From Acinetobacter sp. YWS30-1 (GTDB lineage: Bacteria; Pseudomonadota; Gammaproteobacteria; Pseudomonadales; Moraxellaceae), in NCBI RefSeq assembly GCF_033558715.1, contig NZ_CP114606.1:2666001-2730000 (forward strand): a stretch of DNA of 64,000 nucleotides. The letters run 5' to 3'. Positions 1 through 64,000 of this stretch are shown here, piece by piece. A program made the translations under genes and the position numbers. The number at the start of each line of letters is the position of its first letter. Position 1 is the stretch's first letter. The notes beneath the pieces are model-generated. The model did no database searches, had not been told where the DNA came from, and saw only the letters and a program-made list of their open reading frames with translations.

Positions 1-801
1 AAACTCAAAATCGACTCAATTCTCTGGAGATTTATTGTTGAAGCGATCCGTTGTTTATGGTCTCCTCAGCAAATAGCAAAGCGTTTAAAGACATTTCCTG
101 ATTTGGATCAAACAATGAATGTAAGCCATACAACGATTTATTCAACTATACGAGCATTACCAAAGGGTGAGTTGAAAAAAGACTTATTATCCTGTCTGCG
201 TCATGAAAATAAAAAGCGAAAAGCTAACGGTGAACCTAAAAAAGATTCTATATTACAGGATATTAAAACTATTCATGAGCGCCCAGCCGAAGTTCAAGAA
301 AGAAAAATACCGGGTCATTGGGAAGCCGATTTAATTAAAGGTAAAGACAATAAAAGTTCGATAGCAACACTTATTGAACGAAATACACGGCTCTGTATCT
401 TGGCAACATTACCTGATGCAAAGGCAGAATCAGTGCGCAAGGCTTTAACTGAAGCTCTGAAATATTTACCTGCAGAACTACGTAAAACGTTGACCTATGA
501 CCGTGGACGTGAGATGTCAGAACATAAAATCCTCGAAGAAGATTTAGGCATAGATGTATATTTCTGTGACCCACATTCGCCATGGCAGAAAGGTACATGC
601 GAAAATATGAATGGTTTAATTAGGCAATATTTACCTAAAGGGATTGATTTAAATCAGGCAGATCAGCATTATTTAAATCAAGTCGCCATGTCACTGAATA
701 CTCGTCCTAGAAAAGCGTTAGATTGGCTTACACCATTAGAGAAATTTGCTCAGCTTGTTGATTATCATAAGGCTTTTGAAACTGTCGCACCTCATGTTTG
801 A
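1..801 (+). CDS. IS30-family transposase, N-terminally cut by the window edge
   Basis: This is a DDE transposase of the IS30 family. The frame is already open at base 1, so the first ATG at 103 is internal and the N-terminal part lies outside the window. Family signatures are a helix-turn-helix style stretch (SHTTIY), the GHWEADLIKG block with the first catalytic Asp, the TYDRGREM block with the second, and the SPWQKGTCENMNG block with the catalytic Glu. The catalytic core is unbroken, so the protein may be active if its missing N-terminus is intact. Its stop codon lies inside the right terminal region and overlaps the 3' end of the opposite-strand gene. Confidence 0.85.
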   Translation, partial: KLKIDSILWRFIVEAIRCLWSPQQIAKRLKTFPDLDQTMNVSHTTIYSTIRALPKGELKKDLLSCLRHENKKRKANGEPKKDSILQDIKTIHERPAEVQERKIPGHWEADLIKGKDNKSSIATLIERNTRLCILATLPDAKAESVRKALTEALKYLPAELRKTLTYDRGREMSEHKILEEDLGIDVYFCDPHSPWQKGTCENMNGLIRQYLPKGIDLNQADQHYLNQVAMSLNTRPRKALDWLTPLEKFAQLVDYHKAFETVAPHV

Positions 802-808
802 ATTCGCC
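1..808 (+). mobile_element. Right part of an IS30-family insertion sequence (left part outside window)
   Basis: An open transposase frame enters from the window edge and ends at 801. The sequence just past the stop (TTTGAATTCGCC, about 797-808) looks like the right terminal repeat. The end is approximate because the left repeat and target duplication cannot be seen. The element has inserted into the 3' end of the convergent gene at 792-1508. It most resembles ISAba125-type elements of Acinetobacter, by recall rather than by search. Confidence 0.7.
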
Positions 809-1508
809 ATGTTTTGATTAGACTTTCCCAACCAAGTGGAATATGAATATAGGTACTATCTCTTAAATGATTCCAATTTTGGATAGAGATGTTAAGAAAA
901 CCCAATATCAATATTGTTCCAATAATTGCAAAAATACCTAAAGCCCAATTCCTATATTTGTCAGCAATCTTAATTTCATCACTATAAATATCTATATATA
1001 GTTGCCCTATCTGAGAATTACTATGCTCATCTATTAACTGATTATAAGCAAAATTTTTATTTTTTAGCTCTTCAATAATTCTATTGGCTTCATTTTGACT
1101 ATTTATAACTATTTCATTCAGCTTAGAAATTTCATATTGCTGATTCTTTATATCTAAGCAACCTTTTTCTAATTTTTTATATTGTTCATCTATTTTTGCT
1201 CCCCAATCAAAAAGAGCTTTATTTCTTGAAATATACTCGTTAGTAATTTTAATTAAATCTGTTGCTCTACTCTCTAAAAATCCTATTATTTTTCTATCCT
1301 CTGTTTTTTCATAATCTTCTAGTAAGTCTAAAAACTGAAGAAATAACTCACCATGAATTACAAACATATTTGTATCAATACTTTTACTTTCTAATAAGTT
1401 CTTTAATACTACAAGAGCCTCAGGAACCATTTCTCTATTAAAAAGTTTTTGCAGCTCATCTATTATACTTGTAAAACATTTCGCTGATTCTATTTCGATA
1501 TCGCTCAC
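792..1508 (-). pseudogene. Coiled-coil membrane protein of unknown function, 3' end replaced by IS30 sequence
   Basis: I do not recognise a family. The 238-residue frame has a hydrophilic helical N-terminal half, a probable coiled coil at about residues 95-165, and a single hydrophobic segment at about 188-208 (ALGIFAIIGTILILGF). The last five residues or so (WRIQT) and the TGA stop come from the right end of the IS30 element, so the natural C-terminus is missing. An N-terminal cytoplasmic coiled coil with a C-terminal membrane anchor is the likely shape, and a second membrane segment may have been lost. It is very AT-rich compared with the genes to its right, which suggests acquired DNA. Confidence 0.6.
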
Positions 1509-1527
1509 TTAATTGTCCCCCAAAAGC

Positions 1528-1556
1528 AAAAAAGCGCATCAATAAGATACGCTTTT
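1528..1556. terminator. Hairpin between the coiled-coil gene and the lipoprotein gene
   Basis: AAAGCGCATC and GATACGCTTT form an imperfect stem flanked by A and T runs. It sits downstream of the minus-strand lipoprotein gene and could end its transcript. Confidence 0.5.
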
Positions 1557-1586
1557 AACGAAGTTTTGTTTAAAGATCAAACATTA

Positions 1587-1964
1587 TTATGGACAGACTG
1601 CTTTCTGGAAAGTTTTGGTATTTGAACCGCGTACACACTGATAGAGCTTTTCAGTATTGTGCATTTTCCAGTTCTTCTCTTCTTTTCTAAAATGATAAAT
1701 GGTCTGAATCGATCTCACCGAGTCATCCATCAAACCTGTTTCAGTTACTTTTACCTGTCCAACCGTCGGTGACTCAACACGATTAAAGAACTGACGTATC
1801 TCGACTGTTGCCAGTTCTTCACGCAGATCAGGCCTCATTTTAAGTACCTGATCCAAAGGTGTATCTGAAGAAGACTGCACTTTTGCAATCACTTTCTGGG
1901 TGGTTGTACAACCTGATGTCATCACACCCAGACCTAAAATTGTAACCGCCAATAACCGTAACAT
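1587..1964 (-). CDS. Small hypothetical lipoprotein
   Basis: A 125-residue exported protein. The N-terminus is a lipoprotein signal peptide with lipobox TSGC near residue 19, followed by a TTT stretch. The mature part has no domain I can name. It ends with two cysteines (QCVRGS and AVCP) that could form a disulfide. It is a single-gene unit between two hairpins. The frame and signal peptide are convincing, but no function is assigned. Confidence 0.75.
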   Translation of the reverse strand: MLRLLAVTILGLGVMTSGCTTTQKVIAKVQSSSDTPLDQVLKMRPDLREELATVEIRQFFNRVESPTVGQVKVTETGLMDDSVRSIQTIYHFRKEEKNWKMHNTEKLYQCVRGSNTKTFQKAVCP

Positions 1965-2062
1965 ATTGTTTAACCCAGATTATCTTTATTATGCAGAAAT
2001 TATCATGCCGGGCTTTTCAGCTTAACGCTATTTAGACTCTGTAAGTCCAGTTACAAAGCAAT

Positions 2063-2093
2063 AAAAAAAGCGCACCTTTCGATGCGCTTTTGT
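2063..2093. terminator. Rho-independent terminator of the FAD dehydrogenase gene
   Basis: AAAAGCGCA and TGCGCTTTT pair around a short loop with T and A runs on both sides. It lies just downstream of the minus-strand gene ending at 2115. Confidence 0.7.
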
Positions 2094-2114
2094 AAATTTC
2101 TTAATTCGTTCAGA

Positions 2115-3542
2115 TTAAAGGTCGAATAATTTACCTGGGTTCATGATGCCTTTTGGATCGAACACCTGTTTCAGAGCTTTCATATATTCGATTTCTTCAG
2201 CTGAACGGGTGTATTCAAGATAAGGTTTCTTGGTCATACCTACGCCATGTTCTGCAGAAATTGAACCATCATATTTTTTCACAGTATCAAACACGTACTT
2301 GTTCACGACTTGGCATTTCGCAAAGAATTCATCTTTGGTCAGGTCAGCCGGTTTCAAAATATTCAAGTGCAGGTTACCGTCACCAATATGACCAAACCAG
2401 CAGATTTCGAAGTCCGGGTAGTTCTCACTTACGATCGCATCAATTTCTTTAATAAATGCTGGTACATGAGTGATTAGTACGGAGATATCATTTTTGTACG
2501 GAATGAACGGTGCGATTGACTCAGAGATGTCTTCACGCAGACGCCATAAGCTATGAACCTGTTCCAGGCTTTGGCTCATCACGCCATCAAGCACCCAACC
2601 CTGCTCCATACAGTGTTCGAAGATTTCCATCGCCTTGTCCATAATCGGCTCAAACGGCGCTTCAAACTCAAGCAATACATAGAATGGACATTCAGTTTCA
2701 AATGGACGCTGTACGTGACCATTGGCCAATACTTTTTGCATCGCCAGCTCACCGAAGAACTCAAATGCAGTCAGGTCGATTTTTGCCTGGAAGGCATGTA
2801 ATACTGGCATGATCGCATCAAAATCAGGTACACCCAGTACCAGCACTTGCAGGTCTTGTGGCTGACGTTCCAGCTTGATTTCTGCTTCAGTGACTAAACC
2901 TAAAGTACCTTCACCACCGATGAACAGGTGTTGTAGTGCATAACCGGTTGCGTTCTTAATCATGCCTTTGTTTAGACGCAGTACATCACCTTTACCAGTC
3001 ACCACAGTCAGGCCAAGCACCCAGTTACGGGTCATGCCGTATTTGATCACTTTAATCCCGCCGGCATTGGTGCCGATGTTCCCGCCGATCTGGCTTGAAC
3101 CAGAAGAGGCAAAATCAACCGGATAGTACATGCCCTGCTCTTCAGCATAGTTTTGCAGCTGTTCAGTCACCACACCTGCCTGTACGCGCACCATACGGTC
3201 TGCCGGGAAGAATTCCAGAATCTGGTTCATCTTGTCCATGCTTACCACAATCTCGCCATTCGCAGCGACAGCACCTGCAGAAAGACCAGTACGACCACCT
3301 GATGGAGTCACTGCAACATTGAACTGATTGGCAAGCTTCACAATTGCTTGAACCTGTTCAGTCGAAGATGGGAAAACGATGACCGATGGGTTTGGATCAA
3401 AGTGTTTGGTATGATCACGACCCCAATTCTGGAGGCTGTCCGCATCAGTTTTAATACGGTTTTCACCCACAATTGCAGTCAATTGGGTCAATAACTCTGG
3501 GGTTAAAGCGACTGGAGCATTCATCGTTTGCAGACCTAGCAT
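2115..3542 (-). CDS. FAD-linked oxidoreductase, probable D-2-hydroxyglutarate dehydrogenase
   Basis: A GlcD/D-lactate-dehydrogenase-type flavoprotein of 475 residues. The N-terminal FAD_binding_4 (PCMH-type) domain carries PSGGRTGLSAGA and SSGSSQIGGNIGTNAGG. The C-terminal FAD-oxidase domain carries HIGDGNLHLN and ends in the family motif FDPKGIMNPGK. It oxidises a D-2-hydroxyacid and passes electrons to an acceptor. Divergence from serA is telling: in Pseudomonas, SerA reduces 2-oxoglutarate to D-2-hydroxyglutarate and the neighbouring dehydrogenase oxidises it back, driving serine synthesis. Substrate is therefore inferred from context; glycolate or D-lactate remain possible. The start may be the second ATG at 3524 (MNAPVALTPE), which has an AGGT upstream, rather than 3542. 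Confidence 0.85.
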   Translation of the reverse strand: MLGLQTMNAPVALTPELLTQLTAIVGENRIKTDADSLQNWGRDHTKHFDPNPSVIVFPSSTEQVQAIVKLANQFNVAVTPSGGRTGLSAGAVAANGEIVVSMDKMNQILEFFPADRMVRVQAGVVTEQLQNYAEEQGMYYPVDFASSGSSQIGGNIGTNAGGIKVIKYGMTRNWVLGLTVVTGKGDVLRLNKGMIKNATGYALQHLFIGGEGTLGLVTEAEIKLERQPQDLQVLVLGVPDFDAIMPVLHAFQAKIDLTAFEFFGELAMQKVLANGHVQRPFETECPFYVLLEFEAPFEPIMDKAMEIFEHCMEQGWVLDGVMSQSLEQVHSLWRLREDISESIAPFIPYKNDISVLITHVPAFIKEIDAIVSENYPDFEICWFGHIGDGNLHLNILKPADLTKDEFFAKCQVVNKYVFDTVKKYDGSISAEHGVGMTKKPYLEYTRSAEEIEYMKALKQVFDPKGIMNPGKLFDL

Positions 3543-3727
3543 GAATTAAACAAGAGAGACCTCGCCAGTTTATTTGTATATTTTTCAGGCATTAAAACCT
3601 GTATACAAAGCAGGCGAAACATGATGATTAAAGCACCAAAACTGGCAGCTTAAACAGCATGGCGCAATATTATAAGCTATTTTTAGGGCTTTCCCTTAAA
3701 AAATGACAATTTTGACAATATACCTTT

Positions 3728-3765
3728 GAAAATGATAGTTTAATTCAACCAGTTCTATCATTTTC
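3728..3765. promoter_or_regulatory. 11-bp perfect inverted repeat between the dehydrogenase and serA
   Basis: GAAAATGATAG (3728-3738) and CTATCATTTTC (3755-3765) are perfect complements 16 bases apart, with no T run after them. In a divergent promoter region this is more likely a regulator site than a terminator. The rest of the 336-base gap (3543-3878) is AT-rich and has no gene. Confidence 0.4.
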
Positions 3766-3831
3766 ACTACTATCACTTGCAAAAATAGCTGATATTGTAG
3801 TCATCAAGGAAATGTATAACCGCCCCATTCC

Positions 3832-3842
3832 TGTGCTATTAT
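3832..3842 (+). promoter_or_regulatory. Candidate extended -10 promoter of serA
   Basis: TGCTATTAT matches an extended -10 (TGn followed by TATTAT at 3837-3842), about 37 bases before the serA start. The -35 region is poor. This is a pattern match only. Confidence 0.4.
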
Positions 3843-3878
3843 ACGGCGACTAAATTTGGCCTTTGTAGCGGAGCCGTA

Positions 3879-5111
3879 ATGAGCCAACATCTATCTCTAC
3901 CTAAAGATAAAATCCGTTTTCTATTGTTAGAAGGCGTTCACCAGAACGCAATCGACACATTGAATGCAGCTGGATATACCAATATCGACTATCGCAAAAC
4001 AGCGCTTGAGGGTGAAGCACTGAAAGAAGCGATTAAAGATGCACACTTCATTGGTATCCGTTCCCGTACTCAGCTTACTGAAGAAGTGTTTGAAGCTGCG
4101 AACAAACTGATCGCGGTAGGTTGTTTCTGTATCGGTACTAACCAGGTGAATCTGGATGCAGCAATGCGTCGCGGTATTCCGGTATTCAACGCACCATATT
4201 CAAATACACGTTCGGTTGCTGAACTTGTACTTGCTGAAGCGATTCTTCTGCTTCGCCGTGTACCTGAAAAATCTACAGATACACATGCAGGCGGCTGGAA
4301 CAAATCTGCTGTAGGTTCGTTCGAAACTCGTGGTAAGACTTTAGGTATCGTTGGTTACGGTTCAATTGGTTCACAACTTTCTGTTCTTGCTGAAAGCCTG
4401 GGTATGAAAGTGATCTATTTCGACACAGTGACTAAATTACCATTAGGTAATGCACGTCAGGTCGGCACAATGGGCGAACTTCTTGCAAATGCTGATGTTG
4501 TTTCTATTCACGTTCCTGATGTTCCGTCTACACGTAACTTCATGACTAAAGAACAATTCGCGCAAATGAAAGAAGGCTCTATCTTCATCAATGCAGCACG
4601 TGGTACATGTGTGGTGATCGAAGATCTGGCTGAAGCATTGAAATCTGGCCATCTTGCGGGTGCTGCTGTTGACGTATTCCCTAAAGAGCCTAAAGCGAAC
4701 GGTGAAGAATTTGTTTCTCCATTACGTAACATTCCAAATGTGATCCTGACTCCACACGTGGGCGGTTCTACTATGGAAGCTCAGGCGAACATCGGTCTGG
4801 AAGTTGCTGAGAAATTTGTAGCTTATTCAGATAAAGGTATGACGCTTTCTGCGGTGAACTTCCCAGAAATCGCGCTTCCATTAACTGAAGGCAAACACCG
4901 TCTGCTTCACATCCACAAAAACATTCCGGGTGTGCTGTCTAAGATCAACAACCTGTTTGCTGAACACGGCATCAACATCTCTGGTCAGACTTTAATGACC
5001 AAAGGCGATGTGGGTTACCTGGTGATGGATGTAGACGCAACTGCATCTCAAGAAGCACTCGATACTTTACACAACCTTGAAGGTACAATCCGCGTTCGCG
5101 TATTGTTCTAA
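3879..5111 (+). CDS. serA: D-3-phosphoglycerate dehydrogenase
   Basis: Catalyses NAD-dependent oxidation of 3-phosphoglycerate, the first step of serine biosynthesis. At 410 residues it has the E. coli-type length. The nucleotide-binding domain has GIVGYGSIGSQ near residue 155, the catalytic Arg is in INAARGT, and the His lies in LTPHVGGST. The C-terminal ACT domain (about 335-410, HKNIPGVLSKINN) is where serine inhibits this type of enzyme. It is transcribed alone, ends at a strong terminator, and diverges from the probable D-2-hydroxyglutarate dehydrogenase that would recycle its side product. Confidence 0.95.
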   Translation: MSQHLSLPKDKIRFLLLEGVHQNAIDTLNAAGYTNIDYRKTALEGEALKEAIKDAHFIGIRSRTQLTEEVFEAANKLIAVGCFCIGTNQVNLDAAMRRGIPVFNAPYSNTRSVAELVLAEAILLLRRVPEKSTDTHAGGWNKSAVGSFETRGKTLGIVGYGSIGSQLSVLAESLGMKVIYFDTVTKLPLGNARQVGTMGELLANADVVSIHVPDVPSTRNFMTKEQFAQMKEGSIFINAARGTCVVIEDLAEALKSGHLAGAAVDVFPKEPKANGEEFVSPLRNIPNVILTPHVGGSTMEAQANIGLEVAEKFVAYSDKGMTLSAVNFPEIALPLTEGKHRLLHIHKNIPGVLSKINNLFAEHGINISGQTLMTKGDVGYLVMDVDATASQEALDTLHNLEGTIRVRVLF

Positions 5112-5123
5112 TTCAGGTTTTTA

Positions 5124-5155
5124 AAAAGCCACAGTCTTCGGGCTGTGGTTTTTTT
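5124..5155 (+). terminator. serA terminator
   Basis: AAAAGCCACAG and CTGTGGTTTTTTT form a strong stem with loop TCTTCGGG and a T tract, 13 bases after the serA stop. Confidence 0.85.
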
Positions 5156-5236
5156 ATTGCTTAAAGGTTTTTATTTTTAAGCCTACTCAGCTGATGCTGC
5201 TCTTCCGCTCTTCGAGAAATCGAAACAAATTTAGTC

Positions 5237-6103
5237 ATGCCAAATCTTAAAATTGCACCTATGGTGCAAGCGCCGCTGATTCTGCTGATCGCGATGATCA
5301 GCATGCAGAGCAGCGGCTCCTTTGCCAAATATCTGTTTGGCCAGTTCCCGATCCTGACCGTTTCTGCCATGCGCCTGCTATTGGGTGCATTGATTCTGGC
5401 GCTCATTTTTAAAGTCTGGCAGATCAATTTCCGCCAGGTCAGATGGCCAGCCATTATCAGCTATGGCTTGGCATTAGCTGGCATGAACATGCTGTTTTAT
5501 CTGGCGATTGACCGATTGCCGATTGGGATCGCGGTCTCTTTTGAATTTATTGGTCCCTTAAGTGTTGCCCTGTTTTATGCCCGGCAGAAATTTGATTTTG
5601 TCTGGGTGGGATTGGCCATTCTGGGGCTGGTTCTGTTGTTTCCCTTTGATCAGGCTGCACAACCGCTTGATCCGATTGGCATCCTGTTTGCCTTAGGCGC
5701 GGGTTCCTGCTGGGCACTGTATATCGTGGCCGGACAAAAACCTTCGGGTGTATCAGGGAATCATACCGTGTGTCTGGGCATGTTCGTCGGCATGCTGGTG
5801 CTGATGCCGATTGCACTGTTCGCGGGAATGCCTGCTCATGTGTTTGAGCCAAGCAGCCTCATGTATTTTGTTATTTTGGCTGCACTTGCCAGTGCCTTAC
5901 CCTTTACTTTGGAAATGATTGCACTGCGTAATTTAACCGCATTGAGTTTTGGCACTCTAATGAGCCTGGAACCTGCGGTTGCAGCACTCTCCGGTTTTGT
6001 ATTCTTAGGCGAAACTTTATTGTGGACACAATGGCTGGCACTGGCCACCATTATCAGTGCGTCGATTGGCTGTACGGTGATGACACAAAGAAGAAAGCAC
6101 TAA
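5237..6103 (+). CDS. EamA/RhtA-family transporter (amino-acid exporter type), copy 1
   Basis: A 288-residue inner-membrane protein with about ten hydrophobic segments arranged as two EamA repeats. It resembles RhtA, the threonine/homoserine exporter of the drug/metabolite transporter superfamily: SMQSSGSFAKYLF at the start, AVSFEFIGPLSVAL in the first repeat, and SLEPAVAALSGF near the end. The likely role is efflux of small amino acids or related compounds, but the substrate is inferred from the family. The ribosome binding site is weak. A second, clearly related copy lies at 7612-8496 in the same orientation, with an unrelated lipoprotein gene between them. Confidence 0.85.
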   Translation: MPNLKIAPMVQAPLILLIAMISMQSSGSFAKYLFGQFPILTVSAMRLLLGALILALIFKVWQINFRQVRWPAIISYGLALAGMNMLFYLAIDRLPIGIAVSFEFIGPLSVALFYARQKFDFVWVGLAILGLVLLFPFDQAAQPLDPIGILFALGAGSCWALYIVAGQKPSGVSGNHTVCLGMFVGMLVLMPIALFAGMPAHVFEPSSLMYFVILAALASALPFTLEMIALRNLTALSFGTLMSLEPAVAALSGFVFLGETLLWTQWLALATIISASIGCTVMTQRRKH

Positions 6104-6105
6104 AT

Positions 6106-6130
6106 AAAAAAGGCGCTCAAGCGCCTTTTT
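6106..6130. terminator. Bidirectional terminator
   Basis: AAAAAGGCGC TCAA GCGCCTTTTT is a perfect 10-bp stem with A and T tracts. It serves the convergent transporter and lipoprotein genes. Confidence 0.85.
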
Positions 6131-6148
6131 TAAATGACCTATTTAATT

Positions 6149-7279
6149 TTAGCGTGGCGTTGCATCCTTAATAGCTGTATTTAATGTTGTAGCTGCTGTC
6201 ACATTATAGCCATCACATGCCGAAGCAAGATGGTCATACAGGTAATCTGTCCATTTGAGCATTAGAGGAGTTGCACCCTCTTCCCTTAAATTGTCCAAGG
6301 CAGCTTTTCTTGCTTGAGCAATATAATCGGCATGATCAATATGCTCTCCATGTTCCGAGAAAGTACTGGAATAAATTTCACCCTGATATTCGATCGCCCC
6401 AAAGTATTTATAATATTGCTGCGCATCGTCTTTATATTCGGCTTTTTTAAATTTCAGGTTAGCCATCGTGCCATCTAAAATGGTTTTCGCCATCTCTTGA
6501 ACAGACTCGCCTGTCTGCCATTCAGCCAGTGTACGATAGCCAGTTTTGATATCCGGATCAAATTCAATAAATTCTTCCTCAGGATGTTCCGCCAGAATAC
6601 GGAAACATTTAGATCCGTTCGGGAAAGTACGCGCCTTCTGTAAACCGACAAAATTGGTAGCAAATTGATTGTAATATTTACGTTCAGCATCCGTGGTATC
6701 AGTATTAAAGAAAACCCTGGTCTCGGTATCGTCATACATCTTCACGACAGCAATATTGGTACGTTCAGTTAAGGCTTTACCTGACAGGTCATACCACTCC
6801 AGGTGTCGATGATTACTGATGTTATTTTCCGGAATAGTGACGGGACGACTGGTAAATTGTTCAGAAGTATTTTCCAGTACTTTTTCCAGTTTATAACCTA
6901 ATGCTGTACGGGCACGATCTGCAGGGAATACGCCTTTTTCTGTGACATAAATTGGGAAGGTCATATCTTCATCAAGATCATATTCAGTATCAACAGTCCG
7001 GTTATCATCTGCATACAAGATGCCGTCAGTGATTTTATTTTTATGACTGGCCAATAGAAGCTTTTCCGACTCCATATCTGAAGCATCAATATTCGGCAGG
7101 TTGAACTGATAGGTATAGAATTCAGAAATCGTATCTGATGTTCCATCACCATTATCCGGGGTTCCAGGATTGGTTGGGGTTGGTTGGCCTGCGACTGGCT
7201 CGTTATTATCAGAATCAGAGCCACCACATGCAGTCAGCATAAGGCTCAAGACAGCACAAGAGAGTAATCTTAATTTCAT
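6149..7279 (-). CDS. Hypothetical lipoprotein with Pro/Thr/Gly-rich linker
   Basis: A 376-residue exported protein of unknown function. The signal peptide ends in a lipobox (LTACGG) near residue 18. The first 50 or so mature residues are a low-complexity linker rich in Ser, Asp, Pro, Thr and Gly, as in surface-tethered lipoproteins. A soluble domain with several Tyr/Glu-rich stretches follows. It contains three cysteines after the lipid Cys (SKCFRI and SACDGY among them). I recognise no enzymatic motif. The gene is monocistronic and convergent with the upstream transporter. Confidence 0.75.
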   Translation of the reverse strand: MKLRLLSCAVLSLMLTACGGSDSDNNEPVAGQPTPTNPGTPDNGDGTSDTISEFYTYQFNLPNIDASDMESEKLLLASHKNKITDGILYADDNRTVDTEYDLDEDMTFPIYVTEKGVFPADRARTALGYKLEKVLENTSEQFTSRPVTIPENNISNHRHLEWYDLSGKALTERTNIAVVKMYDDTETRVFFNTDTTDAERKYYNQFATNFVGLQKARTFPNGSKCFRILAEHPEEEFIEFDPDIKTGYRTLAEWQTGESVQEMAKTILDGTMANLKFKKAEYKDDAQQYYKYFGAIEYQGEIYSSTFSEHGEHIDHADYIAQARKAALDNLREEGATPLMLKWTDYLYDHLASACDGYNVTAATTLNTAIKDATPR

Positions 7280-7580
7280 TATTATCTACCTTATTATTTT
7301 TTGATCGTTTTATTTTTCATTGTTATTTTAAAGTTGACCCAAATCATGAGGTCTAAGCCATTTTAATAAATATAAAATTAAGATCAAATTAAAAATTGAT
7401 TAATTTGTAACCACAATCTCATCAACAATTAACGTTGAATTTAATTTTTTCGATGGGGGATAAAATCAAAAATTTAAATCCACTGATCCAAAATCTGCTT
7501 CGTATTCACAAAATATTCTTCTGCCCTACTCATCAAAAATTAACCAGTTTGATATACTTCCGCTTTCTTCTGTATCTCGA

Positions 7581-7599
7581 TTATACCCTTCTGGTATAA
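7581..7599. promoter_or_regulatory. Palindrome upstream of the second RhtA-like gene
   Basis: TTATACC-N5-GGTATAA is a perfect 7-bp inverted repeat 12 bases before the ATG. Its T-N11-A frame fits a LysR-type half-site pattern, but it could also be a leader hairpin. The remaining 7280-7580 stretch is AT-rich with no gene. Confidence 0.4.
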
Positions 7600-7611
7600 G
7601 TAGTTTCTCCC

Positions 7612-8496
7612 ATGCCAAACGTCCAACTTCTTGCTGTATTGTACATGGTTCTCTCCATGACTTCATACCAGATCAGTGCATCCTTCGCCAAGCAACTTTT
7701 CCTGGTGCTTGACCCGATCACTGTCACTATTTTAAGACTCTGCTTTGCCGCCATTATTGTCTGTATCATGTTCCGTTCCTGGAAAGTTATCCGACGTTTA
7801 CAATTCCTGAAATGGCGGGATCTGCTCTGCTATAGTGCTTCTCTAGGCGTGATGAATATCCTGTTCTACATGTCGCTGGGTAAACTCCCGCAAGGAATTG
7901 CGGTCGGACTGGAATTTATTGGCCCGCTAGGCTTGGCCTTAATTTCGATTCAGAACCGTAAGGACTATGTCTGGGTATTACTGGCAATTTTAGGTATTGT
8001 GCTGATGGTGCCATGGGGGGAAGCCAATAGCAGTAACTTTGACCTGTTTGGTGCAGCCTGTGCCTTAGGGGCCGGCCTCTGCTGGGCGCTGTATATCTAT
8101 TTTGGGCAACGCGTGGTGCAGCAAAATATCGGCATGCATGCACTGACGATTGCCATCAGTATTTCAGCCTTGTGTTTGCTACCAATCGGACTATATAACA
8201 ACGCCTCTGCTTTGATTGATACTCAATATTGGGGCAAGGCCATTACCATCGCAGTGCTGGCAACAGCCATTCCTTATGCGCTGGATTTAAAAGCGCTTCA
8301 GCACTTGAATAAAACCAGTTATGGTACGCTTTCCAGTCTGTCTCCAGCTCTGGCGGCACTGGTAGGTTTTATTTTGCTGGGTGAAAAAATTACGCTACTT
8401 CAAACCGTCGCACTGGTTTGTATTATGCTGGCTTCAGTTGGCGTGACCATGCGGGAAGCACGACAGCAATATAAAACCCGGAAAATAGAAAGCTGA
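7612..8496 (+). CDS. EamA/RhtA-family transporter, copy 2
   Basis: A paralogue of the transporter at 5237, 294 residues, with two EamA repeats and about ten membrane segments. Shared landmarks are SYQISASFAKQLF, GVMNILFYMSLGKLPQGIAV, LEFIGPLGLAL and the second-repeat SLSPALAALVGF. The prediction is export of threonine/homoserine-like metabolites or related molecules. It has its own short upstream region with a palindrome at 7581-7599 and its own terminator, so the two copies appear to be separately controlled rather than one operon. Confidence 0.85.
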   Translation: MPNVQLLAVLYMVLSMTSYQISASFAKQLFLVLDPITVTILRLCFAAIIVCIMFRSWKVIRRLQFLKWRDLLCYSASLGVMNILFYMSLGKLPQGIAVGLEFIGPLGLALISIQNRKDYVWVLLAILGIVLMVPWGEANSSNFDLFGAACALGAGLCWALYIYFGQRVVQQNIGMHALTIAISISALCLLPIGLYNNASALIDTQYWGKAITIAVLATAIPYALDLKALQHLNKTSYGTLSSLSPALAALVGFILLGEKITLLQTVALVCIMLASVGVTMREARQQYKTRKIES

Positions 8497-8502
8497 ATAA
8501 AT

Positions 8503-8534
8503 AAAAAAAGATGGCACTCTGGCCATCTTTTTTT
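8503..8534. terminator. Bidirectional terminator
   Basis: AAAAAAGATGGC and GCCATCTTTTTT pair around a short loop, between the convergent transporter and hemerythrin genes. Confidence 0.85.
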
Positions 8535-8568
8535 GTCATGAAAATTTGAATTTAAATAAATTTAAATA

Positions 8569-9036
8569 TTAGCTTTTAACCAGCATGTCTTTTTTCATTT
8601 CTTTATAACGCTGATATTCAGTTTTGTACTGATCCGCTAAAGCCTGTTTTTGTTCATCTCCCAGAATTTTTCCGGCCTGCTGGAAGAAAGCATGCTCTTC
8701 TTCTTTCAAATGATGATGTACCTTATCTGACAGTTTCTTGGCAATTGCAATCCAGCTTGGGCTACTAAATTCAGTTTCAGTCAGTTCCTCAATCATTTCA
8801 TCCATCTCATGATGTTCTGCCAAGGCGTGACGGGTAATGTTCAGGCCGGGATCTGTCATCATCAAGGGAATATAAAAGTAACGGTCTTCTGCGGTTTCAT
8901 GCGCAAACAGTTCATTCTTCAGCTGCTTGAACAACTCACGACGTTCTGGCGAATCCCCCGAAGTTTGCAGTAATTTTTCTGCCAGATCACGCTGGATTTC
9001 ATGACTTTCCCTTAATGCTTCAAAAATGGTGGTCAT
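8569..9036 (-). CDS. Hemerythrin-like HHE-domain protein
   Basis: A 155-residue cytoplasmic four-helix protein. Histidines and acids that would bind a di-iron centre are in register: HEIQRD near residue 12, HETAEDRYFYIPL near 50, HALAEHHEMDEM near 75 and HHHLKEEEHAFF near 110. Hemerythrin-like proteins bind O2, NO or iron and are linked to oxidative or nitrosative stress. The exact role here is unknown. It has a good ribosome binding site (AGGAGAAAA) and is monocistronic. Confidence 0.85.
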   Translation of the reverse strand: MTTIFEALRESHEIQRDLAEKLLQTSGDSPERRELFKQLKNELFAHETAEDRYFYIPLMMTDPGLNITRHALAEHHEMDEMIEELTETEFSSPSWIAIAKKLSDKVHHHLKEEEHAFFQQAGKILGDEQKQALADQYKTEYQRYKEMKKDMLVKS

Positions 9037-9163
9037 GTAATTTTTCTCCTGTTTTTGTCATGCCTTTGCTCCAGCATAGAGTGAAACCGGCAAATGGTCA
9101 GGAATATTTATAAGGCGAATTTGTATAAAAAACTTTAATATTGAGAATAGTTTACATCTATTT

Positions 9164-9931
9164 TTAGGCTAAAAACATCTGATAAGCCATACGGCAAATC
9201 AGCAAACTGACCAGGATCAGAAACAGAATCCGGATAAAACCGCTGCCATATTTAAAGGCCAGTTTAACCCCTAATAGTGATCCACAAATATTCGCAGCCG
9301 CCATCATGGCACCGACTAGAAACAGCACATGACCTGTAGGAATAAAGAAACTCAGTGCCGCCAAGTTGGTAGTGAAATTGGCAATTTTCGATAAAGCTGA
9401 GGCATGCAAGAAATCCACGCTCAGATAACGGATAAAGAAAAAGATAAAGAAACTGCCCGTGCCTGGGCCAAAAATTCCGTCATAGAAACCGATAGCCAGG
9501 CTACCTAATGCTGCCAGTATCAGCATCTTTTTATTCAGCTTTTGCTCGACATGTACCCGTCCGAATTGCTTTTTCATGAAGGTATAAATCGCAATCACGA
9601 TCAGCATGATCAGCACAAAAGGCTTGAGAATATCCACCGGAATCAAGGTGACACTGGCTGCTCCAATAAATGAGCTAATAAAGCTGCACAGCGCAATTAC
9701 ACCAAGTAAAACCCATGGCAGCTTGACCTGTCTAAGATAGGAAAAGGCTGCCGAGCCTGTACCGAAAATAGAGGCTAGCTTGTTAGTGCCAAATACTGTG
9801 GCAGGTTGCAGCTGCGGCAGACTGCTCATAATCGCCGGGATCTGGATCAGACCACCCCCACCGACGGCAGCGTCAATCGCTCCGGCCATAAAGGCAAAAA
9901 GCACCAGACTGAGGATAATCTCAATATCCAT
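9164..9931 (-). CDS. TauE/SafE (TSUP) family permease
   Basis: A 255-residue inner-membrane protein with about eight hydrophobic segments. It belongs to the sulfite exporter TauE/SafE family: the N-terminal GAIDAAVGGGGLIQIPA and the second-repeat GFYDGIFGPGTGSF are the family's paired signature loops. These carriers move sulfite, sulfoacetate or other organic anions; the substrate cannot be read from sequence. It is transcribed in the same direction as truB, 15 bases downstream of it, so the two probably share a transcript. Confidence 0.88.
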   Translation of the reverse strand: MDIEIILSLVLFAFMAGAIDAAVGGGGLIQIPAIMSSLPQLQPATVFGTNKLASIFGTGSAAFSYLRQVKLPWVLLGVIALCSFISSFIGAASVTLIPVDILKPFVLIMLIVIAIYTFMKKQFGRVHVEQKLNKKMLILAALGSLAIGFYDGIFGPGTGSFFIFFFIRYLSVDFLHASALSKIANFTTNLAALSFFIPTGHVLFLVGAMMAAANICGSLLGVKLAFKYGSGFIRILFLILVSLLICRMAYQMFLA

Positions 9932-9946
9932 TGTTATTCAACGCGC

Positions 9947-10852
9947 CTAGAGATTAAGGACACGTTTGGGTACCAGACGTTTTTTATCTGTGATTTCAGC
10001 CAGGCCTAAGCATTTCTCGCCATCAAAAACCAGCACCTGTGGCTCTGCCGGATGGTCGATATTACTTTCCATACCCCGGCTAAAATATTCTGCACGGCCT
10101 TCCGGTGCCTGAATCTGCGGGAAATGCTGTACCGGTGCATAAGCTGGCAGTAATAGTGCTTCACGTTCTGCCTCAGTCAAGCTTTCCAGATATTCAATGG
10201 TATAGCTTGGAATAAGGTCAAAATGACCAGTTTGAATCCGGTGCAGATAAGTCAGATGACCATAAGTACCAAGTGCTTTCGCAATATCTTCGCCGAGTAC
10301 CCGGATATAAGTGCCTTTGGAACAGGTCACATCCAGCGTAATGCTATTTTCAGTAAAAGATAAAAGCTCAATTGCATAAATGGTAATTGGACGTGCTTCA
10401 CGTTCGATTTCAATGCCCTTACGCGCCAGCTCGTACAGCGGACGACCTTCTTTTTTCAGAGCCGAATACATCGGTGGCACTTGCTGGATCTCACCAACAA
10501 ACTTGGCAATTGTCTCCTGAATCAACTCTTCATTCAGTTCAGGGACTGGTTTTTCCAGCAGAATCTCTCCTTCGACATCACCTGTCGTAGTGCTATGTCC
10601 CAGAAAAACTGTGGTCTGGTAACGTTTGGTTGAATCCAGCAGATAATGCGAAAACTTGGTCGCCTCACCCAGACAGATCGGTAAAAGACCGGAGGCCAAG
10701 GGATCTAGTGCACCAGTATGTCCAGCTTTTTGCGCACGATATAACCAGCGTACTTTTTGCAATGCAGCATTCGAGCTGATGCCTAGAGGCTTATTTAATA
10801 GAAATACACCGCTGATATGACGACGCTGAATTTTAGGAGATGAAGCTTTCAT
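9947..10852 (-). CDS. truB: tRNA pseudouridine(55) synthase
   Basis: Converts U55 to pseudouridine in the T-loop of elongator tRNAs. The protein is 301 residues, the usual length. The catalytic Asp is in [12 protein letters not shown] near residue 48, with [10 protein letters not shown] before it and the conserved Tyr-containing [16 protein letters not shown] later. The C-terminal part includes the small TruB C-terminal domain. It is often found near rbfA/infB in other bacteria, but here it is next to a TSUP permease and diverges from the lipase foldase gene. Confidence 0.95.
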
Positions 10853-11005
10853 GGCAAAAAGTCAGACATTTTATAAATTGGCGCAATGGTAAAACCCCTG
10901 CCAATTATTTACAACTTTTCTACAGCATATAAGGTGCAATATCTCCTATCCTGCCGAATGCAAAATTTAAAATAATCCGATAATTAAAATAAAGGTGCAT
11001 AGGAT

Positions 11006-12034
11006 ATGCAGAAATATAAACTATGGATCGTGATTGCGCTCATCGTATTGTGCTTGATTACCCTGATTCTATGGCTTGCGCCCAGGGATGAAGCACAGGC
11101 ACGTGTCTCGGGCCCGCAATCCACCAATGAAAGCAGCGCTCAACAGGCAGCAGCACTGGCCAATGGCCCCGTAAATAATATATTCCCGAGTCCAAGCCAG
11201 CAGGATACGGAAATTAATTGCCAGATGCAGATGGATGCCAGTAATCGCCTGATTGTCAATGAACAGACCCGTAACTGTTTTGAATATTTTATTACCCAAT
11301 ATGGGGAAAAAACCCTCGAACAAATCCAGCGAGATTTTAAAGCCTATATTCAACAAAATTATCAGGATCCTGCACTCTCACAAGTTCTGGATCTTTGGGA
11401 TCGTTATATCCAGTATCGTCAAGGTTTGGGAGAACTGACTCCACCTGCAGGTCTGGATCAAGAAGATCCAGCTTACTACCGCAGTATCTATGCCAGCACC
11501 CAGAACCTGCGTAAACGCTTTTTCTCTGATTATGAAATTGAAGGACTGTTTGGCACTGAAGATACCTATCATGAATATACCTTAGACCGGATGGCAGTCA
11601 TGGCGGATAAAAAGCTGAGCGAAGCAGAAAAAGCCCAGAAGCTAAAAGAACTGTTTGCGCAGTTACCGCAGGACTGGCAAGAAAATCTGGAGCAACTGAA
11701 TAAACTGGAAGATCTGCGTAAACTCACCGCTGATATTAAAGCCCGGGGTGGTTCTGCGGAAGAAATCCGTCAGATGCGCCTGAATCTGGTCGGTCCTGAA
11801 GCAACCCAACGTCTGGAAAAACTTGATGATGAACGTGCGAATTGGAAATCCAGTGTGACGCGTTACTTGGGCGAGCGCGATAACATCCTAAAAAGTGGCC
11901 TGAGTGAAAATGCCAAACAGCAGGCAGTTGATCAGTTGCGTCAGAAACATTTCCAGCGCCCTGAAGAACGGCTTCGTGTAGGTACATTTGAACAGGTACA
12001 TGATCAGGGTGGGACCCTACCCTTTGCCAATTAA
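11006..12034 (+). CDS. lifO: Lipase-specific foldase (lipase chaperone)
   Basis: A membrane-anchored periplasmic steric chaperone that folds secreted lipases before type II secretion. One N-terminal hydrophobic anchor (about residues 7-25) is followed by a variable Ala/Ser-rich linker and a helical lipase-binding domain. The foldase motif RxxFDYxxxxxGE is seen as RNCFEYFITQYGE near residue 88. Its length, 342 residues, is typical. Foldase upstream of lipase is the order known in Acinetobacter lipase operons; in Pseudomonas the order is reversed. Two lipase genes follow in the same orientation. Confidence 0.92.
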   Translation: MQKYKLWIVIALIVLCLITLILWLAPRDEAQARVSGPQSTNESSAQQAAALANGPVNNIFPSPSQQDTEINCQMQMDASNRLIVNEQTRNCFEYFITQYGEKTLEQIQRDFKAYIQQNYQDPALSQVLDLWDRYIQYRQGLGELTPPAGLDQEDPAYYRSIYASTQNLRKRFFSDYEIEGLFGTEDTYHEYTLDRMAVMADKKLSEAEKAQKLKELFAQLPQDWQENLEQLNKLEDLRKLTADIKARGGSAEEIRQMRLNLVGPEATQRLEKLDDERANWKSSVTRYLGERDNILKSGLSENAKQQAVDQLRQKHFQRPEERLRVGTFEQVHDQGGTLPFAN

Positions 12035-12057
12035 TTTTCAGCTAAAATTGCTCATTG

Positions 12058-12089
12058 ACGCCGTAGCTACACAGTACTGCTACGGCGTC
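12058..12089 (+). terminator. Strong inverted repeat after lifO
   Basis: GACGCCGTAGC and GCTACGGCGTC are a perfect 11-bp stem just after the lifO stop. There is no immediate T tract, so it may be a terminator, an RNA-stability element or an attenuator ahead of the lipase. The rest of 12090-12539 has no gene; it holds a small hairpin, TCGGGC-ATG-GCCCGA, near 12343-12357. Confidence 0.55.
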
Positions 12090-12539
12090 GAATATCTTCT
12101 CTTATTCCCTTTTTTTTGTCTCATCTCTTATATAAAAACAGTAACGCTGACCCTCTATTTTGAGAGTTTGACAGAGCCATTTCTCTCTGAAAGCCTTGAT
12201 TTTCTTGGGCTGATTACTTTTTTTAACATTGTTATTTGTTTCTAACTATTTCAACCTAAACATTCATCAATCTTATATTTCAAGGAGTTAACAATAAAAT
12301 ACATACGTATATAAATTGCAAATTTATGGACTCATAAATGCTCATCGGGCATGGCCCGAAATGACATGGAATTGGCTCATCAGCATGAAAAAATGCTTCT
12401 GCTTCAAAATAATAATTTTTGCACGTGATTGAAGATTAGGTCTGCATGATCGAGGTATTCAACTTCAATATTTATCGTGCATCAATACTCCCGAGCAATG
12501 ATTGCTTTTTATAACAATAAAATGAACAAAGGAACGGTT

Positions 12540-13550
12540 ATGCGTACTTTTATCAAAACAACACAGATGCTGGCGCTTTCCTTGGCAGCAGGCCTCGGTT
12601 TTGGCTTTTCAACACAAACCCAGGCGGTAGCAAGTGCAGTTCAGGTCACTGAAAAAGCCAAATCAGACTATGCCAAAACCAAATATCCTATTCTGATGGT
12701 GCATGGCTGGCTAGGCTGGCAACGCATAGGTACTGATACCATTGGCTTAGATTACTGGTATCAGATTCTGCCGGATATGGCTCGTAATGGCTCTACCGTG
12801 TTTGCCGCCCAATTGTCGCCTGCCAATACCACGACCCACCGTGGTGAACAGCTCATTCATCAGGTCGATGAAGTGCTGGCAATTACAGGGAAGGAAAAAA
12901 TCAATCTCATCGGTCACTCCCATGGTGGCCCGACTGTACTCTATGTGGCAGCGACTCGACCGCAGCAGATTGCATCCATTACGGGGGTTGCAGGCACCTA
13001 TCATGGCTCTAAAGTGGCCGATGATATTCAGAACAATACTCTTACCCGCACTGCTTTTAATGTTCTCGGTGATTATATTATTGGGCCACTGATCGCACTG
13101 GGACAGTTCAAACCTGAACTGGAAATTGATTTCGATGCATCCATGAAATCCCTGACCCAAACTGGCTCCAGCTCTTTTAATGCCAGCGTGGCCAAACAGA
13201 TGGTGCAGGATGGTGTCTTAGCCTCCACAGAAAACTGTAACAAGAACCTGAAATCAAAAGACCGTAACGGTATCTATTATTATTCTTGGACCGGTGTGGC
13301 TCAAGCGACCAATGCACTGGATATCGATACCATCCTGATGCAGCTTGGCCCTTTATCTTACGGCAATAAAGACAACGATGGCATGGTTGCCCGTTGTAGT
13401 GCATTCATTGGTAAGGTGATTAATGACCAGTACAAGCTGAACCATACCGATCTGGCCAATATGATGTTTGGTCTTAAAGGCCTGTTTGCTCCAGATCCGG
13501 TGGCGATGTACCGTCAACATGCCAATCGTTTAAAACTTCAGAATCTATAA
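12540..13550 (+). CDS. lipA: Secreted triacylglycerol lipase (family I), copy 1
   Basis: Hydrolyses long-chain triglycerides outside the cell. I place the start at 12540 because AAAGGA lies 7 bases upstream and a proper signal peptide begins there (MRTFIKTTQ, ending TQAVA). The upstream ATG-like starts are poorer. The alpha/beta-hydrolase core has the oxyanion segment PILMVHGWLG, the nucleophile elbow GHSHGG, the acid in NDGMV and the His in NHTDL. Two cysteines (ENC and VARC) match the conserved disulfide. It should need LifO from the adjacent gene and type II secretion. Confidence 0.92.
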   Translation: MRTFIKTTQMLALSLAAGLGFGFSTQTQAVASAVQVTEKAKSDYAKTKYPILMVHGWLGWQRIGTDTIGLDYWYQILPDMARNGSTVFAAQLSPANTTTHRGEQLIHQVDEVLAITGKEKINLIGHSHGGPTVLYVAATRPQQIASITGVAGTYHGSKVADDIQNNTLTRTAFNVLGDYIIGPLIALGQFKPELEIDFDASMKSLTQTGSSSFNASVAKQMVQDGVLASTENCNKNLKSKDRNGIYYYSWTGVAQATNALDIDTILMQLGPLSYGNKDNDGMVARCSAFIGKVINDQYKLNHTDLANMMFGLKGLFAPDPVAMYRQHANRLKLQNL

Positions 13551-13558
13551 TTTTCATC

Positions 13559-13589
13559 GCCCTTATATCTACGGATATAAGGGCTTTTT
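13559..13589 (+). terminator. Terminator of lipase 1
   Basis: GCCCTTATATC and GATATAAGGGC pair around TACG and are followed by TTTTT. This separates the two lipase genes into different transcripts, or attenuates read-through. Confidence 0.85.
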
Positions 13590-13716
13590 CGTTATTTTCA
13601 CTTAAAAAAATAGGGAGATAAAACACTCAAAACGCTTAATGGGTCAGCTTTTCAGCTGGCTATTCCCCACATTATGGCGAGGATCGCCTTAACACAACAA
13701 CAAGAATGAGGAAATA

Positions 13717-14688
13717 ATGATGAAATATGGAGTATTAACGACAGGTCTGCTCATGGCAGCGGCCTGCTTTACGGCTCATGCCTCTACCCAGGCCAGTCAG
13801 GTGACGGCGAAAGCCAGTTCACAATATGCCAAAACCAAATATCCGATTGTATTTTCACACGGCATGGCGGGTTTCATTCGGGTTGGCACTGACCAGTTTG
13901 GACTGGACTATTGGTATCAGATTTTACCTGATCTGGCCCGTAATGGTGCGAATGTTTGGGCAACGCGAGTCTCCCCTTTTAACTCATCTGAAATTCGCGG
14001 TGAACAACTTTTGGAGCAGGTCAAGGAAATTGCCGCAATTACCGGAGCAGATAAAGTTAATCTGATCGGACACTCACATGGTGGCCCAACAATTCGTTAT
14101 GTAGCAGGTTCAGAACCTAAACTGGTGGCTTCATTAACCACAGTAGGTGCACCGCACAAAGGTTCACCGGTTGCAGACCTGATTCTAAAAGCTGAAGGGA
14201 CTGCTATTGAAGCGCCACTGGTCGGCACAATAAATCTGGTTTCTAAAGCCATTACCTGGGCTCAAGGCCTGGACCCAAACTCTTATCCGCATGATTCACT
14301 TGCGGGTGGCAGCAGTTTAACGGCATTGGGCTCTGCGAACTTTAATCAGAGATATCCCATTGGTATGCCGACTACCACCTGTGGTGAAGGTGCATATCAA
14401 CAAAAAGGTATCTACAACTATTCATTCACAGGTGTAGGCCAAGTTACCAACCCGCTCGATCCTGATTCAGCACTCAAAGTTACAGCCCTGCTCATTGATG
14501 GCGGCAAGGAAAATGATGGTCTGGTCTCCCGCTGTAGTGCCAAATTCGGTAAAACCATTCGGGATAACTACAACTGGAACCACCTGGACGAAGTGAACCA
14601 GTTACTCGGGTTAAAAAATGTCTTTGCTCCAGACCCAGTCGATGTTTATCGCCAGCATGCCAACCGCTTAAAACTGCAAGGTTTATAA
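13717..14688 (+). CDS. Secreted triacylglycerol lipase (family I), copy 2
   Basis: A paralogue of the preceding lipase, 323 residues, with an AGGA ribosome binding site and a signal peptide ending around AHAST. It has PIVFSHGMAGF (oxyanion region), nucleophile elbow GHSHGG, acid in NDGLV and His in NWNHLDE, with two cysteines (TTCGEG and SRCS) for the conserved disulfide. The ends of the two lipases are almost identical (ADPVDVYRQHANRLK type), pointing to tandem duplication. Small differences around the lid and acyl pocket suggest different substrate preference. It probably shares LifO. Confidence 0.9.
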   Translation: MMKYGVLTTGLLMAAACFTAHASTQASQVTAKASSQYAKTKYPIVFSHGMAGFIRVGTDQFGLDYWYQILPDLARNGANVWATRVSPFNSSEIRGEQLLEQVKEIAAITGADKVNLIGHSHGGPTIRYVAGSEPKLVASLTTVGAPHKGSPVADLILKAEGTAIEAPLVGTINLVSKAITWAQGLDPNSYPHDSLAGGSSLTALGSANFNQRYPIGMPTTTCGEGAYQQKGIYNYSFTGVGQVTNPLDPDSALKVTALLIDGGKENDGLVSRCSAKFGKTIRDNYNWNHLDEVNQLLGLKNVFAPDPVDVYRQHANRLKLQGL

Positions 14689-14698
14689 AATATAAACA

Positions 14699-14728
14699 TA
14701 AAAAATGCGCCCAAAGGCGCATTTTTTT
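14699..14728. terminator. Bidirectional terminator between lipase 2 and rplS
   Basis: AAAAAATGCGCC and GGCGCATTTTTTT pair around a 4-base loop, between convergent genes. Confidence 0.88.
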
Positions 14729-14748
14729 GCAGATAAGCAAGGCTAAAA

Positions 14749-15120
14749 TTAACCTTGTTTACGAGCTGGCAATTTTTCACGAATACGTGCAGCTTTACCA
14801 GATAATTCGCGTAGGTAGTAAAGTTTAGCACGACGAACGTCACCACGACGTTTCACTTCGATTTTAGCAACGATTGGAGAGTGAGTTTGGAATACACGCT
14901 CAACACCAACACCGCTAGAAATTTTACGTACTGTGAACGCAGAGTTCAGACCACGGTTTTTCTTAGCAATGACAACGCCTTCGAACGCTTGTAGACGTTC
15001 ACGGTCGCCTTCTTTTACTTTTACTTGGACAACTACTGTGTCACCTGGTGCAAAAGCTGGGATGTCTTGTTTAAGCTGAGCATTTTCAACAGCTTGTACT
15101 AAAGGATGCTTACCGCTCAT
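14749..15120 (-). CDS. rplS: 50S ribosomal protein L19
   Basis: A structural protein at the 30S-50S interface. At 123 residues it is full length, with the typical [16 protein letters not shown] start region and [18 protein letters not shown] end. It is the last gene of the rpsP-rimM-trmD-rplS operon, separated from trmD by 171 bases that contain a strong hairpin (15207-15236), so it may be partly uncoupled from the enzymes upstream. Confidence 0.97.
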
Positions 15121-15206
15121 GGGGTATCTCCAATATGTGCGAGTCAGAAGAGGTCTGATTATCGCTGGGTATAGAGGCTGAATCGCATAGACCCGATTGA
15201 CTTTCC

Positions 15207-15236
15207 CTTTATGCTTGACCGCTTCAATGCATAAAG
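15207..15236 (-). promoter_or_regulatory. Strong hairpin in the trmD-rplS gap
   Basis: CTTTATGC-TTGA and TCAA-(T)-GCATAAAG form a 12-bp stem with one bulge and a CCGCT loop, in the leader of rplS. There is no T tract. It could be an RNA processing or translational control element for L19. Confidence 0.5.
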
Positions 15237-15291
15237 AGCCTATTTTAAATATTTAAACAACATTGCTTAAATACAGATTTGGACAACAGGT

Positions 15292-16041
15292 TTAGTTGTT
15301 GCCACTTTTTAAATCTTTTAGCCATTTCTTTTGCTGCTTGGTCAGTTCAACTTTTTCTACCAATTCAGGCCGGCGTTCCAAAGTGCGCTGATATCGCTGC
15401 AAAAACCGCCATTTATCAATATTGGCATGATGTCCCGATTTCAAGATGTCCGGTACATCCATACCTTCAAAATGGTCTGGCTTAGTATATTGTGGGCAAT
15501 CTAACAGACCATCCACAAATGAGTCTTGTACGTGTGATTGTTCATCTGACATTGCACCCGGAAGTCTCCGGATAATACTGTCCAATAAAACCATCGCAGG
15601 GAGCTCACCACCCGATAACACGTAATCTCCAATCGACCATTCCTGATCAACATATTTCTGGATCAAACGTTCATCGACACCTTCATAACGTCCGCACAAT
15701 ACAATCAGTCCGTCATATTTAACGAAGTCCTGTACCGCAGGTTCATTTAAGGTTTTTCCTTGCGGTGACATATACACCACAGGAACGTTAACTGCACCCG
15801 CTTGCGCTGCAAGCTCTTTGGCACGATGAATTGCTTTCGCTAATGGCTCAGCCATCATCACCATACCGGGACCACCCCCAAATGGACGTTCATCCACCCG
15901 TTTGTAATTCCCTTCAGCAAATTCGCGTGGATTAATACAATGAATTTGCATCAAATCACGTTTTGCTGCGCGCCCGCTAATACCGTAGGCTGTAATCGCT
16001 TCAAACATTTCAGGAAAAAGCGTAATGACTGCAAAGAACAC
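15292..16041 (-). CDS. trmD: tRNA (guanine(37)-N1)-methyltransferase
   Basis: Methylates G37 next to the anticodon in tRNAs, preventing frameshifts. It is a SPOUT-class methyltransferase of 249 residues. The trefoil-knot SAM site shows as [12 protein letters not shown] and [15 protein letters not shown], and the substrate region includes [13 protein letters not shown]. Third gene of the rpsP-rimM-trmD-rplS operon, 42 bases after rimM. Confidence 0.97.
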
Positions 16042-16083
16042 CGCAGACTCCTCATTTTCCTGCTGCGTTAATCCTGTTAAGGA

Positions 16084-16632
16084 TTAATAATCTACGCCCC
16101 AATTTACGTAGATACGACCAGCTTCAAGATCAACACGCTGTACCACATCTTTATGCCATGGAATCATTCGCTCTTCGCCATCGACGCTGTCAGCAGTAGC
16201 GCGAACCACCATCACGTCATTGGCACCTGTCTCAAACATTTCATGGATTTGACCGAGATTCACTTCCTGTTCTTCTTCATCCAGACCTAACACAGTTAGA
16301 CCTTTCAAATCAGACCAATAATACTCGTCCACACCTGGTTGAGGCAGTTGCGATTTAGATATCCAGACATTAGCACCCACCAGACCGTCTGCTGCGGTAC
16401 GATCACTCACACCTTTTAGCGAAACAACCAAGCCCTTGCCATGTGGTTTCCAACGTTTTACATCGACAATTTGCCAACCTGCTTTGGTCTCAATGTACCA
16501 AGGAAGGTAGTCAAATATGTTGCTCATAGGTTCTGTATTGGAATAGACCCAGAGCCACCCATTTAATCCATATGCTGAACGTAACTGTCCAATCTGAATA
16601 CGATCTTCGGGAACATTCTGTGTTGGTGTCAT
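16084..16632 (-). CDS. rimM: Ribosome maturation factor RimM
   Basis: Binds S19 and assists late 30S head assembly. It has 182 residues: an N-terminal RimM domain (IGQLRSAYGLNGWLWVYS) and a PRC-barrel-like C-terminal domain ending in IPWHKDVVQRVDLEAGRIYVNW (positions about 155-180). It sits between rpsP and trmD, as in most gammaproteobacteria, 21 bases after rpsP. Confidence 0.95.
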   Translation of the reverse strand: MTPTQNVPEDRIQIGQLRSAYGLNGWLWVYSNTEPMSNIFDYLPWYIETKAGWQIVDVKRWKPHGKGLVVSLKGVSDRTAADGLVGANVWISKSQLPQPGVDEYYWSDLKGLTVLGLDEEEQEVNLGQIHEMFETGANDVMVVRATADSVDGEERMIPWHKDVVQRVDLEAGRIYVNWGVDY

Positions 16633-16653
16633 GGGCTACCTGCTACCTTAAAA

Positions 16654-16911
16654 TTAAGCAGCAGCTGCAGCTTTCTTCGCTTGAGCAGCTAAAGAAGCAA
16701 CACGTTCAGAAGGTTGAGCACCTTGAGCAACCCAGTGAGCAAAACGGTCAGCATCTAAACGAAGTTTTTCTGCTTTACCTTGAGCTGTAGGGTTGAAGAA
16801 ACCGATACGTTCGATGAAACGACCGTCACGTGCATTACGGCTATCAGTCACAATGATTTGATAGAACGGACGTTTTTTAGCACCACCGCGTGCAAGACGA
16901 ATAACAACCAT
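16654..16911 (-). CDS. rpsP: 30S ribosomal protein S16
   Basis: A small-subunit assembly protein, 85 residues, with the canonical start [20 protein letters not shown] and the [12 protein letters not shown] block. First gene of the rpsP-rimM-trmD-rplS operon. Its leader contains a large hairpin at 16973-17019 that may control the operon. Confidence 0.97.
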
Positions 16912-16972
16912 GATAGAACCTTATAGTTTTTACGGATTATTCATGTACCGACCACCGGAACACTTCAAACCC

Positions 16973-17019
16973 CTTTCATAGAGGGCAATATTTTACGCGA
17001 AGTTTGCCCTGAATGAAAG
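16973..17019 (-). promoter_or_regulatory. Large two-part hairpin between the pilin operon and rpsP
   Basis: CTTTCAT/ATGAAAG and AGGGCAA/TTGCCCT stack as two perfect 7-bp helices separated by a 2-base internal loop, around a 15-base apical loop. It lies 31 bases past the last pilin stop and about 60 bases ahead of rpsP. No T tract follows on the minus strand, so a leader RNA structure for rpsP is as plausible as a terminator for the pilin operon. Confidence 0.5.
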
Positions 17020-17049
17020 ATCAAAACGTATTTATCCGCAGGTTTGAAT

Positions 17050-17493
17050 TTATTTCTCTGACCAAGCAGAGCAAGTATCTGTTGTTAAAGGTGAATCCTT
17101 ACCTTTAAACCAGCATTGGCGCCCTGACTGATCTAAGCTTAAGGCACCATTCCCTTTTTGTGCAGCTGTTGAAATAGGCAAAGCTGACAGGGTATATGCT
17201 TGATTTGATGCATCAATTGCCAAATTAATATTGTATAAAGCTTGATGGCTTGGAAATGTACTATTTCCTCCAATACTCGCCAATGTTGCATTTCGATAAC
17301 TATGATTAATCGCCTTATAACTTTGCAAACGCTGCGCAAGTTGCATCAGCTCCGTTTGAACCTCTACACGATTGGCACGGACTTTATAACTAGTATAGGA
17401 TGGCATCGCAATTGCAGCCAAAATAGCAATAACAGCCACCACAATCATGAGTTCAATCAGTGTAAATCCGCGCTCTTGATTACCAGTTTTCAT
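17050..17493 (-). CDS. Type IV (minor) prepilin, ComF/PilE-like
   Basis: A pilin-like subunit, probably for DNA uptake and pilus priming. I place the start at 17493 ([16 protein letters not shown]) because it gives a proper prepilin leader. The upstream in-frame start would put 23 extra residues before the leader. The peptidase site is RG/FTLIE with the conserved Glu5, followed by a hydrophobic helix. The C-terminal Cys pair (RQCWFKG and DTCSAW) forms the D-region loop. The start overlaps the previous gene by 14 bases, so translation is coupled. Last gene of the operon, in the position of A. baylyi comF. Confidence 0.88.
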   Translation of the reverse strand: MKTGNQERGFTLIELMIVVAVIAILAAIAMPSYTSYKVRANRVEVQTELMQLAQRLQSYKAINHSYRNATLASIGGNSTFPSHQALYNINLAIDASNQAYTLSALPISTAAQKGNGALSLDQSGRQCWFKGKDSPLTTDTCSAWSEK

Positions 17494-18025
17494 TATTTGT
17501 AGTCCCACAAGTATATGTTGATACCATATCTGGAGTCCGAGTTTGACAACGCACACCTTCACTAGTCAACAATAAATCATAATTACGTGGTTGTTTTAAG
17601 GTTGTACCTGTTTTAGCACGCTCAACCCGTATCACCCAGTTTAAACCACGTACAGAACTTGAATCTGCGGTTTCATTACCATCTGCGCCTCTTTGTATAG
17701 ATAAAGGCTTCTTGGTGGCTAAATCCAATAAAGTAAGGTTGAATTTAGTATCTGAACCATCTACAGGAATTGCTAAAGTGCCTGTGGATGGTGCATAACC
17801 TGTATATAAGTAGGTTGCATCAAAACCTTTATAGCTGAAGTTTTTAGCTTTGAATTTTTCTAGCTCTGTCGCTATTCGCAATGCTTCTTGCTTTGCTAAA
17901 GCAAGATCTTTACGCTGAATATATGCGGCATAACTCGGAATCGCGATGGCTGCAATGATTGCGATCACAACGACCACAATCATCAGCTCAATTAGGGTAA
18001 AGCCTTTCTTAAATTGCATACTCAC
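17480..18025 (-). CDS. Type IV (minor) prepilin, ComE/PilE-like
   Basis: A 181-residue pilin with leader MSMQFKKG, cleavage before FTLIELM, a hydrophobic N-terminal helix and a C-terminal Cys pair (VRCQTR and YTCGTT). It follows pilY1 with a 3-base gap, in the position of A. baylyi comE. These subunits are needed for natural transformation and pilus assembly in Acinetobacter. It is longer than the downstream pilin and has a more elaborate beta region. Confidence 0.88.
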   Translation of the reverse strand: MSMQFKKGFTLIELMIVVVVIAIIAAIAIPSYAAYIQRKDLALAKQEALRIATELEKFKAKNFSYKGFDATYLYTGYAPSTGTLAIPVDGSDTKFNLTLLDLATKKPLSIQRGADGNETADSSSVRGLNWVIRVERAKTGTTLKQPRNYDLLLTSEGVRCQTRTPDMVSTYTCGTTNNENW

Positions 18026-18028
18026 CCC

Positions 18029-21000
18029 TTAACGCGACTCATACCAGCGCATTTGCTTGAGTTTCACCTGTGTATCAAACAACTGGCATTGAGGTAAGTT
18101 TTTATTGGCAGGTAAACTACAATCCAGTGCAGATGGCTCATCACGATTCACCACTAAACTCACTGTATTTTCCTCATCTCCATAACCCAGGCCTAAACCT
18201 GTACCCAAAATACCTGCACCAAGTTTTACCCGACCTGGTTTATTTCCAGTACCTGAATAGAAATTACACTTCCCTGTAGGTAAACAATATTGATACAGAT
18301 AAGAGTCACCCGCTACACCTGCACCACAATTTCCGCCAATACCAGTACCATCACGATCATAAACATTGACATAGAGCATGCCATCTAGAGCATACAAGTC
18401 ATTCATACCTTTATAACGACCTGCTTTTGCACTATCAAAATAAGCTTTCCAGCCACCATTTAAGGTATTATTTTGACCACGACGTGGCACACCATTATCA
18501 AAGTTAAGTTCGGTTAAAGTTTCATCATGAGTATTTAACGAAGTTGAAGATTTATATAAGTCCTGACGTGCTACATCATTGTCATACACTACAAATACGG
18601 CATCGTTAGCACTTACTGTGGAGTTTAAACCAGCTAATGGCGAGCTACGGTTACCTGAACTAAATGCAACTGCAGCAAAGTAGCTCCCATCATCTTGATG
18701 AATAGAAACACTTGGCATTTCATAGAAACGAGGACTTAAACCCGAACCCTGATGCTCTGTAAACAGACGAACTACGCGTGTTGCAAAGTTTGCTGTGTCT
18801 GCTGCGTGGTTATTAAAGTCGACACGGAATGCCTGTCCACCTAAGTCACCAAAATACAGATGATCGGTTAAACCATCACCATCACGGTCAATGGCATTAA
18901 TTTGTGAAACAACGCTATATTTTAACTCATTATTCTGAGTAAAACGGCTGGCACCTGTTTTTTCACTATCACTCGCCCACCAGAGTAAATCGCCATTGTG
19001 TGCATCAAACATATACACACCATTCCCTTTGGTTGAGCTTGGGTCTGCATTATGAGTTTCATAAACAGGGTCGTAACCACCACCGACAAACATTACAAGC
19101 TTGCGTGTATCGCCCCAATTTACGTAAGCAAGAGTCGGTTTTGACCAACTTTGCCCCATTTGTTTGAGTGCAGCAGAAGCATTATCTGCATCTGGATTGA
19201 TATGGAATTTCAATTCAGGCTTTTCAATGTCAGTTAAGTCTAGCGCATAGTAACTTTTGCCACCCATACGCAAACCACCATACACCCACTGCATACCAAT
19301 CAGGTTCTGTGCATCTTCTTCATCACTTGCCTTACGCCCAGAATCTTTCACTGTTAATGTTCCATCACTTTTTGAAACATATTGGGTGTGTGCAACCCAA
19401 GGGCCGTCCACACCATAGAACAAATTGTTTTTACCCGAACCTGTATATTTGCCACTACCTATAAATGCATTTTTTTGATTTTTCATCATTTCATGCGGTA
19501 CAAAGGCAAATACTTCCTTGCCTTCGTCATCTACCACATGCAACGCACCTTGCGTAGAACCAAACATCAGGTAATCTTTACGACCCGTTGTAGTTAACTT
19601 ACCATCTACAACCGTAATTTTTCCTTCTTGGGTCAGCATGACTGGCGTGGAGTGCATCACACTTCCAAGCTCTCGGTACTCTTCTTTACTGGTTAAATCA
19701 GCTAAACTCGCAATGCTCTCTGTAATACCTACATCATAACCTAGGAAATTTAACCAATAGTTTTTATCGGCATCATACTTAAATTTGGCAATTTCATTAT
19801 TCTCTGCAAATAAACTCAATAAACTCACTTGTGCCAAACGATCACCTGAAACAGCGGTTTTATCCGCTTTAATCACTCGATTGGTGAATACTTTACGTTT
19901 TGAATTTTGCTCGCCATTTGCGGCAACTAAAGTGCCCAGTGGTAATTGACCTTTAACACCATTGGTCCATAAACCTACGGCATCTTTATTGAGCGCACCT
20001 GTACTTAAAATTAAACGTTGTAAGTTTTTGTCGACCAATTCGCCATTTCTTAAATTGTATTTATTTAAATTCCCCGCCCAAAGCTGGGTATTCTCCTGAG
20101 GTTTTGGCTCAAAAGCTGCATAATATCCGTATGGCTGCAACTGAACTGGATTTAAGCTGTCTACTGGAATAGTTGGACTACCTGTTGCAATAGGTTCAAA
20201 GTCTGCCCCAGCTTTTTTTACAAAATCAAGAATACTGTTTTTAATATCTTCTGATTTTTCAGCATAGTAGAATCCACCATCACCATATTCTGCACTACCC
20301 CACAAACAGGCATTTTTTGCATCTTGATTTGGTGCACTCTCACAGTCGTAAGTGCCATTCGCATTTTTAGTAATACCTGCAAAAGATGAACCAAAACCAA
20401 CTACCGCTGTTTTGATACTCATATCTGCAGGGTTCTTCTGAGTGTTGGATAATAACGTACGATTACGCAATTTTTTCGCGTAGGCACCTATATATTCCCA
20501 ACCACCTGTTTCACCCGCAAATAGATTAGATTTTAGCGGTACAGGCTTTAGTACATCACTACTATTAATATCAGGTCTGCCTGAAAAAGCATAAGTGCCA
20601 TTGGATAATGAGTGATTCATAATCGTGCGTGCCATAGTGTCTTTAGTCGAGTTTGGCGCACCGTCTGTTAAGAAATAAATCCCATTGCCATCACAGCTAT
20701 CGGTCGACCCTCCTGCTTTATACTTATTGCCCTCTTTTGCATCAGAAGTGGAATATACAAAACCACCAGCATTATCAATTGGTTGGATCACTGTTTCTGT
20801 TGTGGTTATATCTCCCCAAGAGCGAGCTACAGCATATTCTTTTTGTTCGCATCGTTTCTTATTTTGTGTCATATAAGTCCGATTATTATTCATATTATAG
20901 GTTTCATAATGCGGTTGACCTTGTGGGTTTCGTGCATTTGGAATAGGGTTTTGACCTATTACAGGATACAAACATTTACCATCCTTTATTTCATCAGAAT

Positions 21001-22459
21001 AGGCTTCTCTACTCCAATTACCACTTTGAACACATAACGACGTCCAGCCTGATAACACATTAAATCCACTTGGGCAGTCTTGAAAACCCTGTGTTGTCAC
21101 TTGTCGCGTTACAGTTCCACTTTTAATAGAAAATGGACTGGTACGATATGACACGATACCAATTGTTCCACCTGCATAACCTGTCCACACTGTACCAACA
21201 ATCGGCTCAATATCCATAGGTTCATTATTAACTTTCATCCAACCGCCATAACGCCAGCCTTCTGGTAGTTGGGTAAAAGTATTCCATCCTGTTTGCATAT
21301 CAGCAGTTTTTAATCTGCCATCTGCCTCTCTAATATTATGAGCGCTATACCAAGCATTTACTTCATTTCTAAAATCATTTTGAGTCGTGATTCTTATCCA
21401 ACCAGTCCCCGCTGCATTAGGTTTATAAACACCGCCATTCAACGTTCCTGTTGTAATCGTTTTTCTGTCACTATCATGTCCAGGCCAATTATTGATACAT
21501 TGTTGTACTGTTGCACCTAAAGCTGTAGTGGTTGTAGTCCCGACCTCTACGCAAATAAAATAAGCTTGCTCTGAGCCATTCTGCATGGCCATATAACCAT
21601 CGTAAATAGTATTGACCTGTCCACTATTTGTACCCGTGCCACCTGTGGTGGTTCCCATCATATACGCACCTGCTTCTGCATAAGCATGTACGGTTGGGGT
21701 ACCACTTGCAGCTTTGGTGACATTTGGATAATTTTTACTGGATAGTTTTAGATTTGAATTAGCCGTACCATCTTCATTCGTAATCGTATCCAATGATTTA
21801 ATTGCTGCAATTTGTCGTGCAATTTTGATTCGTTGAGCAGTGTCTAGTGGTGCATTAGGTACTAAAATACGTCCTGAGTGACCATCAGTAAGTCGATTTG
21901 ACACATTACCAATGGTTAGCTCTGTTTTAGATGAGAATTGCCCCAATCCCATCACAACATCGGAACCCAATTCATCACTCGCTAGTAATGGTAAAATTGC
22001 ATCTTTTAAACGAGAGAGTCGATCATATTCTTGCACCCATTGACCATTGATTTGCTTGCGACACCCACGAACATAATAATCAATCAGGGTTCCATCAATG
22101 TCCACAGTCTTTTTGATCGCTGTTCTGTTAGTAGCAGGGTCTTTTAAATTATAATGCCACTGATAGATATTGGAAGTTGTAGAGCCGTTATTATGATATT
22201 CGGGTACAGTATCTCGACCGCATAATGCCTCAGTCACATCACCTGGACTGCCATAGGCATTGTTTTTTGGCAAAACCAACGAACTAATTCCCATACTCCC
22301 AGAGGTATCCAACATTAAAAGAATATTGGTTTTACCCTTGGTTGCATCCTTATAAATTTCAATATCACTCGCAACCGAAGTTTGAATACTTCCACACAAT
22401 GCCCATGTCATCATCATTGACACAGTTGCAGAAAGAACTTTTTTATTAAACTGTTTCAT
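18029..22459 (-). CDS. pilY1: PilY1/ComC-type pilus tip adhesin and assembly protein
   Basis: A 1476-residue exported protein with a signal peptide at residues 1-30. The N-terminal half has a von Willebrand A-like region (LLMLDTSGSMGISS near 47, a MIDAS-like DxSxS). The C-terminal half is the PilY1 beta-propeller (SVMHSTPVMLT, GSTQGALHVVD, MFVGGGYDP). A calcium-binding loop DRDGDGLTD sits in the propeller, as in P. aeruginosa PilY1, where calcium tunes pilus extension and retraction. The homologue in A. baylyi is ComC, needed for DNA uptake. Operon position is between pilX and the two pilins. Confidence 0.93.
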   Translation of the reverse strand: MKQFNKKVLSATVSMMMTWALCGSIQTSVASDIEIYKDATKGKTNILLMLDTSGSMGISSLVLPKNNAYGSPGDVTEALCGRDTVPEYHNNGSTTSNIYQWHYNLKDPATNRTAIKKTVDIDGTLIDYYVRGCRKQINGQWVQEYDRLSRLKDAILPLLASDELGSDVVMGLGQFSSKTELTIGNVSNRLTDGHSGRILVPNAPLDTAQRIKIARQIAAIKSLDTITNEDGTANSNLKLSSKNYPNVTKAASGTPTVHAYAEAGAYMMGTTTGGTGTNSGQVNTIYDGYMAMQNGSEQAYFICVEVGTTTTTALGATVQQCINNWPGHDSDRKTITTGTLNGGVYKPNAAGTGWIRITTQNDFRNEVNAWYSAHNIREADGRLKTADMQTGWNTFTQLPEGWRYGGWMKVNNEPMDIEPIVGTVWTGYAGGTIGIVSYRTSPFSIKSGTVTRQVTTQGFQDCPSGFNVLSGWTSLCVQSGNWSREAYSDEIKDGKCLYPVIGQNPIPNARNPQGQPHYETYNMNNNRTYMTQNKKRCEQKEYAVARSWGDITTTETVIQPIDNAGGFVYSTSDAKEGNKYKAGGSTDSCDGNGIYFLTDGAPNSTKDTMARTIMNHSLSNGTYAFSGRPDINSSDVLKPVPLKSNLFAGETGGWEYIGAYAKKLRNRTLLSNTQKNPADMSIKTAVVGFGSSFAGITKNANGTYDCESAPNQDAKNACLWGSAEYGDGGFYYAEKSEDIKNSILDFVKKAGADFEPIATGSPTIPVDSLNPVQLQPYGYYAAFEPKPQENTQLWAGNLNKYNLRNGELVDKNLQRLILSTGALNKDAVGLWTNGVKGQLPLGTLVAANGEQNSKRKVFTNRVIKADKTAVSGDRLAQVSLLSLFAENNEIAKFKYDADKNYWLNFLGYDVGITESIASLADLTSKEEYRELGSVMHSTPVMLTQEGKITVVDGKLTTTGRKDYLMFGSTQGALHVVDDEGKEVFAFVPHEMMKNQKNAFIGSGKYTGSGKNNLFYGVDGPWVAHTQYVSKSDGTLTVKDSGRKASDEEDAQNLIGMQWVYGGLRMGGKSYYALDLTDIEKPELKFHINPDADNASAALKQMGQSWSKPTLAYVNWGDTRKLVMFVGGGYDPVYETHNADPSSTKGNGVYMFDAHNGDLLWWASDSEKTGASRFTQNNELKYSVVSQINAIDRDGDGLTDHLYFGDLGGQAFRVDFNNHAADTANFATRVVRLFTEHQGSGLSPRFYEMPSVSIHQDDGSYFAAVAFSSGNRSSPLAGLNSTVSANDAVFVVYDNDVARQDLYKSSTSLNTHDETLTELNFDNGVPRRGQNNTLNGGWKAYFDSAKAGRYKGMNDLYALDGMLYVNVYDRDGTGIGGNCGAGVAGDSYLYQYCLPTGKCNFYSGTGNKPGRVKLGAGILGTGLGLGYGDEENTVSLVVNRDEPSALDCSLPANKNLPQCQLFDTQVKLKQMRWYESR

Positions 22460-22486
22460 TTGTTAATCCTCACTGATGCTGTTCAA

Positions 22487-23173
22487 CTACGACACTAGTT
22501 GCGGCTGACCACCAACTACATAGTCTGCACGTTGCGTGTTATAGGGAATATTTAAATTTTCAAAACAGCGCGATACATCTGCGGCACGCTCTCTAAAACA
22601 ACCTTCAATTTCAGATTTAGTTGCACCAGAAAAGCTTGGCAGTACAGAAATTACTGTCACACTAATGCTGTTCGATACCACAGGTAAACTACTTGAGCCA
22701 ATACTGGTGTTTTGAGCTACGTGTGCAAATGGCACTACATTGTCTATATTTTTCTTTAAATAGACTTGCGCCAAAACAGCTGAACGCCCTGTTGCAAATT
22801 GATTCGCCTTGCAAAAACCTGTTACACCAATTTTTGTCTTTGACCCTGTACGTGAAATCGCACTGGCTTGGTTCATAGAAAAAAATGTGTTTTGTGATGC
22901 ACGGTAGCAAAACACCAACTCATCTTCAGCATTAGCAGCGGAGTTAAAATAGCTATACATACCATCTTGGGCTAATTGGCGCGCCACCTGATTTGGGTTT
23001 TCCAAATTAAATAATGCCGCATTACTGTTTTCTAAAAGCAAAGCCTGTACTTGGCTGTTTGTTGCCAGTCTTAATCCTAAAATCCCAGAACGAACGGCTA
23101 ATGTACCTACCAAGGTAATTAAAATCAGAATGACCAAAACCACAATGAGCGTTGCACCTTTTTGTTGTTTCAT
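22487..23173 (-). CDS. pilX: Minor pilus assembly protein PilX
   Basis: A 228-residue pilin-like protein. The N-terminus MKQQKGATLIVVLVILIL shows the short basic leader and the PilX-type cleavage region, which lacks the usual Glu5. It forms the priming complex at the pilus tip with PilV, PilW, FimU and PilY1. Its ATG overlaps the pilW stop codon (TAATG arrangement), so the two are translationally coupled. Confidence 0.88.
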   Translation of the reverse strand: MKQQKGATLIVVLVILILITLVGTLAVRSGILGLRLATNSQVQALLLENSNAALFNLENPNQVARQLAQDGMYSYFNSAANAEDELVFCYRASQNTFFSMNQASAISRTGSKTKIGVTGFCKANQFATGRSAVLAQVYLKKNIDNVVPFAHVAQNTSIGSSSLPVVSNSISVTVISVLPSFSGATKSEIEGCFRERAADVSRCFENLNIPYNTQRADYVVGGQPQLVS

Positions 23174-24198
23174 TACGATGCTCCCAATGTATTACGCAAA
23201 CCAACCACTTGAGTGACCAGTTGACGTATGTATTTTTTATTCAAATTCGCATCACCATCGAACACCACTGCAGTTGCGGCGCCTGGGAGGGTAATGGTTT
23301 TATTATTTAAACCAGCATCAGCCCCAATATTAGTCGCCGATCGCGCTACTACAGACACCTGCAAGGAAATCACTTGTAGATAATCTTTTTCTGCGGTAAT
23401 GGATGACATTAAAGTTTTATATTGATCTATCGTGACATAGCGCAATTGATTGTTTTGTGGATTTTTCACCCCCAAAAGTACCTTAAAGGCATCAATATTT
23501 TGCATGAGTAGTTGTGCATTGCTACCCAAACCATTAATCGCACTATCACCCGCATTATAATGCCCTGCATCACAGTACAGCCCGTAACGATCCAAACCAT
23601 CACTGCCCTGCTGTGAGGTTGGTAATTTTGCTACATAGTAACGCTGCACCATGGTTGGGCGGATTGCTTGGGTATCCTCATTAGCTTTGGCGGTTGTAAA
23701 TCCAATTCTATTGCCTTCGCAATCATACATATCTGTATTGCTTAATAATCTTTCATTAATTTTCTTGGTAGCATCATTTGGGTCAACATCTGATGCTTCT
23801 TCAATTTGATACTGTGGCACAAACTGAATCACGAGTTGATCGCTATTACCTGTGGTTGCATCTTCTTGTAAGTTCTGCTGACTTAAAGCAACATCATCAA
23901 TCAATACCGCATGTAAGCTTGAAGGGTAGTTTTCTTTAGCAAAAATCACACCCGAACCTACAATCTTATTATTAATTTTTTGGTTAGATGGTGTATTTAA
24001 ATTAGCGTGTCGCAAGTCATGAGTTAGCATTGCCAAACCAAAATTTGAGTTTTGCTGCACATCGCCCATACCCAACTGAAATCCTAAAGATCGTTGTGCG
24101 CTGAGAAAAATAGCGGTCGCTGCACTGACCACCAACAAACCAATTGCCAAGCCAATCATCAGTTCAAGTAAAGTAAAACCTTTCTGAAGCTTAGTCAT
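23173..24198 (-). CDS. pilW: Minor pilin PilW/ComB-like
   Basis: A 341-residue pseudopilin with leader MTKLQKG and cleavage before FTLLELMIGLAIG, then a long soluble domain. Length and order (after pilV, before pilX) match PilW of Pseudomonas and ComB of A. baylyi, part of the priming complex for type IV pili. The start overlaps pilV by 8 bases. Confidence 0.88.
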   Translation of the reverse strand: MTKLQKGFTLLELMIGLAIGLLVVSAATAIFLSAQRSLGFQLGMGDVQQNSNFGLAMLTHDLRHANLNTPSNQKINNKIVGSGVIFAKENYPSSLHAVLIDDVALSQQNLQEDATTGNSDQLVIQFVPQYQIEEASDVDPNDATKKINERLLSNTDMYDCEGNRIGFTTAKANEDTQAIRPTMVQRYYVAKLPTSQQGSDGLDRYGLYCDAGHYNAGDSAINGLGSNAQLLMQNIDAFKVLLGVKNPQNNQLRYVTIDQYKTLMSSITAEKDYLQVISLQVSVVARSATNIGADAGLNNKTITLPGAATAVVFDGDANLNKKYIRQLVTQVVGLRNTLGAS

Positions 24199-24673
24199 GG
24201 TTATAAGCCTCCATAATTATGCATTGTGCATTTGGGTTATACGCTGTTCCATTGGTACAGTGATTACCCCCACTCCCATTGGTTGCTGTGGTTGTATCCC
24301 AAGCCACATACACACATTTTCTTTTCAGTGTTGAGCCCTGACAGTCGTGCACGGCAATCGACATGCCTAAATCTTCTGCACGCAACTGTACTTGTTGAAA
24401 ATCGTAAGCTGCCATTTGACTACTGCTACAAAAATTTGCAGCACAATCTATCACGGTTGCATTTGCCTTATATTCATTTAATCCATCACGATTCATACGG
24501 ATACGTTCAGATAAATCTCGTGCAATATTCATAGCTTGAATGTTTTGACCTGCGTCTGCACTGGCAGAAACTGCCCGAATTTGCAAAGCAGTAAAGCCTA
24601 GCACTGCAATTCCAAGCAGCACCAATGCCACTAAAACCTCGACCAAGCCAACACCATGTTGATTTCTTATCAT
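24191..24673 (-). CDS. pilV: Minor pilin PilV
   Basis: A 160-residue pseudopilin with N-terminus MIRNQHGVGLVEVLVALVLL. The G/VGLVEVL processing region, with Val in place of Phe at +1 and Glu at +5, is typical of PilV. The C-terminal domain has three or more cysteines (DCAANFCSS, HDCQGS). It bridges FimU/PilW/PilX in the tip complex. It starts 18 bases after the previous gene and overlaps pilW. Confidence 0.88.
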   Translation of the reverse strand: MIRNQHGVGLVEVLVALVLLGIAVLGFTALQIRAVSASADAGQNIQAMNIARDLSERIRMNRDGLNEYKANATVIDCAANFCSSSQMAAYDFQQVQLRAEDLGMSIAVHDCQGSTLKRKCVYVAWDTTTATNGSGGNHCTNGTAYNPNAQCIIMEAYNHD

Positions 24674-24691
24674 TGTTCTAGCCTCATCATA

Positions 24692-25132
24692 TTAATTTGG
24701 GCATGTGCTATTTGAGCGTTCATATCGAATCGAACCGTTTTTAAAAAACTCGATGACCGCTTTTTTTGAACTATCTTTTTGATGCTGCAAAATAAAACAC
24801 TCACGATCATTCGCTGAAACTAAAAAGCCAAACATATTGTAGGTCAGGCTATTGACTGGTTTGGTTGCCCAGCTGGTATGTTGCTCTGGCAACCACTTGA
24901 ACTGGCCGTCTGTTACCGAAGCATCTAATGCCAACTTCTGTTGTTTTTTGGTAAATACAGCTTCGGATCGTGCCATTGTAGCCAATTCAATAATAGCTCT
25001 TGCATCGCTATGTAATTGGTTCTTACGAATCAAGCTGGTCATTGAAGGAGCCGCCATCATCGCGATAATCGCCAACACCGCAATGGTCACCATCAACTCA
25101 ATTAAGGTGAACCCGTTTTCTTTTTTTCGCAT
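24692..25132 (-). CDS. FimT/FimU-type minor pilin, first gene of the operon
   Basis: A 146-residue GspH/FimT-domain pseudopilin: leader MRKKENG, cleavage before FTLIELMVTIAVLAI, then a small domain with a Cys pair (RECFIL and STCPN). It opens the operon FimU-PilV-PilW-PilX-PilY1-PilE-PilE. Notably, the ATG is preceded by GGGGGGGGT: eight Gs fill the ribosome-binding position, so slippage of the tract could alter translation of this gene. Confidence 0.85.
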   Translation of the reverse strand: MRKKENGFTLIELMVTIAVLAIIAMMAAPSMTSLIRKNQLHSDARAIIELATMARSEAVFTKKQQKLALDASVTDGQFKWLPEQHTSWATKPVNSLTYNMFGFLVSANDRECFILQHQKDSSKKAVIEFFKNGSIRYERSNSTCPN

Positions 25133-25141
25133 ACCCCCCCC
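25133..25141 (-). promoter_or_regulatory. G8 homopolymer in the translation start region of the minor pilin operon
   Basis: Plus-strand positions 25134-25141 are eight Cs, so the transcript has eight Gs, then one U, then the AUG. It acts as, or replaces, the Shine-Dalgarno sequence. Such tracts vary in length by slipped-strand mispairing. Confidence 0.6.
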
Positions 25142-25293
25142 AAGACACAGACTTTCCCCTATTAAAAATAATATCTATAAATTTTACAAAACCTACACAG
25201 AGTAGATAAAAGGCATAAAAAAACAGATAACTGTCATATTATAGCTATCTGCTTATTTTTTAATAAAAAATAAATTGTTAAATAGTTAACAAT

Positions 25294-26244
25294 TTAAGCC
25301 TGTGTTACAGGAATACGTAACTCTTTTGGCAGACTAAATGTAATATTCTCTTCTCGCCCATCCAGCTCTTTGGGTGCCTGTGCACCCCAATCCTGTAAAC
25401 GCTGAATCACCTGCTTAATTAAAATTTCCGGGGCGGAAGCACCTGCAGTTACCCCAATTTTAGAAATATTGGTAAACCATTCCTGCTTGAGCTCATCTGC
25501 ATTATCAACCAGATAAGCCGATTTACCCATACGTTCCGCGAGTTCGCGCAAACGGTTTGAATTGGATGAATTTGGTGATCCTACAACCAACACAACATCG
25601 CAACGTGCAGCTAAATCACGTACAGCATCCTGACGGTTTTGTGTCGCATAGCAAATATCATCTTTGCGTGGACCTTGAATATTCGGAAATTTTTTGCGAA
25701 GTGCATCAATGACTTTCGCTGTATCGTCAATTGACAAAGTTGTTTGAGTAACAAAAGCGACTTTTTCAGGATTATGTACCACTAAAGCAGTAACATCTTC
25801 TTCATCTTCGACCAGATAAATGTCACCGCCATTACGTTTATCATATTGCCCCATGGTGCCTTCAACTTCTGGATGGCCTTCATGACCAATCAGAATCGCT
25901 TCTACTCCCTCACGGGCATATTTGGTCACTTCAATATGCACCTTGGTAACCAATGGACAGGTCGCATCAAAAACTTTTAAACCACGGCGCTCGGCTTCCT
26001 GTTGTACAGCCTTAGACACACCATGTGCGCTAAAAATTACGATATTGTCATCTGGAACTTCATCTAGCTCATCGACAAAGATCGCACCGCGCTGGCGCAA
26101 GTCATCAACTACGAATTTATTGTGGACTACTTCATGACGCACATAAATGGGTGGATTAAAGCATTCTAGGGCACGGTTCACGATCGCAATGGCACGATCC
26201 ACACCGGCACAGAAACCACGCGGGTTAGCTAAAACAATTTCCAT
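25294..26244 (-). CDS. ispH: 4-hydroxy-3-methylbut-2-enyl diphosphate reductase
   Basis: The last enzyme of the MEP isoprenoid pathway; converts HMBPP to IPP and DMAPP with a [4Fe-4S] cluster. The three cluster cysteines are in [12 protein letters not shown] (about 12), DATCPLV (about 96) and [10 protein letters not shown] (about 197); [13 protein letters not shown] and [11 protein letters not shown] bind substrate. I choose ATG 26244 ([10 protein letters not shown]) because GAGGA lies 5 bases upstream; a TTG start four codons earlier is possible. Divergent from gmk. Confidence 0.96.
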
Positions 26245-26379
26245 AGAAATCCTCAATACTCACTCAATTTATGGCGCTACAATTGGAATAAATGTAAAAC
26301 AATCGACGTACAACTATTTAGTTTAAAGCCGGTCTACTCTAAAATAGAGAAGATATTTTATCATATCAGGAAAAATATC

Positions 26380-27003
26380 ATGTCGGGTCTCTTGTTTGTC
26401 GTTTCTGCAGCGTCTGGAACGGGCAAAACATCCCTCGTTAAAGCATTACTTGAACGCGTCAACAATCTTCATGTTTCTGTTTCTCATACGACACGCGGTC
26501 AACGACCTGGCGAACTCGATGGCGTACATTATCATTTCTCGACTAAAGAAGACTTTTTAAACCTGGTCGAAGAAGGTGGTTTTATTGAATATGCCGAAGT
26601 CTTTGGTAATTATTACGGCACAGCGCAAGCGACTGTAAAAGAACAACTTGCCAAAGGTCATGATGTATTACTTGAAATTGACTGGCAAGGTGCACAACAA
26701 GTTCGTCGACTTTTTCCTGAATCTAAACAGATTTTCATTCTTCCGCCAAGCCAGTTTGATTTGCGTCAGCGTCTTTCCAACCGCGGTACAGACTCTGTTG
26801 AAGTGATTGAACACCGTCTTAGCTGTGCAGTCGAAGATATGCAGCAGTATGTCAACTTTGATTATGTCATTATCAATGATGACTTTAATAAGGCATTACA
26901 TGATCTTGAATCTGTGATAATTGCCAATCGATTGGTCCTTTCCCAGCAAGCGACCCGCCATGAAAAATTGATCCAGGCTCTAATTACTCCAAGCGAACAG
27001 TGA
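26380..27003 (+). CDS. gmk: Guanylate kinase
   Basis: Phosphorylates GMP to GDP. It has 207 residues, with P-loop SAASGTGKTSL, GMP-binding TTRGQRPGELDGVHYHF and EIDWQGAQQVR. It is followed by rpoZ and spoT in the same orientation, a conserved gammaproteobacterial order connecting GTP supply with (p)ppGpp metabolism. Confidence 0.96.
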   Translation: MSGLLFVVSAASGTGKTSLVKALLERVNNLHVSVSHTTRGQRPGELDGVHYHFSTKEDFLNLVEEGGFIEYAEVFGNYYGTAQATVKEQLAKGHDVLLEIDWQGAQQVRRLFPESKQIFILPPSQFDLRQRLSNRGTDSVEVIEHRLSCAVEDMQQYVNFDYVIINDDFNKALHDLESVIIANRLVLSQQATRHEKLIQALITPSEQ

Positions 27004-27080
27004 TTAAAACTTGAGTCTCCAGACAAAGCATTTTATACTGTGCAGTCTGTTGAAATTTACTATTCAAAACGAGAATTCTT

Positions 27081-27362
27081 ATGGCACGCGTAACCGTTGA
27101 AGATTGTTTAGACCATGTAGACAACCGCTTTGAGCTTGTACTAGTGGCAAGCAAACGCGCGCGTCAATTGGCACGTCAAGGCATTGAACCAACTGTAGAA
27201 TGGGACAATGACAAACCGACTGTAGTCGCTTTACGTGAAATCGCTGCAGGTCATGTATCAAAAGATATTTTGAAACAACGTGATCAAGATTATCAAACTT
27301 CAAGTTTAGACCTTGCACTTTCTGCAAATAATCTAAATTTAGATGGTTTTTCTTTCCAATAA
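27081..27362 (+). CDS. rpoZ: RNA polymerase omega subunit
   Basis: A 93-residue subunit that helps assemble beta' and forms one ppGpp site. It begins [20 protein letters not shown] and has the conserved ARQLARQG and [13 protein letters not shown] blocks. It lies 77 bases after gmk and ends at a strong terminator before spoT. Confidence 0.96.
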
Positions 27363-27376
27363 GAATAAATCATTCC

Positions 27377-27408
27377 AAAAAGCCTAGTTTTAAACTAGGC
27401 TTTTTTTG
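27377..27408 (+). terminator. rpoZ terminator
   Basis: AAAAAGCCTAGTTT and AAACTAGGCTTTTTTT form a near-perfect palindrome with a T tract. Confidence 0.88.
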
Positions 27409-27440
27409 TTCTGTGACTTTTATATTTTGCGCAGAACGGT

Positions 27441-27520
27441 TATAACATAAGGGTTAGCTCTAAAGTCAGTATAAATTTTTCACTTGTTGATATGAAAAAA
27501 CTGACCCACTTTATGTTATA
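27441..27520. repeat. 80-bp segment bounded by inverted repeats upstream of spoT
   Basis: TATAACATAA (27441-27450) and TTATGTTATA (27511-27520) are perfect complements, extended inward by GGGT/ACCC with small gaps. It could be a miniature transposable element remnant or a regulatory fold in the spoT leader. No coding potential. Confidence 0.45.
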
Positions 27521-27579
27521 CATTTCATACGAGCTTTTTCTGTTTTATTTGTTAAAAAATCCAGTTTTAAAGGTGTTTT

Positions 27580-29685
27580 ATGCCAGGCCCACAGGTCAGT
27601 GAAGCTAAGCAACAGTTAAAAATCATCATCGACGCGTACTTAAGTGAAAGCGATGTCGAACGTGTGCTTGCGGCCTGTGATTATGCCGATATTGCCCATG
27701 ATGGCATTACCCGTAAAAGTGGTGAACCTTATATTCTGCACCCTATCGCGGTGAGCTGTATTCTGGCCCATATGCGTCTGGATACTGAAACCTTAATGGC
27801 AGCGCTGCTGCATGATGTCATTGAAGATACCGACTTCAATAAAGATGACATTACTGAAAAATTTGGCAGCACGGTTGCAGAGTTGGTTGATGGGGTCACC
27901 AAACTCAGCCACTCCAGCGATAAAGAATATAATAAAGCGGCCTCTTTCCGTAAAATCCTGCAAGCAACTTTACAGGATCCACGTGTCATTATTGTGAAAC
28001 TGGCAGATCGCTATCACAACATGACTACGCTGGAAGCATTACGCCCGGATAAACGTGCCCGTATTGCCCGTGAAACCTTTGAAATTTTCGTTCCAATGGC
28101 ACGCTTGGTCGGCATGAACGAAATGGCAGATAATCTGGAACATCTCTGTTATCAGAATCTGGATCTGGATATGTATAATGATGTCCAGGCTGCCCTTTTA
28201 GAAACCAAGCCTAAACGCTGTGAATATCAGGCCAAGTGGGAACAGAAACTTAACGAATTACTACAGCAATATGCCATTGAAGGCCGGGTTAAAAAGAAAA
28301 ACAATAATATCGAGCTATTACGCCATTTTGTAAAAAATGATATTGATCTGCAGGAACTTACACATAGCCACGCATTTGAAATTATCTTACAGAGTATTGC
28401 CGATTGTGACCGTCTCGCAGATATTCTGACTGAAAGTTTTACGGTTCAAAATTATCAGGACAATATTCGCCGTCCCCTTCCAGGCGGCAACCAGTCTTTA
28501 ACCATGCGCTTAAAAGGTGAAAAGACCACTCTATCGCTGACTATTCAAACTGAACTGATGCGCAAAGCTGCGCGCTTTGGTGTTGTACTGGGCGAAAATG
28601 CGCCTCAAGCCTGTCGCTCTGCTATTCAGGCATCCATGCAAAATCTGAACGTACTGGTTGATGGTGAATGTGCCAAAACCACGTTCAGCGAATTACTGGA
28701 TTATCTGCATCAGGAAAAAATTTGGGTTTATACCCCTCACGGTCATCTGCATGAATTGCCGCAAGGTGCGACTGCTGTTGATTTTGCTTATGCCGCCAGC
28801 CTGTTCTTGGGTAACCATGCTATTGGCGCCAAGATTAATGGTGAAACCAAGCCGCTTTCTACGCCATTATTGAGTGGTCAGGTCGTTGAAGTCATCACAG
28901 ATGTTCTTGCAACCCCAAACCCGGACTGGCTCAGCTTTATTAATACCCAAAAAGCCCGTCGTGCGATTCAGAATATCCTGCGTGATCAGGATATTGATGA
29001 ACAGCGCCTTGTGGGTCAACAGGCCCTCAACCGTGCCTTAAAACTTTTCCAGTGTTCTATTCGTGATCTGACCGAAGCTGACTGGAAAAATGTACTGGAG
29101 TGGCGTCATGTACCAACTAAAGAGCAACTATTTGAACAGATTGCTGTAGGTGACTTATTACCACAACTGGTTGCCAACCATTTATTTGCACATGACCAGC
29201 ATCAAAATGCGAACAGTTCAGGTCGTCTTATTCAGGGTACAGAAGGCGTAGATGTTAAATACGCACATTGCTGTAACCCGGTACTTGGTGATCCAATTCA
29301 AGGTCATCTCACTCGTCGTGGCCTAATTGTACATCGTGCCCGTTGCCATAATTTATTGCAGGAACAACATATGCATCCTGAAAATATTATGCCTCTACAA
29401 TGGACGACTGAAGATTTGGATGATGTCAGCTTTACTGCCTATCTCTGTATTGATCAGGCCATGGACGATGAACAGATTTCCGATCTGATTTATCAATGTC
29501 GTAAAGGCCATACAGGTGTAGAGATGGTGCGTAATTATGATGGCAAAACTTATGTAAATATTGTGGTGCATAACCGTAAACAGATTGCCAAGATTATTCG
29601 TGATTTACGCATGCATTTTGGTTTTCCACGTATTACCCGCTTAGAACAACCGCTCAATATTGCTGAAACCTCTAAAGCCAGTTAA
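27580..29685 (+). CDS. spoT: SpoT-type (p)ppGpp hydrolase with degenerate synthetase domain
   Basis: A RelA/SpoT homologue, 701 residues. The N-terminal HD hydrolase domain is intact (HPIAVSCILA, LLHDVIEDTD near 75-85, KLADRYHNM near 140). The synthetase region (about 230-350) has lost its family motifs: where active enzymes have DVYAFRIIV, NGYQSLHT and EVQIRT this protein has SHAFEIIL, GGNQSLTM and SLTIQT. TGS (about 385-445) and C-terminal ACT domains are present. This predicts a hydrolase-only SpoT, which I recall being reported for Acinetobacter. RelA elsewhere would supply (p)ppGpp. Confidence 0.93.
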   Translation: MPGPQVSEAKQQLKIIIDAYLSESDVERVLAACDYADIAHDGITRKSGEPYILHPIAVSCILAHMRLDTETLMAALLHDVIEDTDFNKDDITEKFGSTVAELVDGVTKLSHSSDKEYNKAASFRKILQATLQDPRVIIVKLADRYHNMTTLEALRPDKRARIARETFEIFVPMARLVGMNEMADNLEHLCYQNLDLDMYNDVQAALLETKPKRCEYQAKWEQKLNELLQQYAIEGRVKKKNNNIELLRHFVKNDIDLQELTHSHAFEIILQSIADCDRLADILTESFTVQNYQDNIRRPLPGGNQSLTMRLKGEKTTLSLTIQTELMRKAARFGVVLGENAPQACRSAIQASMQNLNVLVDGECAKTTFSELLDYLHQEKIWVYTPHGHLHELPQGATAVDFAYAASLFLGNHAIGAKINGETKPLSTPLLSGQVVEVITDVLATPNPDWLSFINTQKARRAIQNILRDQDIDEQRLVGQQALNRALKLFQCSIRDLTEADWKNVLEWRHVPTKEQLFEQIAVGDLLPQLVANHLFAHDQHQNANSSGRLIQGTEGVDVKYAHCCNPVLGDPIQGHLTRRGLIVHRARCHNLLQEQHMHPENIMPLQWTTEDLDDVSFTAYLCIDQAMDDEQISDLIYQCRKGHTGVEMVRNYDGKTYVNIVVHNRKQIAKIIRDLRMHFGFPRITRLEQPLNIAETSKAS

Positions 29686-29724
29686 TCATTTAAAACGATA
29701 ATGCTTTTGTCAGTTGAATTGATC

Positions 29725-29760
29725 TAATATGATGTATGTTGATGTTGACATCCTCCAGCT
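29725..29760 (-). ncRNA. Predicted 3' end of the TnpB omega RNA and its guide
   Basis: By analogy with characterised IS605 TnpB systems, the guide-bearing RNA ends just past the right end. The scaffold end lies at 29745-29760 (minus strand), and the ~20-nt guide would be the complement of 29725-29744, starting CATCAACATA. Inferred from position only; the 5' extent inside tnpB is not defined. Confidence 0.4.
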
Positions 29761-30925
29761 AAAGCAAGCGGATTCCTACTGCTAGACGCTCATGCCCAAG
29801 CGCAAGTATGTTCTTAGCGGAATTTAAATCACGATGATTTATACTTCCACACTCACATTCCCATACTCTTATTCGCAAATCTGTTCTACCTTTGGGACTG
29901 CTAGAGGTGATTTCACCGCAGCACGAACAGATTTGGGTTGTGAATTTCTCACTGACTTCCTCAAACAATACCCCTGCGTTCTCGCATTTATACTTGAGCA
30001 TTGTTTTCAGTGCTGAAAATCCTGTGTCCAAAACAGATTTCGCCATCTTGGTTTTTACAAGTTTGCTCGCACTTAAGTCACCTACAACAATCAGTGCATT
30101 TTCTTTCACAAGCAGAGTGCTTGCTTTATGCAAATGGTCTTTACGACAATTGGCAATTTTAGCGTGTAATGCACGTACACGTTTTTTATTTCTTGCTCTT
30201 TGAGCAATCCCTAATTTCTGCTCGTAATTACGGTAAAACTTAGGATTTGAAATTACAGTACCATCTGAGCAGGTGGCAACGTCTTTTAGACCAAGATCAA
30301 TACCAATCGCTTTAGTTGCCGTTGGTTTGTCTTGTTTAGGTGAGTCCACAACAAGACACACATACCAGCGCCCACGACTATCCTCAACGAATGAGCCTGT
30401 TCTCACGCTGTATTTACTTATGCCGTAGCTATCCCATAGCTTAAATTTCTGCTTGCCGTATTGCACATATCCATCAGCATATTTAATCGCTACTTTTTTA
30501 AATGGTATCCAACCAAGCGAACGTCTTGCTGACTTCTTGTTACTCACACGCCATTTCAGCTTTGCTTTCTTGTGTTGTCTTCTTTTATCAACATATTCTT
30601 CTGTTATCCCTTGCACTGTTTGACTATGCAAACCACACAATTTTGAAGTTCCTTTTGTGTATTGAGTCATATCAAATGCTGAGAAAAAGTCACCTGTTCT
30701 TTTGAGGTGTTTGAAACTCAAATCATTCACATAATTCCAAACAAAGTTCACCTCAGATGCTAATTGGTCTAGCACCTTGCAATGTTTGTCTTTTATGCGT
30801 AATTTAAGTGTTTTCATGAGCTTATTTTAGATCATGTTAAATTAAAGGTGTTGATTTTAAAAAATTCAACGACATTTTATGTCGTATCGCTTATATCTCT
30901 GCCCTGAAGGACAGAGTTTTACGCT
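29745..30925 (-). mobile_element. Lone TnpB element (IS200/IS605 group) between spoT and ridA
   Basis: The element holds only tnpB; no Y1 transposase gene tnpA is next to it. Read on the minus strand, the right end has GGAATCC...GGAGGATGTCAA, ending in TCAA (29745-29748), the cleavage tetranucleotide type known from IS608. Near the left end are two hairpins: ACGACAT-TTT-ATGTCGT (30869-30885) and CTCTG...CAGAG (30897-30916). The exact left boundary is uncertain. It could move only with TnpA supplied in trans. It separates spoT from ridA, which are usually adjacent. Confidence 0.75.
29759..30817 (-). CDS. tnpB: TnpB-family RNA-guided endonuclease (OrfB of IS605)
   Basis: A 352-residue protein related to Cas12. 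The N-terminal part (MKTLKLRIKDKH, NFVWNYVNDL) is the usual helical start. The RuvC-like nuclease has Asp in AIGIDLGLKD near 175, Glu in LFEEVSEKFTTQ near 280, and Asp in INHRDLNSAKNI near 330. A CSCCGE...CECG zinc finger lies between the last two. All catalytic residues are present, so nuclease activity is plausible. Its omega RNA would be transcribed from the 3' end of the gene through the right end, using flanking DNA at 29725-29744 (minus strand) as guide. Confidence 0.88.
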   Translation of the reverse strand: MKTLKLRIKDKHCKVLDQLASEVNFVWNYVNDLSFKHLKRTGDFFSAFDMTQYTKGTSKLCGLHSQTVQGITEEYVDKRRQHKKAKLKWRVSNKKSARRSLGWIPFKKVAIKYADGYVQYGKQKFKLWDSYGISKYSVRTGSFVEDSRGRWYVCLVVDSPKQDKPTATKAIGIDLGLKDVATCSDGTVISNPKFYRNYEQKLGIAQRARNKKRVRALHAKIANCRKDHLHKASTLLVKENALIVVGDLSASKLVKTKMAKSVLDTGFSALKTMLKYKCENAGVLFEEVSEKFTTQICSCCGEITSSSPKGRTDLRIRVWECECGSINHRDLNSAKNILALGHERLAVGIRLL

Positions 30926-30948
30926 CCATTTGATAAAAGGAGAAATTA

Positions 30949-31332
30949 ATGTTCCGCCAAGTAATCCATACTGAAAATGCCCCTGCTGCCATAGGCACCT
31001 ATTCACAAGCAATTCTAGTCGGGGATACTCTTTATTTATCCGGCCAGATTGGTCTGGATCCATATAGTATGGAACTGGTTGAAGGCATCGAAGCTCAGAT
31101 TCGCCGTGTGTTTGATAACTTGAAAGCGGTTTGTGAAGCCGCAGGTGGTTCATTGGCTGATATCGCCAAACTGAATATCTTCTTGACCGACCTTTCTCAT
31201 TTTCAGCTCGTAAACCAGATTATGGGTGAATACTTTGCTCAACCTTATCCAGCACGTGCTGCCTTAGGGGTTGCAAGTTTGCCTAAAGGTGCTTTAGTTG
31301 AGATGGATGGCATCGTTGTTATCAATCAATAA
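30949..31332 (+). CDS. ridA: RidA family enamine/imine deaminase
   Basis: Hydrolyses reactive 2-aminoacrylate and related enamines made by PLP enzymes. It has 127 residues, the normal length, with [20 protein letters not shown] near the start and [20 protein letters not shown] (catalytic Arg) near the end. It has a clear AAAGGAG ribosome binding site. In related genomes it follows spoT directly; here the TnpB element lies between, so it needs its own promoter or read-through from the element. Confidence 0.94.
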
Positions 31333-31399
31333 GTTATAAAAATCACCAAATCTCCAGCCTGCAATATTTAATTCTAAATTATAAATCGCTCTTGCGCAG

Positions 31400-31422
31400 A
31401 AATCCGAGTAGCACTCGGATTT
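31400..31422 (+). terminator. Hairpin after ridA
   Basis: AAATCCGAGT-AGC-ACTCGGATTT is a perfect 10-bp stem, followed by a T run 20 bases on (31437-31442). Probable ridA terminator. Confidence 0.6.
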
Positions 31423-31496
31423 CCGCTCAGGTGTTATTTTTTTATCTGAATCATCAATCATTATAAAAAGCATTTTCAAATGATTTTTATTGACAA

Positions 31497-31515
31497 ACGA
31501 TAACAATTATCAATA
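31497..31515 (+). promoter_or_regulatory. Fur box upstream of bfd
   Basis: GATAACAATTATCAAT closely matches the Fur consensus GATAATGATAATCATTATC and lies about 40 bases before the bfd start. This predicts repression by iron-loaded Fur, as for bfd in other bacteria. Confidence 0.75.
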
Positions 31516-31553
31516 ATATCTCTTATCTTATTTATTCACTGTGGTTGTATCCT

Positions 31554-31748
31554 ATGTACGTTTGTCTATGCCGTGGCATTACAGATCAAAACATTAAAGA
31601 TGCTATTGCAAATGGCGCCGAAAGTTACCGCGATGTGCGTGAAATGCTTGATCTAGGCACGTGTTGTGGCCGTTGTGCTCCAGAAGCCCGTATGATCATT
31701 AGTGATGAAATTTCCCAGATTGCTGCACGGCTAGCGGTTGCTGCCTAA
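31554..31748 (+). CDS. bfd: Bacterioferritin-associated ferredoxin
   Basis: A small [2Fe-2S] protein that reduces haem in bacterioferritin to release stored iron. It has 64 residues from ATG 31554; an in-frame TTG three codons earlier is less likely. The four cluster cysteines follow the Bfd pattern: VCLCRGIT near the start and LGTCCGRCAPEAR. A Fur box lies upstream and bfr lies downstream, consistent with an iron-starvation mobilisation function. Confidence 0.93.
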   Translation: MYVCLCRGITDQNIKDAIANGAESYRDVREMLDLGTCCGRCAPEARMIISDEISQIAARLAVAA

Positions 31749-31752
31749 AGCG

Positions 31753-31767
31753 GATAACGATAATTAT
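31753..31767 (+). promoter_or_regulatory. Second Fur-like site, just after bfd
   Basis: GATAACGATAATTAT carries two GATAAT-type half-sites directly after the bfd stop. It may bring bfr under separate iron control, or be part of a read-through control element. Weaker than the upstream box. Confidence 0.45.
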
Positions 31768-31798
31768 AAAATTAATGGTCTCGTATCATTACTCCTCC

Positions 31799-31824
31799 CC
31801 CGCCTCTGACTCTGGCGGGTTTTT
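31799..31824 (+). terminator. bfd terminator
   Basis: CCCGCC and GGCGGG pair around a 9-base loop and are followed by TTTTT. Confidence 0.75.
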
Positions 31825-31981
31825 ATTGCTTTATATTTCACCTGAAGCTTTTTGATTGCGATTTTCATTTGCAGTTCAATAAATTACTCGCCATTGTTTG
31901 CTCGATTGATTTAAGATAAGTTAATCAAAAACCCATAGTAATAAATGGGTCAACAGGCTATATGGAGTATGGAGTGATACG

Positions 31982-32446
31982 ATGAAAGGCAATCGTGATG
32001 TAATTAATCAGCTGAACCAGGTGTTGTATCACCACCTTACAGCGATTAACCAGTATTTCCTGCATTCACGCATGTTTAATGACTGGGGCATTGAAAAACT
32101 GGGTTCGACAGAATATAAAGAGTCCATCCGCCAGATGAAGCATGCCGATAAAATTATTGAACGTATTTTATTTCTTGAAGGCTTACCAAACCTACAACAT
32201 CTTGGCAAATTATATATTGGCCAGCATACTCAAGAAGTACTGCAGTGTGATGTCCGCAAAGTTAAAGAAAATATTGAAGTCATTCAGCAGGCTGTGGCTT
32301 TGGCAGAAACACAGATGGATTATGTGACTCGTGACTTGGTGCGAGAAATTCTGGAAAAAGAAGAGGAATATCTGGACTGGACTACGACTCAGCTAGATCT
32401 TATCGAAAGTGTTGGTATCGAAAACTATATTCAAAGCCAGCTCTAA
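31982..32446 (+). CDS. bfr: Bacterioferritin subunit with haem ligand but degenerate ferroxidase site
   Basis: A 24-mer iron-storage subunit, 154 residues, colinear without gaps with E. coli Bfr. The haem-binding Met52 is kept (IRQMKHADK). Of the six di-iron ligands only His54 and Glu127 remain: Glu18 is His, Glu51 is Gln, Glu94 is Val and His130 is Tyr. This predicts a haem-mediated electron-transfer subunit that cannot oxidise iron alone, and probably co-assembles with a ferroxidase-competent Bfr/FtnA subunit encoded elsewhere. It stands next to bfd, its electron donor. Confidence 0.92.
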   Translation: MKGNRDVINQLNQVLYHHLTAINQYFLHSRMFNDWGIEKLGSTEYKESIRQMKHADKIIERILFLEGLPNLQHLGKLYIGQHTQEVLQCDVRKVKENIEVIQQAVALAETQMDYVTRDLVREILEKEEEYLDWTTTQLDLIESVGIENYIQSQL

Positions 32447-32462
32447 ACCTAAAATGAATCAA

Positions 32463-32491
32463 TAAAAAAGCCAGCTCTTGCTGGCTTTTTT
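32463..32491. terminator. Bidirectional terminator after bfr
   Basis: AAAAAAGCCAGC TCTT GCTGGCTTTTTT forms a perfect stem with A and T tracts, between convergent bfr and the oligosaccharyltransferase gene. Confidence 0.88.
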
Positions 32492-32500
32492 ATATGGAAT

Positions 32501-34135
32501 TTATCTTGGCATATCCTGAATCAATTCTTCATAACTGAGTTCGGTTTTTTGAATAACTTTTAAGCGTTGCAGCTGATGCTTGGCTTCATTTTCATAACCA
32601 TTAAAAGCTAACAGTTTGGCGTATTTAATCAGATTATATTTAGTTGGATAACTTAATACCATCTGCTCACCTGCTTGAATCTGTTCAGGGGATGCTTTGC
32701 TATAAGGGTTAAGACGAATCCAATCAATACGATGATTAAACTCTGTTAATAAATAGATTGGCTGCTGATTGGTGATTTTTTCGGGCTGTTGCTCATAACG
32801 AATACTTTGACCAAGTTTTGGCACAGCGACATCATAATCCCGATAGATCACAATCAATAACAGTAGTCCAAACCCAAAAATGATTTTCATTGCTATAGCG
32901 GGTAAGGTCACGGTTTTGATATTCGGATTTTGGGCTAGAACAGTACCTAAAATAAAACCTACTGGTAAAAGGAAATAGGCATAGTGCTGCGGAAACTCAA
33001 ACATGGCATGCGTAAGAAAAGTCCCAATCATTAAAATACCAATGACCGACTCAGGGGTCTTAACCCATCGCTGCATTTGATAACCCAAATAGCCGAAATA
33101 GGCTAAGAAAGGCAGACCAATAACTAGCCCATTCCACAGCAAGAAATCAATAATTAAGTTATGTGCACTGCGAATCCAGACCGGACCCTGCACTGTATCA
33201 CTGATCGAGACAAAGGCAACACTGGTCTGATACCAGCCATAACCAAACCATGGCTGTGCCTGAATGGCCGCTAGCATTTGCTGCCAGATTGCCAAACGCG
33301 ACATATCGCCTGTAGCACGTGCTACTACATCGCGGCTTTGTACCACATCTGCATCTATTACTTGAGCAGCTAATTGGCTAAGTAATGGGAAAACAGCAAT
33401 ACACGCAATAAAGAAAACAAACCATATAATGCTGTAATACCATTTCAGACGGATCACACCTTTATATTGATAGAAAGCTAAATAAAGGATAATCGCACTC
33501 GCAGCAACCCAAGCAGTACGCGACTGACTTAAAGCAATTCCAATAACGATAGCTAAGGCGCAAGCCACTAACCATTTAGTCTGGATTTTTTTCTTCTCAT
33601 ACAGATAAAGACAGCTCATCAATGCCATGACCAAAAAAGTCGCCATATTGTTCGGCTGGGCAAAGTTGGCATAAGGTCGCTGATTACCACTGATATTAAC
33701 CATACCAGGTAAGCTTGCATCCAAGTTAGTCCACTGACACAAAGTAATTAAACCTGTGATTGTTCCTGAAACTAAAAATACATAGCTTAAGTTGGTAAAA
33801 GTTTCTTCTCGGTTATAGTTTCCTGTTGACAGATGGTAGCCCAACACACTTGCCAGCCAAAAGCTAAACACGAAAATACAACCCAGCATGGCGGTGCTAA
33901 AGAAAAACCCCTGTCCTGTGAGTATATGGATTAGCGGCACACTAGCAAGGAGCAACAACGGCAGACTGAGAGCTGGAATTTTGAGTTTTTCTTTTAGACA
34001 GATTGCAGCGAGCGCAAATAATGCAAAGAATGCATACAACTCACCTGTATAAGTGACCCACGGGCGGTAATGCACTGGCATCAGCCAAGCAAGAGATATA
34101 AGGATTGCTGCTATGAGAGCAAGCGTGAATTTCAT
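32501..34135 (-). CDS. PglL/TfpO-family O-oligosaccharyltransferase
   Basis: An inner-membrane enzyme that transfers lipid-linked glycan to Ser/Thr of pilins or other exported proteins. It has 544 residues and 11-13 membrane segments. The Wzy_C/O-antigen-ligase domain lies about 165-400, with the periplasmic loop containing QPWFGYGWYQT and the His in RSAHNLIIDF. The length and C-terminal soluble tail fit general PglL better than the shorter pilin-specific TfpO, but its place downstream of pilA suggests that pilin is at least one substrate. A perfect terminator-like hairpin separates it from the tfpZ-like gene. Confidence 0.87.
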   Translation of the reverse strand: MKFTLALIAAILISLAWLMPVHYRPWVTYTGELYAFFALFALAAICLKEKLKIPALSLPLLLLASVPLIHILTGQGFFFSTAMLGCIFVFSFWLASVLGYHLSTGNYNREETFTNLSYVFLVSGTITGLITLCQWTNLDASLPGMVNISGNQRPYANFAQPNNMATFLVMALMSCLYLYEKKKIQTKWLVACALAIVIGIALSQSRTAWVAASAIILYLAFYQYKGVIRLKWYYSIIWFVFFIACIAVFPLLSQLAAQVIDADVVQSRDVVARATGDMSRLAIWQQMLAAIQAQPWFGYGWYQTSVAFVSISDTVQGPVWIRSAHNLIIDFLLWNGLVIGLPFLAYFGYLGYQMQRWVKTPESVIGILMIGTFLTHAMFEFPQHYAYFLLPVGFILGTVLAQNPNIKTVTLPAIAMKIIFGFGLLLLIVIYRDYDVAVPKLGQSIRYEQQPEKITNQQPIYLLTEFNHRIDWIRLNPYSKASPEQIQAGEQMVLSYPTKYNLIKYAKLLAFNGYENEAKHQLQRLKVIQKTELSYEELIQDMPR

Positions 34136-34172
34136 GGAAATATCAGGCGGTAGAAGTTTGGCACATGATAAA

Positions 34173-34205
34173 CAAAAAGCAGATTAAAAGGTAATCTGCT
34201 TTTTG
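34173..34205. terminator. Terminator between the TfpZ-like gene and the oligosaccharyltransferase gene
   Basis: CAAAAAGCAGATTA and TAATCTGCTTTTTG are perfect 14-bp complements with a 5-base loop. Confidence 0.8.
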
Positions 34206-34219
34206 TGGAAAAGGAAATA

Positions 34220-34954
34220 TTAGTTCCACGGGCGTAGATCGACGATTTTGACCACTTCAGCTTTTTCTTTATTGATTAAAACGACCATAGCCAAGCCATA
34301 AGTTTCAAGTGGTAACCAACTATTTGCCTGTGGATGCTGACCAAAAACCGCTTGGATCTTTTTTTCATCATTCCATTGCTTCAATTGTGATAAATCACGT
34401 ACTTGACTTTGAATTTGCGTTTTAGCTTGATTAATTGCGATATATCGTTCTGGGTATTGAGCTAATGATATGCCATTCAACATTGCACTCATTTGCTCAA
34501 TTTGCCGTTCTTGCGGATCATCAGCCGGCTTTACAGCAACATATTGTGGCTGCAACCATGTTGGTTGTTGATATTGTGCTTGTGCATGCATAATATTTTC
34601 AGTTTTTAATTCATTATTACGCACCAGTTCAAAACGGTCATGATTGAATGCAATCCATACAGGGCGCGCTTGTGCAATGCTATACAGGCCATAACTTAAT
34701 GCCGCGATTTGAATTAAAATAATAACCATCAAATCCATTTTTAAGGTTTTTTTACCTTCTTTATAGACCAGCAAACCAAGCAAAGGCCCTAAAATTACAT
34801 CTATAACCAACAACATTAAAAAAATACAGGTCACACCTGCTGCTGTTGCAAGCGGAGATGGATACCAAACAAAAAATACTAAAGCCAATGCAGCCAGAGC
34901 AATTAATACAGAAATAAGTAAGTGACCTAGAAAAAAATTCTGGCGTTTAGACAT
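34220..34954 (-). CDS. TfpX/TfpZ-like type IV pilin accessory protein
   Basis: A 244-residue inner-membrane protein with three or four N-terminal hydrophobic segments (about 8-105) and a C-terminal periplasmic domain. The segment VTCIFLMLLVIDVILGPLLG is characteristic of TfpZ/FimB-type proteins encoded beside certain pilA alleles in Pseudomonas and Moraxellaceae. There they adjust pilus assembly or retraction to the particular pilin. It is encoded downstream of the disrupted pilA and the serine hydrolase. An IS5 element now lies between it and those genes, which may cut off its transcription. Confidence 0.8.
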   Translation of the reverse strand: MSKRQNFFLGHLLISVLIALAALALVFFVWYPSPLATAAGVTCIFLMLLVIDVILGPLLGLLVYKEGKKTLKMDLMVIILIQIAALSYGLYSIAQARPVWIAFNHDRFELVRNNELKTENIMHAQAQYQQPTWLQPQYVAVKPADDPQERQIEQMSAMLNGISLAQYPERYIAINQAKTQIQSQVRDLSQLKQWNDEKKIQAVFGQHPQANSWLPLETYGLAMVVLINKEKAEVVKIVDLRPWN

Positions 34955-35118
34955 GATGTAAGCTCATCTTTTAGCAATATTCAATTTACTGAAATCTTAT
35001 ATATTGACATGAATTAAGGCTCGATATTAGATGAAATTAATTAAGATCTACTAAATAAAAAGTTAGACAATATTTTGTATTCTAAAATCATAGATTACTT
35101 AAGTTAGTAGTATTACCC

Positions 35119-36157
35119 GGCTTTGTTGCATAAAGGTTTGAAAGGCTGAGTTCCCTTAAGCTACTCAAACTTAAGAGACAACTTGGGTATGAGGGCGACC
35201 TAATTCTGTGAATTTATTCAAGACTGCCATGCGTGCATGGATCTCATTCACCTGACTTGGAAAACTCCGCGCTGTTAATTTATCGCCTAATAATTTGATG
35301 CAATGCATCTTGGTTTCAACCAAACTTCGACGGTGATAACCAGACCACTTTTTCCAAAGCGATCTGCCTAGCCGTTTGACTGTCTTTAATAATTCGTTCC
35401 GCTCTATAGACCTCGCTTGCTGATCCTTCCAAGGCTTTGCATTCTTTCTAGGTGGAATGATCGCATGTGCATCTCGATCTAAAATGACTTGTCGGCAGTG
35501 CTTTGTGTCATAAGCACCATCTGTATAAACAGAATCAATTGGTTCATCCAAGGGAATTTGAGCAAGTAAATCTTCGAGTACTTGAGAATCACTGACATTA
35601 TTTGTGGTGAGTTGTACTGCACGTATTTGCAGGGTTTTAGCATCTATAGCAATGTGAAGCTTACGCCATTGGCGACGATATTCAGCCCCATGTTTCTTGC
35701 GTTTCCATTCACCTTCACCAAGAAACTTCAAACCAGTAGAGTCTATGAGTAGATGCAGTCCATCACTACTTTTTTGATAGCTAATCGCAATATCAATATG
35801 CTTTTGTCTACGACAAAGGGTGGAATAATCCGGAGCTGTCCAATCTAATCCAGAGAGTTTAATCAGACTTTGAACAAAACCTGTGACCATACGTAAAGAG
35901 AGTCGGAATAGTAATTTGATCATTAAGCAGCATTGAATCGCTGTATCGGAGTAGGTTTGATTTCGACCTTGCTTGCCTTGTGATTGTGCATACCACTGAG
36001 TCTTTGGATCAAACCAAATGGAAATATTACCTCGGTTAATTAAGGCTCGGTTATAGGATGACCAATTGGTTGTACGGTAGATTTTAGAGGCAGGCTTATT
36101 CATTTTGAAATTATATTGCTGAATAAGCTTTTGATGCTAGGTTTGTGCAACAAAGCC
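35119..36157 (-). mobile_element. IS17-like insertion sequence (IS5 family, IS903 group), complete
   Basis: The 1039-bp element has terminal inverted repeats GGCTTTGTTGCATAAA and GGCTTTGTTGCACAAA. It is flanked by a perfect 9-bp target duplication GTATTACCC at 35110-35118 and 36158-36166, so the insertion is recent. Size and duplication length fit IS17 of Acinetobacter. It separates the serine hydrolase gene from the TfpZ-like gene. Confidence 0.93.
35171..36103 (-). CDS. IS5-family transposase
   Basis: An intact 310-residue DDE transposase. Catalytic Asp lies in LLIDSTGLK near 124, Asp in VYTDGAYDTKH near 190, and Glu in RRSLVETKMHCIKLLG near 262 (the Y-(2)-R-(3)-E-(6)-K signature of the family). 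It fills nearly the whole element, has no frameshift, and is likely functional. Confidence 0.92.
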   Translation of the reverse strand: MNKPASKIYRTTNWSSYNRALINRGNISIWFDPKTQWYAQSQGKQGRNQTYSDTAIQCCLMIKLLFRLSLRMVTGFVQSLIKLSGLDWTAPDYSTLCRRQKHIDIAISYQKSSDGLHLLIDSTGLKFLGEGEWKRKKHGAEYRRQWRKLHIAIDAKTLQIRAVQLTTNNVSDSQVLEDLLAQIPLDEPIDSVYTDGAYDTKHCRQVILDRDAHAIIPPRKNAKPWKDQQARSIERNELLKTVKRLGRSLWKKWSGYHRRSLVETKMHCIKLLGDKLTARSFPSQVNEIHARMAVLNKFTELGRPHTQVVS

Positions 36158-36182
36158 GTATTACCCTCACAAACAAGACCTC

Positions 36183-37379
36183 TCAGTCATTCAAAACCTT
36201 ATAAAAATATTTTTCTAATAAGTTTTCATCATAATCTTCATTATACAAAGTAGCACCGTTCCCCATCCATACAATAACTTCATTTTTTGATGTAACCATT
36301 GCTAAAGAGGTTACTGCTGGTAAGCCTCCATTTCTAAAGTACATTATTGGTCTATTTGGACCAGCACGATATTGCCACATCGCATAGCCATTACATGATT
36401 TAAATCGCTGAATATTACAATTATTCAAAGTATTTGGATTGATAAATAAAATATTATAGGGTTTAGAATCTAGCATCGTACGGATTAAGATTGCTAATTG
36501 TTTTGCACTACCAGACAAGCCTGCTGATGAAGACAGAGCTTTAAAATCAAATTTATTATCATGAGACTCCATCCAGAAATTATTATTTCTAAAATCGTAT
36601 TTCACTTCATCTGGATAATAGTATCCATCTGTAAATTTTATTTTTTTTTCATTAAGTGAATAATGTTGTTGTATATATTCTCTATAGCTTTGCGTTCCTA
36701 TATTTTCTATTACAGCACCCAATAAACAATAATTACGATTGTCATACGCATAACGTTGATTTGGTTCAAAATCTAATTTTAATTTACTAAGTTCTGATAA
36801 ATCATACGGACACCATGATTTTTTATTAATTGCAAATACAACATCTTCGCTACGCATACGGTCGAAACCTGAACGGTGTTCCAATAAATTTGAAAGAGTG
36901 ATCTGTTGTATACGTGGGTCTTCAATTTTTTGTTTTTTTAACTCAGGAAATAAGTTAATCAAAGGTGTATCTAAATGAATTTTTCCTTGATTCACTTGTT
37001 GTAATACCGCATCACTGGTAACAAGTTTAGTTAAACTTGCATAACGAAAGCGTGTATTTTCATTTAAAGCACTAGAAAAAAAGGTTATACCTTTCCAACC
37101 ACTCTGACAAGTATATACTTGATTTTTAGTATCCATATAGGCAATTTGATTAGATAAATTTTTTTGATTTTTTATAATATATTTTAAACTATCTTTCATC
37201 CAAACTGGCGCATTGTTACTACAATGAATATTCCATATTGCAAGTTTCCCCTGTAAAGGATAAGCCAAACGCCAAAACCCAATACGATTAATCAGAGTAA
37301 AATGTGAAATAAACCCCATACAAGTTATTATAAATAATACTATAAATACTTCATATAATTCTATTTTTCTTATTTTCAT
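36183..37379 (-). CDS. Membrane-anchored serine hydrolase (class C beta-lactamase/PBP fold) in the pilin locus
   Basis: A 398-residue protein with one N-terminal membrane segment (about 10-30) and a beta-lactamase-related domain facing the periplasm. Motif 1 (SxxK) is YASLTKLV near 112, motif 2 (YxN) is YAYDNRNYCLLG near 222, and motif 3 is HxG-like FRNGGLPA near 360, with Arg-Asn replacing the usual His. The family includes D-aminopeptidases, esterases and beta-lactamases; the substrate is unknown. It lies between pilA and the TfpZ-like gene with the same orientation, so it may act on the pilin, its glycan or local peptidoglycan. Very AT-rich. Confidence 0.78.
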   Translation of the reverse strand: MKIRKIELYEVFIVLFIITCMGFISHFTLINRIGFWRLAYPLQGKLAIWNIHCSNNAPVWMKDSLKYIIKNQKNLSNQIAYMDTKNQVYTCQSGWKGITFFSSALNENTRFRYASLTKLVTSDAVLQQVNQGKIHLDTPLINLFPELKKQKIEDPRIQQITLSNLLEHRSGFDRMRSEDVVFAINKKSWCPYDLSELSKLKLDFEPNQRYAYDNRNYCLLGAVIENIGTQSYREYIQQHYSLNEKKIKFTDGYYYPDEVKYDFRNNNFWMESHDNKFDFKALSSSAGLSGSAKQLAILIRTMLDSKPYNILFINPNTLNNCNIQRFKSCNGYAMWQYRAGPNRPIMYFRNGGLPAVTSLAMVTSKNEVIVWMGNGATLYNEDYDENLLEKYFYKVLND

Positions 37380-37424
37380 TTATCACTAATTACCTAAAAA
37401 ATTATTTAATTTTACTTTCTTAAT

Positions 37425-37454
37425 AAAAAAAGAGCCCTTAAGGGCTCTTTTTTT
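37425..37454 (-). terminator. pilA terminator
   Basis: AAAAAAAGAGCCC and GGGCTCTTTTTTT form a perfect palindrome 9 bases after the pilA stop. Confidence 0.9.
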
Positions 37455-37462
37455 ATTAACTA

Positions 37463-37880
37463 TTACTTTGAAGAAGAGGTTGGACAAGCTGCGGGCGCAA
37501 ATTTTTTCAACACATCAGTTGCACAAGTCCAAGTACCTGCCTCATTACGAGACCAAGTCACTTTGTTACCACTTAAAATACTTGCTGCACTTTGACCGAA
37601 TTCTCCCTCAATAGTTGCTTCACTCTTCGCCAAATCGATTTTAACTGTAGGCATACCTTTAGTAGCTGGCGCATCTTCACCTAAAAGATTTGAAGCAGTA
37701 GCACCAGTTTCACAATCAGCAGTTGCTTTACCTTCTAATAAGCAGTTCTCTACAGCAGTTTTAATACCACCAAGCTCACTCACAACTCTGCTAACTTGTG
37801 ATTTGGCAATGTAGTTTTGATATTGCGGAATCGCAATTGCAGCCAAAATACCGATAATTGCAACAACGATCATTAATTCA
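37463..37880 (-). pseudogene. pilA: 3' part of the host major pilin gene pilA, cut off from its start by the island
   Basis: Encodes the pilin from Glu5 of the mature protein onward: [18 protein letters not shown], the alpha-1 helix, and a C-terminal domain with Cys pairs ENC/DCE and WTC/AACP, ending in TSSSK. No leader or G/FTLIE cleavage site is left. The frame can be read from an ATG at 37891 in the island (MECD then ELM), but there is no ribosome binding site and no export leader. The missing start, leader and promoter are at 50947-51176 on the same strand. Joining the two at the shared TGA gives one uninterrupted prepilin of about 150 residues. Confidence 0.9.
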
Positions 37881-37887
37881 TCACATT

Positions 37888-37910
37888 CCATAAGTCACTT
37901 TGTATGGACA
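37888..37910 (+). repeat. Left end repeat of the island
   Basis: CCATAAGT-N7-TATGGACA, 7 bases inside the left junction. More TGTCCATA copies follow: a perfect palindrome TGTCCATATGGACA at 37956-37969 and one copy at 37999-38006. Likely recombinase binding sites. Confidence 0.75.
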
Positions 37911-38166
37911 CGCTCCAAACTGTTGAATTCTATTCATTTACTCCATTTTATATTTTGTCCATATGGACATGCTTTTATAACGACAATTTTTTCAAGTTTG
38001 TCCATATCCTCAAAAAATACGTAAGGTGTTAAAAACATGTTTTAGTCCGCCTAATTAAAAATGAGCAGTCACCAAAATATATTTTTGTATTCATACCGAC
38101 CTTAAAATTTTATGTTTGTTATGCGTCATGCGAAATATAAAAAATTTTATGCTCAAAAACAGATGA

Positions 38167-38439
38167 ATGATGACCAACAACGAGTTTATAGAAATACATC
38201 TAGATGCTGAAACAAAGCAATTGGCATAACGAACTGCCACTACTCTAGGTTACGCTACACTCAGCGATTTTTTTATTTATTTAATTCAAAATCACGCACC
38301 GCAAGTTTTACAAGAACACTCTCATATTCAGTTAAGTCATGTTCAGTTCGAGCAATTTATTGAAGTATGTCAAACTCCAAATAAGGTCCCTACCCGATTA
38401 AAACTGACTACCCAGCTTTTAGATAAAGAAAATTTTTAA
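38167..38439 (+). pseudogene. DUF1778 (TacA-like) antitoxin gene with internal stop
   Basis: Reads as a ribbon-helix-helix antitoxin of the DUF1778/TacA type: an N-terminal IEIHLDAETKQLA, then a TAA stop at 38227-38229, then RTATTLGYATLSDFF and a C-terminal region with SHVQFEQFIEVCQTP. The stop falls where the family usually has Glu. No GNAT toxin (TacT) gene follows, as would be expected for an intact pair. It is a decayed module within the island. Confidence 0.6.
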
Positions 38440-38448
38440 GGAGCTGAA

Positions 38449-38703
38449 ATCAAAGTCATTACATGTGCTGAGCTGCAAGACAATTTAGCGGATATACTCG
38501 ATAACGTTATAGACGATCATGCACCTGTACTTGTTAATAGAGAAGATAAACAAGTCGTGGTGATAATAAATCTAGATGATTGTATTGCCTTTAAAGAAAC
38601 AGCGCACCTACTCAAAAGTCCTGCCAATGCAAAACGGTTACGCGACTCAATCGCGCAAATTGAAGCAACTGAAACAACGTGTCATAAACTCAGTAAAGAG
38701 TAA
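38449..38703 (+). pseudogene. YefM-type antitoxin remnant without a start codon
   Basis: The frame matches YefM along its whole length: DDHAPVLVNR and AHLLKSPANAKRLRDSI correspond to the most conserved blocks of E. coli YefM. The expected start codon, 5 bases after a good AAGGAG, is ATC (38449-38451) instead of ATG. Immediately after the stop, about 8 codons read as the start of a YoeB toxin (RLRFTDDG) before similarity ends at about 38730. A dead yefM-yoeB pair. Confidence 0.65.
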
Positions 38704-38840
38704 GATTGAGATTCACTGACGATGGTAGAAATAGCGCCCTACTATACCCAGAAAATTTCAAGCGATAGACTTCAACATAAAGAACGACATCACAACACCT
38801 AAAAAAGAACAATAGAATATATGTGATACGCATCACACAA

Positions 38841-38888
38841 TGACAATATTTGTCCAAAGTATAAAATTCAACCTGACAAAATTTGTCA
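38841..38888 (+). promoter_or_regulatory. Two PilR-like activator sites upstream of the island pilin gene
   Basis: TGACAATATTTGTCC (38841-38855) and TGACAAAATTTGTCA (38874-38888) are TGACA/TGTC inverted repeats. The second lies about 93 bases upstream of the sigma-54 promoter, the same distance as the matching site of the host pilA promoter. The PilR assignment is inferred from the known TGTC-type PilR sites of Pseudomonas. Confidence 0.6.
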
Positions 38889-38980
38889 CTTTTTAACAAA
38901 AATATACAGCAGAATTAAAAGTCTTAAATTTTTTATGTGTAAGGTGCTGTTTTTCTGTGTAAATTGTCTATAATAAAAGT

Positions 38981-38996
38981 TGGCACGTTTAGTGCT
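38981..38996 (+). promoter_or_regulatory. Sigma-54 promoter of the island pilin gene
   Basis: TGGCAC-N5-GTGCT matches the -24/-12 consensus TGGCAC-N5-TTGC. It is nearly identical to the host pilA promoter at 51055-51069. Confidence 0.82.
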
Positions 38997-39055
38997 AATA
39001 TTAAAATAGCTTACAAAGCTTATAACTAAATTAACAACATTTGTGGAGAATGTTT

Positions 39056-39523
39056 ATGAACGCTCAAAAAGGCTTTACGCTCATCGAGTTGATGATTGTT
39101 GTCGCTATTATCGGTATTCTTGCTGCAATTGCGATTCCTGCTTATCAAGACTACACGGTGCGTGCTAAAGTAACAGAAGGTTTAAATTTAGCTAGTCCAG
39201 CAAAAGCAATCGTTGCTGAAAATGCATCTAATGCACAACCTTTTGCACGTGGTTATGATGGTGCTAAAACTGCTAATGTAGACAGCATTACAATTGCAGA
39301 AGGTACAGGTGCTATTACTATTACTTATACTGCAGCAGCAGGTGCTACAACAGGCGCTGATACTATTGTTTTAACCCCAACATATAAAGCAACTTCAACT
39401 GCAACTGCTCAAACAGCTTTGTCTGGTACAGCAACAGCAAGTACAGTACCTACAGGCGCAATTGAGTGGGCATGTACTGGAACTATGCCTAATAAATATT
39501 TACCAGCGAACTGTCGTGCTTAA
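39056..39523 (+). CDS. Complete type IV major pilin carried by the island
   Basis: A 155-residue prepilin: leader MNAQKG, cleavage before [19 protein letters not shown], then a Thr/Ala-rich globular domain and a C-terminal disulfide loop (WACTG and ANCRA). Start is ATG 39056, preceded by GGAG at 39045-39048; an earlier in-frame TTG/ATG would spoil the leader. It has a sigma-54 promoter and PilR-like sites, a leader almost identical to that of pilA, and a terminator. The globular domain is unlike the host pilin and ends in Arg-Ala rather than Ser-rich TSSSK. It probably replaces the disrupted pilA in the pilus. Confidence 0.92.
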
Positions 39524-39539
39524 TAATCGATAGATTGTG

Positions 39540-39572
39540 AAAAAAAACGCATCAAATTCGATGCGTTTTTTT
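39540..39572 (+). terminator. Terminator of the island pilin gene
   Basis: AAAAAAACGCATC and GATGCGTTTTTTT pair around AAATTC, 17 bases after the stop. Confidence 0.88.
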
Positions 39573-39609
39573 GTTTACATGAAAATAATATGTTGTAAAG
39601 GAAGGTAAA

Positions 39610-40515
39610 ATGAAAGGCGTTAAAAGTAAAATTTGTGATAGAAGTATTACGGGGTTTATTGATATTTTAGGTTTTGGTAGCAAAGTTTTAGCGATTAAGG
39701 ATGCTGATGAGAAAAAAATCGAGGAATTAGTTAATGCAGTTAAAGCTGTTCGTAAAAATTTTGACCATATAGATGGTGAAACTACTGATGATGAAGACAA
39801 ACTGATGGTGGAATATCAAAATATTGCCAGTATCACAACATTAGCCTTTTCAGACAGTGTCATTTTTAATATGCCATTAAAACCTGAAATTCCTAGAGAT
39901 GAAGAATTTGGGGAAATCATGAACCAAGTCACATCTCTAGCATATGCCCAAGCTGAATGTATATTTGACGGTTTTTTTATTCGTGGTGGGGTTGATCTTG
40001 GTTGGTGGTATAAGGAAAATGATCTCTTAGTCAGTCAGAGTTTAGCAAGAGCATATCTTGCAGAATCAAAAGCGAATTATCCAATAATCGTGATTACAGA
40101 TAGTTTTAATGAGTACTTTGAAAATCATCTCGATTTAAGACTTTATGGTGATACGAATATATATTCATCAAACTTTGAATACGTAGAGATACTACAAAAA
40201 GATGGAACTACAGAAAAATATTTGATGTTGGATTATATCCGAATTGTTTTGGAAAGCCTAACGGGTGTCACGCTTGAAGTTCAAGAAAATAAAAGAAAAG
40301 CAACTTCAGGAGAAGAAAAAGATAAGATTATGGAAAATGCACGTAAAATAGCAATAAAGCAATGGTTAATTGCACATGCAAAAAAAATACAAGAGGCATT
40401 TAACAATGCTACGCAACAAGATGTCAAAGATAAATATGTGTGGTTAAGTAATTATCATAATCGGAAAGTCGAACAATTTATGGCAGGAGATGAGTGTCTT
40501 TGTAATTTGTGTTAA
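39610..40515 (+). CDS. Cargo protein with a class III nucleotidyl-cyclase-like core
   Basis: A 301-residue soluble protein. The opening block GFIDILGFGSKV (Asp18) and a second block TLAFSDSVIF (Asp82) look like the two metal-binding strands of class III cyclases. They are followed by FFIRGGVDLGWWY and SQSLARAYLAESKANYPIIV, which fit the usual RIGIHxG and VNxAxRLE regions. It is not a close match to housekeeping adenylate cyclases, and the spacing between the two Asp residues is larger than usual, so it may be inactive or have another nucleotide substrate. It has a strong AAGGAAGG ribosome binding site. Placement next to the recombinases suggests a cargo or defence-type function; that is a guess. 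Confidence 0.55.
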   Translation: MKGVKSKICDRSITGFIDILGFGSKVLAIKDADEKKIEELVNAVKAVRKNFDHIDGETTDDEDKLMVEYQNIASITTLAFSDSVIFNMPLKPEIPRDEEFGEIMNQVTSLAYAQAECIFDGFFIRGGVDLGWWYKENDLLVSQSLARAYLAESKANYPIIVITDSFNEYFENHLDLRLYGDTNIYSSNFEYVEILQKDGTTEKYLMLDYIRIVLESLTGVTLEVQENKRKATSGEEKDKIMENARKIAIKQWLIAHAKKIQEAFNNATQQDVKDKYVWLSNYHNRKVEQFMAGDECLCNLC

Positions 40516-40518
40516 TTA

Positions 40519-40719
40519 TTATGGGGGGTATTCTACTCTTGTAGGGTCGAATATTAAACCATTTAATAATTTGATTTTATATCTAGGGACATTTTTAGCG
40601 ATTGGTTTTACATCAGGTGATTGACCTTGCTGTATATACCTCACCCTACCAAAAAAATTGATATAGGGTTGTTGTAGGGTGAGATGCACTGCATTGTAAG
40701 GTAGTCCCAGTTTATGCAA
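40519..40719 (-). CDS. Possible small protein after the recombinase operon
   Basis: A 66-residue frame starting with TTG, 8 bases after the preceding stop, with a good AAAGGGAG ribosome binding site. It contains a basic middle (NVPRYKIKLL) and no domain I recognise. Position and spacing favour a fifth gene of the recombinase operon, but coding is not certain. Confidence 0.35.
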   Translation of the reverse strand: MHKLGLPYNAVHLTLQQPYINFFGRVRYIQQGQSPDVKPIAKNVPRYKIKLLNGLIFDPTRVEYPP

Positions 40720-40729
40720 AATACTCCCT

Positions 40730-41086
40730 TTAGCCTGACATTTTCCGCCTCAACTCAAAATTTTCCACCAACAGCGAATTACACTTTTCCAGTAATATTT
40801 CATAATCTTTCTGTAACTGCTCATAATCACTTTTCACCGCTTTGGTTTTACTTTTAGCTTGTTCAACCTGCTGTGCAGGCGAAAGAACATTTTGCCCCGC
40901 TTGCTGTGCAGCTAGCTCAATTGCCTCAATTAATGCAGCATGACGGCTCTTTTTAATCGAACCACGCTTACGTCCAGCTTCCATTGCAACCGTATCATTA
41001 TTAATCGCAGAGCCTTTCGGTAGAACCTCTGGTTTGTTGGCTTTTAATCGCTCTAAAGCAGCGTAATAATCATTAAGTGCACTCAT
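40730..41086 (-). CDS. Small coiled-coil protein of the recombinase operon (TnpC-like)
   Basis: A 118-residue protein. The N-terminal half is basic with a possible DNA-binding helix (TVAMEAGRKRGSIKKSRH near 32-50), and the C-terminal half is a coiled coil (VKSDYEQLQKDYEILLEK). It follows the third recombinase by 3 bases. In Tn554 a small coiled-coil protein, TnpC, accompanies two recombinases and sets orientation and frequency of insertion. The comparison rests on layout, size and architecture, not on a measured similarity. Confidence 0.7.
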   Translation of the reverse strand: MSALNDYYAALERLKANKPEVLPKGSAINNDTVAMEAGRKRGSIKKSRHAALIEAIELAAQQAGQNVLSPAQQVEQAKSKTKAVKSDYEQLQKDYEILLEKCNSLLVENFELRRKMSG

Positions 41087-41089
41087 ATT

Positions 41090-43147
41090 TTACACCTCAA
41101 TATTAATCGTTTGAATTCTTTGAATCATTTTGTTTAAAGCCAAAATCTCACTGTCCATTTGCCCGTATAGCAGACTGTTCTGTACTTGCATATCTCGCTG
41201 CCGTTGTAGCCGCTGAACCGCTTTTTGCATTTTTTCAGCACTTGTTGCATCAAACACAGCATGGGCACAACTCAAACAACTGGTAATCGCAGTAAACGAA
41301 ATTTTTTCGCAAGAATCAGGGTTGGTACATGCGCCAAACAAGCTAGGCTTATAGGCAATTTCACCCTTTTTCATACGCTTAATGGTTTCATCACGGTTTG
41401 GAAATACTGTGAGTAATTGCTCGCGGTCTTTTTGTAGTTGTAAATACGTTCCCGCACCACCGAGCAAGCGACTAGAACTATTAATTACACCATCTTCAAA
41501 CTGAGCATAAGAATGCACCAAGCGCTGATATTCCAGTTCTTGAATAAACTCTTTTTGACTGTCACTCACTAAAATATTTGGTGCAAATACCGCATTATTA
41601 CGGTAATACAACGTCATAGACTCTGTTAGATGCTTAAATTGGACTGACAAAGCGCCAAGCCCGATCATGCCTGAACGAGCGCCATACACAGCCAGTGAAC
41701 GCCTGAATTGATGGGTACAGATATTCCAGTACTCACCAACTTGGCAGTCTTTTTCTTCTCGCCAATTGCGGAAACCATCAAAAGCTTCAAGCTCGGCGAT
41801 ATCACTTTTAGTGATTCGTAGTTCATCTCCCAATTTTGCTAGAAGATGCTGACGATAATCATTAAAATTAGTCTCTGTGCGAGTCGGAGCACCTTCAAAA
41901 TTAGAGATAAAATCCGTTTCATGCTCAATATTGCGGTTATTTTTATTTCGATGCTTTTGCGAGTATAGCGTTGGAAATAATGGGTATTCAGCAGGATTAG
42001 ACATATCATAGTGAGGATTGAGTAAGGCGTAGACTTCACCAATACTTTGTGCTGCATTTACGCCTACTTGAATATCTGCAAACGTGATCCAATACGTCGA
42101 TTTATTTCCACCCCCGTGTAATTTTGATGTATAGCCCATAATGACATGCACAAGATGCTCGTTACTTTGAATAGTTTGATAGCAATCAGAAGACAGCTGA
42201 TTCACTTCATTATCTCGCATCCCAGTAAACAAATGAATCCAAAGCTTAGCCATACCTTGAATCAACGTCATATAACGGGTGAGGTTGGCATGTTTTTGAA
42301 TCTGATGATTCTCAAAAATCTGAGTTAACCCCAGCAAATCACGTGCATCGTTGAAACTTATCGCTCGTTTAGCACGTCTAAACTCAACAGGCATCAGGGC
42401 AAAATTTACATCTTGCTGAATCCGTTGAAACCATTTCAGCAAAGCAGGCGCATTTTGATTAAATTCGTTTAATAAATCTGCTAAAGCATTAATTAAGGCA
42501 ATATAAATACGTGACGGAATAAGTTTTGTTTGCGGACCGACTTTACCTGATCGCAAGCGTATTTGTGCAGCAAGTCTTGCTAAATGCTCAATCGGTTTAT
42601 ATGTACTAAACGCAGGAATGAGCAATGGGTACTGCTGCTGTAATGCAAAACAATCCGTTAAAAATGCTTTAATGTGAATGGCTTTTTGATAGCTCACACC
42701 AACATAAGCATCATTTACTTTTGACATATAAGCAACATCGCTAAATAACTGCTGCAATGTACAGCCATTCTTATATGCAATTGCTGCAAACTGGCGTAAA
42801 ACCGTATGCCGCTGTTCAATACTTTTAATAATCGACTTACCAGATTTTATATAAAGCAAAGCAAAACTGATTTTTTTCATTTCTGCCCGAATTTGGCAAA
42901 AGAGAAAATCATCTTCACGAGCATTTTCAAGCCAACTATCAAAATTCAGGCGACAATCACACTTCGGTAAATATGGAGAAAGATCCCAGATATTGTCTGA
43001 ATAAACTGACAATATCTCACCACTCTTCATTCGCGATAATACAAAAGTACTTGGAACAGTCAGCTGATTATTCTGTAGATTGTACTCATCAGGTAAAAAC
43101 TGCTCAGCAATACCCAATGAATATAGATATGAATTAAATGAACTCAT
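41090..43147 (-). CDS. Tyrosine recombinase 3 of the island, with C-terminal Cys cluster
   Basis: 685 residues from ATG 43147; ATG overlaps the previous stop as ATGA and has GGTGG upstream, so I prefer it to a GTG three codons earlier. The catalytic set is complete: Arg in FTGMRDNEV near 311, HxxR in CTHQFRRS near 480, His in FKHLTESM near 506 and Tyr in TLYY near 515. After the catalytic domain is a Cys cluster (GACTNPDSCEK and SCLSCAHA, about 607-627) likely to bind zinc. It is much longer than ordinary phage integrases. Third of three coupled recombinase genes. Confidence 0.85.
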   Translation of the reverse strand: MSSFNSYLYSLGIAEQFLPDEYNLQNNQLTVPSTFVLSRMKSGEILSVYSDNIWDLSPYLPKCDCRLNFDSWLENAREDDFLFCQIRAEMKKISFALLYIKSGKSIIKSIEQRHTVLRQFAAIAYKNGCTLQQLFSDVAYMSKVNDAYVGVSYQKAIHIKAFLTDCFALQQQYPLLIPAFSTYKPIEHLARLAAQIRLRSGKVGPQTKLIPSRIYIALINALADLLNEFNQNAPALLKWFQRIQQDVNFALMPVEFRRAKRAISFNDARDLLGLTQIFENHQIQKHANLTRYMTLIQGMAKLWIHLFTGMRDNEVNQLSSDCYQTIQSNEHLVHVIMGYTSKLHGGGNKSTYWITFADIQVGVNAAQSIGEVYALLNPHYDMSNPAEYPLFPTLYSQKHRNKNNRNIEHETDFISNFEGAPTRTETNFNDYRQHLLAKLGDELRITKSDIAELEAFDGFRNWREEKDCQVGEYWNICTHQFRRSLAVYGARSGMIGLGALSVQFKHLTESMTLYYRNNAVFAPNILVSDSQKEFIQELEYQRLVHSYAQFEDGVINSSSRLLGGAGTYLQLQKDREQLLTVFPNRDETIKRMKKGEIAYKPSLFGACTNPDSCEKISFTAITSCLSCAHAVFDATSAEKMQKAVQRLQRQRDMQVQNSLLYGQMDSEILALNKMIQRIQTINIEV

Positions 43148-45081
43148 GATATCCACCCCAAATCAATTAGCAATTCAAAATGATTGAGCCAATAGGCATC
43201 TAAATCACCACTTTCTACTTCTTCTTGAATTGAAAAAATACGATCACGTAAGTTTTCATAAGTATCTGATAATTCGTTGAGTACTTCGTCAATTCGGTGT
43301 AGTACAACCCCAAACTGCTGTTCCCACTTGATTGTGTCCGTGGCTTTTTGCTTAACGTAGCCGAGTAGGCTTTTCAGTGATAAAAGCTTACGCACATCTT
43401 TATCATCAGCGTGGACTGCATAGTATTGACAGAATAAGCAATGCTCAAATTGCTGACAATTGGGTGTAGGGGCCCGTTCAGTAAAACCAATAGCTTTTTC
43501 AGGCTGTGGATAGATAGAGGCACATGCACCGACAGGTGAGGGTTGAGCATCAATAGTTTCATCTAACATTTGCACCGAAATTCGTTCAAGCGTTCGAGTT
43601 TTTGAGACGGCAACTTCTCGCAGCTCATTAAAAAACTGTGAAATTTGCTGGGCTGCATCTTTGAATGAAGTACGTGCATAATTATTTCTTGCCGTATCGA
43701 GAGAGTGACCCATGACTTCAGCTTCAAGCAGTAGGTCACCAGCGCTAAACTCAACAGTTTGACTGCTTTTATGCTTACGCCACTGTTGCGGCGTAATCCA
43801 AATCATTCTTGGGAAAATGCGCTGAAAAAGCTTTTTCATTAATTGTAATCTGCCGTAGCTGACAGGTCCCAACTGTTGAATTTCATTGCGTAATGGGAAG
43901 ACGAAATCACATGCTTCATCTTGAATATACCATTTACGCAGTTCCAGAATTTTCCTAAAAATAGGTTCAAATTGAACCCCAAATTCTGGGTAGACTGTCT
44001 TGTCACCTGCACGGCTTTTTGTGCCAGAAAATCTGCGCCCTTGAGTACTTGGTAGAATTTCCATCGTATCCAGTTGCAACTGTTGAGCCGTGTCTAAATT
44101 TGCCCCCGTTTGTGCGATAAAGAGCAACATGCCGATGGCAAGACCGTAGGAGGCAAGTCTTTCACGCTCTACATGTCGCTTGTCTTTGTTGCTTTCTTCA
44201 AGTTTACGGATCGCTTGATTACGATTTTCACGTAAACGCTTTCGATATTCACTATCCTCAGCAAGCCCGAAATCCACCAACATTTTTGAGAAATCGGGAA
44301 TAGTTGAATATTTAGACAAATAGCTGTGCATATCAAACTGAATATATTGTTTTTCAGTTTGATGATGAAAGCCTGAATAAAAATAGAACTCTTCCTGATC
44401 CACGGATTGAAAGTGTGCGGGAAAGTTACCCGCCTGTACAACGATACGATGGATTTCCGAAAATACATTCAACAAAGTCGCATACGTCTTTTGATGATCC
44501 TCCTGTGCAATCGGTAAAACAGGAACATCATAACGCTGCGACTGTACTTGCATTGCTTGACTAGCAATATCAATTTCATGACAATCAAATACATATGCGA
44601 TCAGTTTTGCAACATAACGCTGATACTGCTTTGCGGTATGTGCAGCCAAGTTATCGTCATCAGTATCTGCAAGCAAAGTGCGATCAACTAAATATTTGCT
44701 GTAACGACGATAGGCATCGATCATGCTGTCCTTATTGGATAAATCAAAAACTTTCTTTTGCTGATCAATCCAGTCCAAAAATATTTTGATAATGGAATAG
44801 AACAACCCTTTTGATAGATCCGATCCATCCATTTGTAGTAAATAATCAGTGAAACATTTTAAAAAATAGCGTCTTTTTTCATCAAAAGAAGCAACAAGCT
44901 CATGGTCGGATACACCGGAAGAACATGCTCTTTTAGCAAAAAAGAATGTACCCATATCTAAAGTTTTAAAAGAAAATGAGGCTGTTTTATCTTTGAGCAC
45001 AAGTATGAGATGCTCATGCTCAGTAATCTGCTTATGAGTATCAGTGATATGTACAAACAATGGAGTACGAATGAAATTCAT
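43144..45081 (-). CDS. Tyrosine recombinase 2 of the island, with altered active site
   Basis: 645 residues. The fold can be followed (IAQTGANLDT near 325, WITPQQWRKHKSS near 430, MGHSLDTARNNYARTS near 458), with the second Arg, His and Tyr present. The first catalytic Arg is replaced by Asn in TGAN, and the HxxR motif reads QQWR. It may therefore be a structural partner or have reduced activity. A Cys pair (EHCLFCQYY) near 553 could bind metal. It overlaps its neighbours on both sides by ATGA, so all three recombinases are translated together. Confidence 0.82.
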   Translation of the reverse strand: MNFIRTPLFVHITDTHKQITEHEHLILVLKDKTASFSFKTLDMGTFFFAKRACSSGVSDHELVASFDEKRRYFLKCFTDYLLQMDGSDLSKGLFYSIIKIFLDWIDQQKKVFDLSNKDSMIDAYRRYSKYLVDRTLLADTDDDNLAAHTAKQYQRYVAKLIAYVFDCHEIDIASQAMQVQSQRYDVPVLPIAQEDHQKTYATLLNVFSEIHRIVVQAGNFPAHFQSVDQEEFYFYSGFHHQTEKQYIQFDMHSYLSKYSTIPDFSKMLVDFGLAEDSEYRKRLRENRNQAIRKLEESNKDKRHVERERLASYGLAIGMLLFIAQTGANLDTAQQLQLDTMEILPSTQGRRFSGTKSRAGDKTVYPEFGVQFEPIFRKILELRKWYIQDEACDFVFPLRNEIQQLGPVSYGRLQLMKKLFQRIFPRMIWITPQQWRKHKSSQTVEFSAGDLLLEAEVMGHSLDTARNNYARTSFKDAAQQISQFFNELREVAVSKTRTLERISVQMLDETIDAQPSPVGACASIYPQPEKAIGFTERAPTPNCQQFEHCLFCQYYAVHADDKDVRKLLSLKSLLGYVKQKATDTIKWEQQFGVVLHRIDEVLNELSDTYENLRDRIFSIQEEVESGDLDAYWLNHFELLIDLGWIS

Positions 45082-46505
45082 GACAAATCTCCTGCTAAAT
45101 TCACAGAGGACTGTACGTATTTCATCAAGCTAGACTCATACTCATGCTGAATTTTATTGCGCCATTGCAAGCGTGATTTATAGTTCAAATACTGCAAAGT
45201 CGTACTAATATTGCGATGCCCCATCCTAGCTTGCACATATTCGACTGCTGTCATAGCCGTATGCCCTTCGGGTAAATGCTGTAACTGGCTTTCCAATAGA
45301 TTCATCCCAAAACTGGCACGTAAGTCATGGAATTTAAAGCTTGGAAATTGCGGATCAATCAAACGAATCTCGGGTAATAGCACGACTTTTAAATAACTAC
45401 GCACCGCTTCACCTTCATATAGTTTAAGCCTCGCCCCAAACGAATCAGAGGCTTTGATCTTATCGATCAGTTCTTGCTGTTCAGCTTTGCTGGTGTAGAA
45501 AGGTGTGCCAAGCTTAGTGAGAAACACATAGTTTTCATCCGAGTCAGCATAGCTAGACTTCTGTCTACGCTGTTGCGCTTGTGGGCTATTAATATAAATT
45601 TTAAGATCTTGTGCCAACCAATTCGGGATGAGTAGCGTCATCGGCTTTTGAAATTTGGTATCAATGCCTGTACCCGACCCAATAGGTAGACGAATAAAAC
45701 CCTGACTATCAGGCTTACAATTAAGTAAATTTTTGATTCGTAAAGTACAAATCGTCTGTAAGCGAGCACCTGTGAACAAAGCAAGATAGAACATCAACTG
45801 ATATTCACGTGATGATTTTTGCAATGCTTTCAATATGACTGCTTGCGATTCAACACTGAGTGGGCTTAATTCACCATTATCCTTAATCACTTCAGAATTT
45901 GGGGCTTTGGCTGGAACATGAATCACAAGATCATGCGACTTAATTGCCATTTTTCTACGTGCGCCAAACTCATTATCTACAGCAATATATTTGTAAACAT
46001 CTTGGAAAGGAAGTCCATAACGTTGATGGTCAACTAAGTCTTCCGTTACAAGAAATCGATAAAAGTTCACTACTGCATTAATTCGACCACGTGTAGAACT
46101 GGCTGAAATTAGACCTACATTCGCTTGCTCAATCAAACGAGCACGATATTTAAAAATCGCATTCGACTGTTTTAGTTTGTGGAATTTCAAACAGTCCAGC
46201 TGCTCATCTTCTAAAAAACGTTGAAAATCAACCAACTGATTCGCAATAGATGCAAACGTTTTAAAATCGTACTGTATTGTTTGCTGTAGTTTTTTCAGCA
46301 AGTACAGATTAAAAAATTCTGATGGGCTGCCATCTCCCTGAATAATCATAGGGAATTCTAGGTAAGCATCACCATATTTTTCGAATTCTGCATCATTTAA
46401 ACAACGGGTTGCCTTAACCAACGTCAATAACTGAAATTTTTTAATGGTCACGACTTTAGCTTTAGACTGGTAGCGTGACTGACCATTTTTAAGTTTATTG
46501 CTCAT
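45078..46505 (-). CDS. Tyrosine recombinase 1 of the island
   Basis: 475 residues with a full catalytic set: Arg in FTGARLQT near 248, HDLR near 393, GH near 430 and Tyr in TTLQYLNY near 439. The N-terminal part (about 60-180) looks like a SAM-like core-binding domain. First gene of the recombinase operon. The AGGAGG ribosome binding site is partly inside a hairpin at 46515-46533. Confidence 0.87.
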   Translation of the reverse strand: MSNKLKNGQSRYQSKAKVVTIKKFQLLTLVKATRCLNDAEFEKYGDAYLEFPMIIQGDGSPSEFFNLYLLKKLQQTIQYDFKTFASIANQLVDFQRFLEDEQLDCLKFHKLKQSNAIFKYRARLIEQANVGLISASSTRGRINAVVNFYRFLVTEDLVDHQRYGLPFQDVYKYIAVDNEFGARRKMAIKSHDLVIHVPAKAPNSEVIKDNGELSPLSVESQAVILKALQKSSREYQLMFYLALFTGARLQTICTLRIKNLLNCKPDSQGFIRLPIGSGTGIDTKFQKPMTLLIPNWLAQDLKIYINSPQAQQRRQKSSYADSDENYVFLTKLGTPFYTSKAEQQELIDKIKASDSFGARLKLYEGEAVRSYLKVVLLPEIRLIDPQFPSFKFHDLRASFGMNLLESQLQHLPEGHTAMTAVEYVQARMGHRNISTTLQYLNYKSRLQWRNKIQHEYESSLMKYVQSSVNLAGDLS

Positions 46506-46514
46506 TTTGAGCCT

Positions 46515-46533
46515 CCTGTTTATTAAAAACAGG
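46515..46533 (-). promoter_or_regulatory. Hairpin covering part of the ribosome binding site of recombinase 1
   Basis: CCTGTTT and AAACAGG are perfect complements 5 bases apart. On the minus strand the 3' arm runs into AGGAGG, the ribosome binding site 6 bases before ATG. The fold would limit translation of the recombinase operon. Confidence 0.55.
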
Positions 46534-46615
46534 CAAAAAGCGACTTTGAGGTAGGATTGACAAAAATGCCCCTATCCATCAAAATTGAAGTGTCTGGACG
46601 CCAATCAAGACATTC

Positions 46616-46647
46616 ATAAAAGCTCATGTTCCCGCATGGGCTTTTAT
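46616..46647. repeat. 13-bp stem between the RHH gene and recombinase operon
   Basis: ATAAAAGC-T-CATG and CATG-G-GCTTTTAT pair around TTCCCG (12 Watson-Crick pairs plus one T-G pair). It lies 27 bases past the minus-strand RHH stop codon. Without a T run on the minus strand, it may be an attenuator or transcript-end structure. Confidence 0.5.
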
Positions 46648-46673
46648 ACTTTTTGCCGAATGAAAAAGTTAAT

Positions 46674-46838
46674 TCAATTTTTTAATTGACCCTCCGTGTT
46701 TTGCTTAAATTGAGTTAGAATAAAATTCACTTGTGAATTTAATGATCTGTTTTGCAACAAAGCTTCTTCTTTCAACCAGCTTTTTAATACAGGTGAAATA
46801 CGTAACTTGAGTTGTGTCGAAGAACTTGATAATTTCAT
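46674..46838 (-). CDS. 54-residue Arc-type ribbon-helix-helix protein
   Basis: A short gene. It reads MKLSSSSTQLKLRISPVL then KSWLKEEALLQNRSLNSQVN and a short tail. TQLKLRIS is the DNA-contacting strand and the following two helices (AxxxNRSLNSQVNFIL) match the Arc/MetJ fold. It diverges from the RHH-HTH gene at 46935 and lies upstream of the recombinase operon, over paired operator-like repeats, so it probably represses one or both. Previously it would be overlooked because of its size. Confidence 0.72.
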   Translation of the reverse strand: MKLSSSSTQLKLRISPVLKSWLKEEALLQNRSLNSQVNFILTQFKQNTEGQLKN

Positions 46839-46841
46839 ATG

Positions 46842-46881
46842 AACCAACCTGGTTTAATAATGTGGTTCATCAATAAACCAC
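46842..46881. promoter_or_regulatory. Operator-like repeats between two divergent RHH genes
   Basis: AACCA-N3-TGGTT (46842-46854) and GTGGTT-N8-AACCAC (46862-46881) share the TGGTT half-site. They cover the start region of the 54-residue RHH gene and the promoter region of the 46935 gene. Confidence 0.55.
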
Positions 46882-46934
46882 TTTCCAATTAAAAATCTTT
46901 CCCATAATGTAGTCAATAATGGATTGTATTAATT

Positions 46935-47879
46935 ATGTTAATATTACAAGATGCTCAACTGAAAATTCGTCTCCCAAGTGACCTAAAACAAAAAATTGAA
47001 GAAGTTGCAAATCAAGAAAAACGCTCAATGAATGCAGAGATAGTTGACCGCTTGGAAAAAAGCTTTCACTTTGTTACTCCCCCTGAAACAAACCCGAAAA
47101 ATTTAAAACTTGCACACTATCAAATAATTGACCGAAAAGTAGAAGTTGCTGAAAGACTTGCTCATAGCCTAAATCTAATTAATAGCTTCAAAATGAATGC
47201 AGTAAAATACTCACACATTGCTCAAATATGTAAGTATGAAAATGCTGAAGTTTTTCTAAATTGGCTACAAGCCAAACAAGAACCTTCTTTTACTGAGTTA
47301 GAAAAAATTGCAGCCTATTTATATATTGATCAGGATTGGTTGATACACGGAGATGGGCATCCCATTCTATCCTCTAACTGGCAGATCGAAAATAATGTAG
47401 ATTCAAACATCAATTCTCTGTTTTCTCATGTTGATCCTGTTTCCAAACAGGAGATTGAGGCTCAGAAAATCATTCTTGTTAGAAATATATCTGAAGAGGG
47501 CAATCTCCTTATCATTAAAGTATTACAAGACTGGCGTGTCGAAGTGCTAACTACCAATATTCACGTTTCTACGTACAATGGAGTGGGTGGACAAAATATG
47601 TTAGAAAGTTTTGCTCGCCTATGTTCACAACTATATAAATCTACAAAATATCTAACAAGAACAAATGCCTACTTAATTAATAATGAATTATTTGAAAAAA
47701 TTCTAACGTGCGAAGAGCACCCATTAGCCCTATTAAAAAAAGAGCACACAAGTATTTGGTGGGAAGCCTTTTGGAATGCAACTGATTCTAATAACGTTCG
47801 AAAGGACTTTTTAGACGTATGGCATGACTGGGATCAAACATCCTCTATTGCCATTAATGCCCTTTCTAAAAAACTATAG
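46935..47879 (+). CDS. Regulator with N-terminal RHH and central HTH-like segment
   Basis: A 314-residue protein. Residues 1-45 are an Arc-type ribbon-helix-helix (AQLKIRLPSDLKQKIEE, KRSMNAEIVDRL). Residues about 90-150 resemble a HTH unit with the recognisable end FLNWLQAKQEPSF, TELEKIAAYLYIDQDWLIHG, as in XRE-type repressors. The C-terminal ~160 residues are of unknown function and may sense a signal. Divergent from the 54-residue RHH gene, with no strong ribosome binding site. Likely the island's decision switch. Confidence 0.65.
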   Translation: MLILQDAQLKIRLPSDLKQKIEEVANQEKRSMNAEIVDRLEKSFHFVTPPETNPKNLKLAHYQIIDRKVEVAERLAHSLNLINSFKMNAVKYSHIAQICKYENAEVFLNWLQAKQEPSFTELEKIAAYLYIDQDWLIHGDGHPILSSNWQIENNVDSNINSLFSHVDPVSKQEIEAQKIILVRNISEEGNLLIIKVLQDWRVEVLTTNIHVSTYNGVGGQNMLESFARLCSQLYKSTKYLTRTNAYLINNELFEKILTCEEHPLALLKKEHTSIWWEAFWNATDSNNVRKDFLDVWHDWDQTSSIAINALSKKL

Positions 47880-47939
47880 ATGAAGACTAATTTATGAAAT
47901 CATCACAACTTTCAGCACATCACCCCATGTAGTGATGTG

Positions 47940-48146
47940 TTAACCATTGGTATATTCAAATAAATCCTGCATATTGCAATTAAAATATTTGCACAATGTA
48001 TCAGCGACTGAAAGTTCAATTCGTATTGCTCGGTCATAGTAAAGGCTTGTTAGTGTATTGCGATTAATACCAGTCGCCTGAGCTACCTCACTTAACTTTA
48101 AAATTTTTCGCTCACCCATCAAATTTGACAACCTACATCTAATCAT
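47940..48146 (-). CDS. Small XRE-family transcriptional regulator
   Basis: 68 residues consisting almost only of a HTH domain: LKLSEVAQATGINRNTLTSLYYDRAIRI is helix 2-turn-helix 3 (positions about 17-44), and VADTLCKYFNCNMQDLFEY is the usual Cro/C1-type end. It diverges from the gene at 48306, and two copies of AACCTA-N3-TAGGTT-type operators lie between them. It probably represses itself and the divergent gene. Confidence 0.82.
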   Translation of the reverse strand: MIRCRLSNLMGERKILKLSEVAQATGINRNTLTSLYYDRAIRIELSVADTLCKYFNCNMQDLFEYTNG

Positions 48147-48169
48147 AACAACCTTTAAATTAAAAAATT

Positions 48170-48236
48170 AACCTATGGCAGGTTAATTTAACTTGATAAA
48201 TAATCTTTAGCATGATAATTTAACCTATAGTAGGTT
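48170..48236. promoter_or_regulatory. Paired operators of the XRE regulator
   Basis: AACCTATGGCAGGTT (48170-48184) and AACCTATAGTAGGTT (48222-48236) have the same centre-to-arm geometry, 52 bp apart (about five helical turns), between divergent starts. Confidence 0.65.
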
Positions 48237-48305
48237 ATTTTGTTTCATAGGGAAACAAGTCAACCTTTCTGTATATCATTATATAATTTCTATGCGAGTT
48301 CAGCT

Positions 48306-48572
48306 ATGAATAACTATTTTTCTCCAAAATTCTCTGTTTCAGAAGAAGTCCGCTCAACTGCTATTGCTCTAATCAAAGAGTTTAATATTGACCGTACATT
48401 TGATTTAGCTTTGTTTCTGAATGTTAATCCCAACTTAAATGACCAAGATGCGACTTTAGCCTGGGTGAATTATTTTGAAAAAAATCAACATGATCTCAGT
48501 GACTTCAATCATGTTAGACGCCACTTCATGAAAAATTTTCCAAAAATTATGTTTGCAAATTTCAGTGAATAA
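48306..48572 (+). CDS. Hypothetical protein controlled by the XRE gene
   Basis: 88 residues from ATG 48306 (MNNYFSPKFSVSEEVRS); the longer frame would start at a TTG inside the operator and is unlikely. Mostly helical and acidic, with an aromatic-rich centre (DATLAWVNYFEKNQHD). No family recognised. Followed by a perfect terminator. Similar small proteins next to XRE regulators sometimes counteract or assist them, but nothing here shows that. Confidence 0.6.
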   Translation: MNNYFSPKFSVSEEVRSTAIALIKEFNIDRTFDLALFLNVNPNLNDQDATLAWVNYFEKNQHDLSDFNHVRRHFMKNFPKIMFANFSE

Positions 48573-48580
48573 AATAATCA

Positions 48581-48613
48581 AAGGGAGATATCAAATATCT
48601 CCCTTAATTTTTT
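48581..48613 (+). terminator. Terminator of the XRE-linked gene
   Basis: AAGGGAGATAT-CAA-ATATCTCCCTT is a perfect 11-bp stem followed by AATTTTTT. Confidence 0.85.
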
Positions 48614-48677
48614 ATAGCAATGTCTCTTATGGTAATCTCAACAAAAAGTAAAATTCAATTTAATTGGTTGTAAAAAT

Positions 48678-49298
48678 ATGGAATCATTTATAAAAGCAGG
48701 CCATATGGAGCCTTCAGTCATTGTTTTTGACGTATTTGGCACACTTGTGAAGATAGGGGAAAGACGCTCCCCATATAGAAAATTAATGAAATGGCTTAAG
48801 GAAAATGGTCGACAGCCAAAACCTGATGATGCCAAATTTATTATGTCTCAAAATTTAAGTTTTACTGAACTTATAAAGTTGCTAGGGATAAATATTCCAG
48901 AGCAATTACTACAAGAACTTGCGCATGATTTAGACGAAGAAATACAATCTATTATTTTATATGAAGATACGCTATCAACTTTGGAAGAATTAAAAAAATT
49001 GGGATTCAGATTGGCATTATGCTCAAACTTAGCTATGCCATATGGAAAAGTTGTTTCTTCATTTTTACCTTCTCTTGATGCTTATGCTTGGAGTTATGAG
49101 GTTGGAGCAATTAAACCAGAGTCACAAATTTATCAATATTTAATTGATAAATTACAATGTCATGCCAAAGACATTTTGTTTATTGGAGATACAATTTTAG
49201 CTGATTACAGTGGTCCAAATGAATTTGGTATGTCAGCACGTTTAATTGATCGTAAGAATGGTCAAAAGCTGGCAGATGTTTTAAACGACATACTTTAA
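48678..49298 (+). CDS. HAD-superfamily hydrolase
   Basis: 206 residues. Motif I is VFDVFGTLVKIG near 16-27 (nucleophile Asp, with Val replacing the more common second Asp's neighbour), motif II is LCSNLA near 117, motif III Lys is in GAIKPES near 147, and motif IV is FIGDTILADYSG near 173. The cap is small and helical. Probable small-molecule phosphatase; the substrate is unknown. It is island cargo with AT-rich codons. Confidence 0.78.
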   Translation: MESFIKAGHMEPSVIVFDVFGTLVKIGERRSPYRKLMKWLKENGRQPKPDDAKFIMSQNLSFTELIKLLGINIPEQLLQELAHDLDEEIQSIILYEDTLSTLEELKKLGFRLALCSNLAMPYGKVVSSFLPSLDAYAWSYEVGAIKPESQIYQYLIDKLQCHAKDILFIGDTILADYSGPNEFGMSARLIDRKNGQKLADVLNDIL

Positions 49299-49340
49299 CA
49301 ACTCGTGGACGCCCCCCTAATAGTGAATACTCACAGCCCC

Positions 49341-50117
49341 TCATCTTTCCATTTTTTTAAATTCTGCAATTCGTTCATCAAGCTCCAGAACCCATGCTGG
49401 TTTTATATGTGGCACATCTGGACGCTCAACACCTTGATGGTCAAAAAACTTATACACCATTGCCGCCAACTTGATAAACGCCAGTTCAAACGTATCTGCC
49501 CAAACATCTAAACGATAATCATGATAATGCTCTTGGTATAATTTACCACCATCTTCTACTTTATTGAGATGTGAGCCAGTCTCTAAATAAATCACTAATT
49601 TCCCATCATCTTCATCATTATATGCGCCGTGATAAACATTTTGGCAATGCCCCCATGTATTCCAATGCCATGATGGTACATCGCCAATAACCGTCCAAAA
49701 AGCTGGGTGTGTATCAATAAAATGATAGGCAGTTAAAAAGTCCGTTGGATTTGCGAGATATGCTTGCTCATTTTCAAAGGCAGTCTGTAAAGCAGATTGT
49801 AAATGCTCAAATTTATTTTGATCGGTGTAGGAAAACAAACCACTAGAAAGATGCTCAGAGGTTTTAAAAAATAGGCAACCATTCTCTTTATCCTCACCAA
49901 AATATTGATAAACCTCTGGTAGAATCTGTAAATCTGTAGGTTTGACATGATGGATCTGGTGTTGTACGTCTTTTAAGCTTTCGTGAATTGCTTCCATACG
50001 ATCAGGGTAAGTGACGACAAGTTTAGTATCTCGCAGTGATAAAATTGCTGGTTCAGTTATTTGGGGTAACTGTTCTAATAACCAGTCTGGTAATTGTTTT
50101 AATTCAGTCGGTTGCAT
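49341..50117 (-). CDS. Hypothetical cytoplasmic protein
   Basis: 258 residues, acidic, with no signal peptide or membrane segment. It has a distinctive Trp/His-rich block (PSWHWNTWGHCQNVYHG near 148) and EDGGKLYQEHYHDYRLDVWADTFE further on. I do not recognise a family. It is convergent with the HAD gene. It could be an immunity or stress protein, but I have no evidence for a role. Confidence 0.65.
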   Translation of the reverse strand: MQPTELKQLPDWLLEQLPQITEPAILSLRDTKLVVTYPDRMEAIHESLKDVQHQIHHVKPTDLQILPEVYQYFGEDKENGCLFFKTSEHLSSGLFSYTDQNKFEHLQSALQTAFENEQAYLANPTDFLTAYHFIDTHPAFWTVIGDVPSWHWNTWGHCQNVYHGAYNDEDDGKLVIYLETGSHLNKVEDGGKLYQEHYHDYRLDVWADTFELAFIKLAAMVYKFFDHQGVERPDVPHIKPAWVLELDERIAEFKKMER

Positions 50118-50341
50118 TTTTAGTTATCCTATTTTTTAAAAATTTCAACTTGTTACATACGTTACACAACATAATTTGTGCAAGTTATTTATAGCATTGG
50201 TTATATAATGCCCGTATCATCTACTAAATAAAAATGAGTATCTGGAATGTTGCAAAGTGCCGTCCTAGATATTTTAAAAATAGAAAAAATGTGTTTTAAC
50301 TGGTGGTATGGGTATATTTCCATTGAGCCATTATAGATTTT

Positions 50342-50872
50342 TCATCTTGGTTTAGATTTTCCTTTCTTTAGTTTTTCTATATAAGCCTCACATTGAGCAG
50401 GCAAACCAAGATGATATTTTAAAGTGCTATCCGCTTTTGCTGTCACATACTCAATATTTTGAATTTCACGCTGCTGAGCAAAAACTTGAATCGCAGGATA
50501 TAACTGTTCTGAACAACTCGCATCATTACTAAAATATTTTAATGTCTTGGTTGTAGAATAATAAATGGCAGCAAACAATCGCCCATCTTTAAACACAATC
50601 GCTGATGAAGCATCTAAACTGCTTCCAGACCGACCTTCATAATACAGAGCCTCATCTGTTTTTAGTAAATAGGGCGCTGAGTAATTATCGAAATTAGATT
50701 GAAATTTTAGATAATCATGCTTTAACAATGTTTGAAGTTCTGTTTGGATTTTTGGATGCAAAACAATTTGAGGAATTGATGAAATATTTGAATATTGAAT
50801 TAAGTCTAGTTCTTGAGCATGAGTAAAAACGGAGATCGAAAAAAGTAGAAAAAGATAATATTGATTCTTCAT
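50342..50872 (-). CDS. Hypothetical secreted protein at the right end of the island
   Basis: 176 residues with a signal peptide (MKNQYYLFLLFSISVFTHA, cleaved before QELDL). The mature part has two cysteines (DASCSEQ and PAQCEAY) that could pair, and a basic tail KKGKSKPR. No family recognised. It lies directly downstream of the orphaned pilA promoter and 5' fragment in the same direction, so it is probably transcribed from the sigma-54 pilA promoter. Confidence 0.68.
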   Translation of the reverse strand: MKNQYYLFLLFSISVFTHAQELDLIQYSNISSIPQIVLHPKIQTELQTLLKHDYLKFQSNFDNYSAPYLLKTDEALYYEGRSGSSLDASSAIVFKDGRLFAAIYYSTTKTLKYFSNDASCSEQLYPAIQVFAQQREIQNIEYVTAKADSTLKYHLGLPAQCEAYIEKLKKGKSKPR

Positions 50873-50891
50873 ATCAAATTTATTATTTTTA

Positions 50892-50914
50892 TGTCCATAT
50901 TGACTTACTTATGG
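50892..50914 (-). repeat. Right end repeat of the island
   Basis: On the minus strand it reads CCATAAGT-N7-TATGGACA, the same 8+8 bases and spacing as the left end in inverted orientation. Another CCATAAGTGTCCATA copy lies between it and the junction (about 50928-50942). Confidence 0.75.
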
Positions 50915-50946
50915 ATTGTTCATTTTATATGGACACTTATGGAGTA

Positions 50947-50981
50947 TCAATAAGGGTAAAACCCTTTTGTACTGTATTCAT
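50947..50981 (-). pseudogene. pilA: 5' fragment of host pilA
   Basis: ATG at 50981 reads MNTVQKGFTLI and then GA of the Glu codon, exactly up to the junction. In the island it continues as DTP and a stop at 50937-50939, giving a 14-residue peptide. It is preceded by the same GTGGAGAATGTT leader as the island pilin. The remaining codons, starting ELMIVV, are at 37463-37880 on the same strand. Confidence 0.9.
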
Positions 50982-51054
50982 AACATTCTCCACAAATGTT
51001 TTTGTTTATTTATAAGCCTAAAGAAAAAGCTCATTTAGCTTAATTTTATATTTA

Positions 51055-51069
51055 GCACTAAGTGTGCCA
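51055..51069 (-). promoter_or_regulatory. Sigma-54 promoter of host pilA
   Basis: On the minus strand TGGCACACTTAGTGC fits TGGCAC-N5-TTGC (-24/-12). It is about 74 bases upstream of the pilA ATG. It now faces island cargo. Confidence 0.82.
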
Positions 51070-51161
51070 AGTTTTATTATAATAAAATTGAGAGAAAAAA
51101 CAGCAATTTAAAAAAATATTTTTATTTTTGTAATCTTTGTGTGTTCTTTTGTGCAACTAAC

Positions 51162-51176
51162 TGACAAAAATTGTCA
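51162..51176 (-). promoter_or_regulatory. PilR-like activator site of host pilA
   Basis: TGACAAAAATTGTCA is an inverted repeat about 93 bases upstream of the sigma-54 promoter, matching in sequence and spacing the site ahead of the island pilin. Confidence 0.55.
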
Positions 51177-51191
51177 ATTAGTTAACTAAAG

Positions 51192-51752
51192 TCACCCCAG
51201 TATGATTGGTTTATTCCCCAATTCATTGTTTAAATCATCTATTTTTCGATCATAGTAGTGATTTAAAATTTCTCCAATCTGCTTAATACCCAAAATCACC
51301 CCATTCTTATACTTCTGTTGCTTCAACTGCTGAATAATATTTTCACAAATCTGATCCCATACATCTTGGGTGGTTGCCTGTTTAATTCCTCGATCAATCA
51401 CAATTTCTACTTTATGATCACAGAGGTTTAAATATAAAAGCACGCCACTATTATGCTCTGTATCCCACACACCCAATTCAGCAAAAAGTTGTCGGGCACG
51501 ACACAGCGTATCTTGGTAATAAGCAGAACGAGAAGGTAGAGATCCTTCAATCACGACCTGAATTTCCCCCACATGCCCATGCTCTGCTTCTTCTACAGCT
51601 AATGCAATCGCATGCTGATCCTGCTTGGAGAAAAACCGCTTGGTTGCAGGCATATAAAAGAAGTGCTTAAGCCAGCGCTTAAAACTTGGTTGGGCATGCT
51701 CTTCCAGCTTAGGCTGCGTGACAATATCTGTTGTATCTGTAGTTGTTACCAT
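51192..51752 (-). CDS. TPM-domain protein (second of two)
   Basis: 186 residues. A TPM domain covers most of the protein: ALAVEEAEHGHVGEIQVVIEG near 48-68 and NSGVLLYLNLCDHKVEIVIDRGI near 102-125. Unlike its neighbour it has no signal peptide. TPM (TLP18.3/Psb32/MOLO-1) domains occur in membrane quality control and, in plants, photosystem repair. It overlaps the upstream TPM gene by 7 bases and forms the operon lemA-TPM-TPM. Confidence 0.85.
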   Translation of the reverse strand: MVTTTDTTDIVTQPKLEEHAQPSFKRWLKHFFYMPATKRFFSKQDQHAIALAVEEAEHGHVGEIQVVIEGSLPSRSAYYQDTLCRARQLFAELGVWDTEHNSGVLLYLNLCDHKVEIVIDRGIKQATTQDVWDQICENIIQQLKQQKYKNGVILGIKQIGEILNHYYDRKIDDLNNELGNKPIILG

Positions 51753-52789
51753 GAGCCTGATGCTCCTCCCCCACCAAAACCACCGCCGCCTCCACCGAAG
51801 CCGCCGCCTCCAAAACCGCCACGCCCATTACTACCGCCACGACCTCCACCTGCCATGAAAGCATGCAGGATCAACTGAGCAAGTGAGGTCACGAGTAAAA
51901 AGAAAACTCCAGCACCAATTAATAGGCTAGCGATCAATCCCATTCCATTGACCAACCCAGCTGCAGTTCCAGCCACTGCGGCAGTGGCCGCACTCAGCTT
52001 CCTGCCAAAGATCATGGAACCAATAACACCAGCAACGATAATGAAAATAACCGAACCAAAAGTCGCTTGAGATGCTTGCTGCGCTTGATAAGCCTGTTCC
52101 TGACGTTCTTTAAGCTCAGCTGCTGCTTGAGCTGCAATTTCAGGATCCAGATTTAGAATACGCTCGATTTCTGCCAGCCCAGCATCTATCCCTTGTGCAT
52201 ACTGACCCTGCTTAAACAAAGGTGTAATTTTGTTATTAATAATCCGTCCAGCCACAATATCTGGCAGAACGCCTTCTAACCCATATCCAGTTAAAATCTG
52301 GATACGATGGTCATTTACCGCAATGGTCATTAACAGGCCATTATCGTGTTCTTTTGATCCCAGTTGCCAGCGATCTGCCACACGCATGGAATAGTCAAAA
52401 ATATCTTCCTGGCCCGTGGTAGGGACAATTACTACGCCAATCTGAGCCTTACCCGCCTGATAAAGATTGATAATTCTTTGACTAAGTTGCTGTTTTTCTG
52501 CCGCTGTCAATAAATTTGCCTGATCAATGACTGGCTCATTCATGCTGGGCAAGTCGCGCTGAACCTGACCTTCTGCCATATCATTGGCAATTTTTGGCTG
52601 CGGAGCTGTAGCGGCTGATTCTACATTTTGATCCGTAGTATTCTTTTTAGGCTGCAAAATTTCACGTGCAACAATGACTTCTTCTGTATCAGTTGCCGTT
52701 GCTGTTTCACTCCAGGCAGGATTCATCAGGCTCATAATGAGGCTGAGAAATAGACCTATATAAAGTTTTACAGCGCTTATATGCATCAT
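51746..52789 (-). CDS. TPM-domain membrane protein with Gly-rich C-terminus
   Basis: About 347 residues from ATG 52789, chosen because AAGGTGG lies 5 bases upstream; a GTG three codons earlier is the alternative. It has a signal peptide (to about PAWS), a periplasmic TPM domain (INLYQAGKAQIGVVIVPTTG, HDNGLLMTIAVNDHRIQILTGYGLEG), two C-terminal membrane segments, and a Gly-rich end repeating GGGGFGG and stopping at GASGSW. This is the usual form of the YgcG-type partner of LemA. Function unknown; probably envelope maintenance. Confidence 0.88.
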   Translation of the reverse strand: MMHISAVKLYIGLFLSLIMSLMNPAWSETATATDTEEVIVAREILQPKKNTTDQNVESAATAPQPKIANDMAEGQVQRDLPSMNEPVIDQANLLTAAEKQQLSQRIINLYQAGKAQIGVVIVPTTGQEDIFDYSMRVADRWQLGSKEHDNGLLMTIAVNDHRIQILTGYGLEGVLPDIVAGRIINNKITPLFKQGQYAQGIDAGLAEIERILNLDPEIAAQAAAELKERQEQAYQAQQASQATFGSVIFIIVAGVIGSMIFGRKLSAATAAVAGTAAGLVNGMGLIASLLIGAGVFFLLVTSLAQLILHAFMAGGGRGGSNGRGGFGGGGFGGGGGGFGGGGASGSW

Positions 52790-52825
52790 TGCAGCCACCT
52801 TATTAGTGATTACCCAAGATCAAGC

Positions 52826-53419
52826 TTAGTCAAATGAAACCTTAGGTGCCTGTTGCGCACTCTGCTCTGCACTAAAGTTTGGCTTGGTATCCATTCCAAT
52901 CACTTTAGCCGTCATCACCTGCGGGAACTGACGTGCATAAGAGTTGAAATCTTGTACAGTGGTAATATAGCGGTTACGTGCTACTGCAATACGGTTTTCA
53001 GTACCTTCAAGTTGTACCTGCAGATCGCGGAACTGCTCGTTGGCTTTCAGATCAGGATAATTTTCAGTTACTGCCAGTAGACGTGACAAGGCACTGGTCA
53101 TTTGTGCCTGTGCTTCCTGATAGCGCTGGAACAGTTCAGGATCTTCCAGCACTTCACGATCAACTTTCAAACCTGCTACATTGGCGCGTGCCTGAGTCAC
53201 TTCAGTCAATACCTGCTCTTCATGCGCTGCATAGCCTTTTACCACATTCACCAGATTCGGCACCAAGTCAGCACGGCGCTGATACTGGTTCTGCACTTCA
53301 GACCATGCCGCAGTTACTGCCTCATCCTTGACTTGTAAGGTGTTATAGCCACAACCTGTAAGCGTCAGGGTACTGGCTAACATCAGAGCAATGAAAGATT
53401 TTTTTAATACAGGGATCAT
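52826..53419 (-). CDS. lemA: LemA family lipoprotein
   Basis: 197 residues. Lipobox LTLTGCGYN near 23, then the LemA helical bundle: AWSEVQNQYQRRADLVPNLVN near 40-60, AHEEQVLTEVTQARANV and ENYPDLKANEQFRDLQVQLEG further on. It forms a helical envelope protein with a cytoplasmic or periplasmic domain. LemA-TPM pairs are widespread; the biochemical role is not settled. Confidence 0.92.
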   Translation of the reverse strand: MIPVLKKSFIALMLASTLTLTGCGYNTLQVKDEAVTAAWSEVQNQYQRRADLVPNLVNVVKGYAAHEEQVLTEVTQARANVAGLKVDREVLEDPELFQRYQEAQAQMTSALSRLLAVTENYPDLKANEQFRDLQVQLEGTENRIAVARNRYITTVQDFNSYARQFPQVMTAKVIGMDTKPNFSAEQSAQQAPKVSFD

Positions 53420-53641
53420 CTTTTATCCTCAATTCTTTATTGATATTTATTTAATTAATTTGATTTTAAACATATTTTTCCTAGTTTTTGTTAATTTTTA
53501 TAATTTTTTACTTTTATCGTTTTTATTCCTTCTGTTCTGCTTCAGAGCTACGAATTAATATTGGATATATCTATAAGTTCAAATTCATATTTTATAAGCT
53601 CATAGGATTAAGCTAACCAAATATTCAAAACAAAGAAAAAT

Positions 53642-53670
53642 AAAAAAACCCGCCGTAGCGGGTTTTTTTT
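53642..53670. terminator. Terminator after gltD
   Basis: AAAAAACCCGC CGTA GCGGGTTTTTTTT, a perfect stem with T tract on both strands. The stretch 53420-53641 has no gene. Confidence 0.88.
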
Positions 53671-53690
53671 AAATAGATGATTAAATTAGA

Positions 53691-55154
<1,464 letters not shown>

Positions 55155-55184
55155 TTAGGTCTGCCTATATCTGCAGTAGTGGAA

Positions 55185-58100
55185 TTATTGTGGATCAGCT
55201 TGAGTTGTTTTCAACAAGGTCAATAAGTTAGCTGCTTTTGGTTTTACCAGCCAGAACTTACGACTATAGAAATCAAACTCATGGCGGATCTTGTACGCCC
55301 AAGCACTACCTGTTTCTGCAATATGTTCATCTAAAATGCGAAGCAAAAAGGTCTGATGTTCTTCCATCGCTTCAGTTGAGATACGGTTCAGTTCAATCAA
55401 CTCATGGTTGTAATGATCTACAAAATCATTGTCCAGGTCCAATACATAAGCAAAACCACCGGTCATACCTGCACCGAAGTTATGACCTACTTTACCTAGG
55501 ACAGTCACAATACCGCCAGTCATATATTCACAGCAGTGATCGCCTGCACCCTCAATCACAGCAAAGGCACCAGAGTTACGAACTGCAAAACGTTCACCCG
55601 CAGTACCTGCAGCAAACAATTTACCACCAGTCGCACCATACAGACAGGTATTACCAATGATCGCAGTATTTTGAGTCTGGAATGGCGAACCTTTCGGTGG
55701 GAAAATCGAGATACGACCACCTGCCATACCTTTACCCACGTAGTCGTTCGCATCACCTTCCAGTTTCAGATGCAGACCACCGGCATTCCAGACACCGAGT
55801 GACTGACCCGCTGTACCAGTCAGATTTACTTTAACCGGATGTGCTTCCATACTCAGGTTGCCATAACGTTTGGCAATTTCACCTGACAGACGCGCACCAA
55901 TCGAACGGTCACAGTTACCTACGGTAAAGCTGTATTCACCACCTGTACCTGCTTCGATTGCTGGAAGAATTTCTTCTACCATCTTCTCAGCCAGAATACC
56001 TTTATCGAACGGTTCATTACCCTGTACTTCACAGTACTGTGCTTTGCCTTCTGCTGCTGGATGTGACTCTAGCAGTTTGCTCAGATCAAGGTGAGCATGT
56101 TTGTCAGTTTCACCTGGCAGGATTTCCAGCAAATCTGTACGACCAATCAGGTCTTTCAGGCTAGATACGCCAAGTGCCGCCAACCATTCACGTGTTTCTT
56201 CAGCAATGAAAGTGAAGAAATTGATCAGCATTTGTGGTTCGCCGATGTAGTGCTCTTGACGCAGATGATCCTGCTGAGTCGCAACACCGGTCGCACAGTT
56301 ATTCAAGTGACAAATACGCAGGTATTTACAACCTAAGGCAATCATTGGTGTTGAACCGAAGCCGAAGCTTTCTGCACCCAAGATCGCAGCTTTTACGACG
56401 TCCAGACCAGTTTTTAAACCACCATCAGTTTGAACGCGTACTTTGCCACGCAGGTCGTTTACACGAAGTGCTTGATGCGCTTCACTTAAACCTAATTCCC
56501 ATGGAGAACCCGCATGGTGAATCGAGGATAATGGAGATGCTGCTGTACCACCGTCATAACCAGAAATGGTAATAAAATCGGCATAAGCTTTTGCCACACC
56601 TGCTGCAATCGTACCTACACCCGGTTCAGATACCAGTTTCACCGATACCATCGCTTGCGGATTGACCTGTTTCAAGTCAAAGATCAACTGCGATAAATCT
56701 TCGATCGAATAGATATCATGGTGTGGTGGTGGTGAAATCAGGGTCACACCTGGAACTGAATAACGTAAACGGGCAATCAAGCCATTCACTTTACCACCTG
56801 GCAACTGACCACCTTCACCTGGTTTTGCACCTTGAGCTACTTTAATTTGCAGTACTTCTGCTGATGTTAAGTACGCTGGAGTTACACCAAAACGTCCGGA
56901 TGCAATCTGTTTGATTTTCGAGTTACGGATGGTGCCATAACGGGCTGGATCTTCACCGCCCTCACCAGAGTTAGAACGACCGCCAATGGTGTTCATGGCA
57001 ATCGCAATCGCTTCATGTGCTTCAGGAGATAACGCACCCAAAGACATACCCGCAGAGTCAAAGCGAGGCAGAATATCTTCTACAGACTCAACCTGATCCA
57101 CTGGAATTGAGTTGTCAGTTTTCAGCTTGAATAAGTCACGAATGGTTGCAATGGGACGATTGTTTACCAGCTCTGCATATTCTTTAAAGTCCGCATAATT
57201 ACCAGAACGTACTGCTTTATGCAGTGAGTTAATCACATCCGGGTTAAACGCATGGTATTCCTTGCCGAAGACAAATTTCAGCATACCGCCCTGATCGATT
57301 GGCTTACGGTTTTTCCAGGCTAAATCTGCCAGTTGCCTCTGGTCATTTTCAAGATCAGCAAAAGTTGCACCTTGAATACGGCTCGGAACACCTACGAAGC
57401 ATTTGTTCACAACTTCATTGGATAAACCGACTGCTTCAAATAACTGACCGCCACGATAAGAAGCCACAGTTGAAATACCCATCTTAGACAGGACTTTCAG
57501 CAAGCCTTTTTCAATACCCTTACGGAAATTGTTTTGCGCATATACCGGATCACCCAGCAATTCACCTTTAGCCACCAGATCATTGATCACGTCATATGCC
57601 AGGTACGGATAAATTGCTGTCGCACCAAAGCCAAGTAGAACGGCAAATTGATGTGGATCACGTGCAAAACCGGTTTCAACAATCAGGTTCGCATCAGTAC
57701 GCAGACCAGTATTGATCAAATGATGGTGTACTGCACCAGTGACCATCACAGCATTGGCTGGCAAGAAACCTTCACGAATTTTCTTGTCTGAAAGTACCAA
57801 TAAAGTTTTGCCGTCACGAATCGCTTGCGCTGATTCTTCGCAAATACGAGCAATCGCAGCTTCTAAGCCTTCAGTTTCAGCATAGTTCAGATCAATATCC
57901 GCAATCTCATAACCTGTACGGCCTAGCGTACGGATCTGATGCATTTTTGAATTAGACAGAACCGGACTTGAAATAATCAGACGGTCTGCATGTTCTGGAC
58001 CCTGTTCGAAAACGTTTTGTTCACGACCTAAACAGGTTTCTAGTGACATTACAATCGATTCACGTAATGGATCGATTGGCGGATTCGTTACCTGAGCGAA

Positions 58101-59666
58101 CTGCTGACGGAAATAGTCTGATACATGACGCACCTGACGTGACAGAACCGCCATCGGGGTATCATCACCCATAGAACCCACAGCTTCCTGACCGCTTTCA
58201 GCGATTGGACGCAGTAACTGGTCACGTTCCTCGAAAGTCACCATGAACATTTTCTGTGCCGCTTTCAGGTTGTCACCTTTCAAGCCTCGCTCACATAGAT
58301 ATTCTTCCAGCTCAGGGCTACCTTGTAGACGTACAGCATTTTCACGTAACCATTCACGGTACGGACGCATACGTTTCAGGTGATTATTCACATCCTGAGT
58401 ATCTAATACTTTACCGGTATAAGTATCGATCACCAGCATTTGGCCAGGACCCACACGTCCTTTAGAAATGACATCTTCAGGTTCATAACCCCATACACCG
58501 ATTTCTGACGCCAGTGTGATGTAGCCATTTTTAGTGATGACCCAACGTGCCGGACGCAAGCCGTTACGATCCAGCATACAGATCGCATGACGACCGTCTT
58601 GGATAACTAAACCAGCAGGGCCATCCCATGCTTCCATATGTTTAGAGTTGAACTCATAGAATGCACGTAAATCAGCATCAAGCGTTTCAACGTTTTGCCA
58701 AGCAGGTGGAACCAGCATACGTAGCGCACGGAACAGATCCATACCACCACCCACGAGGATTTCCAGCATGTTATCCAGACTAGATGAATCTGAACCAGTA
58801 CGGTTTACGATTGGATTCAGCTCAGTCAGACCTGGCAGTAATGGGTTTTCAAATTTAGGTGTACGCGCCATTGCCCAGTTACGGTTAGCCGTAATAGTGT
58901 TAATCTCACCATTGTGGGCAAGGTAACGGAATGGCTGAGCCAATGGCCAGCGTGGCAATGTATTGGTAGAGAAACGTTGATGGAAAACCACGATATGTGA
59001 TGCCAGACGTTCATCAGCCAGATCAGTATAGAAGTCAGCAATCGCTGCCGGCATCATCAGACCTTTATAGCTGATTACAGTTGAGCATAAGGTCGTCACA
59101 TAGAAGTATGGATCACTAGTTAACTGCTGTTCAGCACGACGACGTGCAAGGAACAATTTACGGTTGAATTCAACTTCAGTTACACCGATTGGGCAGTTAA
59201 CAATCACCTGCTCAAAAGCCGGCAGAGACTGCATTGCAATCTCACCAAGCGCATCATTATTCGTCGGTACAACACGCCATGCGATAACGCGACAGCCTTC
59301 TTCTTCAATTTCTTTGGTCAGGACTTGTTTTGCATGTGCGGCTAATGCTGGATCCAGATTCAGGAATACTGTACCCACAGCAAAAATCTCACTTAAGGTA
59401 ATGTCACTTAAGCGTTTGGCTTCTTCACGGAAGAATTCTTTAGGCATTGCCAGCAATAGACCACAACCATCACCGGTCTTGCCATCAGCAGCAATACCGC
59501 CACGGTGGGTCATACAACTTAGACTATGAATTGCGGTCTTGACCAGATCATGACTGGCATCACCCTGCATATGGGCGATCAAACCGAAACCACAGTTATC
59601 TTTAAACTCATCCGGTTGGTATAAACCTTGAGCGGGAGCTACATTATTAGGCGATGGCATGTGCAT
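55185..59666 (-). CDS. gltB: Glutamate synthase large (alpha) subunit
   Basis: 1493 residues. Makes two glutamates from glutamine and 2-oxoglutarate. After a short propeptide the N-terminal Cys nucleophile of the glutaminase domain is in [10 protein letters not shown] near 25. The FMN synthase domain is central ([14 protein letters not shown] near 1050), and the [3Fe-4S] cysteines are in [15 protein letters not shown] near 1118. The C-terminal GXGXG domain is at about 1280-1460. Upstream of the start (59667-60059) I find no gene, and no clear promoter pattern. Confidence 0.97.
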
Positions 59667-60059
59667 AGCGTACCCTTCTTTTCACTAAGCCCGATAGGCT
59701 ATTAAACAATCAAAATTCTGCTGTGCGTGACTGTCTGATTTACTCCGCAAGCTAAGCAGCTTTATAGAGCAAAATATCATTGAGTATCTTTTCAACATAA
59801 TCCTTTTTCAGACGGAATGCATGAAAAATAACATTCATTTTGCTGATGGATAAGATAAAAATAAGCAACAAAGATGACAATTACGCCTATTCATCGAATC
59901 ATTTTCGCGCCAAAACAGGGAGATTAATTCAATTCATGCACCAATAAAGCAAATTTCATGCCAACTTAAGGAGCAAAAATCAAAACAACACAAATGACAA
60001 AGATTTAGTCTACAAAAGAAAAATACTGGTTATTTATGGTGCATATTTTTTGCACCAAA

Positions 60060-60097
60060 AGCGCACATTTATAATAAAGATAAAGTGTCTGTGCGCT
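60060..60097. terminator. Weak terminator-like inverted repeat after the SPOR gene
   Basis: AGCGCACA and TGTGCGCT are perfect 8-bp complements with a 22-base loop. On the minus strand a TTTT follows. It lies 14 bases past the SPOR gene stop. Confidence 0.4.
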
Positions 60098-60110
60098 ATT
60101 TTAGACCGAC

Positions 60111-60962
60111 CTAGTTAAATGGATCACTAATCTCATTTTCTTGAGGTCGCGAATTGCCATTTGATGAGCGCGGACTTCCTTCGACATGGCTCTGAGATTT
60201 CTGTACATCCACTACATTACCTTCCTGATCACGTCGAACAATCGTGGTACTCGTGGTGCTTTCTTTAGGAGTGACTACAGGGGCTGAAGGTTGAGCTTTC
60301 GGTCTGATCTGTACGGATTCATCGACTTTCGGTAAAGGTACATTTTTCAACTGAATTTCATAAAGTTTTTGATTACTTGCCAGTTCTTCCGAACCCATAC
60401 TGTTGACTAGACTGGCATATTGTTGCATGGCCACAACTTTAGGCTGGACGGATTTAGGCAGATTCAGATTGAGCACTGATAAAGCCTGTTGAGCTTCTGC
60501 TGCGGTTTTATACAGACCATATAACAATACATATTGTTCAGGCTGGTTCTCACCCGAAAGCCTTAAATAAACAAAAGGCTTACGATCCTGCTGCTTTTTC
60601 AGGAAGGTTTTTAGAATGGCTTCATTACCTACACGAAATAGCTCAATCGCATGCTGTTTCTTTACTTTACCAATATATTTGGTTCCGCGGAATTCAGGCT
60701 CATGACTAACATTGACAACAATCCGAGTATTGAGAGCAAGAGGCTTAACCTCATCAGAAAGTGCACCAAGATGGGTCATTGAGGCCACTTTTTCTGGTTG
60801 AATCTGTAATTCAACTTCCGTTTCCGGCTTCTTCTCTACTTCTACAACTTCATCTGTATCGGTAATAGCCCAAAAAACCAAGGCAGCAAATAGACAGCAT
60901 ACGCCACAGACCAGCCAGAAATAATGCTGAATCTTTTGCCAAGGGGTACGTAATGCTGTCAT
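60111..60962 (-). CDS. SPOR-domain membrane protein
   Basis: 283 residues. One N-terminal membrane segment (HYFWLVCGVCCLFAALVFWAI near 13-33), then an extended Glu/Val/Lys linker, then a SPOR-like domain (FVYLRLSGENQPEQYVLLYG near 130-150, and KTAAEAQQALSVLNL after it), then a disordered Ser/Pro tail. SPOR domains bind denuded peptidoglycan at the septum. It stands between aroB and gltB, where DamX-like genes are found in many gammaproteobacteria. The gap after aroB is 12 bases. Confidence 0.82.
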   Translation of the reverse strand: MTALRTPWQKIQHYFWLVCGVCCLFAALVFWAITDTDEVVEVEKKPETEVELQIQPEKVASMTHLGALSDEVKPLALNTRIVVNVSHEPEFRGTKYIGKVKKQHAIELFRVGNEAILKTFLKKQQDRKPFVYLRLSGENQPEQYVLLYGLYKTAAEAQQALSVLNLNLPKSVQPKVVAMQQYASLVNSMGSEELASNQKLYEIQLKNVPLPKVDESVQIRPKAQPSAPVVTPKESTTSTTIVRRDQEGNVVDVQKSQSHVEGSPRSSNGNSRPQENEISDPFN

Positions 60963-60974
60963 AAAAATTTAAAC

Positions 60975-62054
60975 CTATGCCTGATGAGCTAAAATCGCCT
61001 GTTGCATCAACTCGACATCAAAGTCTCGAGTAATGACCGCTTTTCCAAGTTGCTGCAATAATACAAGACGAAGCTGCCCATTTAAAACTTTCTTGTCGTG
61101 AGCCATGTAAGCCAAGAAATCGTCAAGTGGGATTTTAGGACAAACAATAGGTAATTGCGCACGAGAAATGATTTTTTTTGTACGCTCAAGGTCTTCTAAT
61201 GAAATCCAGCCCATGCGATGGGATAAATCTGCTGCCATCACCATACCGGTTGCTACCGCTTCTCCGTGCAGCCATTCACCATAACCCAGATAAGACTCAA
61301 TCGCATGACCGAATGTATGACCGAGATTAAGTAAAGCACGCTCACCCTGCTCTTTTTCATCATTGGCTACAATACGAGCTTTATGTGCACAAGAACGATA
61401 AACTGCTTCGGCCAGCAATTGCTCATCACGAGCAATAAGACCTTCCATATTGGCTTCTAACCAGACCAGAAATTCTTCATCACCGAGCAAGGCATATTTA
61501 ATCACTTCAGCCAAGCCTGCAGACAGTTCACGATCTGGTAAAGTTGACAGCTGTGACATATCTGCCAACACCACTTGTGGCTGCTGGAAAGCACCAATCA
61601 TATTTTTACCCAGTGGATGATTAATGCCAGTTTTACCGCCCACGCTGGAATCCACTTGAGAGAGTAAAGTCGTTGGCACCTGAATAAAATAGACACCACG
61701 CTGGAAACAGGCAGAGGCAAAACCGGCCATATCTCCAATAACACCACCACCGAGTGCCAGAACCGTACAGTCGCGGTTAAAGCCTGCCTCAAGCAATGCA
61801 TCAAAAATTAGGTTTAGATGCTCAATATTTTTGTATTTCTCACCATCTGGCAAAATACAGGTCGCCACAGTTTTACCCAAATTTTCCAATGCAGCCTTAT
61901 AGCGATCCAGATAGAGTGGTGCCACCGTCTCATTACTGACAACCATCACCTGCTTGCCATGAATATAGGGCTCAAGCAATTCCTGAGGATTCAAGTTACT
62001 GCCAATAAAAATAGGATAACGACGTTCACCGAGTTCGACATATAAGGTTTTCAT
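60975..62054 (-). CDS. aroB: 3-dehydroquinate synthase
   Basis: 359 residues. Second step of the shikimate pathway (DAHP to 3-dehydroquinate), using NAD and Zn or Co. NAD binding at LPDGEKYKN and [13 protein letters not shown], substrate region [19 protein letters not shown] and [11 protein letters not shown], metal ligands in [11 protein letters not shown] and HGEAVATGM. Operon pilQ-aroK-aroB-SPOR, 28 bases after aroK. Confidence 0.97.
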
Positions 62055-62082
62055 GAGGGGATAACCACTTTTTCAACTGAAC

Positions 62083-62619
62083 TTATTTTTTTGGAAGAAT
62101 GAGATTCAGAATACGCTGCGCCAAATCTCGTGCAGCCCCCTGATTGGTCTCAATGATGTAATGTGCGACTTCCCGGTATAACGGATCCCGCACTGCAAGC
62201 AGATCTCTGAGTTTCTGTTCAGGATTTTCGACTTGTAACAAGGGACGGTTTTTGTCGCGATAGGTTCGCTGAAGCTGAATTTCAACTGGAGTGTAAAGAT
62301 AAACAACGATACCTCGCTGCTTTAAATAATCCCGATTAGGAGCCTGAGTAATTGCACCACCACCAGTTGCAAGTACCAGCTGTGGGCGTGAGGTTAACTC
62401 ATCAATTACAACAGTTTCACGATGACGAAAACCCTTTTCACCCTCTTTTTCAAAGATCCAGGGAATAGTAGCCCCTGTTTTCCGCTCAATTTCATGATCG
62501 CTGTCCAGAAATTCTCGTCCTAACAGTTCTGCTAAATGTCGTCCTACTGTTGTTTTACCGGCCCCCATCGGCCCTACCAAATAGATATTTGGCAGGGTTT
62601 CAAACTCTTTGCTTGGCAA
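62083..62619 (-). CDS. aroK: Shikimate kinase
   Basis: 178 residues. Phosphorylates shikimate. P-loop GPMGAGKTTVGRHLA near 16-30, shikimate-binding DSDHEIERKTG and FRHRE, and GGGAITQAPN. It follows pilQ by 36 bases, and the start at 62619 has a good ribosome binding site (AAGGAG region). Confidence 0.97.
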   Translation of the reverse strand: MPSKEFETLPNIYLVGPMGAGKTTVGRHLAELLGREFLDSDHEIERKTGATIPWIFEKEGEKGFRHRETVVIDELTSRPQLVLATGGGAITQAPNRDYLKQRGIVVYLYTPVEIQLQRTYRDKNRPLLQVENPEQKLRDLLAVRDPLYREVAHYIIETNQGAARDLAQRILNLILPKK

Positions 62620-62655
62620 GGAGTCACCTATTCATTTTGTTAAATTCAAAATATA

Positions 62656-64000
62656 TTAATGATTTCTTGAAACACTGTCATTAACAATTCGAGGTGTAAC
62701 AAAAATCAGTAGCTCACGTTTGTTATCCGATTTTACATCTTTACGGAATAAACGACCTAAATAAGGTAGATCGCCCAAGAAAGGAACTTTAGTTTGTGCA
62801 TTTCGAGTTTCTTGCTCAAAAATACCACCAAGTACTACTGTTTCACCATTATCAACCAGTACATTAGTATTGATCTGGTTTTTATTAATCGTTAACTGTC
62901 CAGTAGGTGTCGGATTTCCTGGTGAGTCACTGGTAATATTCAACTCCATCTGCACTTTACCATCTGGTGTAATACTTGGCGTTACATCTAAACTTAAAGT
63001 TGCATCAATAAATTCAGTAGTTGAAACTGCATTAGCACCACCACCTTCTGCGGACTGATAAGGAATTTGGGAACCAGATGCCACAGTCGCTTTTTGCTTG
63101 TCAGCAGTGAGCACTTTTGGTGTAGAAATTACTTCACCATAACCATCTGCCTGTAGCGCAGAAAGTTCAAGATCCAGCATAAAATCTGATAGGCTAATTA
63201 AACCAAAGGCGATGCGACTTGCTCCTGGACTAGTTACACCTAGATCCACATTAAGGTTATCCGGTCTCTGAATTTCATAGGTCCACCCCCCTCTTTCACT
63301 ATCAAATTCAGGCTCCCTCAAATCCCAAAGAGTCGTATCACTACCACCAACGAGAAGGTGATTATTATTGGTAATCCCTTGAGATAGAATCCCCCACTTC
63401 ACCCCCATTTCTTTAGTAAAGTCAGTGGTTGCACGGACAATACGCGCCTCTACCATCACCTGCTTTACCTGTACATCCAGCAGATCCACCATATTGCGAA
63501 TTTTATCAATAAATGGCTGGGTATCATTCACAATAATGGTATTGGTACGAGCATCAATAGAGATAGAGCCACGTGAACTTAATAAACTTTCTTTATCATC
63601 GTTATTAGTACTATTACTTGAATTACCTGATCCTGATGCACTTTTATTTTGAGTAATCAGTTTTTCAATATCTGCTGCTTTTGCATAACTGAGCTGCATA
63701 TATTCAGTTTGAATCGGTGCAAGTGCAACGCTTTGTTTTAAAGCCTTAGCTTCTTCTTCTTCGGCCTTAATTAGTTCTGCCACTGGTGCAATCCAGATCA
63801 CATTACCATTACGACGTTTATCCAGATTTTTGGTTTTTAATACAATATCTAAAGCCTGATCCCAAGGCACTTCTTTGAGGCGTAAGGTAATATTACCCTG
63901 TACGCTATCTGCAGCAACCATATTGATATCGGTAAAATCGGCTAATAATTGTAGAACTCGACGAACTTCAATATCTTGGAAATCGAGGGAAATTTTCTTG
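62656..64000 (-). CDS. pilQ: PilQ secretin of type IV pili, C-terminal part (start outside window)
   Basis: The outer-membrane pore for pilus extrusion and DNA uptake. The frame is open through the right edge of the window (…ISLDFQDIEVRRVLQLLADF at the edge), so this is the C-terminal ~448 residues. It contains secretin N-domains (LNIAP-type KRRNGNVIWIAPV, YAKAADIEKLI) and the secretin domain (VKQVMVEARIV, GEVISTPKVLTADKQKATVASG, VDNGETVVLGGIFEQE, FLGDLPYLGRLFR). A Ser/Asn-rich insertion lies after LITQNKSASG. With the pilin locus and the minor pilin operon it makes up much of a type IV pilus system in one window. Confidence 0.95.
   Translation of the reverse strand, partial: KKISLDFQDIEVRRVLQLLADFTDINMVAADSVQGNITLRLKEVPWDQALDIVLKTKNLDKRRNGNVIWIAPVAELIKAEEEEAKALKQSVALAPIQTEYMQLSYAKAADIEKLITQNKSASGSGNSSNSTNNDDKESLLSSRGSISIDARTNTIIVNDTQPFIDKIRNMVDLLDVQVKQVMVEARIVRATTDFTKEMGVKWGILSQGITNNNHLLVGGSDTTLWDLREPEFDSERGGWTYEIQRPDNLNVDLGVTSPGASRIAFGLISLSDFMLDLELSALQADGYGEVISTPKVLTADKQKATVASGSQIPYQSAEGGGANAVSTTEFIDATLSLDVTPSITPDGKVQMELNITSDSPGNPTPTGQLTINKNQINTNVLVDNGETVVLGGIFEQETRNAQTKVPFLGDLPYLGRLFRKDVKSDNKRELLIFVTPRIVNDSVSRNH

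Follow-up and report, generated by a model that had tools for sequence, protein, structure and literature searches.

Introduction

In Pseudomonas aeruginosa, pilin alleles vary together with modification or accessory genes, a covariation that recurs at the locus analysed here, and we know of no dedicated recombinase element in that species that splits and replaces pilA.

Strand-biased circularizing integrative elements (SEs) are recognized, by the working criteria in the available text of Idola et al. 2023 (PMC10214605), by an attB site split between attL and attR, imperfect inverted repeats at the joint and a 6-bp spacer, and the published SEs have a median size of 15.7 kb. Tn6283, or SE-6283, inserted in bcp (PMC5991714), encodes a homologue of the gene it breaks, as does the element described here, and its authors propose partial compensation; it differs in its target gene, the homologue is 54.8% identical, and the text available to us reports neither family-wide carriage nor recoding. 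The Vibrio cholerae recA mobile element (PMC4405046) likewise uses a fixed intragenic site and brings a divergent gene copy, but, in the sections of the report at hand, the target gene has an essential role in repair and does not encode a variable surface protein, and excision leaves an empty site. Tn552-II (PMC12486829) shares a donor-derived spacer and a gene resembling its target, tgl, for which its authors propose a rescue role, and its recombinases are related to those of Tn554; as far as the available text goes, it differs by a 7-bp spacer, by tnpABC genes without a Tfp counterpart and by the retention of the target sites in tgl, as stated by its authors.

Here we analysed a 64-kb stretch of an Acinetobacter genome (the window), in which the host pilA is split at LI/ELM by an element of this general kind that carries a complete pilin gene (Table 1).

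Results

Relative L049 (genome G135) has the best-matching intact gene at the orthologous position; this uninterrupted pilA shares its first 35 coding bases with the window and then continues ATTAATG, and therefore the two pilA pieces represent one gene, as the preliminary description of this DNA had proposed. Its 5' piece (50947-51176, minus strand, with 35 coding bases) was found where it had been placed, whereas the 3' piece, placed at 37463-37880 (minus strand), lies there but begins at 37877, as 37878-37880 belong to the attR spacer. The orthologous site is intact in relatives, which bears out the precise insertion of a recombinase island, although its extent, previously given as 13 kb, could be specified to the base. 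The proposed joining of the pieces at a shared TGA did not survive, as the TGA at the left junction is coincidental and part of a foreign 6-bp spacer. The complete pilin gene on the island, its most interesting part, was absent from that description. PilA at this locus is very different between close Acinetobacter relatives, and the 64-kb window holds no tRNA genes.

Table 1. Features of the element and the interrupted pilA locus (positions in the window)
Feature	Position	Strand	Basis
Host pilA, 3' piece, beginning ATTAATGATCG	37463..37877	-	intact orthologues in relatives
attR spacer (6 bp), reading TGATGA in pilA sense	37878..37883		junction comparison
Mobile element, 13,063 bp	37884..50946		ends read at both junctions
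Left terminal motif CATTCCATAAGT	37884..37895	+	compared ends
Sigma54-like promoter motif TTGGCACGTTTAGTGCT, upstream of cargo pilin	38980..38996	+	sequence
Complete cargo pilin gene (155 aa), in opposite orientation to pilA	39056..39523	+	Pfam Pilin 5.3e-15, N_methyl 7.9e-11
36-nt block of cargo pilin, synonymous codons unlike native pilA	39071..39106	+	codon comparison
301-aa ORF after cargo pilin	39610..40515	+	no family match
srap-like gene, 118 aa	40730..41086	-	protein comparison
intB-like large tyrosine recombinase, 688 aa	41090..43156	-	protein comparison
tfp-like protein, 645 aa, without two catalytic Arg	43144..45081	-	catalytic residues
intA-like tyrosine recombinase, 475 aa	45078..46505	-	Pfam Phage_integrase 4.4e-9
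Other cargo: Arc-like regulator, HTH gene, HAD hydrolase	46935..50872		conservation among elements
Other cargo: small conserved ORF, two ORFs of unknown function	46935..50872		conservation among elements
Right terminal motif TACTCCATAAGTG	50934..50946	-	compared ends
attL spacer (6 bp), reading TATTGA in pilA sense, as in intact pilA	50947..50952		intact relative
Host pilA, first 35 coding bases, ATG at 50981	50947..50981	-	sequence; intact relative
Host pilA sigma54-like promoter motif TTGGCACACTTAGTGCT	51054..51070	-	sequence

The assignment to the SE type is well supported. As in the SEs of the available text (PMC10214605), the genes are ordered intA-tfp-intB-srap with a non-catalytic second gene, a split attB is kept in attL and attR around a 6-bp spacer, the attL x attR joint deduced from the ends consists of the imperfect inverted repeats CTTATGGAATG and TACTCCATAAG, and the size is near the median. 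In Tfp an invariant N328 replaces the first Arg and HxxS replaces HxxR, whereas catalytic residues are retained in IntA and IntB. In hhalign comparisons with the experimentally active SE on pAQU1, IntB reached 97% and IntA 95%, while Tfp (9.7%, E 0.0033) and Srap (2.8%) are too diverged for a clear match; Srap gave 89.6% against the fourth gene of a similar operon on a Vibrio plasmid. Unlike the SEs described in that text (PMC10214605), the element targets pilA and carries a pilin in every copy with the operon, and its operon, usually at the attL end, lies 4.4 kb inside (intA start at 46505, element end at 50946), a feature outside the three working criteria. By the logic of replacement-gene (RME-like) elements, a homologue of the broken gene is on board. 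Other classes were set apart by their descriptions: GInt (ginABCD) lacks the first catalytic Arg in its third protein, whereas in this element that Arg is missing from the second protein, and R, HxxR, H and Y are all present in the third; RIT elements have three catalytic recombinases of 315-410 aa, against 475, 645 (non-catalytic) and 688 aa here; and Tn554 (tnpABC) has no counterpart of the Tfp-like gene. PADLOC returned no match for the window's 301-aa ORF.

The origin of the spacers could be followed in genome G065, which holds two element copies identical over 16,433 bp, only one of them in pilA. GATCGA, the spacer at attL in the pilA copy, recurs as the attR spacer of the other copy. The pair displays the SE spacer rule directly, and the available SE text (PMC10214605) likewise describes a donor's attL spacer at attR in a second copy. 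The window's attR 6-mer, TGATGA, fits neither the element end nor intact pilA, and given the rule observed in G065 we read it as the probable fingerprint of an earlier donor site. Both junctions could be read in 14 elements, of which 11 have two different 6-mers and three have the same 6-mer on both sides.

A search of other Acinetobacter genomes, already suggested in the preliminary description, found the right end (at most 3 mismatches; the first two bases of the pattern, GA, are host-derived) at 17 places in 16 of 173 genomes, while the reversed control pattern had no match in these 173. All places but one, the second copy in G065, come after a pilA leader, and with 16 of 17 places in pilA and a control without matches the association is not due to chance. 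No close plasmid copies were found in PLSDB, where all 45 records matching Tfp are below 60% identity, and a search of 249 Moraxellaceae genomes gave matches in only one genus besides Acinetobacter (E 1e-27 to 2e-30). Carrying a pilin is apparently a trait of this SE subfamily, as no pilin motifs were found near distant Tfp relatives (24-30% identity) in 12 loci (L088-L099).

A complete pilin gene lies immediately inside the left end in all 14 distinct elements with the operon, with an open reading frame, a sigma54-like motif before it and the same orientation each time; three of 16 left ends have no adjoining pilin. The variable part of the pilin can be wholly different even in elements that share 97.7% identity across operon and right arm, and divergence in this part shows no correlation with how closely the elements are related (Mantel r 0.08, 597/2000). 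At the sequence level, modular exchange of the pilin is established, as are the ends, the target, the spacer rule and the universal cargo pilin. Pilin-modification-type genes follow the cargo pilin in half of these elements (7/14). Apart from the cargo pilin, the window's genome gave no full-length match of PilA type, and a weakly sensitive pattern, which recovered both known leaders in eight of the 16 carrier genomes, one in seven and none in one, detected no pilA-type leader with an ATG beyond these two; the same search also gave one 3-mismatch match without ATG. Two genomes (G018, G103) have lost recombinase genes and retained the cargo pilin, and in two others (G054, G170) pilins at the pilA locus are in inverted orientation.

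Near its start, the cargo pilin is written in different codons from native pilA. The target half B' ATTRATG is present in 62 of 72 native pilA genes and in none of the 14 cargo genes, and a permutation test on the 36-nt block gave 0/10,000 (165/10,000 for the next 36 nt). The native set leaves out L165 and L167 (element-borne pilins), L066 (an extra recoded pilin), L062 (a remnant) and L168 (a truncated row); the block excess is 4.28 with these 72 genes and 3.86 with the initial set of 77. The cargo-native contrast is 0.98 in the block, 3 times that of the promoter region, and 0.09 in the leader codons between. Within the block, leucine codon entropy is higher in cargo than in native genes (2.07 vs 1.38; 2.32 vs 0.85), the cargo leucine codons mostly avoiding native states. 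Some positions, with GGC, ATC, GTC and GCT codons, are almost fixed among cargo genes. The cargo genes also form a group of their own in the promoter region (excess/native ratio 0.16-0.30; cargo-cargo distance 0.138 vs native-native 0.380). Two occupied sites (ACTCATG) resemble the state of four cargo genes.

Discussion

Taken together, the locus is quite probably an SE-type element whose preferred target is the conserved beginning of pilA, the gene for the major pilin, and which, bringing a substitute pilin with a pilA-type promoter, changes the pilin type of its host. Here we propose that IntA, IntB, Tfp and Srap, with enzyme roles taken from the SE papers, would form a circular copy retaining six bases beside the intA-side end, an intermediate that we infer, and that this circle would insert into another pilA between its six spacer bases and B' (ATTAATGATCG). 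This would break the host pilA and leave the cargo pilin to serve as the cell's PilA-type gene, with a change of pilin type and, in half of the elements, with modification-type genes travelling along. Replacement of the host pilin by the cargo pilin is likely, and the cargo pilin is presumably expressed and building pili.

Synonymous recoding round the crossover might, in addition, shield the cargo pilin from the element's own recombinases. We consider it somewhat short of an even chance that this is a natural recoded-rescue element, in which the target region was rewritten under selection, the recombinases spare the substitute pilin and the remainder is freely exchanged. Its rival, at close to an even chance, is that the codon difference reflects descent only, cargo pilins inheriting a common 5' region from the promoter to about codon 12, with no selection and with only the 3' part exchanged with chromosomal pilA. 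The separate grouping of the cargo promoter regions and the almost fixed codons speak for such inheritance, whereas a contrast that peaks in the block and nearly vanishes in the leader codons, together with leucine codons that are more varied than the native ones and yet mostly avoid their states, speaks against descent alone. Since cargo and native genes differ in the promoter too, shared descent accounts for part of the recoding; selection is plausible, but confounded with it. Given the ACTCATG occupied sites near the cargo state, protection by recoding would be incomplete.

That the cargo pilin is a mere passenger, with carriers lacking pili or using another pilin, agrees with its inversion relative to the pilA operon, but we regard it as unlikely in view of the frame kept open in every element behind a conserved promoter motif, the lack of a second full-length match of PilA type in the genome of the window, the lack of a third leader among those that the weakly sensitive pattern detected in the carriers, and the retention of the pilin where recombinase genes were lost. 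In Moraxella, pilin phase is switched by inversion, and a similar switch between cargo pilin and pilA could draw on their opposite orientation, their common first codons and the inverted pilins of G054 and G170; with a single cargo orientation among the 14 elements and a recoded site within the cargo pilin, it appears very improbable. Insertion of an ordinary cut-and-paste island with duplication of a short target would explain the TGA readable at both window junctions and the three elements with agreeing 6-mers, yet target-site duplication, and with it the shared TGA, is ruled out by the 11 elements with differing 6-mers, and the transfer of a spacer in G065 with the other copy still in place leaves such an island hardly any credence.

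The preliminary description knew of no account of this element; its kind is known, namely SEs, but the titles and opening lines of abstracts in the literature searched named no SE that targets pilA or carries a pilin, although one might figure among the 37 SEs catalogued with PMC10214605.

A pilin-swapping element, often with modification-type genes, would offer a direct route to PilA diversity among close Acinetobacter, and its acquisition would look like a swap of pilus type. Because pili function in DNA uptake, twitching and the attachment of phages, a host might remain transformable with the element and yet have an altered phage profile. Should selection underlie the recoding, the element would parallel in nature the engineered homing drives that carry a recoded rescue gene. 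If our reading is true, this element family would be a vehicle that swaps the pilin type, often together with modification genes, between Acinetobacter strains.

Results

Both pieces of pilA lie where the preliminary description had placed them, on either side of an island said to be inserted without loss of a base (see the table). A relative without the element (locus L049, genome G135) has an intact pilA in a locus that is the same as the window's, and the first 35 coding bases of its gene are identical to ours and continue with ATTAATG. Among 88 loci tested, 77 have an intact pilin behind a pilA leader (four of these later proved to be element-borne, extra or remnant pilins), six are interrupted by the right end of the window's element and five gave nothing. 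Read in pilA sense, the right junction is ..TTTTACCCT-TATTGA-TACTCCATAAGTG.. and the left junction ..CTTATGGAATG-TGATGA-ATTAATGATCG.. The right end is present at 17 places in 16 of 173 Acinetobacter genomes, in which its reversed control pattern has no match, and a pilA leader precedes it at 16 of the 17 places. A pilin 3' part adjoins 13 of the 16 left ends seen, the exceptions being the second copy in G065 (L038), L040 (G161) and a contig of G063 (L047). A target duplication was rejected, as the 6-mers at the two junctions differ in 11 of the 14 elements with both readable.

The recombinase operon has the order intA-tfp-intB-srap. In alignments, IntA and IntB retain the R, HxxR, H and Y residues, while Tfp has an invariant N328 in place of the first Arg and HxxS in place of HxxR. 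Compared by hhalign with the SE of pAQU1, IntB (97%) and IntA (95%) match their counterparts, while Tfp (9.7%) and Srap (2.8%) have no clear match; Srap is similar (89.6%) to the product of gene four in a comparable operon on a Vibrio plasmid. The 2023 paper (PMC10214605) reports the pAQU1 SE to be active. Close operon relatives (Tfp about 80% or more) occur in 14 of 175 Acinetobacter genomes, including a Tfp fragment only, at a contig end (G063), and a Tfp with stops (G079). Remoter SE-like operons (L088-L099; Tfp identity 24-30%) are present in other Acinetobacter genomes, with no pilin motifs found nearby.

Two copies of the element in G065 are identical along 16,433 bp. Their attL and attR spacers are GATCGA and TAGATA for the copy in pilA, and TAAATG and GATCGA for the one in a non-pilin site. 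The six bases that border the pilA copy on its intA side thus recur at the opposite end of the second copy, with the pilA copy still in place.

All 14 distinct elements (the G065 copies counted as one) carry a cargo pilin gene, separated from the left end by 767-775 or 1130-1172 bp, and all 14 have a GG-N10-GC sigma54-like motif upstream of it, as do 59 of 73 native genes. The window's genome otherwise matches the cargo pilin only in short N-terminal stretches (40-57 residues) and the broken pilA. Genes behind the cargo pilin in seven of 14 elements appear to be of pilin-modification type or like pilA's native neighbours. L035 and L042 have genes of PglL or O-antigen-ligase type, and L043 a fragment of one; genes of phosphoethanolamine-transferase or sulfatase type are in L034 and L038; L034 and L037 have methyltransferase-like genes and also homologues of the native neighbour with a beta-lactamase fold; and homologues of the native 244-aa neighbour, here called TfpZ-like, are in L034, L035, L038 and L046. 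ORFs homologous to the window's antitoxin-like remains occur in other elements.

Across 12 elements, identity ranges from 0.78 to 1.00 for Tfp and from 0.14 to 0.55 for the pilin variable part, the two being uncorrelated (Mantel r 0.08, 597/2000). The elements L035 (assigned to Acinetobacter sp. ANC 4862) and L036 (assigned to A. baumannii ACIN00150) are 97.7% identical in operon and right arm (9,582 bp); elsewhere the only stretches that align in order are 125 bp by the left end and 182 bp around the start of the pilin, and a second srap-like piece of L036 (240 bp) also aligns with L035. In many cases the variable part of a cargo pilin is closest to a chromosomal pilA or to an interrupted 3' part.

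Features of the window and of compared loci
Feature	Locus	Coordinates	Remarks
pilA 5' piece	window	50981-50947	minus strand; ATG at 50981, 35 coding bases
intA, tfp, intB, srap	window		475, 645, 688 and 118 aa
Cargo pilin, complete	window	39056-39523	inside left end, inverted relative to pilA; Pfam Pilin 5.3e-15, N_methyl 7.9e-11
Phd/YefM-kind antitoxin gene remains	window	38180-38700	between left end and cargo pilin; judged by eye
pilA 3' piece	window	37877-37463	minus strand
Transposase-like and TnpB-like ORFs	window	35171-36103 and 29759-30817	element flank; judged by eye
Cluster of several pilus-type genes	window	17050-25132	12-20 kb from split pilA; several genes like those of minor pilins, and a PilY1-like protein of 1476 aa
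PDC-S31 match	L034	4731-5465	defence-type cargo
GmrSD-type restriction enzyme	L043	13492-15378	defence-type cargo
GmrSD/HNH-like fragment	L036	16750-17025	defence-type cargo
Remnant	L192 (G170)	10865-11606	cargo-orientation pilin beside srap remnant (61% identity)
Element	L165 (G018)	about 3090-14834	both ends and recoded pilin
Two cargo-orientation pilins	L191 (G054)	about 2600-4180	between pilA's upstream gene and pglL

Recoding of the insertion site

We compared 14 cargo with 72 native genes, after removal of four rows that had been wrongly labelled and one that was truncated. Over the 36-nt block with the crossover, cargo and native genes differ by a mean of 9.22 nt (5.52 within cargo, 4.35 within native), a contrast reached by 0 of 10,000 label permutations; the corresponding means for the following 36 nt are 6.33, 6.02 and 6.03 (165 of 10,000). 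The consensus blocks encode the same 12 residues, and the differences are thus synonymous. ATTRATG forms the B' half in 62 of the 72 native genes and in none of the 14 cargo genes (Fisher 4e-10, without regard to relatedness).

The excess/native ratio is highest in the block (0.98), against 0.09 in the preceding leader codons, 0.05 in the next 36 nt and 0.16-0.30 in the promoter region. The promoter contrast arises because cargo promoters resemble one another, and common descent therefore accounts for part of the recoding. Cargo genes vary more than native ones in the leucine codons of the block and mostly avoid the native states there, which speaks for selection. Two occupied sites carry ACTCATG, close to the state of four cargo genes, and the L034 cargo gene has cargo-type states at only 3 of 10, both of which argue against complete protection. 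That the recoding is selected protection is possible, with our judgement inclining slightly against it.

In the G170 remnant, where a srap remnant was all that was found of the operon, the pilin shows native codons where the element inserts. Recoding of the block persists in G018 and G103, in which tfp, intA and intB were not found; by tblastn, srap was likewise not found in L165 (G018), where glycosyltransferase- and flippase-like genes stand at the expected place of the operon. L167 plus L100 (G103) retain the right end, recoded pilin and srap, with glycan-type genes and transposase copies inside. The two L191 pilins have the same N-terminal protein sequence, one recoded and one with native codons.

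Discussion

According to the SE survey (PMC10214605), the spacer behaviour in G065 is the rule published for SEs, and the element shows all three features by which its authors recognise them; the position of intA, 4.4 kb from its end, is unlike that in described SEs. The survey also states that identification of the termini failed for most of the SEs in Acinetobacter. Elements bearing a homologue of the gene they target are already known: Tn6283 carries a bcp-like gene (PMC5991714), Tn552-II carries tgl (PMC12486829) and the recA mobile element (PMC4405046) likewise carries a homologue of its target. As far as our literature searches reach, three things are new: pilA as the target, a pilin cargo that is universal and highly variable and comes with modification-type genes, and the recoding of the target block. 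Taken together, it is likely that the element is an SE and that it replaces the pilin.
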